Virus record (IMG/VR): IMGVR_UViG_3300010354_000485
Coordinates: 1-27,646 of that record
Strand: one strand, 5' to 3'
Source: a virus
DNA length: 27,646 bases
The position numbers and the translations under genes were made by a program. The notes below the pieces were generated by a model. That model was not told the DNA's origin and searched no databases. It saw nothing but the letters and a program-made list of their open reading frames with translations. Each line of letters begins with the position of its first letter. Position 1 is the first letter of the stretch. This document shows, in pieces, positions 1 through 27,646 of this stretch.

Positions 1-298
1 CCACCACAGCAGGATCTTGTGGTTCATTGATTCGTCGCACAAGTTCATCATATGCTTCTGCGGATACAATAATCCTTTCTGGTTCTTGTCCCAATCTCAA
101 CCTACGTTCTGGACTGATAGTTATATTGTAAGGGTCATCGTAAGGATAGATGTATTCCTGAAACCAACCGATACTCAAACTCTCCCAGAATTCACCATAA
201 CCCCATTCATCACCGTCATCATAACAGTCAAGAATATACAGGACATTACGGAAACCATCAAGAAAGAGTTCCCATTTTGTTGGGGTTTCAAATCTCAC
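1..298 (-). CDS. Unrecognised small phage protein with DUF1778-antitoxin-like tail motif (3' end outside window)
   Basis: The reading frame is open from a GTG at 298 to the window edge (99 codons, no stop yet). The GTG shares four bases (GTGA) with the stop of the upstream gene, the same coupling used by most neighbours, so I prefer it; a GGAG lies about 12 bases upstream. Residues 1-72 are aromatic and acidic (FWESLSIGWFQEYIYPYDD) and I do not recognise them. Residues 75-99 (ERIIVSAEAYDELVRRINEP, then QDPAV) match the pattern h-[LV]S-x3-[YW]-[DE]-x-[LF]-x5-N-x-P-x2-P found in the toxin-neutralising tail of DUF1778/TacA-type antitoxins. The DNA-binding ribbon-helix-helix of those antitoxins is not visible in the part seen, so this is motif resemblance, not a family assignment. 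Function unknown. Confidence 0.75.
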   Translation of the reverse strand, partial: MRFETPTKWELFLDGFRNVLYILDCYDDGDEWGYGEFWESLSIGWFQEYIYPYDDPYNITISPERRLRLGQEPERIIVSAEAYDELVRRINEPQDPAVV

Positions 299-567
299 GG
301 CGTTTCGTCGCTCCAATAATAACGTAGTTTATCACCATCGGCGTGAATATTCAAGTGGTAAATCTTTTTGTCTTGTGTGTAGATGCCCACCCACAGGCTG
401 CGTTCGTTCATACTTTCCAGGTGAAACATCTCCACATCTTTCAGGACAATTTCATCAGGGTTTTCAGTAAATCTACTCATTTTGTTCTCCACTCTTTTGT
501 ATTCTACACCCATAATAGTTGCGGTATCACCTTCTATAAGAACCTTTGATATGTCTATTTCATTCAT
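295..567 (-). CDS. Hypothetical small phage protein (90 aa)
   Basis: ATG start at 567 shares ATGA with the stop of the gene upstream; a GGGTAAAG stretch just upstream may act as ribosome binding site. The product is acidic and looks like a compact beta-rich domain (VLIEGDTATIMGVEYKRVE at residues 9-27, then alternating hydrophobic segments up to RYYWSDETP at the end). No signal peptide, membrane segment or catalytic motif is visible, and I do not recognise a family. Its stop overlaps the GTG start of the next gene by four bases, so it is embedded in a translationally coupled array. Confidence 0.8.
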   Translation of the reverse strand: MNEIDISKVLIEGDTATIMGVEYKRVENKMSRFTENPDEIVLKDVEMFHLESMNERSLWVGIYTQDKKIYHLNIHADGDKLRYYWSDETP

Positions 568-1118
568 TTCTTTACCCTTTTCAGAAACTCATCTGCTTGC
601 TCACGAAGTCGTTTAATCAAATCCTCAATATCTTCAATCGCAATATGATTATACTCCCGATTGAGATATTCGCAACGAATAGCATCAATCATACTTTCCA
701 TTGCAATAATCTGTTGATGCTCTGGTGTGATTGGTGTGCCGTGAGGAAGTCCAGAAGTTTCAAGATTATGAAAGTCATTATATCGTTGCAGAACACGATT
801 ACTCTTCTCACGACGTTCAGCAACCTCAAACATTGCATCGGGATATGGTTCTTGATTATTCATAAGTTCCACAATCTTATTGTAATCTTTTTCGGATACT
901 TTTGCGTGGAGTGGTTCCTTACTCATAAGTTTCCTGAGTTGTTCTTTACCGTATTCAGTGAGTTCGTGTTTTTTGTTGCGGAGTTCTTCTATTTCTTTTT
1001 GGGTAAGATTGACCCAAGACATATCATTATTCATACGTTTTGCCCATCCTAAGTTTGGCCATGTGTCTCTAAAAATTTGATTTAGTTTTTCGTTTCCGTA
1101 ATCAATCCCAGCTGACAT
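564..1118 (-). CDS. Hypothetical phage protein with internal DUF1778-like motif (184 aa)
   Basis: The frame is open from 1166, but starts at 1166 or 1145 would overlap the upstream gene by 65 or 44 bases. I chose the ATG at 1118 (MSAGIDYGNEKL), which overlaps by 17 bases; the ribosome binding site evidence does not decide between them (an AGGA lies about 13 bases upstream). The protein is rich in charged helices: residues 39-65 and 135-184 look alpha-helical. Residues 74-94 (VSEKDYNKIVELMNNQEPYP) resemble the same DUF1778-type motif seen in the last gene of this array, although the rest of the two proteins is unrelated. The C-terminal 40 residues are a Leu/Arg/Glu helix ending in KRVKK, possibly a coiled coil or nucleic-acid contact. 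Function unknown. Confidence 0.75.
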   Translation of the reverse strand: MSAGIDYGNEKLNQIFRDTWPNLGWAKRMNNDMSWVNLTQKEIEELRNKKHELTEYGKEQLRKLMSKEPLHAKVSEKDYNKIVELMNNQEPYPDAMFEVAERREKSNRVLQRYNDFHNLETSGLPHGTPITPEHQQIIAMESMIDAIRCEYLNREYNHIAIEDIEDLIKRLREQADEFLKRVKK

Positions 1119-1491
1119 TTTGCAGTAAGAATCCTGGCATGACATATGTATAAGTTCCCAGACCATCTACTCCACCAACTTTATACTCCCACTTGTATTC
1201 ATACTTGTTATGTGAATCCCATGTCAGGTATCCTTTTTCTTTATCAAAGCGACCTTTGATTGTCAATTTGAAACGATTAGAATAAATGTTGCGAGTTCGA
1301 AGTGCTCCACCCTTTTCACGAGTTTCAATCACAGTGCATTCATCCAACATAAACTCTTCTTTAGTTTCTAAAGCACATGGAGTTTTATATGTGAATGGGC
1401 GATAAGTTTTTGCTTCTTGTGCCATCACAGGGGAAGCAAAAATAATAGCAGCAGCAAGAATTAGTTTTTTCATCAGTTGATTAAAAATCAT
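1102..1491 (-). CDS. Predicted exported protein with N-terminal signal peptide (129 aa)
   Basis: The start at 1491 is supported by an AGGTG four bases upstream of the ATG; the internal ATG at 1473 has no such site. Residues 1-24 form a textbook Sec signal: two lysines (8-9), a hydrophobic core LILAAAIIFA (10-19) and a SPVMA cleavage motif before Q25. The mature part is about 105 residues, beta-rich and charged, with two cysteines (39 and 52) that could form a disulfide in the periplasm. No lipobox is present. The pattern suggests a soluble periplasmic or secreted protein rather than a virion component. It sits among small cytoplasmic-looking genes, overlapping the upstream gene by 11 bases. 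Family not recognised. Confidence 0.85.
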   Translation of the reverse strand: MIFNQLMKKLILAAAIIFASPVMAQEAKTYRPFTYKTPCALETKEEFMLDECTVIETREKGGALRTRNIYSNRFKLTIKGRFDKEKGYLTWDSHNKYEYKWEYKVGGVDGLGTYTYVMPGFLLQNVSWD

Positions 1492-1774
1492 ACTTCACCT
1501 CTGTTTCTTTCATACGAAGCAAGAAAGTATCATCACCAATATCACCACTGTAGAGATAATCAATGTGTCTCATAATCTCTGCCATCTTGCGTAGTTTGGG
1601 AATTTGCTCCTGTAGAACATCAATCACATCAGGGTCATGATTGGGATACCATTCATAACCATAAGTGCGATCTTCATTCCTTTCCTTACCATTATTCTCA
1701 ATCTCTACTTCCAACTCATCAGCAAATTGTGAGACCTTGTAATAGTCGTAATCTCCAAAGTGTCCGCCGCTCAT
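1481..1774 (-). CDS. MSGGHF-family hypothetical protein (97 aa)
   Basis: Begins MSGGHFGDYDYYKVSQFADE. This N-terminus, followed by an acidic helix, a middle segment with DPDVIDVLQEQIPKLRKMAEI and an end with HIDYLYSGDIGDDTFLLRM, matches from memory a small family of unknown function in bacteria and phages whose members start MSGGHFDY and contain a conserved [RH]IDWLLSGDDGE[DE][TS]F block. The stretch DYLYSGDIGDDTF at about residues 72-84 is the equivalent here. No biochemical role is known to me. The ATG at 1774 shares ATGA with the stop of the upstream gene. Its end overlaps the signal-peptide gene by 11 bases and carries that gene's AGGTG. Confidence 0.85.
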   Translation of the reverse strand: MSGGHFGDYDYYKVSQFADELEVEIENNGKERNEDRTYGYEWYPNHDPDVIDVLQEQIPKLRKMAEIMRHIDYLYSGDIGDDTFLLRMKETEVKYDF

Positions 1775-1968
1775 TTTACTGCCTCCAATTCATCGAGTTT
1801 TTCGTGAATAAAACCAGTCATATCAAGTGTGCGAGGATCTACACCTTCATCAAGGCAATCAAGGTGAAACTCCATGACAGCACCAAGAATCAAACAGGCT
1901 TTACGATTATCATCCAGTGGTTGAGCAATGTAGTTGACAATGTGCTCGTAGAGTTCGTCGTAAGTCAT
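1771..1968 (-). CDS. Hypothetical small acidic protein (65 aa)
   Basis: ATG start at 1968 and stop at 1771 both lie in 4-base overlaps with the neighbouring genes. The product is predicted to be all-helical and acidic (MTYDELYEHIVNYIAQP, then MEFHLDCLDEGVD). I recognise no family and see no catalytic motif. Its reality rests on its position in an unbroken coupled array and on plausible amino-acid composition. Confidence 0.75.
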   Translation of the reverse strand: MTYDELYEHIVNYIAQPLDDNRKACLILGAVMEFHLDCLDEGVDPRTLDMTGFIHEKLDELEAVK

Positions 1969-2174
1969 TGTTGTGCCTCAATAATAGATTTAATGGTTTT
2001 GAGATCCTCTAGTCGTGCTTTGTGTTCATCATACTGCTCACAGAAGTAATCAAATCGCTCCTGGTGCCCTTCATCATCATAATTTGTCTCTTCTTGAATT
2101 TCCCAAGCAAGACATTCTAAGTTTTGACCTTCATCATCAATGAAGTATTCTAGAGTATCAATTAAAGTCATCAT
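1965..2174 (-). CDS. Hypothetical small acidic protein (69 aa)
   Basis: Two tandem ATG codons (2174 and 2171) are possible starts, with a TTG at 2180 also open; none has a clear ribosome binding site. I give the first ATG, which overlaps the upstream gene by 17 bases. The protein is strongly acidic with Asp/Glu-rich helices (IDTLEYFIDDEGQNLE, then HKARLEDLKTIKSIIEAQQ) and two cysteines. Such small acidic proteins are common in phage early regions, some being DNA mimics or inhibitors, but nothing here identifies a target. Confidence 0.7.
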   Translation of the reverse strand: MMTLIDTLEYFIDDEGQNLECLAWEIQEETNYDDEGHQERFDYFCEQYDEHKARLEDLKTIKSIIEAQQ

Positions 2175-2340
2175 CGTCAAAGGTAAAGTATTCGTAGATT
2201 GCAGACATTACAGCATCGTCGATGCGTTCCATAACGGCACTTGGCAAAGGATTCTCTACATGTTTGTGTGCAAGATGCCAACCACGACGGACACCTTCTT
2301 CAATTGCCATTTCAAGAATAACACGAGTTTTAGCTTTCAT
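2158..2340 (-). CDS. Hypothetical small protein (60 aa)
   Basis: ATG start at 2340 shares ATGA with the stop of the gene upstream. The N-terminal half is a basic/amphipathic helix (MKAKTRVILEMAIEEGVRRG, residues 1-20) followed by HLAHKHVENPLPSAVMERI; the C-terminus is a run of aspartates (FDDDDFN). Opposite charges at the two ends suggest a compact helical fold. Family not recognised. It overlaps the downstream gene by 17 bases. Confidence 0.72.
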   Translation of the reverse strand: MKAKTRVILEMAIEEGVRRGWHLAHKHVENPLPSAVMERIDDAVMSAIYEYFTFDDDDFN

Positions 2341-2540
2341 TCTTCATCCTCCAATTCATCATCTTCTACGGGAAACATAGCATCATACTCTTTATCAGTT
2401 ATGGAGAGCATTTGAATGAATGCCCCCCTCTCTTCTGCCTCGAAGATCTCATCTTCATACATCATAAGATAATGTGCAAAATCTTTTGGAGTGGTGCTGG
2501 CAAATTCTAGCACACCATCGATTATACAAACATAATTCAT
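2337..2540 (-). CDS. Hypothetical small acidic protein (67 aa)
   Basis: Start (ATG at 2540) and stop both lie in ATGA overlaps. It opens with a beta strand (MNYVCIIDGVLEFASTTP) and continues with an acidic helix and a tail EDDELEDEE. The composition is strongly negative. I recognise no family. Confidence 0.75.
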   Translation of the reverse strand: MNYVCIIDGVLEFASTTPKDFAHYLMMYEDEIFEAEERGAFIQMLSITDKEYDAMFPVEDDELEDEE

Positions 2541-2752
2541 TCAATCACCTCCCAGTGTGCATCAGATTTGTCACCGAAACGATTAGTGCCCGTGCGGGTG
2601 CTAACCCACATAAAGTATTTGCGATTTTCTGATGCGAGAAACAACTCACCACCAGTATCCTGCTCTACAATACAAACAGGATTGTTTTCCATAATGTTAG
2701 CAAGACGATTCTTTGCCTTGCTACTCTTAGGTTTTACAGTAACCTTTCTCAT
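2537..2752 (-). CDS. Hypothetical small protein (71 aa), basic N-terminus
   Basis: ATG at 2752 shares ATGA with the stop of the small membrane-protein gene upstream. The N-terminal 17 residues are basic (MRKVTVKPKSSKAKNRL); the rest looks like a small beta-barrel (VCIVEQDTGGELFLASEN, then YFMWVSTRTG, then HWEVIE). Basic tail plus beta-barrel would suit nucleic-acid binding, but this is only inference. Proteins of this kind recur in cyanophage genomes without assigned function. Confidence 0.8.
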   Translation of the reverse strand: MRKVTVKPKSSKAKNRLANIMENNPVCIVEQDTGGELFLASENRKYFMWVSTRTGTNRFGDKSDAHWEVIE

Positions 2753-2889
2753 GATTTTAGATGCTTAATCAGTTCAGGAAAATTTGCTTTACCATGTAAT
2801 AATACACCACCCACCACGCACATGTCAAGCAGGAAGAGCATTAGTAAAAATAATGTGATGTATAACTTATCCTTATCACTCTTGTTCAT
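2749..2889 (-). CDS. Small predicted membrane protein (46 aa)
   Basis: A 47-codon frame fills what would otherwise be a gap of about 125 bases between two genes. It starts at ATG 2889, overlaps the end of the upstream gene by 14 bases, and its TGA overlaps the ATG of the next gene by four bases, the coupling signature of the whole array. The sequence is a short charged head (MNKSDKDK), a single hydrophobic helix (LYITLFLLMLFLLDM, then CVVGGVLL; about residues 9-31) and a basic tail (FPELIKHLKS). This is the layout of a one-pass inner-membrane protein, perhaps with a short cytoplasmic tail. Function unknown. The correct stop-start overlap and absence of any other use for this DNA are the main support. 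Confidence 0.65.
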   Translation of the reverse strand: MNKSDKDKLYITLFLLMLFLLDMCVVGGVLLHGKANFPELIKHLKS

Positions 2890-3220
2890 CGTCTAATGAT
2901 TCTTTCAATCTATTAAGAAAATCTTCATCCATAGGTATCAACTTTTCTTCACCACGATCAATCCTATCACACATATCCATCAGATATTCTAGAAACTCTT
3001 TAGGATATGTTTCATCCATATTGATACTGCACCAGAACCATTCGTAACACTCTTGATATGGATCATCACTACTCAGTAGAGCATAATCAGCATAGTTACC
3101 ACTAATAAGGTCACGCCACATCTTAAAGTTGTTCCACATCTCTCTCCAACCAGTTTGAAAACAATGTCCAAAATAATACTCAAACCAATTCAAACGATTT
3201 TTGTTAGGAGTCATAATCAT
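2876..3220 (-). CDS. Hypothetical phage protein, Trp/Tyr-rich (114 aa)
   Basis: Possible starts are ATG 3220, ATG 3214 (MTPNKNRLNWFEYYF) and TTG 3223; none has a clear ribosome binding site and I give the first ATG. The protein is unusually rich in aromatic residues (NWFEYYFGHCFQTGW, then MWNNFKMW, then ECYEWFWCSINMDETYP) and ends in an acidic helix (LNRLKESLDDEQE). No membrane segment is continuous enough to call. Family not recognised. Confidence 0.75.
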   Translation of the reverse strand: MIMTPNKNRLNWFEYYFGHCFQTGWREMWNNFKMWRDLISGNYADYALLSSDDPYQECYEWFWCSINMDETYPKEFLEYLMDMCDRIDRGEEKLIPMDEDFLNRLKESLDDEQE

Positions 3221-3491
3221 CAATAAAGTTATCTTTCCAAGTATACGACATAATATCTAAATCAAATCCAAATTTATAAACAATAAAAAGCAATCCAAAA
3301 ATTTTGCCTCCACCCATCGTTATATGTAAATAAGGATTGGACCCACATTCACACCAAGATACAGAGGTTTGAATAAAAGAAACTTGGTCTGTTTTTAATA
3401 TCTGAAGGGCATACTCATTTCCATAATCAACCCTCCTAAAATAGTCAATTAATTTAAACTTTTTCAAAGCAGACGGAATTAAATTTGCCAC
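3204..3491 (-). CDS. Hypothetical phage protein (95 aa, GTG start)
   Basis: The start is GTG at 3491, preceded at about six bases by AGAGG, which decides it even though it overlaps the upstream gene by 38 bases. A stronger AGGAGGG inside the gene precedes an out-of-frame ATG that opens only nine codons. The product has a basic N-terminus (IPSALKKFKLIDYFRRVDYG), a central glycine-rich segment with two cysteines (WCECGSNPYLHITMGGGKIF) and a hydrophobic stretch (IFGLLFIVYKFGFDL) that could be a buried strand or a short membrane-associated helix. Family not recognised. Confidence 0.72.
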   Translation of the reverse strand: MANLIPSALKKFKLIDYFRRVDYGNEYALQILKTDQVSFIQTSVSWCECGSNPYLHITMGGGKIFGLLFIVYKFGFDLDIMSYTWKDNFIDDYDS

Positions 3492-3663
3492 GGATACCTC
3501 TTAGTTCTATTTTAGTGTGCTGAGAATGAACATAGACGTGTTCAACATAATATTTGTCGCCAAGGATCAATATTCCACTAGGGTCATCATTATTTCCCCA
3601 ATTAATTTGTTCTTTGGAACAACCAAGAAATTTTACGGTGTCTCCAGATTTAATTTTAGTCAC
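3454..3663 (-). CDS. Hypothetical small beta-barrel protein (69 aa)
   Basis: ATG start at 3663 overlaps the previous gene by eight bases. The arrangement KSGDTVKFLG at residues 5-14, then LGDKYYVEHVYVHSQHTKIEL and a final FNSVCFEKV, resembles the SH3/KOW-like small proteins of phages built as [KV]GD.VK...G..Y.V..V........L.G....[FY]....F. This is a fold-level resemblance only; the function is unknown. Two cysteines and several histidines do not form a clear metal site. Confidence 0.78.
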   Translation of the reverse strand: MTKIKSGDTVKFLGCSKEQINWGNNDDPSGILILGDKYYVEHVYVHSQHTKIELRGIRGKFNSVCFEKV

Positions 3664-3838
3664 TTGCCCTCCAAGCTTTGCTTAATGGTGATGATTGATA
3701 TTCCTCAACAGAAAGCAAAATTTCGTGAGAAATTTCATTCGCTTCTTCTTCATCCCAAATACCACCTTTTTCGCCAACATGGTAATAAAAATAAAGGCGA
3801 TCTTTAATGGTATCAATTAGTTTGTCGTATTTGGTCAT
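3656..3838 (-). CDS. Hypothetical small protein (60 aa)
   Basis: ATG at 3838 follows a 31-base spacer with a GAGGT about 12 bases upstream. The product is helical and acidic: a basic first helix (MTKYDKLIDTIKDRLYFYYH), then EEEANEISHEILLSVEEYQ. Family not recognised. It appears to head the block of tightly overlapping genes that runs to the low end of the window. Confidence 0.72.
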   Translation of the reverse strand: MTKYDKLIDTIKDRLYFYYHVGEKGGIWDEEEANEISHEILLSVEEYQSSPLSKAWRASD

Positions 3839-3856
3839 TAGTTTAAGATTACCTCA

Positions 3857-3867
3857 CTATAATATAG
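3857..3867 (-). promoter_or_regulatory. Possible -10 element ahead of the small-gene block
   Basis: In the 31-base spacer before the gene starting at 3838 the minus strand reads CTATATTATAG, containing TATTAT (five of six matches to the sigma70 -10 box). A matching -35 is poor (TCAACC at 17 bases). It could be a host-polymerase early promoter, but AT-rich spacers give such matches by chance. Confidence 0.25.
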
Positions 3868-3869
3868 GG

Positions 3870-4130
3870 TTATTTTTCTTCGGTTGAGTTTTTTGTTTTG
3901 ATTTCAAGATCTTTTTCAAGTTGTCTAGTCATTCTTTCAACTCTCCAATTTAAAGTCCAGCGGGTTATTGGATTTTTTGGATGAAATCGTATAATCCAAA
4001 TCAATCTTTTAATTTGAACAACTCCAAAACGAAGCATCAAATCTATATAAGCTCCCACATTTCTATCAATAACAATTAAGATGGCAAGAATAGAAAACAA
4101 TGAAAATAGTGTGTAGTAATATAATGTCAC
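3870..4130 (-). CDS. Small predicted membrane protein (86 aa)
   Basis: GTG start at 4130 with an AGAGG about eight bases upstream. Residues 4-21 (YYYTLFSLFSILAILIVI) form a strong N-terminal membrane helix; the remainder is basic and helical (RFGVVQIKRLIWIIRFHP, then RVERMTRQLEKDLEIKTKN), so an anchor with a cytoplasmic basic domain is likely. There is no signal-peptidase motif. Family not recognised. An AATAAATA on the minus strand 29 bases upstream of the start might be a weak late-type promoter, but it coincides with the end of the preceding gene. Confidence 0.75.
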   Translation of the reverse strand: MTLYYYTLFSLFSILAILIVIDRNVGAYIDLMLRFGVVQIKRLIWIIRFHPKNPITRWTLNWRVERMTRQLEKDLEIKTKNSTEEK

Positions 4131-4161
4131 AGATCTTGCCTCTATTAATTTTCTGTGCTAT

Positions 4162-4350
4162 TTATTCTTCAACTGTCCAATCAGATTTTTCTTTTTTACG
4201 GAGTTTTTTGAGTTCTTTATAAAGTTCTTTGATTTCCTGATATGCTTGTTCAGGAGAAATCTTATCAGATACTTCAAGTCCAGCAATAAGAGCAACCTTG
4301 TCGCCAAAGCGAGCAAGTGCTCTTTCAAATTCAGTAAGTGTTTCGTACAT
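4162..4350 (-). CDS. Hypothetical small helical protein (62 aa)
   Basis: ATG at 4350 lies seven bases after the stop of the helicase gene. The protein is predicted entirely helical, with a basic central part (EIKELYKELKKLRKKEKSDW) that could form a short coiled coil. Nothing identifies a family. Its position directly behind the helicase suggests co-transcription, which does not by itself prove a shared role. Confidence 0.75.
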   Translation of the reverse strand: MYETLTEFERALARFGDKVALIAGLEVSDKISPEQAYQEIKELYKELKKLRKKEKSDWTVEE

Positions 4351-4357
4351 AATAGTT

Positions 4358-5584
4358 TCAGCGAATATCGATAGCGGGTTGCCCCTTAATGAAAATGGTT
4401 TCTACGACTTCTTCCAGACGACGCTGAGTTTTCTTGCCGTAGTTTTTGAACACAGGAACAGTAATGTATCCTGTGGATTTGCGATACATCGCAAAATTAC
4501 CTGCCTCAATTTTACCACAAGAAATGTCTTTTGCGTCATCTTTATTAAGACGAATAACACGACCAATGGTTTGTGCCATTTCCACAATTGGGAGATTACG
4601 AAGCAGAATAGTGTGAGTCAAACCATGAACGTTGATACCTTCGGACAGAATGCTGTAGTGGAAGATGATGAACTTACGCTCAGGATCTTGACCCCAGGCG
4701 TTAAAGGTGTCGAAGAAGGTTTCCCGATCAACTTTGGTTTGATTGACATAGGCACCATACTTGCTGGTGATGTGAAGAACATCATATCCACGCTCAGCGA
4801 GGTCTGAGAGCACCGTGGTGGTCGATAGCATCTGCCACAGCACTTTGCTGTTGGGGGCAGCGACAAGCACCTTCTGGGCGTTTCTATCGTCCAGTTTGTC
4901 AATCATATGAATGAGAGTGTCTGCGTCATTGTCTGCAGCACTAAGACCTTTCTGACGTTCGAAGTCAACTTCATGAATGTCAATTGTAGGCAAAAGAATA
5001 CTGCCTTGATCAACAAGTTCTGGTGCAGGAACATTAGCAATGATCTGACCAAACACGATGCTATTATTCATACCAGTTCCGAGAGAAGAACGACGATGCT
5101 TGGGTGTAGCAGTAAAATAATAGTAATTAGTAGCATTACAAGATGCCACAGAATCAAAAAAGTCGGTACGGACTGCATTGTGTGCTTCATCAAAATAGGC
5201 AACGTCAATATTGATCTCAGATTCGTTCAAACGACGTAGAGAATTGTATGTAGTGAAGATAAGTTTATGGTTGTCAACAGTTTCGTCCCAAAGAGAAATT
5301 ACTTCGGGATTCGTGGTGCTCTTATGATGCGTTTCTCCGCTGTGAACGTGAAGAACGTTAGCATCATCAATAAACTCAAGAAACTCACAGGATAATTGCT
5401 CCGCCAAAAGGATACGAGGGGCACAGACAACAATGGTCTGTGGCGTGATAGATTCATTCATTCGACGGATTGCATCGAAAATCATGATAAGAGTTTTGCC
5501 AGCACCAGTCGGAGCAATAATCTGCCCAAACAGATGCTTCATCATGGCATCCAGTGCTTTCTGTTGGTGAGGGCGAAGTTGCAT
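4358..5584 (-). CDS. Superfamily 2 DEAH helicase (408 aa)
   Basis: An ATP-dependent nucleic-acid helicase or translocase. All core SF2 motifs are visible: Q-like LRPHQQKAL (3-11), Walker A APTGAGKT (24-31), Ia (VVCAPRILLAEQL), Ib (FTTYNSL), Walker B DEAH (132-135), motif III TAT (158-160), motif V SEGINV (314-319) and motif VI QTIGRVIR (338-345). The frame extends to 5689, but that part encodes no helicase sequence and covers the terminator; ATG 5584 places the Q-like motif at the N-terminus as usual for the family. T4 UvsW is longer (about 500 aa) with a separate N-terminal DNA-binding domain that is missing here, so I call this a ResIII/DEAD-type helicase rather than UvsW. Likely roles are recombination or replication repair. 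Confidence 0.93.
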   Translation of the reverse strand: MQLRPHQQKALDAMMKHLFGQIIAPTGAGKTLIMIFDAIRRMNESITPQTIVVCAPRILLAEQLSCEFLEFIDDANVLHVHSGETHHKSTTNPEVISLWDETVDNHKLIFTTYNSLRRLNESEINIDVAYFDEAHNAVRTDFFDSVASCNATNYYYFTATPKHRRSSLGTGMNNSIVFGQIIANVPAPELVDQGSILLPTIDIHEVDFERQKGLSAADNDADTLIHMIDKLDDRNAQKVLVAAPNSKVLWQMLSTTTVLSDLAERGYDVLHITSKYGAYVNQTKVDRETFFDTFNAWGQDPERKFIIFHYSILSEGINVHGLTHTILLRNLPIVEMAQTIGRVIRLNKDDAKDISCGKIEAGNFAMYRKSTGYITVPVFKNYGKKTQRRLEEVVETIFIKGQPAIDIR

Positions 5585-5606
5585 GACAAATTGAATCAAC
5601 AAAGAT

Positions 5607-5635
5607 AGTATCGCACAAAAAAAGGGGGCAGTCAA
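5607..5635 (-). promoter_or_regulatory. Sigma70-type promoter for the helicase gene, -35 inside the terminator loop
   Basis: On the minus strand TTGACT (5630-5635, five of six matches) is followed after exactly 17 bases by GATACT (5607-5612, four of six). The helicase ATG is at 5584, so a start of transcription near 5600 leaves a very short leader. The -35 box occupies the loop of the terminator that ends the late unit. Confidence 0.5.
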
Positions 5636-5642
5636 CCCCCTT
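5617..5642 (-). terminator. Rho-independent terminator of the late structural unit
   Basis: Read on the minus strand: AAGGGGG, a seven-base loop, CCCCCTT, in a run of seven T. The five G-C pairs and T-tract are a classic intrinsic terminator. It begins 20 bases after the stop of the gene ending at 5662 and precedes the helicase gene. Confidence 0.85.
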
Positions 5643-5661
5643 GTGCCGATTTCATAACTGG

Positions 5662-6459
5662 TCAGATACTCTCGTATTCGTAAACACACATTGATTCTAA
5701 CTCAATGTTTTCAATTTTATTATCAACCCACAAAAATTTTAAATTACTATTTTGGTTTCTTGGACTAGATTCAAGTATATAATCTACTTGATTTTGTGTC
5801 AAGATACCTTTATCTACATATTTTTGATAATAATTTGCTTTATCTTGTGCAAACTTTTCTACATCGTGCTTTCTAAAATAATCAGTCATTGTGATTATTG
5901 GAGAAATGCAATCATTCACATAAATTGAAATTTGCTCTGGATTCTCAACATCAAAGCAATATTTAAAAGAACATGGCATATTTGATTCTATACAACATTC
6001 TCTAATCAATTCGTATTTTTCTAACTTTTCAAATTCTTCAACTTTATCTAAATTTGAAGTTCTTATACTTACAATATGAAATCTAGTATTTCCATCCGCT
6101 TGAATATATGCTCCACGATACATCATGTCAGTTTTTTTGTCGCAAAATGATTTTAAAGCAGGGAATTTTGTGATTAATTGTAAATTAGATCCACCATAAT
6201 AATTTGTATTTGATTCCAAAAAATAACCATACATTTCATTCAAATCGACGCTGTAATAGGTCTGCAAATACTCAACGTTTTCAATCCCAACTTGAGAAGA
6301 ATATTCAGTTAAAATACTTGCAGATTCTTCCGTCACATACGGAACCTCTATGTTCGCATATTTAAATGGCAATTTTTTAGCATACGATATTTTCTGTTTG
6401 GTTTTCACATCAAAAATATTGTACCCGATCGCATGGTCATTTAGTGATAGAACTGCCAT
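5662..6459 (-). CDS. Unrecognised phage protein, last gene of the late unit (265 aa)
   Basis: ATG at 6459 has AGGA six bases upstream, and the stop of the preceding gene lies one base before the start. The protein is soluble, has several cysteines in its middle part (CCIESNMPCSFKYCFDVEN, about residues 155-173) and mixed alpha/beta composition. It begins MAVLSLNDHAIGYNIFDV and ends VYEYESI. No signal, membrane segment or catalytic motif is evident, and I do not recognise a family. Being the last gene of a unit of fibres, a fibre chaperone-like protein and three oxygenases, it may serve in tail-fibre assembly or modification; this rests only on position. The strong terminator follows after 20 bases. 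Confidence 0.85.
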   Translation of the reverse strand: MAVLSLNDHAIGYNIFDVKTKQKISYAKKLPFKYANIEVPYVTEESASILTEYSSQVGIENVEYLQTYYSVDLNEMYGYFLESNTNYYGGSNLQLITKFPALKSFCDKKTDMMYRGAYIQADGNTRFHIVSIRTSNLDKVEEFEKLEKYELIRECCIESNMPCSFKYCFDVENPEQISIYVNDCISPIITMTDYFRKHDVEKFAQDKANYYQKYVDKGILTQNQVDYILESSPRNQNSNLKFLWVDNKIENIELESMCVYEYESI

Positions 6460-6460
6460 G

Positions 6461-6805
6461 TCAATTCCTATTATCGTACATTAATTGTCCGCTATTATTA
6501 AAAACCATGACTTGTACATACATTTCGTCATCAGTTTTTTGGGGCGGGAAAAAATCTCTGGCAAAATCTTCTGCCAAACTGTTGGAATGAAATAATACAG
6601 AAAAAATTCTTTCCTGTTTTAATGCTGCAAATACCTCAATTGGAAGAAGATTTTTATACACCGAATATGCTTCGTTTATTTTTTCTTCATTGGTAGAATT
6701 ATTAATTCCAACTTTTTCTACAATTAAAACAGGTCTATTCAATCCTTGAACATAAGTTTCAAGAATACCCAAATAATCTTGTGTTCCAAATAATTGATAG
6801 TCCAT
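6461..6805 (-). CDS. Unrecognised phage protein (114 aa)
   Basis: Starts MDYQLFGTQDYLGILETYVQ one base after the stop of the upstream oxygenase gene and ends one base before the next gene; no clear ribosome binding site precedes it. The protein is a plausible alpha/beta fold with hydrophobic strands (RPVLIVEKVGI, YVQVMVFNNSGQL) around helices. No motif is recognised. It lies inside the fibre/oxygenase cassette and is presumably co-expressed with it. Confidence 0.82.
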   Translation of the reverse strand: MDYQLFGTQDYLGILETYVQGLNRPVLIVEKVGINNSTNEEKINEAYSVYKNLLPIEVFAALKQERIFSVLFHSNSLAEDFARDFFPPQKTDDEMYVQVMVFNNSGQLMYDNRN

Positions 6806-6806
6806 T

Positions 6807-7346
6807 TTAGTTTAATTGTAATTTCCAAACAACTGACATTCGTAATCCCCCAAAAGTTCTAGACGTTTCTTCGGCAAAATGTTTAATAATTCCTGGAAAA
6901 TAAATTGCTTTATTTGCGCCTGGAATTTCATGGTGATAACCATCTTTAAAAATAAATGTTGTTTTGCCATTCCAACGAACATCCCATCCACGATTTGCAT
7001 AATATATGAATGTTCTTCCATTATCATCATAAGCATCTAGATGTGGTTGACCACCCAAACCATAAGTTTGACCGTTAGCATAAACGGTAGAAATAATTAA
7101 ATCTTCACCAGTCAGTTGTTTAATCTTATTTAGAAGATGAATAGTAAAAAACTCATCATCAACTAAGCTCATAGACCAAAAAGGTGGGCAATTTGTATAT
7201 TTTTGACTTGAAGATACATGACCATATCTCCAGTTTGGTCTTGCCAAATATTGAAATATGCTTTCTACTTCTGGTTCAGAAAAAACATTTTCATACGAAA
7301 TAATGTCTTCTTTAGTAAAGTCGTGAGGTAAATCGTGATATTCCAT
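6807..7346 (-). CDS. 2-oxoglutarate/Fe(II)-dependent oxygenase (179 aa)
   Basis: A small double-stranded beta-helix dioxygenase of the prolyl-hydroxylase-like type, expected to use Fe(II), O2 and 2-oxoglutarate to hydroxylate a substrate. The iron ligands are visible: H102-x-D104 in GGQPHLDAYDD and distal H156 in GIIKHFAEE. R163 or R169 (FGGLRMSVVWKL) would bind the 2-oxoglutarate carboxylate. Upstream, RPNWRYGHVSS and FWSMSL are conserved-looking substrate-side elements. It starts MEYHDLPHDFTKED three bases after the previous stop. Such oxygenases recur beside tail genes in cyanophages, where their substrates are unknown; hydroxylation of fibre residues is possible but not shown. Confidence 0.9.
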   Translation of the reverse strand: MEYHDLPHDFTKEDIISYENVFSEPEVESIFQYLARPNWRYGHVSSSQKYTNCPPFWSMSLVDDEFFTIHLLNKIKQLTGEDLIISTVYANGQTYGLGGQPHLDAYDDNGRTFIYYANRGWDVRWNGKTTFIFKDGYHHEIPGANKAIYFPGIIKHFAEETSRTFGGLRMSVVWKLQLN

Positions 7347-7349
7347 AAT

Positions 7350-7997
7350 TTAAAGTTGTCCGTATTCTCTAATAATTTGATACCTTATTTTTTCAAAATC
7401 TGAATGATAATCACATATTTCGTTTTTTCTTGCCATCATTAATTGAGAATATTCTGCCAAAATATTCCTTATTCTAGAATCTTGAATCACAGATTCCATC
7501 CAAAAAACTATAACGTTCCTTTCTCCAGAGATTATTTTATTAACTTTGTGATATATTCCAGTTGGATATACCAAAACCTGTCCTGGATTTAATTTGTATT
7601 CTAATTCTTTATTACCAACATTTAAAACTAATTCTCCACCTTCATAATCATTTGGAGAACTGAGAAAGCAAGTGCAACTCCAATCAGTTCTTACTTGATT
7701 AATTAAATAAAAATCATTGTGATAATCATAATGCATACCCTCAGTATAACGCAAAAATTTTGGAAGGGTAGTTGCTCTAGGAGTGAACATGTAAGAAAAT
7801 TGTTCGCATCTTTTAAATGCTTTATCAGTATATTCAGTTAAACTGTCTAAATGAATCTTGTCATCAATTTCTTCATTATATTTTATATTTTTGTCACTAG
7901 ATCCAGATATAGATCCATCAGAAAAAGAACAAAATTTATAAAATTCTAAAATTGAATTTACCGTTACTTCATCAATCAAATCAATAGTATAAATCAT
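7350..7997 (-). CDS. 2OG-Fe(II) oxygenase, PiuC/YbiX-like (215 aa)
   Basis: A second Fe(II)/2-oxoglutarate oxygenase, of a different subfamily from its neighbours. The core reads GMHYDYHNDF with the HxD pair H93/D95, then RTDWSCTCFLSSP, YEGGELVL, a GQVLVYPTGIYHKV block giving the distal H150, and SGERNVIVFW giving R160 for 2-oxoglutarate. The combination of a Y..H.D motif, YEGGEL and a W after the arginine is typical of PiuC/YbiX-type hydroxylases, which in bacteria are often linked with iron-limited growth. The last 45 residues form a helical extension (IRNILAEYSQLMMARKNEI). The gene starts four bases after the upstream stop, without an obvious ribosome binding site. Substrate unknown. Confidence 0.9.
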   Translation of the reverse strand: MIYTIDLIDEVTVNSILEFYKFCSFSDGSISGSSDKNIKYNEEIDDKIHLDSLTEYTDKAFKRCEQFSYMFTPRATTLPKFLRYTEGMHYDYHNDFYLINQVRTDWSCTCFLSSPNDYEGGELVLNVGNKELEYKLNPGQVLVYPTGIYHKVNKIISGERNVIVFWMESVIQDSRIRNILAEYSQLMMARKNEICDYHSDFEKIRYQIIREYGQL

Positions 7998-8001
7998 ATT
8001 T

Positions 8002-8892
8002 TTACTGTGGTTCTTCTTTTACGTATTTTTCGAAGTCGTAGTATGGAAAATATTGTTCTGCTTTTAATTCAGCAAGAAGATCTTTAACTTTTTTTGTTAC
8101 AACTACTTCTTGCGGAACATAATTTTGTACAAAATCACTGATATCTAGGATTCTTGCTGCAACCCAATCATTTGAAGCCATGAATTCTTGCTTCACATAC
8201 TGATCTTCCGTGGAAAGATATTCTACATCTTGATTTGGATATTCTTTCAAATAGTTTCTTGGGTCAAGCGGAAACTTAAGTTTAGAAACATATTCGTAAG
8301 CTTTATATGGGGTTTCAAAATCATCATATGATCTCATTAGTTTTCTAACCTCATCTCTCCACTTAATCCACATTTCTCTTTCATTCTCTAATTTTTCTGG
8401 AGCATCTGGAAGAACACGCCAATCAGAATACAAAAGTAAATTTTGTATATCTACCATTTTTTTCACATATTTTGCTTGATAATATAAAGCATTATCATAT
8501 AATTCCTTACCTTTTTCAATCCAAACACTATAATTTGCTTGTTTTTGAACTCTTCCTACACCATCAAATAATTCATACAATTCTTTTGCTTGCTCATTTG
8601 ATCCTTCAGAAAAAACGTATGATGCCCAGTATGAAGATTTAGATTCAAAATCATATTTGTTTCTTCTTTTTTGACAAAAATAAGTTCCATCATTATAAAA
8701 TAACAAAAATTGTATTTCATCCTTTTCTGGATCATGCCAATTTAATGGGATAGATTTTAAAATTATATTATCCCAAATTTCATCTTTAAAATGAGTGACA
8801 ACTTGCCCCCTCGCTGCCAACTTTTCGGCAAAATTAATTTCTAAATTTACCTGTCTGTTAGATACTGAAATTCTTTCCGTAGTTTCTTCCAT
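8002..8892 (-). CDS. Putative tail-fibre assembly chaperone-like protein (296 aa)
   Basis: ATG 8892 (MEETTERISVSNRQ) begins two bases after the upstream stop; a longer start at 8916 would overlap that gene by 22 bases. The centre of the protein contains LLLYSDWRVLPDAPEKL, a spacer, then WIKWRDEVRKLMRSYDDFE. This matches the R..LL..[ST]DW..LPD.P....W..YR..LR pattern that I know from tail-fibre assembly (Caudo_TAP/gp38-like) and XkdW-like proteins of phages, which act as chaperones for fibre folding or attachment. The N-terminal 110 residues look like a beta-rich domain and the last 70 are helical. Placement directly behind the fibre genes supports this role. The family link is by motif only. 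Confidence 0.7.
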   Translation of the reverse strand: MEETTERISVSNRQVNLEINFAEKLAARGQVVTHFKDEIWDNIILKSIPLNWHDPEKDEIQFLLFYNDGTYFCQKRRNKYDFESKSSYWASYVFSEGSNEQAKELYELFDGVGRVQKQANYSVWIEKGKELYDNALYYQAKYVKKMVDIQNLLLYSDWRVLPDAPEKLENEREMWIKWRDEVRKLMRSYDDFETPYKAYEYVSKLKFPLDPRNYLKEYPNQDVEYLSTEDQYVKQEFMASNDWVAARILDISDFVQNYVPQEVVVTKKVKDLLAELKAEQYFPYYDFEKYVKEEPQ

Positions 8893-8894
8893 GT

Positions 8895-9551
8895 TCAAGG
8901 AGTTTTTAAATACCAACCTGTCAAGATATATTTATCTTGAGTATAAACAGTCAATCCTCTATGGACGTGTGTCAAACCAGCTGGCCAAAATACAACGGTT
9001 CCCTGCTTTGGTTTTATTCTTCTTTTTTGATATAAAAATTCAGTTTCACCTTCACCATCTGGCATGTCATTCAAATAAATTATCCAAGTCAACTCTCTGG
9101 GAGAATGAAAGTAAGTGCTGTTTTCATAATGCCAAATATGATACCCACCCATGGGTTCTGTTTTTTGCATTTTTACATCAGTAGAGATCAATCTGCACGA
9201 TTTTAATTGTCCAAAGTGATTAATATAGTGCATTGCACATGCTTGAAGATATTGCTGAACTTGATACGTCAACGTTGGATTTGCATCAGATAGTGCTATA
9301 GAAAGATCTTTTCTTCCTAGATTATGATCTTTAAATTGATCAGTTCCATCCATTGTTTTGACTTCATTTTCATCATCTGATGGTTGTATTAAAGATGAAG
9401 TTTGCGTTGTATCTTCAAATACATTAATGAGTTTTTCACATAAAGGTGCTGGAACAAAATCTTCCCATACACCAATAAAATCTTGACAATCAAATTTTGT
9501 CATTCTCGAATCTTTCATTAATTCGAGGGGTCTAATAGGTTGAACGCTCAT
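8895..9551 (-). CDS. 2OG-Fe(II) oxygenase, prolyl-4-hydroxylase-like with HxE motif (218 aa)
   Basis: The third, and first-transcribed, oxygenase of the cassette, resembling P4H alpha-like enzymes known from cyanophages and marine bacteria. Motifs: GGYHIWHYENS at about 135-145, where H141-Y-E143 takes the place of the usual HxD; LTWIIYLND at 154-162; EGETEFLYQKRRIKP with conserved ETEF; GTVVFWPAGLTHVHRG giving the distal H195; and a DKYILTGWY end with K207 in the position of the 2-oxoglutarate-binding basic residue. The N-terminal 90 residues (including KMDGTDQFKDHNLGRKD-like text) are family-typical. It starts three bases after the stop of the 1568-residue fibre gene, which suggests coupled expression with it. 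Confidence 0.9.
   Translation of the reverse strand: MSVQPIRPLELMKDSRMTKFDCQDFIGVWEDFVPAPLCEKLINVFEDTTQTSSLIQPSDDENEVKTMDGTDQFKDHNLGRKDLSIALSDANPTLTYQVQQYLQACAMHYINHFGQLKSCRLISTDVKMQKTEPMGGYHIWHYENSTYFHSPRELTWIIYLNDMPDGEGETEFLYQKRRIKPKQGTVVFWPAGLTHVHRGLTVYTQDKYILTGWYLKTP
8921..8940. repeat. Perfect 8-bp inverted repeat enclosing GATAAATA
   Basis: TCAAGATA and TATCTTGA flank a four-base centre. On the minus strand this puts GATAAATA (8929-8936), one base away from the T4 late promoter consensus, 37 bases upstream of the ATG at 8892, close to the 38-base spacing of the clear late promoter at 27440. It lies within the end of the oxygenase gene. It may be a secondary late promoter, an RNA hairpin, or chance. 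Confidence 0.35.
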
Positions 9552-9554
9552 AAT

Positions 9555-12500
9555 TCAATATGCTTTAATTAAGTATTTTACTCTAAAATATCTGGTCATC
9601 AATGGAACCGTTGAATTTGGTCTTAAATTGACTGTTGGTATCAGTTGTTTTGAATTACTTAATTGAAAATCACCATCATTTAAAGTGCTTCCCAATTCAG
9701 ATGTAGTAAAACTTATGTCAACGGTTGTGGTGGTTGACATTCCTCCAGCAGATGTTCCACCACCAGTATTATTTCCCCATCCAAAAACATTATTTGGATT
9801 TCCATAAGTATTTAGTGACAGATAATGACTGTGTGTTAATACTCCGCCTGGTGGAGAATAAGATTGAGCACTTGCAGTATTTGCCTGGACATCAATTGCA
9901 CCCATATAACTACCAACGTTATTCAATAATTGTAAAGATCCATCTTTATTAGAACTCCACCAGTTTGAATAACTAATTGTTGCATCATAAAAACTACCAG
10001 TTCCGAAAAATGAATATCCTATACTTGGACCACCTGGAATTGAACTACTTATGTTATTAGTATTAACTCTTCTTGATCCACCAAATGTTGTTCTGGCACC
10101 CCAACTGATCAATCCAGTATTTTGTGAAGATACCGTTGCTGTTACTATTTCATGGGTATGAAGAGGAGCACTTACAATTCTTTCTTGTAGTGGTCCAACT
10201 GTTTGTGTAGTATTTCCAGCAATATTAAATCCAACTCCAGAAGCAATTTGATCGTATCCAGTGGTTCTAATAGTTCCAAGTTTAAAGAATTCTCCATCTT
10301 GACCACCAGTATATACTTGTTCTCTTGGAGAGGGACCAGAAGCATCTAAAGTTGCAATGTACCAACTTCCCCCTTCAGAACCAACAATAGTTCCTCCACC
10401 AGAACCTGTTCCATCTGGTCCAACAGCAGTTGGGAGAATTGGTGATGAGGCGCTATTTCCATCAACATTTCCAGCCCCCATAATCTTTCTATTTTTATAA
10501 TTTGGCAACTTAAATGTTCCCGAATATGTTTTGGTAGATCCACTGGTAACAACTGCCCCAGTTCCACCATATCTCCTTTCTAATACACTAAACAAATCTG
10601 GATAATCTACAGCATTCAAAGTTCTACCATCACATTCAATAAACCCAGGATAACGTGATGTTAATGACCCATCAAGATTACCCCAACTTCCAGTAGAATC
10701 TTTAAAAACCGAAATAACTGTTCCTATTGCCAACCCATCTAACTTTTTACCAACGTCAGCATTATACCACGTTGATGTTGTTAGCGATGTGGGGGCAGAA
10801 CCAAGGACAGATACTTGCCAAGTTTTAGATAATGTTCCAACAGAAATATTGATAGTAGCAGTTGGACTTCCATAAGCACCAGTTGTATATCTCAAACTTA
10901 ATGTTTGACCATCACTAATTGTTGAACTTGATGAGGTATAAGGTCCACCATCGATTGAAAATTCAGCTCCACTTGCGCCAGAAATAGCAACAGTGGCAGG
11001 AGAAGTGATTCCTTGAATAACAACAGTATTACTATAAACTTGCGTACTAGCAAGTTGATTTGTTTTATTAACAAAAGCAAAATCATCTGGTGTAGTATCC
11101 CCAGATGTAGTTGTATCAATTTGCCACTCATCTGTTACTTGTCCTGTTATTGGATCTCCAATACTTACAGTTGTAGAAGCAGATCCTCCTGGAGTTGATG
11201 AAGAAGTTAATCTTAGTTGTAATGTCTGATTATTTAATATTGTTGTTCCTGAAGTAGGAGCAACGAAAGCACCACCATTTACACTTACTAATGCACCACT
11301 TGTTGTGGTAATAACTGCTGGGGAATTAATTCCAGTGATTGTTACTATATTACTGTCAATTGCAGCACCAGCAGCAACACCAGTTTGATTTGTAAAATTA
11401 AAGAAATCTGGCGCCGTATCAACTGTAAACACAGTTTGAATATTCCAATCGACAGCACTACCAGATCCTATAGTAACTAGCGCAGTAGTTGTTGATCCAA
11501 CAACAGCAGCAGAAGTCATACGCAATCTCAATGTTTGTCCATTATTAATAGTTCCACTAGAAGATCCTAATGGTATTCCACCGACGATAAGTTCAACTGA
11601 AACTGGTGATCCACCAGAAGAAGCGGTTGCAGACACAGGAACATTTGTTCCTGTCATACCAGAAATTGTGACTTCATTACTTGTGGTTAAAGTGGATAAT
11701 CCAACTCCAGTTAAGTCAGTGAAATCATATGGATTTGGAACTGAGGTAGGCAAATCATTAGTAAAAATTGCCCAGTTTGCATTAACGCCACCAACTGCTA
11801 AAGTAGAAGTTTTACTTGCCGAATACGTTGTTGGAGATGTCATCGAAAGACCTAGAACATCACCATTTACTACGGTCGTAGTGCTTGTTCCTAAATTAAC
11901 GCCGTTTTTAATTATAGTTGCACCATTTGATGCAGAAGCTGAAACAGGTACATTAATACCAGTAATTGTTCTATTGCCGCTAGTTGTTCCAGTTGTAGTG
12001 TAAGTGGTGCTAGGTGTGGCACCAGTAACCGTCGTAAAATCTAGAATAGGATTTGGGGTAAAATCATCTTCAGCATATGTAATTGTTATGACACCATCCG
12101 CACCGTTTGTTTCAGAACCTCCCCCTCCTGGACCATAACTAAAGCTGGGGGATCCTGAATGATACGATATATTATAATAACTGCCACCACCAGAACCACC
12201 TCCAGCATCACTATCTCCACCTGGAGTAAATCCATTAGATCCAGCTGGCGATCCACCGCCACCACCGCCACCGCCGCCGCCGTCTCCGCCATGGTTTGAT
12301 GCGTTTCCTCCAGATCCTAGATTAAGTGACGTAGACAGTCCTCCCGCATCTCCTCCAGTTTGATAACTATTATATCCACCATCATTTCCGCCGCCGCCAC
12401 CACCGCCGCCAGCTCCAGCAACTACAAGAACTGTGCCAGAATATACTAAAACGCCAGCAGCTCCACCGCCTCCACCAGCACCAGACCATCCTCCAGGACC

Positions 12501-14261
12501 AGAATTTCCTCCAGATCCACCAGATCCGCCGCCACCATAACTATTTGTTGCGCCAGATCCACCAGATCCATTTCCTCGACCCCCAGCGCCAGCACCGCCA
12601 CCTTTTCCTACATAAACCTGAATAGAAGATCCAACAGCAACATTTCTAATAGTTCCTTGTATTCTAGCGCCGCTACCGCCAGTTCCCCCAGGACTTCCAG
12701 CATCATAACCACCACCACCGCCGCCACCACCTTCTACCGTATAGGTAAATTCTGAAATAGTTGCTGGTAAGTTAAATGATCCTGGTGATGTAAAATTTAG
12801 TGTCGCCATAGGTCTTGTTGGTAAAACGTTAATTGTATGATAATCTGTAACGCTAAATCCTTGCGGATTTGTTGCTGTTAATGCGTATGTGGTTGTTGTT
12901 GTAGGATAAACATCGATTGTTCGATCACCTTCATAAGATACATTCCCAACTCCATTATTAATTGTTAAATTACTGTAATCACCAGCAATCGTCCATTGTA
13001 AGTATCCAGTTTCACCAGCAACTATTGTTTGAGATCCACTTAATTCTAATACAATTGGAGTTCTAATTGTAACGACAACTTGCTGTGTGGTAGAACCACC
13101 AGCATTTGTAGCTGTTATATTATATGTAGTCGTCGCAGCAAGATATCCATCTGGCAACAGCGCCCAGGGTAGATCTGGCGGTGATGAAGGATAAATTGTA
13201 CGTGATCCAGAAAAAGATACTGCACCAATCCCGTTATCAATTGAAACACTGGTCACATTTATTCCAGAAACAGACCAGCTCAAAATAACAGGGTATCCCC
13301 TCGCAACTGTTGTTGGCGATCCAGAAAAAGATACTGTTGGTGGCGGGGGATTTGACACAAACAAAGTAACATTCTGTTGTGTTGTTCCTCCTGGTCCATT
13401 TGCAGTCAATGTGTAAACATATGTTCCAGCCGAAGTAGGTGAAACTACTCTTGTTCCACTATTTGAAATAGATCCAATTCCTTGATCAATGCTTATAGAA
13501 GATATAACTCCAGATACCGACCATGATAAAGTGGCAGTATTTCCAACTGTAATTGAATTTGTTGATATGCTAAAAGAAACATATGGGGGTGGCGGCGCAG
13601 CAACAATAAATCCATAATTACCAGTTGTAACTCCTCCAGGTCCAGTTGCTGTTAATGTGAAAATATAAGATCCAGAAGATGTTGGCGAAAAACTTCTGGA
13701 CCCAGAAGATGATACTACTCCAATACCACCACTAATTGATACTGAGGTAATTTTACCACTAACATTCCATCTTAAATTAACGCTTTGACCATATGGTACT
13801 GTTCCAATTCCAGCATCACTGCCATCTTGTTTATCAATATTAAAATTTACAAGAGTTGGTGGATTATAGGTACAACTTCCATTATCAAATTGAGCCGATG
13901 GATTGTAATTTGTTGCTAATGGATCAGTACACCCGTAAACAGGACAACCACCAGTGGTCATTCCACTGTGTCTTCCATATGCATTTACAGCACCAAGTTC
14001 TCCACTGGCAACAGCGCCATCTTGGATCATATTTGAAACAGATCCGCCATAAGCCGCAGCACCACCATTATTCCAATAATTAACCCAATAATCTACGCCA
14101 GATTGTTCTCCATATCGACCAAGAAAGGTCATATAAGAGTTTGTTATTGAATCTCTTAATGGATCGCTGCCATCAGGGAACCAAAAAATTCCTGAATTAC
14201 ATCCAACTGTAATAAAAGATAGATTAAAATTAGATGTAAAATGCCCTAATGCGTATGCCAT
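9555..14261 (-). CDS. Mosaic tail fibre / adhesin with tail-collar domain (1568 aa)
   Basis: A large host-recognition fibre. Domains by residue: 40-68 (TFLGRYGEQSGVDYWVNYWN) resembles DUF4214; 106-131 holds a GCTDPLATNYNP motif of the type common in secreted adhesins; 135-480 contains four Ig/PKD-like repeats; 505-730 is a glycine-rich domain with runs of up to ten Gly; 735-1153 contains four copies of a bacterial Ig-like repeat (ITGINVPV...NGDVLGLSMTSP type); about 1178-1275 is a phage tail-collar domain (FIECDGRTLNAVDYPDLF, then FKLPNYKNRKIMGAGN); 1276-1568 is the tip region with two HxH motifs (HTH 1368-1370, HSH 1477-1479) and the end YFRVKYLIKAY. GAGAAG precedes the ATG. No transmembrane segment. 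The host receptor cannot be inferred. Confidence 0.9.
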   Translation of the reverse strand: MAYALGHFTSNFNLSFITVGCNSGIFWFPDGSDPLRDSITNSYMTFLGRYGEQSGVDYWVNYWNNGGAAAYGGSVSNMIQDGAVASGELGAVNAYGRHSGMTTGGCPVYGCTDPLATNYNPSAQFDNGSCTYNPPTLVNFNIDKQDGSDAGIGTVPYGQSVNLRWNVSGKITSVSISGGIGVVSSSGSRSFSPTSSGSYIFTLTATGPGGVTTGNYGFIVAAPPPPYVSFSISTNSITVGNTATLSWSVSGVISSISIDQGIGSISNSGTRVVSPTSAGTYVYTLTANGPGGTTQQNVTLFVSNPPPPTVSFSGSPTTVARGYPVILSWSVSGINVTSVSIDNGIGAVSFSGSRTIYPSSPPDLPWALLPDGYLAATTTYNITATNAGGSTTQQVVVTIRTPIVLELSGSQTIVAGETGYLQWTIAGDYSNLTINNGVGNVSYEGDRTIDVYPTTTTTYALTATNPQGFSVTDYHTINVLPTRPMATLNFTSPGSFNLPATISEFTYTVEGGGGGGGGYDAGSPGGTGGSGARIQGTIRNVAVGSSIQVYVGKGGGAGAGGRGNGSGGSGATNSYGGGGSGGSGGNSGPGGWSGAGGGGGAAGVLVYSGTVLVVAGAGGGGGGGGNDGGYNSYQTGGDAGGLSTSLNLGSGGNASNHGGDGGGGGGGGGGSPAGSNGFTPGGDSDAGGGSGGGSYYNISYHSGSPSFSYGPGGGGSETNGADGVITITYAEDDFTPNPILDFTTVTGATPSTTYTTTGTTSGNRTITGINVPVSASASNGATIIKNGVNLGTSTTTVVNGDVLGLSMTSPTTYSASKTSTLAVGGVNANWAIFTNDLPTSVPNPYDFTDLTGVGLSTLTTSNEVTISGMTGTNVPVSATASSGGSPVSVELIVGGIPLGSSSGTINNGQTLRLRMTSAAVVGSTTTALVTIGSGSAVDWNIQTVFTVDTAPDFFNFTNQTGVAAGAAIDSNIVTITGINSPAVITTTSGALVSVNGGAFVAPTSGTTILNNQTLQLRLTSSSTPGGSASTTVSIGDPITGQVTDEWQIDTTTSGDTTPDDFAFVNKTNQLASTQVYSNTVVIQGITSPATVAISGASGAEFSIDGGPYTSSSSTISDGQTLSLRYTTGAYGSPTATINISVGTLSKTWQVSVLGSAPTSLTTSTWYNADVGKKLDGLAIGTVISVFKDSTGSWGNLDGSLTSRYPGFIECDGRTLNAVDYPDLFSVLERRYGGTGAVVTSGSTKTYSGTFKLPNYKNRKIMGAGNVDGNSASSPILPTAVGPDGTGSGGGTIVGSEGGSWYIATLDASGPSPREQVYTGGQDGEFFKLGTIRTTGYDQIASGVGFNIAGNTTQTVGPLQERIVSAPLHTHEIVTATVSSQNTGLISWGARTTFGGSRRVNTNNISSSIPGGPSIGYSFFGTGSFYDATISYSNWWSSNKDGSLQLLNNVGSYMGAIDVQANTASAQSYSPPGGVLTHSHYLSLNTYGNPNNVFGWGNNTGGGTSAGGMSTTTTVDISFTTSELGSTLNDGDFQLSNSKQLIPTVNLRPNSTVPLMTRYFRVKYLIKAY
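10803..12059 (-). repeat. Four Ig-like repeats in the fibre protein
   Basis: Residues 735-835, 840-945, 948-1051 and 1057-1153 share a layout: PDPFxF-like start, T.TTSNxVTI-type strand, TGI or SGM followed by P.sA or PVSA, a short SxNGG strand, NGQTLxLRMTSs, and a W near the end (NWAIFT, DWNIQT, EWQIDT, TWQVSV). Such repeats are common in bacterial surface proteins and extend fibres as rods. Confidence 0.8.
12072..12749 (-). repeat. Glycine-rich (polyglycine) fibre segment
   Basis: Residues 505-730 of the 1568-residue fibre are mostly glycine, with runs of eight to ten and many GGS, GGN and GPGG units; prolines are rare. On the plus strand this appears as CCN-rich, CCGCCACC-type microsatellite DNA, which may vary by slippage. 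Sandwiches of polyglycine type II helices occur in the S16 gp38 adhesin, a possible parallel. Confidence 0.8.
12822..13859 (-). repeat. Four Ig/PKD-like repeats near the fibre N-terminus
   Basis: Residues 135-480 carry four copies of an 80-95 residue unit with the pattern xSFSxS...V.GxxxTLxWSVSG (LSWSVSG, LRWNVSG, LQWTIAG), SISIDxGIGxxSxSGxR, SPTSxGTYxYTLTATGPGG and a VxVxxPPPP linker. They are rod-like spacer modules. The first two linkers are proline runs (PPPP). Confidence 0.8.
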
Positions 14262-14286
14262 TACATATGCTTCTCAACAATATTTT

Positions 14287-15156
14287 TTAGTGTTTAATTA
14301 TGTATTCTACTAAAATGAAAGGAGATACAGCATCATCGAAAGTTTCTGTTGGTTTAACTGAGATATTAATTGTTGTTTCTAATCCTATTGCGGGAATATT
14401 AAATGTATTATATGTCCATCTGTAATTATGACTATAAGTGGTCGGCATTGTTATTCTATGGGCATGTTGAGAAGAAGTTGATGTAGTTCCTTCTGGTGCT
14501 TCTAAGGTATATACATCATTTCCAGCATATGGAGTGCAATCATTTCCACTTATACCAGGACTTGACGGACCATTTTTGCTAGAAACCAAATAATTTCCAG
14601 TACAATTTAAGACAGTTTGATTTGCAAGATGTCCGTGAGCTTGAAAATCTGTATCAGTTAAGGTTGCAATTTGTGTTTCTCTTGATGTAGGACCATTATA
14701 TCTTGGGTTTCCTAACAACGCATCATTTTGTCCAGATACATTAAAATTACCAGTATAAGATATTGTTGCAGAAGTTCCTACGTTTGATATTGCTTCAAAT
14801 TCTGCTCCAACTCTTTTAGTTGTACCATCAGATAAGTTCAAACCAGTATATGTTCCAGTTGCGGTTCCTGGTTGAATATATTTTGATCCTAAATCTGGTA
14901 ATTGAAATTGATCATCTCGTAAAGTTACACCTTCCTTTCTAAACTTACTTTCAGCACCAGTTCCCAAAACTTCTGCTAAAGCAGGGTACAAATTTGAAGA
15001 CAAAATACTTCCGTCGCAACGAAGATAACCAGCGGGAATCAACGAAACAAAAGTTGCATCTCCTGGATCATTAGTTGCTGGTAGTTGCGTGGAAAATAGT
15101 TGTATTGTGCCAACCATTCCGCCAAATTTTGCTTTTTGAACTGCGTAATTTGCCAT
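14287..15156 (-). CDS. Tail-collar domain short fibre protein (289 aa)
   Basis: A compact short tail-fibre type protein. Residues 14-90 form the collar domain (GTIQLF, then IPAGYLRCDGS with C47-D-G, YPALAEVLGTG, FQLPDLG), and the C-terminal half is a tip region with HGH (174-176) and HAH (231-233). The last residues SPFILVEYIIKH match the ends of the 421- and 1568-residue fibres (YIIRAY and YLIKAY), indicating a shared trimeric tip fold. N-terminus MANYAVQKAKFGGM is close to that of the 421-residue neighbour (MANYGSIKTMKAAA), so the two look like duplicates. Starts three bases after that neighbour's stop. Role: host adhesion or tail-tip fibre; T4 gp12 is the relevant analogue. Confidence 0.88.
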   Translation of the reverse strand: MANYAVQKAKFGGMVGTIQLFSTQLPATNDPGDATFVSLIPAGYLRCDGSILSSNLYPALAEVLGTGAESKFRKEGVTLRDDQFQLPDLGSKYIQPGTATGTYTGLNLSDGTTKRVGAEFEAISNVGTSATISYTGNFNVSGQNDALLGNPRYNGPTSRETQIATLTDTDFQAHGHLANQTVLNCTGNYLVSSKNGPSSPGISGNDCTPYAGNDVYTLEAPEGTTSTSSQHAHRITMPTTYSHNYRWTYNTFNIPAIGLETTINISVKPTETFDDAVSPFILVEYIIKH

Positions 15157-15159
15157 ATA

Positions 15160-16425
15160 TTAGTATGCTCGTATAATATACATGACAATAACACTAGGAG
15201 TTTGTGTTAATACTCTAGTATTTAGAGCACGAGGAATATTTTGAGGTACAACATCGGACCTCACATTTGCAGTAATCGTTGTTGGCATTCTAAGAGATGC
15301 TTTATCATAAAGAATATCAAATGATTCGTGCCCATGAGCATTGATCATATCAGAAATACCAGCAGTTAAAGATGTTTTATTAAAACTAATTCCAGAATGA
15401 TTGAACATTACCTCATATGGAATGTGAACATCTCCACTGTTTGAATCTCCATTATCATAATTTCTGTTTTGTATCCTGATATTTCCTCCACCCGTAGCAT
15501 ATGGAACACTCTCTAAAGGATCAAAAGATCTATCATGTACTGGGTTATTGTTTGGTTGTCCAAATGGATCTGGTGGTTCTGGTGCATCAGCACTTCCGAT
15601 CCAGTTAGATAATCCACTAGAGGCAACATTATTTGGTATCATGTTGTTTGGAGGAACTTCGGCATCAATATTTGCTAAAACAATACCAGGAGAACCAGTG
15701 CCATAAGAATTTCCTACATCTCCTGCGTTATTGGGTCCAGTATATCCAATATCAACTTGAGGAGAATCCAAAAGGTCATCAGATCTTGCTTTTTGAATTC
15801 TATAACTAATTTCTCTTGAGCAAGAAACCCCTTGTCCTGGTCTACTTTCACTAGTTCTTGATATGCTAGGAACGGTTGTTGGGTGAGAATGTGTTGGGGT
15901 GTGCCTTCTTCCCAATTTTCTAGGAGATGTATAAACTGTTTTAGATCCAAATCCAGGATCATATGTAGATCCAGTTATAGACCCAGAAAAATCATTTTCT
16001 GGCGTATAACTAAACATAATATCAGTGTAAATGTTATTAAATTCACCAGGAACACCATTATCAGTATCGCCAGATCCAATATAAGATCCAACTGCTCCCA
16101 AAGCAGCAGAAGTATCTATGTTTGGTCTTATAGCTCCAGCGCCAAAATAACTACTATCAACATCGGATAATGCTTTTTGAGAAATGTTTGGTAAAATTAT
16201 TGTTCCAGTATAGTTTGGAAATGCACTTCCTGTTCCAGATGATGGAACTGTTCCCCCGTATGTTGTTTTTATTACTTGAGTAAGTAGAGGAAAATCTGAT
16301 GCATTTACTTCGCCACCATTACATATCAACCATCCCCTAGGGACCTCAGTTAGGTCCCCTGTCCACGGCATGATCGTACCAATCGCCGCAGCTTTCATCG
16401 TTTTTATACTTCCGTAGTTTGCCAT
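15160..16425 (-). CDS. Tail-collar domain fibre protein (421 aa)
   Basis: Second short collar-type fibre protein. Residues 14-81: GTIMPWTGDLTEVPRGWLIC, N-G-G, FPLLTQVIKTTYGGT, FPNYTGTIILPN. The middle (about 100-340) is a variable, proline- and glycine-rich insertion with little recognisable structure, and HSH (179-181) and HGH (364-366) mark the tip region. The end SVIVMYIIRAY matches the other two collar proteins. A GGA about ten bases upstream of the ATG may be the ribosome binding site. Role inferred: receptor-binding or tail-tip protein in the virion. Compared with the 289-residue copy, it has an extended middle, suggesting diversification of one ancestral gene. Confidence 0.88.
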   Translation of the reverse strand: MANYGSIKTMKAAAIGTIMPWTGDLTEVPRGWLICNGGEVNASDFPLLTQVIKTTYGGTVPSSGTGSAFPNYTGTIILPNISQKALSDVDSSYFGAGAIRPNIDTSAALGAVGSYIGSGDTDNGVPGEFNNIYTDIMFSYTPENDFSGSITGSTYDPGFGSKTVYTSPRKLGRRHTPTHSHPTTVPSISRTSESRPGQGVSCSREISYRIQKARSDDLLDSPQVDIGYTGPNNAGDVGNSYGTGSPGIVLANIDAEVPPNNMIPNNVASSGLSNWIGSADAPEPPDPFGQPNNNPVHDRSFDPLESVPYATGGGNIRIQNRNYDNGDSNSGDVHIPYEVMFNHSGISFNKTSLTAGISDMINAHGHESFDILYDKASLRMPTTITANVRSDVVPQNIPRALNTRVLTQTPSVIVMYIIRAY

Positions 16426-16428
16426 AGA

Positions 16429-19400
16429 TTAAATTTCCATTAACCACCAACCTTGTCTATCACTTGGAACGCCAGAAGCAGCTCCATTTGATAAGAATGG
16501 ACCAGCATAAACTAAACCAAAAGCTGCGTTCGGAGTTGTAACAATAAGTTCTCCTCCATCATAACCAGTTAATGTTATTCCAGCAACTGTCGTAGCAATA
16601 TTTGTGCTGTCCCCCTGAATTGGAACTCCAGTTGCCGCCCTTACAACAAATCTCGTATCATATTTTAAGTTTCCTCCAATATCAATGAATCTAATCATAT
16701 CTCCCATGGAAGGAGATGGTGGAAGTTTGACATAAATCGTTCCAGTTGCATTAACAAAATAACTTACATTACTTGTAACAACTCCAGCATCGCCAGAAGG
16801 AACGCCAAGTAATTCCCATCTTCTCGCTCCAGTAGGTCCATAATAGAAATCTAATCCACCCAAATCAATCGTTCCATTATTATTTACTCTAAAGTGATTA
16901 TAAACTTGGAGAGATGCTGTTCCATTAACTGCAGAACCAGATGTGTGAGTTGGAGCACCAGTTCCAGTTGTTCCTGCAGTAATTACTTTATATGTAATAC
17001 CGTTATTATATACAAAACTATTTACAGCGACTGCAGTGCTTGCAGTCCATTGAGATCCTCTATTGATTTGGAAATCACCGCCATTTAATCTAAGATCACT
17101 ATTGAAAATATTAGTTCCAGTTGTTGCTTCAGAAGTATATAAACCAGAGATTGTTAGATTTCCAGTTCCATTTTGTAAGAACAATCTGTTAGAAGTTCCA
17201 GCAGCATCATAAATTCTGAAATCTCCACCATTGATTGTTGTGTTTCCGTTAGAACCAGTTACGGTTAGTTTGTTGAATCCAACTCCAATCCCCAGATTTC
17301 CAAGAATACTGGTGTTTCCAGTAGCACTATCTACTTTAAAAGTAGTAACTGCAGAAGAGACAGTAACAGCATTTGTAACTACATTAGAATTAGTTACAAA
17401 TGTTGGACTTGCTACTGCAATTGGGTTCAGATTTCCATATGTAAATTCTACTGCTTGAGTTAATACAGAATTAGTATTTCCACTGAGGACAGCAGTAATT
17501 GTTAATCGATATGTGTGAATTTCAGATGATACAGGTTGAGGTCCAGAATAACCAACAACAGAAACGCCATCTGTTCCAGGAGAAGTACCAACATAATTTG
17601 GTTGTATAACTGTTCCTACTGGTAATGTTGTTGCGTTTGCAGGAATTGATGTGGTTGCAGATGGAATTCCACTTAAATGCCAATGTACAATTCTCTTACC
17701 AGTTGATGGATTTGTAGCAGACAAATCTTCAAGGTATACAGTATAACTTGCAATAGCGATGCCAGCTGGAAGTAAAGAGGTATTGAATGACCATGCTAAA
17801 GCTGGGTTTCTATTTTGTGCTCCTGCATATACTGGTCCACCAGTATATGTTCCTATCATAGAATCTGTGGCAACGCCTCCAGAAGATGGTAGAGCAGCTC
17901 CTCCACTTGGGGTTACTGTAAATGTACTTCCAGTAATTGCTGTCGTTGAAGATGGAGTAGTGGTTGTTGCTCCATTATTAATTATAAATTGCTTGGTATT
18001 TGCTACATCAGATCCATACAAGTTGATGCTGTTGTAGACATCGGTTCTTCCTTTAATTAAAGTATTACCAGTAGTAGATTCTACTAAGAAATTAGTTACC
18101 GCAGGAGATCCGCCATCGGTTATTCTGAGAGATTGAATTGATGTCAATGCAGAAACAACTGTTTGTATCTTAACTAATTCGGAATTAGATAATCTCAAGA
18201 AATCCCCAGCAACAAGAGATCCACCAAATTCAGCTGTTTTAATTACAGTATTAGCACCAGCAGTATTGATTCCAACCGCATCTGTTAGATAACTTACATC
18301 ATTAGATTTATCCAATCTTACGATAGGAACATTATCTGGGTGAGTTCCAGCAGTTGTGCCATCTTGAGCTCTAACAACTTCTACTCTAAATCCGAGAGGA
18401 TCCGCAGAGTTATTTAAGTTTGTTAAAGCAGTGACCCTGACAATTTCACTAACTGCTTGATTTGGAACATAACCAGAAGGTTGTCCAGTAAAGGTTACTG
18501 ATCTATCAATTAATAGATAATCACCTATTTTGATGTCGGTGGTTGAAGATGGTTCATTTAAATATAATGTAGTATTTGTTGGCGCCCAATTTGCAGCACC
18601 TTGAGTATCTAATGTTTTCCCAATTCCTACTGGATGATACAGATCAATATTTAAATTAATTAATGAACCAGCTAGGTGAGAAATTGGAGACGTTCCAAAT
18701 ACACCACGAATTACTTCAACCCCACCAGCATTTAATCCACCAGATAACGTAATGTCTCCATTAACTGTTTCACTAGCTTTGATTAATACGCTGTTATTAA
18801 TTGTAGTTGTACCAGCATCAGCACCAATACTTAAGAGAGAAGCACTTCTAGCAAAATTGATTGTATTTGGTCCACCAGAAGCACTGAATAGATTTAAATT
18901 CTGAGCAAAAGTAAAGAGATTAGAAGTGCCAGATCCAGCAACAAATCCAGAACCAATTTGAACATCACCATCAAGATTTATATTTCTATTCTTAACGGTG
19001 AACAAACTGGAACTATTAGCAAATGCACCACCGATAGTTACATTAGAAATATAACTACCATTTGAATTATCTACTGTTCCAATATCAATTATGGAGTTGG
19101 TAGAATTTCTATGGATGAATAGGTTAGAAGTTGCGGCAGCATCACCTATTTTTACTGTTTGATTAGTAAAGTAGTTGCCGATATTTAAATTCTGTGTTCC
19201 AGTTGCTAATACGTTATTAGAAATATTTAAAGTAGTCGCATTTCCAGCAAAGCTAACCGTAGTTGGACTATTTGCTAGATTAAACGTTGGGTTTGGACTA
19301 TCAATATTTCCAGTGGTTAATGTTACAGTTCCAGCAATAGTAATAGATCCTAGAATGTTTGTAGATCCATTGACAAGGAAATCTGCGCCAGAAGCAGTAA

Positions 19401-22400
19401 TTTCTGCTACAGATGCATTGATACCAACCTTTCCACCAAGAGCGCCTAAAGTAGAAACTCGGAATACAGCTCTATCGCTTAACGATGAGAAATTGCCACC
19501 AACAATGAACGCATCGTCTCTTCCGACAAGAGTTTTTGTTTGAATTCCTCCAGCAACAGAAATATTTACTTTTTTACCACTGATGAATGCAGTTCCGACA
19601 ACATCTAAGTTTGCTACAGGATCAGTATTTGTTTCTACAAATCCTGTCTTGTATGCATCATTACTTGCTCTAGCAACAGTGTTTACACCAAACTTATAAT
19701 CACCAAAAGTTTCGGTATTGGTTCTAATTGTTTCTGAACCAATTACACCAACTTCTTTCCAATTTGCTCTAGAAACTTCTAGTTTTGCTGCAGAAGGAAG
19801 AGTAGACCATGTGTAAACAATTCCAGAAGCAGGTGGAACTGTTATTTGTATCTTAGCAAAAGTGCCTGTAGGACTAAATCCAGAAGTTAAGACAGTCCAA
19901 ATACCATTTAGATTATTGTTTGCACTGAAATCACTAATTCTTAACTGAGAACCAGCAGAAATATTTAAATTCTGGTTAGTTACACCAACTACCCAATTAA
20001 TTGTAAGTAAAGTTCCATCACTAGTAATGTTTTGAATATTGCTATCCGAAATCTCCGTGTAATAATTTGCATAAATCCACCCAAGAGATCCAGAAAGACC
20101 TACTTCACTTCCCTTTAATAAGATATCTCCTGGGAGTGGTTTTAAGGATGCGCTGTAAGAAATTTCTTGAGTGCTGCTAAATTTAGCAGTTTGATCTGGT
20201 GTTGTATTAGTTGGACCTAAAGTAGAAGTATAGTGAGTTCTGAATGAATACTGTTGTCCGTCTAAACCTAATGATTGTCTTGGGGTTACAGTGTAAATAG
20301 CTGATCTAATTTGATTCTTAGTTAATGTAATGTCTCCAAGATTATTGTTTCTTTGAACAGATCTGCTCAATGAAACGTCATCACCTATCGTTCCGTCAAC
20401 TACGCTATAGATTCTAAGGGCAGTTCCTTCATTTGCATCTACAGAAATTTCAACTGGATTATTGAAGTTTGCATTTCCTTCGACTGTGATTCTATTATTG
20501 AAGGTTACTGGTACATCAAATGTTGTTACCAATCCACCAAGATTATCAGTGGAATCATCTTCAGATTCGACTAACTCTGCTCTTTCTAAATATGTCTCTT
20601 CGCCTGTAATAGCATTGATTTTACGGTTACCAATATAAAGGTCGCCATTAGAGTTGAGACCTGTATAGAAGACGATACCACCATCTTCACGCTTAGATTG
20701 AGCATATTGATCTTGAGAATCTGTTAGAACAACTTCCTGGCGAAGTGGGAAACCAGTTGAATAGTTACCAGGACCGAAACCTAGATATTCAAAGGTGTGG
20801 TTACCAGAACGTGCAATAGATGGTCTACGAAGTTCTACATAAATTTTTCTTTGTGTTGGATATACAGAATCACCACAAATAGGAATATATCTGTCTTCAG
20901 ATCCAGAAGTTGCATTTCCTTCTTGTGCTTCAATAATGTTAGAACCACCAGAAGGATTTAAAGTTGGTGTAGTTAAAGATTCTGATTTAACGAACGTATA
21001 AGAATTTAATGCTGGTTGCAAAACTAGATCTAATACTAATTCTTTAGTTTCACTATTTTTGGAATCATTAATTGTGACCAATCCATGAGTATAATTATCT
21101 GCTGCAGCAATTGAAGCAGGAACATCATTATAAGTAGAATTTAATTGCTTGAACCATACTGGATCATTTTTATAGTTTAATGGATATAATTGAGAAATAG
21201 GTTGAGAGAACTTAAAGTTTCTAAAGTTTTCTCCTACTCCAGCACCAGTTGGATATGGAGAGATATTTCCTCGTATACATGTTAAGTAATAAACACCATC
21301 CTGTTGACCAGGAATTCTTTCTTGAATAGTATCGATATCGAATACGTAGAAGGTATCTTCAAAATCTCCAACATCAGTAACTGATATAATCTTATATTGA
21401 TTGCTGGCGTCGTCAGTAATTGTGTCGCCAGGAACTAACGTATAAACATTTGCTCCTTCTACCCTGTATAGAAAATCTTTTCTGTTTGATTTGTCTCTTC
21501 CTTTGGAATCACCAATACTATTTGGTTTTGTAAGTAAATCTGCAAATACAGAACCTTGAGTAAATCTCGTGTTTATGATATTATTGTATTCTAAATCACC
21601 AGTTACATTTTTCAATACCAAGTAATGTTTGGTATCAACATTGAAATAACCTTGAATATACCCAGAACCTTGTGTATAACCAACCCAACTTACAGCATTC
21701 ACAGAAACAGATGCAGAATTATTAACAACAAATGATCCACCTTGAGGAGCATTTATCTCAACCACATAGAAAATTTCATTCTTTAAAGCATTGTTTGTAA
21801 TAGTATGATCAAAAGCAACCAATTCTAAGTATGTTGTTCCGCTTACTGTAACTTGATTTGCTGATTGAATTGTAAAAGCAATTTTACTTGCGGTTCTGTC
21901 ACTGCCAATTATTTTAGGATTGTTGTATGGATCATAAAGCGATGTTCTCTTTTCTGGCGAAAGATCAAATACTCCAGAATCAACTGGATTAATAGGATCT
22001 GCAGCAAGTTGTGCTTCGCTATACCCGATTCTTTCTTGAGCGCCACCAGGATTCAAGAATGTAGGGATTGCTGGTGCTCCACCAATTGGTTGCAAACGAA
22101 TTTTCTGTGGAACTAATCTTCTCTTGTCATCCGTTCTTGCTTTGATAACAAATCCATTGAGAGGATCTCTTACTGTGGTTAAATAATAAGGAATGACATA
22201 CTTCAGACGATAGATTCTATCTTGTTTTTCTCTAGTATCTTGTATACGAGTGAACCACGTATCAAGGGTTCTAATTTTTCCTGATCCTGGTCCATAAGCA
22301 GCAACATCATGGAATCTATGTAGAATGCTGTCGCTTCTAATTAAACCAGCAGAAGATTCATCGACTACTTGTAAATACCACAATCCAGAAGTATTACCAA

Positions 22401-25400
22401 CAGTGCTATACGTAGCATCGAATCTTAATGGACTTATTCTCTTGTCGGCAAACACATAGAAGTTTTGACCGCTGCTAGGTACAAACGAAATCGCATTAAC
22501 CCCAGCGATTGCATCTGCATGTGTAGTATGAATGCTTAACTTTTTAGAGGTAATATATCTTGCATAATAATATGTTTTGGTGTTTATAGTTCCAGAACCA
22601 GCAATTTCAGGAAGATCAGATCCAACAATATCGGAAGCTACTCGGAAAAATACCTTCTGTGGAGTAACTGCAGCATTTGGAAGATCAAAAATGTGAGATA
22701 CATCGGTCTCAATTTCTCCAGCACCAGCAAGATTACACTTGTATTTGTGTAAATCATAGGTTTCGTCTAAAACATATTGTTGGATTTCAATTTCAACATC
22801 TGGATCAACAGAATCTGTTTCTGAAGAGTAGATGTATATGCCAGCGGCAGCATTTTCTTTGGTTGCTGCAAGCATTAATTTTGTTTGATCAGAACCATCA
22901 AAATATGTTGTTCCAGCATAAGATTCTGGTTGAGTTACTCTACCAGGAGCAATTACATAATAAATTGTATTTGCATTAAATCCTTTTGGTAAACGAATAA
23001 CTCTCTTGTCTGGTGTTGTACCTGTTTTTGCTTTTGGTACAAGCCTCACAGGAGTTCCTGTTTCAAATTTATGTGGGTTTGATGATGAACCACCAGTGTT
23101 TACTGTAAATAAGGTTGCTCTCTTCGCCAATCCAGCATAATCAATAACAGGTTCAACTCTTGTAACAGATGCAGATGGACCTAGATTTAAAATTTCAATG
23201 ATATCATCAAAGTAACCAGTAATAATAGATGCAATATCTGCACATTCTGGATATACTGTATCTTGTACAATAGTAGCATCTTTTGTTGGGGTTACTAAAG
23301 ACCAAGCTCCTGCTGGGAGATCAAAGTACAATCTTGCTGTGCTGGAGTTTTGTAATGCATTAACAACGGAACCAGATGATAATTTACTTCCAGCAACACC
23401 CAATTCAATCTGAGTTGCATTAACAATTCGTTTTACATAAGTTCCTGATGGAATATTAGTCGTTATTGGAGTTTGACCAGGATTTAATAGTCCATTTGTG
23501 AAAGAACTTGCATTATATTCACGAACACGCATACCAACTAAGATTCCTGTTGTATCACCAACAGTAACAATTGCAGAACCTGTTGATGTTTGGCAATTTG
23601 TTCTTAAATAATCAAAGTTACGCATCGCAGCGATACATAGATTCTTGACATAATCATATGCTTCGATGCTTTCCGTTAATTCATTTTGAATATAAACTAA
23701 CTGACTACCAATGTAATATCCTTCTGCAGCTTGAATTGTATTGATATTACCACCCAAACGCAAATCTTGTACAACTGCATCAACAAAATATCCCATGTCA
23801 CGTTGACATTTTGAAATGTTGATGCTAGTGTTTGTTGTTAGTGCTGGATATTTTGCAAGAATGTATTGATATGCTTCAGAAGTAATAAATGATTTGTTAT
23901 CTTCAATTTGATTTGCAGCATCCTGTGCTTTTCCATTAATGGTAATTCCAGCAGGATTTAATGTTTCTAGAGAAACTGTGTATCTTGTAAATCCTGTTGG
24001 TTCTAATTTGGAGTAATAAGTACCATTATCAAGTTTAACATATAATCTTTCGTTTGTTTTACTTCCAATTCTATAACCACCAACTGATGCTGCTGGTCTT
24101 ACTGCTGGATCTGATGCACCATCAGTTCCCAAATACAGTTTTGTGTGGTTTGTAGATGCATTAGATGCTTGAATATCTAATGTGTAATATTGAATTTTTT
24201 GCTCACTGCTTGGGGAAGTATTAATAACTTTAGGTGGAATAATATCAGTAATGTATCCACCTTTATCTTGGTTGAAAGAAAATCCTTTAAATCCTTTTGC
24301 GTGTAGAGATGTATTACCAAAGTTGGAGTTAGAGTTGGTGATAGACATATCACCACCGCTCTCCATTAAGAAGTGGTCAAAGAAACCTACGGCAAACACA
24401 GAAACGCACTGAATGAAAGCGTCATCAGAAGCACGAATGTGGAAGTTTCTCCAATCATCCTTCCAATATGCATCACCCTTGGTGTGATAAGGAACTGTAG
24501 CAAAAGCATCTGTTAATGATGCTTGATTCCAAGTATTTGTAAATCTATCATAACGGATGAAGGCACGGTCGTCTTTTTGTAGAGAAACGCCAGTGTACTG
24601 AGCAACAACCATGGACTTGAATCCAGTTGCTTTTGCACCGTCTGCCCACATACCGCACAGACCCCAAGTAGATCTAATCGAGCAGTTGAATACATATGGT
24701 GATGCTGATTCTACAGAGTCAATTTCTGCTTGAGCAACTGCATTTGTCCCCAGACCACTAGCAGTGGTATAAATTTGTCCAGAAACAAGACCTAATCCAG
24801 CAGTTGTTGCTGAAATTTGATATTCAAATACCTTTGGATTTGTTGCATCAAGTGCAGTGACCTTAAATGTGCCGTTTACTTGCTCGTCTAAACCAGAATT
24901 TAAGATAGCAACATATTGATCAACAAAATATCCATGGTCAATTTTTGTTGTGACTTTCGCTCTAATTGTTCCAGCTGGAACAGAATCAAATAATTGAATA
25001 CTTTCAATTCTTCTAGTGTCAGAAAGTGGTCCTACAATTCTATTTTCTTGAACAAGAGTTTCAAACTCTCCATCATCAATATCTGGTTGAAACTGAACAA
25101 AAGCTCTACCAACTTTTTCATAATAACGATCAAGTTCTTCACTATCAGCATAAGTCATGATAGTGATCTTATGGTGAGAATATTCAGGAATTGCTAATTG
25201 AGCAGTATTTCCCTTTTGGAAATAAACTTTACCGACATTAGTAGTAGGATCATATAATGGAGAATTTGAAGATAGATCGCCATCTTTAATGGTAAATTGC
25301 CAAATATAGCAACCACCAGTTAGATTGAAAATAGAAGTTCTTTCTTGTGTTCCGTCTGTGGGATCTGGAACATAAAGAGGACGAACAATAGTTCTACGAA

Positions 25401-27402
25401 GGTCATAACCGATTAGAGAACAACCTCTAGGAACGATACAACCACCAGTAGAAGAGTTAAATTTGTAGAGAACATTATTTGGATTGCTTAAATCAAGAAT
25501 ACTATCATCTTGCCATTCTTGTAACGCACGGTTGTAATTGAATACTGGTTGTGTTCCAGTAACTGTTATAGAAGCAAGATTATTAAGGTTACCTGCTTGT
25601 AATGTTGTTGTTAAAACACTAATTAATGTTGTGAGAGTATTTTGAACATCAATACACTGAGCAGAATTACCAGAAGGTAGATGAGGAATATCTGGAGTTG
25701 CTGCTCCAGCAATTGCTGGACCTTCTAGAATTGTAAAATCTTTTCCATATAATTGGTTCGTAATCGCCTTTTTCATCATGTCACGAGCCATGTTGAAAGC
25801 GGTTACAGATTGTGTTACCTCTCCAACCAATCCATTTGAAATTGGATTTCCTTGTCTATCAAAATATGCTTTTGTAGCGGAAACTATATTATTATTTCCA
25901 CCCGTTCTCAAATCAGCGCAAACTGCATCAATGACGTAACCAAGATCACGTTTACATTTAGTTTCTCCAGCAGGGATTGAACCAACAGTTTCTGCTACAA
26001 AATGACTTCCAGTAATATTACCAGCAGTTACAGTTGTTGTTACAAGAGAAATTAAGGTTGTAATCTGGGTCTGAACATTAGCGCAAGATGCACTACTGGT
26101 GTTAGATCCAGTTGAAGGATCTGGTGTTAATGTTAAATCCTTAGAATAAAGTTGATTGGTTATTGCAGCAATCATCAAATCTCTTGCTTTGTTGAAAGCA
26201 GCGTTTGATTGTGTTTGCTCTCCCTGTAACCCCGCAGTAATCCAAGTTGATCCGTCAGATGTAAAATAATTTTGTAGGAATTTGCGTGTATATCTATTGC
26301 CACCACCTTGAGCGATATCCAAGGAGACCGCATCAATCAAAAATCCAATATCTCTACGGCACTTATTTTGACCAGAAACATATGTAGGTGCAGTTTCTGG
26401 AGCTAATAACGTAATATCACCAGAACTAATTACTGTTGTTACAATAGAAGTTAGTGTCTGAATAGCTGTTTGAACGTTAGCACAAGATGCGGTGCTAGTA
26501 TTCGATCCAGTTGTTGGATCAGCAGTAATTGTTAAATCTTTAATCAATAATTGATTAGTAATTGCTTTTTTCATCAGGTCTCTTGCCTGATTGAATGCTT
26601 CTACAGAAGCTGCTTCTTCGCCAACAAGACCATTTGTAATTGGTGTATTGCCATTAAAATATTGAAGGACAAATTTTCTAGAATATTTTACAGATTCTAG
26701 GAAAATATCTAGAGAAATGGCATCAACGAAATAAGCAATATCTCTCTTACACTTGACTTCAGTAGAGGATACAGTAGGATGTAATAACAGCATGTTATTC
26801 CATGCTGTAGTAACAATCTCAGTTTTATTTTGCTGGATTAAACGATACGCATCGTAAAATCTGCTGTGAGTTGTTGTTTGAGTATCGCCTGGGAAATAAA
26901 AATCTGGGTAATCTATGGCAACTTGCGCCAAAGATCTATCTAAAATTTCATCTCTGTTTAATTGAATTAAACGATAAGAATCTTTGTACCTAGAAGTTGG
27001 AGTGGTTTGAGGATCTCCAGGATAATAAAAATCTGGATGCTGAACAGCAATTTCAGCAGCAGAACGATCAATAATTTCTTGCTTGTTTAATTCAATTAGA
27101 GTTGCAGCATCAAGGTATCTTTGTTCTGCATTTGCTGCATCAATAAGTCCAGGTCTATTGTCAATATAGTGATTACCAGGCATCAACATGATGCTAAACT
27201 GGTCAAATCTGTCGTTATTCTTTCCAGGAAGATACGAATAACGTGCTACTTCGATAAAGGCTCTTTGAATTGTTTTGAAAGGTCTTAGAGGAGAGTTTCC
27301 TCTATTGTCTAATTCATCAGTAGCATTAAAATCATCTGGAGATACGTATAGATACTTTCCTGTTTTACTTGAATATAAATTATCAAGCCTTGTAAGAGCC
27401 AT
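16429..27402 (-). CDS. Giant virion structural / fibre protein with embedded PEBP-like domain (3657 aa)
   Basis: A single 11-kb gene behind the late promoter, start MALTRLDNLYSSKTGK with GAG six bases upstream. Regions: 1-90 typical cyanophage structural-protein N-terminus (RPFKTIQRAFIEVARYS); 95-209 about 43-residue tandem repeats; 217-609 three copies of a C[KR]RD..[YF].[IV]DA repeat with a fourth near 1200; 610-2300 beta-rich, unassigned; 2300-3140 beta-solenoid/TAA-like fibre segments (VKIGDAAATSNLFIHRN, NLDGDVQIGSG); 3150-3307 PEBP-like domain; 3453-3495 a cellulose/chitin-binding-like YNNGITYKVITAGTTG module; about 3530-3657 the cyanophage C-terminal domain (VKLPPSPSMGDMIRFIDIGG, then GWWLMEI). 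No membrane segments. Probably a trimeric long fibre or baseplate-attached adhesin. Which virion part it forms is not certain. Confidence 0.88.
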   Translation of the reverse strand: MALTRLDNLYSSKTGKYLYVSPDDFNATDELDNRGNSPLRPFKTIQRAFIEVARYSYLPGKNNDRFDQFSIMLMPGNHYIDNRPGLIDAANAEQRYLDAATLIELNKQEIIDRSAAEIAVQHPDFYYPGDPQTTPTSRYKDSYRLIQLNRDEILDRSLAQVAIDYPDFYFPGDTQTTTHSRFYDAYRLIQQNKTEIVTTAWNNMLLLHPTVSSTEVKCKRDIAYFVDAISLDIFLESVKYSRKFVLQYFNGNTPITNGLVGEEAASVEAFNQARDLMKKAITNQLLIKDLTITADPTTGSNTSTASCANVQTAIQTLTSIVTTVISSGDITLLAPETAPTYVSGQNKCRRDIGFLIDAVSLDIAQGGGNRYTRKFLQNYFTSDGSTWITAGLQGEQTQSNAAFNKARDLMIAAITNQLYSKDLTLTPDPSTGSNTSSASCANVQTQITTLISLVTTTVTAGNITGSHFVAETVGSIPAGETKCKRDLGYVIDAVCADLRTGGNNNIVSATKAYFDRQGNPISNGLVGEVTQSVTAFNMARDMMKKAITNQLYGKDFTILEGPAIAGAATPDIPHLPSGNSAQCIDVQNTLTTLISVLTTTLQAGNLNNLASITVTGTQPVFNYNRALQEWQDDSILDLSNPNNVLYKFNSSTGGCIVPRGCSLIGYDLRRTIVRPLYVPDPTDGTQERTSIFNLTGGCYIWQFTIKDGDLSSNSPLYDPTTNVGKVYFQKGNTAQLAIPEYSHHKITIMTYADSEELDRYYEKVGRAFVQFQPDIDDGEFETLVQENRIVGPLSDTRRIESIQLFDSVPAGTIRAKVTTKIDHGYFVDQYVAILNSGLDEQVNGTFKVTALDATNPKVFEYQISATTAGLGLVSGQIYTTASGLGTNAVAQAEIDSVESASPYVFNCSIRSTWGLCGMWADGAKATGFKSMVVAQYTGVSLQKDDRAFIRYDRFTNTWNQASLTDAFATVPYHTKGDAYWKDDWRNFHIRASDDAFIQCVSVFAVGFFDHFLMESGGDMSITNSNSNFGNTSLHAKGFKGFSFNQDKGGYITDIIPPKVINTSPSSEQKIQYYTLDIQASNASTNHTKLYLGTDGASDPAVRPAASVGGYRIGSKTNERLYVKLDNGTYYSKLEPTGFTRYTVSLETLNPAGITINGKAQDAANQIEDNKSFITSEAYQYILAKYPALTTNTSINISKCQRDMGYFVDAVVQDLRLGGNINTIQAAEGYYIGSQLVYIQNELTESIEAYDYVKNLCIAAMRNFDYLRTNCQTSTGSAIVTVGDTTGILVGMRVREYNASSFTNGLLNPGQTPITTNIPSGTYVKRIVNATQIELGVAGSKLSSGSVVNALQNSSTARLYFDLPAGAWSLVTPTKDATIVQDTVYPECADIASIITGYFDDIIEILNLGPSASVTRVEPVIDYAGLAKRATLFTVNTGGSSSNPHKFETGTPVRLVPKAKTGTTPDKRVIRLPKGFNANTIYYVIAPGRVTQPESYAGTTYFDGSDQTKLMLAATKENAAAGIYIYSSETDSVDPDVEIEIQQYVLDETYDLHKYKCNLAGAGEIETDVSHIFDLPNAAVTPQKVFFRVASDIVGSDLPEIAGSGTINTKTYYYARYITSKKLSIHTTHADAIAGVNAISFVPSSGQNFYVFADKRISPLRFDATYSTVGNTSGLWYLQVVDESSAGLIRSDSILHRFHDVAAYGPGSGKIRTLDTWFTRIQDTREKQDRIYRLKYVIPYYLTTVRDPLNGFVIKARTDDKRRLVPQKIRLQPIGGAPAIPTFLNPGGAQERIGYSEAQLAADPINPVDSGVFDLSPEKRTSLYDPYNNPKIIGSDRTASKIAFTIQSANQVTVSGTTYLELVAFDHTITNNALKNEIFYVVEINAPQGGSFVVNNSASVSVNAVSWVGYTQGSGYIQGYFNVDTKHYLVLKNVTGDLEYNNIINTRFTQGSVFADLLTKPNSIGDSKGRDKSNRKDFLYRVEGANVYTLVPGDTITDDASNQYKIISVTDVGDFEDTFYVFDIDTIQERIPGQQDGVYYLTCIRGNISPYPTGAGVGENFRNFKFSQPISQLYPLNYKNDPVWFKQLNSTYNDVPASIAAADNYTHGLVTINDSKNSETKELVLDLVLQPALNSYTFVKSESLTTPTLNPSGGSNIIEAQEGNATSGSEDRYIPICGDSVYPTQRKIYVELRRPSIARSGNHTFEYLGFGPGNYSTGFPLRQEVVLTDSQDQYAQSKREDGGIVFYTGLNSNGDLYIGNRKINAITGEETYLERAELVESEDDSTDNLGGLVTTFDVPVTFNNRITVEGNANFNNPVEISVDANEGTALRIYSVVDGTIGDDVSLSRSVQRNNNLGDITLTKNQIRSAIYTVTPRQSLGLDGQQYSFRTHYTSTLGPTNTTPDQTAKFSSTQEISYSASLKPLPGDILLKGSEVGLSGSLGWIYANYYTEISDSNIQNITSDGTLLTINWVVGVTNQNLNISAGSQLRISDFSANNNLNGIWTVLTSGFSPTGTFAKIQITVPPASGIVYTWSTLPSAAKLEVSRANWKEVGVIGSETIRTNTETFGDYKFGVNTVARASNDAYKTGFVETNTDPVANLDVVGTAFISGKKVNISVAGGIQTKTLVGRDDAFIVGGNFSSLSDRAVFRVSTLGALGGKVGINASVAEITASGADFLVNGSTNILGSITIAGTVTLTTGNIDSPNPTFNLANSPTTVSFAGNATTLNISNNVLATGTQNLNIGNYFTNQTVKIGDAAATSNLFIHRNSTNSIIDIGTVDNSNGSYISNVTIGGAFANSSSLFTVKNRNINLDGDVQIGSGFVAGSGTSNLFTFAQNLNLFSASGGPNTINFARSASLLSIGADAGTTTINNSVLIKASETVNGDITLSGGLNAGGVEVIRGVFGTSPISHLAGSLINLNIDLYHPVGIGKTLDTQGAANWAPTNTTLYLNEPSSTTDIKIGDYLLIDRSVTFTGQPSGYVPNQAVSEIVRVTALTNLNNSADPLGFRVEVVRAQDGTTAGTHPDNVPIVRLDKSNDVSYLTDAVGINTAGANTVIKTAEFGGSLVAGDFLRLSNSELVKIQTVVSALTSIQSLRITDGGSPAVTNFLVESTTGNTLIKGRTDVYNSINLYGSDVANTKQFIINNGATTTTPSSTTAITGSTFTVTPSGGAALPSSGGVATDSMIGTYTGGPVYAGAQNRNPALAWSFNTSLLPAGIAIASYTVYLEDLSATNPSTGKRIVHWHLSGIPSATTSIPANATTLPVGTVIQPNYVGTSPGTDGVSVVGYSGPQPVSSEIHTYRLTITAVLSGNTNSVLTQAVEFTYGNLNPIAVASPTFVTNSNVVTNAVTVSSAVTTFKVDSATGNTSILGNLGIGVGFNKLTVTGSNGNTTINGGDFRIYDAAGTSNRLFLQNGTGNLTISGLYTSEATTGTNIFNSDLRLNGGDFQINRGSQWTASTAVAVNSFVYNNGITYKVITAGTTGTGAPTHTSGSAVNGTASLQVYNHFRVNNNGTIDLGGLDFYYGPTGARRWELLGVPSGDAGVVTSNVSYFVNATGTIYVKLPPSPSMGDMIRFIDIGGNLKYDTRFVVRAATGVPIQGDSTNIATTVAGITLTGYDGGELIVTTPNAAFGLVYAGPFLSNGAASGVPSDRQGWWLMEI
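17482..17955 (-). other. PEBP (YbhB/YbcL)-like domain within the giant fibre protein
   Basis: Residues 3150-3307 carry the signature of phosphatidylethanolamine-binding proteins: NRNPALAWSF, YTVYLEDLS with D3226, KRIVHWHLSGIP with H3240-W3241, LPVGTVIQPN, GYSGPQP beginning at G3284, then H3296 in EIHTYRLTITA. These correspond to the anion-pocket residues (Asp, His-Trp, GYxGPxP, His) conserved in YbhB/YbcL, RKIP and FT families. Before it lies a Ser/Thr/Gly-rich linker, and fibre beta-repeats resume after it. Confidence 0.75.
25576..26754 (-). repeat. Three tandem ~130-residue repeats in the giant protein
   Basis: Residues 217-609 contain three copies starting CKRDIAYFVDAISLD, CRRDIGFLIDAVSLD and CKRDLGYVIDAVCAD. 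Each continues with NGLVGE or AGLQGE, a FNxARDLMKKAITNQL helix, a LTxxPxTGSNTS-type loop and a SCANVQTxIxTL helix; the third copy is divergent at its end. A fourth, isolated copy of the motif (CQRDMGYFVDAVVQDLRLGG) occurs near nucleotide 23800. Confidence 0.85.
26776..27120 (-). repeat. Tandem 43-residue helical repeats
   Basis: Two full copies and a partial third start at R95, R138 and R181, exactly 43 residues apart. The unit reads RYxDxxRLIxLNxxEIxDRS, then AxxAxxxPDFYxPGDxQTTxxS. The partial copy ends at WNNMLLLHP. Confidence 0.88.
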
Positions 27403-27439
27403 AATTACTCAAACCCTGGTACTTTGTTCTTCTTCATTG

Positions 27440-27447
27440 TATTTATA
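27440..27447 (-). promoter_or_regulatory. T4-type late promoter TATAAATA
   Basis: The minus strand reads TATAAATA, the exact T4 late promoter -10 consensus (recognised by gp55 with the gp33 coactivator and sliding clamp). It is 38 bases upstream of the ATG at 27402 and lies right after a terminator. It sits in a 7-bp inverted repeat (ATTGTAT, two bases, ATACAAT; 27436-27451). It is expected to drive the fibre genes late in infection. Confidence 0.8.
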
Positions 27448-27450
27448 CAA

Positions 27451-27474
27451 TAAAACCCTTCCTGTTGGAAGGGT
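27451..27474 (-). terminator. Rho-independent terminator after the tRNA genes
   Basis: On the minus strand ACCCTTCC, loop AACA, GGAAGGGT, then TTTATT. The perfect 8-bp stem with a T-rich tail is typical of intrinsic terminators. It ends the tRNA transcript immediately before the late promoter; the tail and the promoter are four bases apart. Confidence 0.8.
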
Positions 27475-27519
27475 CTTAAAGTCACACGGAAGGGGTTCTG
27501 GTTTGGCAGTATCGCCAAT

Positions 27520-27600
27520 GGGCAGGGAGGGATTCGAACCCCCGAAGGCGGAGCCGACGGATTTACAGTCCGTTTCCATTAACCACTCGGACACCTACCC
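27520..27600 (-). tRNA. tRNA-Tyr (anticodon GUA)
   Basis: On the minus strand an 81-base tRNA with acceptor GGGTAGG pairing CCTGCCC (one T-G and one A-T pair), anticodon stem ACGGA/TCCGT around loop CTGTAAA (anticodon GTA), a class II long variable arm with stem GGC/GCC, and a T-arm with GTTCGAAT. The long variable arm and GTA anticodon fit bacterial tRNA-Tyr. CCA is not encoded. Confidence 0.93.
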
Positions 27601-27603
27601 AAA

Positions 27604-27646
27604 CTCCCCCACCTCGATTCGAACGAGGAACCTTAGAGTTAACAGC
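27604..27646 (-). tRNA. tRNA-Asn (anticodon GUU), 3' part only
   Basis: The window edge cuts this gene in the anticodon stem. Visible on the minus strand: the CTGTTAA loop with anticodon GTT, the T-arm CCTCG-TTCGAAT-CGAGG, the acceptor 3' strand TGGGGGA and discriminator G at 27604. CCA is not encoded. Only three bases separate it from the tRNA-Tyr, so the two were probably transcribed together. Confidence 0.85.

Follow-up and report, generated by a model that had tools for sequence, protein, structure and literature searches.

A divergent PEBP domain inserted in the giant tail fibre of a likely marine cyanophage, with relatives in other virion proteins

The window (the whole stretch of viral DNA that was analysed, 27,646 nucleotides) encodes a giant fibre protein in which the initial annotation had placed a PEBP domain. 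This raises the question of whether the domain is a genuine PEBP and, if so, how it comes to be part of a phage fibre and what it might do there. The parts of the window on which the answer depends are as follows (L numbers denote sequences compared with the window).

16429..27402, minus strand: giant tail-fibre ORF of 3657 aa (ORF list; phrog_4527 'short tail fiber'; orthology and synteny with gp12)
17359..17970, minus strand: inserted cassette, fibre residues 3145-3348, delimited by alignments and missing in L018, L044, S-CAM1 and Sf-CH3
17431..17940, minus strand: PEBP domain, residues 3155-3324 (PF01161; AlphaFold2 and Foldseek), the unit common to different virion proteins
16432..16830, minus strand: conserved C-terminal domain, residues 3525-3657, present in GC 734 fibres with or without PEBP
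15160..16425, minus strand: gp12-type short tail fibre (phrog_4591, Collar) of 421 aa, without PEBP
9555..14261, minus strand: Collar protein of 1568 aa, without PEBP

The 3657-aa protein matches the phrog_4527 profile with E 0 and 4663 bits and is the orthologue of the T4-GC 734 genes in S-PM2, Syn1 and S-CAM1. The GC 734 'short tail fiber' gene lies directly upstream of gp12 in the window, as it does in S-PM2 and Syn1, and full-length homology and gp12 synteny both place the protein among the GC 734 fibres of Kyanoviridae. Homology and annotation indicate that it is probably part of the virion; virion proteomics has been published for cyanomyoviruses (PMC3037559). The DNA of the window matches Synechococcus and Prochlorococcus phages, and its host is therefore likely to be a marine picocyanobacterium.

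The first 1300 residues of the fibre contain several repeats of the motif C(K/R/Q)RD(I/L/M)GY.(V/I)DAV, and because this motif recurs, the fibre seems to have repeated helical units that would resemble part of a phycobiliprotein. Pfam reports a Phycobilisome match (PF00502, E 1.4e-10) at residues 1161-1207, and the fibres of L001 and L003 have it too. Downstream of the fibre genes (6807-9551, minus strand), three genes have matches to 2OG-Fe(II) oxygenases, one of them weak.

Profile searches and structure prediction agree that the fibre contains a PEBP domain, as the initial annotation had proposed. In Pfam, PF01161 matches the segment with E 5.9e-12 and 46.5 bits (cut-off, 24), covering positions 8 to 100 of the 135 in the profile. 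When the whole record was searched in six frames, with positive controls in six well-known genomes, PF01161 came up at the same place with E 4.8e-14. Profiles are needed for this, since a single-sequence phmmer search of the domain against the PDB found no PEBP and returned only a spurious ricin-B-like match (E 0.04); a profile made from the virion copies alone still retrieves YbcL (E 5.3e-5). An AlphaFold2 model based on 14 sequences (12 virion copies and 2 bacterial PEBPs) has a pLDDT of 80.8 and a pTM of 0.79, and its best 15 PDB matches in Foldseek are all PEBPs, which identifies the PEBP beta-fold that the initial annotation had predicted. The nearest match is YbcL (1fux, E 8.9e-7), with a TM of about 0.6 to YbcL/YbhB, and further matches include YbhB (1fjj/1vi3), Rv2140c, CT736, HP0218, plant CEN/FT and human PEBP. 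A first model, built from 3 close homologues and no bacterial PEBP, was weaker (pLDDT 58, pTM 0.64) and is superseded by the 14-row model, yet Foldseek recovered the same top families with it, YbcL first and YbhB near. We also considered a chance similarity between beta-sandwiches, which is ruled out by the profile scores and the Foldseek ranking.

Membership in the YbhB/YbcL subfamily is another matter. The NCBIfam model TIGR00481 matches the domain with 31.0 bits, below its curated cut-off of 57.75, and the domain does not have the form of that subfamily (free-standing and single-domain, with a C-terminal helical segment), being an internal module with a short hairpin instead. It is a divergent PEBP and not a standard YbhB. 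The extent first given for it, residues 3150-3307, does contain the PEBP but stops about 17 residues short; the real end is at about 3324, because the shorter extent cuts into the final beta strand (SVLTQAVEFTYG), which is part of the domain. Its location near the tip of the fibre holds in the linear sequence only, where it is followed by 333 residues that include the C-terminal domain (3525-3657).

Alignment with the PEBP-less fibres of L018 and L044 shows that the cassette is a clean extra block of about 204 residues between two conserved shaft segments, and alignments with S-CAM1 and Sf-CH3 give the same picture of an insertion. The spacing between the AEFGG motif and the C-terminal domain is usually 253 to 282 residues in fibres without PEBP and 494 to 515 residues in fibres with PEBP; the exceptions are L091, which is long without PEBP, and three values of 9 residues, in which the motif pattern matched elsewhere. 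Comparison with L018 and L044 also reveals another insert, about 50 residues long (QWTASTAVAVNSFVYNNGITYKV...), at fibre residues of about 3450-3501 (window positions of about 16900-17055, minus strand). This insert has no Pfam match and, by eye, is similar to small carbohydrate-binding inserts.

HMM searches found no PEBP in 14 complete cultured cyanophage genomes, and in 50,697 phage records tblastn with the PEBPs of the window, L003, L058, L100 and L101 brought up no virion protein with a PEBP. A further query, L089, had matches in 20 records, almost all of Synechococcus phages; judged by their place on the query, many lie in its cupredoxin-like insert (described below) or close to it. In IMG/VR contigs, a search of cyanophage structural proteins for the same fusion, which the initial annotation had suggested, was strongly positive and added six virion-protein types to the GC 734 fibre. 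The carriers are listed here.

GC 734 fibres: window, L001, L003, L047 and L058
gp12-type phrog_4591 fibre: L047 and L058, with PEBP placed at a point equivalent to about residue 115 of the orthologue in the window
phrog_30655/Collar protein: L102, and also an N-terminal piece in L107
phrog_4924/Collar protein of 1542 aa: L089 and L090, with PEBP in the N-terminal part
LamG-containing protein: L100
Fibre-like protein adjoining gp13: L105 and L108
Tail nozzle of a T7-like phage (cyanopodovirus): L101 (PF25675, E 5e-141)

The virion PEBP copies are 46-82% identical to the window copy and 24-26% identical to two bacterial PEBPs. The phages of L047 and L058 have two copies each, one in the GC 734 fibre and one in the gp12-type fibre. 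The 1542-aa protein of L089 and L090 is 33% identical to the window's 1568-aa Collar protein over residues 768-1568 of the latter. The PEBP of L089 and L090 is interrupted by an insert of about 100 residues, which in L089 (PEBP at L089:6349-7197) has a plastocyanin-like motif (GTYYYVCGNHPTSMNG). The cupredoxin likeness of the L089/L090 insert is weak (Pfam E 0.02), and segments matching the L089:6349-7197 region are present in several cultured cyanophages. The contig of L101 stops soon after the PEBP, and the nozzle is seen up to that point. The nearest known phages of the PEBP carriers have Synechococcus or Prochlorococcus as hosts in every case tested; for example, the terminase of L105 shares 85% identity with its counterpart in Synechococcus phage S-SKS1, and the capsid protein of L101 shares 68% with the one in Prochlorococcus phage P-GSP1. 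Sequence comparison thus demonstrates a virion-specific PEBP subfamily in about seven kinds of predicted marine-cyanophage virion protein. The domain appears to be a mobile add-on, passed from one structural protein to another among T4-like and T7-like marine cyanophages.

In a scan relying on short patterns, we found no close cellular donor, only three distant bacterial PEBPs with 24-27% identity. A copy of the host ybhB is present in E. coli phages DN1 and vB_EcoP-720R6; the annotation of DN1 describes it as a transduced bio locus. The tblastn match MT835538.1 (L012, 'Bacteriophage sp.') was considered as a further phage PEBP and rejected, its neighbours reading by eye as metabolic and regulatory bacterial genes. 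This record looks like a fragment of a bacterial chromosome and calls for caution in searches of phage databases.

The pocket residues of the domain bear directly on its function. The translation has D3226, H3240-W3241, GYSGPQP at 3284 and H3296 (IHTYR at 3295) exactly where the initial annotation had located them. Their alignment to YbhB and their conservation among 13 complete distinct virion copies are as follows.

17725..17727, minus strand: D3226, aligned to the first D of DPD in YbhB; D in 11/13 copies
17680..17685, minus strand: H3240-W3241, aligned to HW of WWHW in YbhB; H in 9/13 copies
17533..17553, minus strand: GYSGPQP, residues 3284-3290, aligned to GYDGAAPP in YbhB; GY invariant
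17509..17517, minus strand: H3296-T-Y3298, aligned to HRY in YbhB; H in 13/13 and Y in 12/13 copies

The window domain therefore has the complete PEBP pocket set (Asp, His, His, Tyr and the GxxGP motif) when aligned to YbhB/YbcL, and the alignment to solved PEBPs is the basis on which these residues are predicted to cluster in space. The pocket residues are intact in 9/13 copies, across carrier contexts; both the Asp and the first His are kept in 9/13. Every loss of the first His is in L047 and L058, where the H3240 position is Leu in all four copies; the D3226 position is N in the giant-fibre copies of these two phages. Comparison of the window with L001 shows purifying selection on the predicted domain, with a dN/dS of 0.08 in the PEBP domain and 0.10-0.11 in the remaining fibre, although dS is high and the ratio is thus rough. 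Based on the residue conservation, the losses in L047 and L058 and the dN/dS of 0.08, we conclude that the pocket appears to be constrained in most lineages and dispensable in one. The leucine in place of the first histidine in L047 and L058 means that ligand binding is not universal, and the loss of a pocket histidine in four copies means that anion binding cannot be the sole role.

One possible explanation for this pattern is that the PEBP is a structural accretion or spacer domain with no specific ligand, a stable and easily inserted beta fold comparable to the Ig-like domains of virions. Its recurrence in many unrelated virion proteins, its patchy presence among relatives and its persistence with a damaged pocket in L047 and L058 are all consistent with this. 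However, nine of 13 copies keep the Asp and first His at about 45-55% overall identity, across carriers, and polar D/H/H/Y residues would be superfluous in a pure spacer, so that we consider this explanation rather unlikely, if far from negligible. We think it improbable that the domain is an enzyme, with a site of two histidines and an aspartate that would act on a surface glycan or small molecule by trimming or modifying it. Depolymerases are frequent in phage fibres, and the His/His/Asp set is intact in the window. Such sets have been argued to be typical of active sites, and an enzymatic activity has been proposed for YbhB proteins, which are reported to occur in fusions with carbohydrate modules (PMC8793217). 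On the other hand, activity is unproven for the PEBP family, the first His is gone in L047 and L058, and the neighbouring inserts are not known catalytic domains.

We favour a reading in which the PEBP is an accessory host-surface-binding module, and we give it a probability of about 0.5. Wherever a role can be assigned to a carrier, it is a protein that contacts the host (fibres, collar proteins and the nozzle), which favours surface binding, as does the presence of PEBP in two unrelated phage types that have picocyanobacterial hosts in common. In cells, the fusions known for YbhB domains join them to carbohydrate-active modules (PMC8793217). Against surface binding, the PEBP fold persists in L047 and L058 despite the damaged anion pocket, and most relatives live without the domain. 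Small phosphorylated ligands bind PEBP pockets, and the pocket might instead hold a soluble ligand (phosphate, a nucleotide or an acidic sugar) and serve as an environmental sensor or in virion stability, not as a host adhesin. The Foldseek match 1beh is a cacodylate complex, and the Ig-domain protein Hoc has been suggested to sense the environment (PMC10385173). Most carriers with a guessable role are nevertheless fibre or nozzle proteins that contact the host, which favours surface recognition and leaves a soluble ligand as a very unlikely explanation.

The cassette is a self-contained, true PEBP fold inserted between shaft repeats of a cyanomyovirus GC 734 fibre. If the PEBP is an accessory binding module, it would be displayed on the side of the distal fibre, and a trimeric fibre would have three of them. 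The Asp/His/His/Tyr pocket may hold a small group, anionic or polyhydroxy, of the picocyanobacterial surface and so aid reversible adsorption, while the main contact would be made by the conserved C-terminal domain or gp12. We know of no ligand shown for bacterial PEBPs from which the receptor could be predicted. The initial annotation had proposed phosphatidylethanolamine (PE) or a phosphorylated glycan as ligands, and both are doubtful. The lipid A of marine Synechococcus WH8102 and CC9311 has no phosphate, heptose or KDO and does have galacturonic acid (PMC4515613), and the cyanobacterial glycerolipids are MGDG, DGDG, SQDG and PG (Synechocystis data; PMC7727718), which makes PE or phosphorylated lipid A an unlikely target. 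An acidic sugar, a sulpholipid or the PG headgroup would fit better, and we would expect an acidic sugar or SQDG rather than PE or a lipid-A phosphate in the pocket.

Marine cyanophage receptors are, to our knowledge, largely unknown. The virion PEBP, a module that is small, foldable and predicted to have a ligand pocket, is carried by T4-like and T7-like cyanophages of one host group and opens a direct biochemical route to the surface features that they grip. The PEBP family, the function of which in bacteria is still open, gains a new context. It is a tentative proposal, at somewhat less than even odds, that the virion-specific PEBPs are an undescribed class of host-recognition domain, traded among T4-like and T7-like marine cyanophages for a common picocyanobacterial surface ligand.

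We found no literature linking PEBP to cyanophages, phage tail fibres or receptor-binding proteins, subscription papers being outside the coverage of this search, and a study of YbhB fusions describes them as infrequent, with carbohydrate-related partners, and does not mention phages (PMC8793217). Bacterial YbhB/YbcL proteins (PF01161, TIGR00481; 1fjj, 1fux) have the same fold and the same D, HW, GYxGPxP and HxY signature, but they are free-standing and have a C-terminal helical segment, while the window PEBP is internal to a virion protein and has a short hairpin in that place. Lambdoid phages and prophages also encode a PEBP, namely YbcL (e.g., in Escherichia phage PhiR34_1; probably phrog_5139); unlike the window PEBP, it is a free-standing accessory gene in the early region between ren and ninE and is not in the virion. 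The T4-GC 734 'short tail fiber' of Kyanoviridae (S-PM2, S-CAM1 and Syn1) is orthologous to the window fibre, is encoded upstream of gp12 and has the shaft and C-terminal domain in common with it, but the cultured GC 734 fibres tested have no PEBP cassette. Ig-like accretion domains (e.g., T4 Hoc) are likewise small beta domains at many sites in unrelated virion proteins, patchy among relatives; they have another fold, and the conserved polar ligand pocket is a feature of the virion PEBPs. The addition of domains to fibres is a known kind of event, and the use of the PEBP fold in such a role appears to be new.
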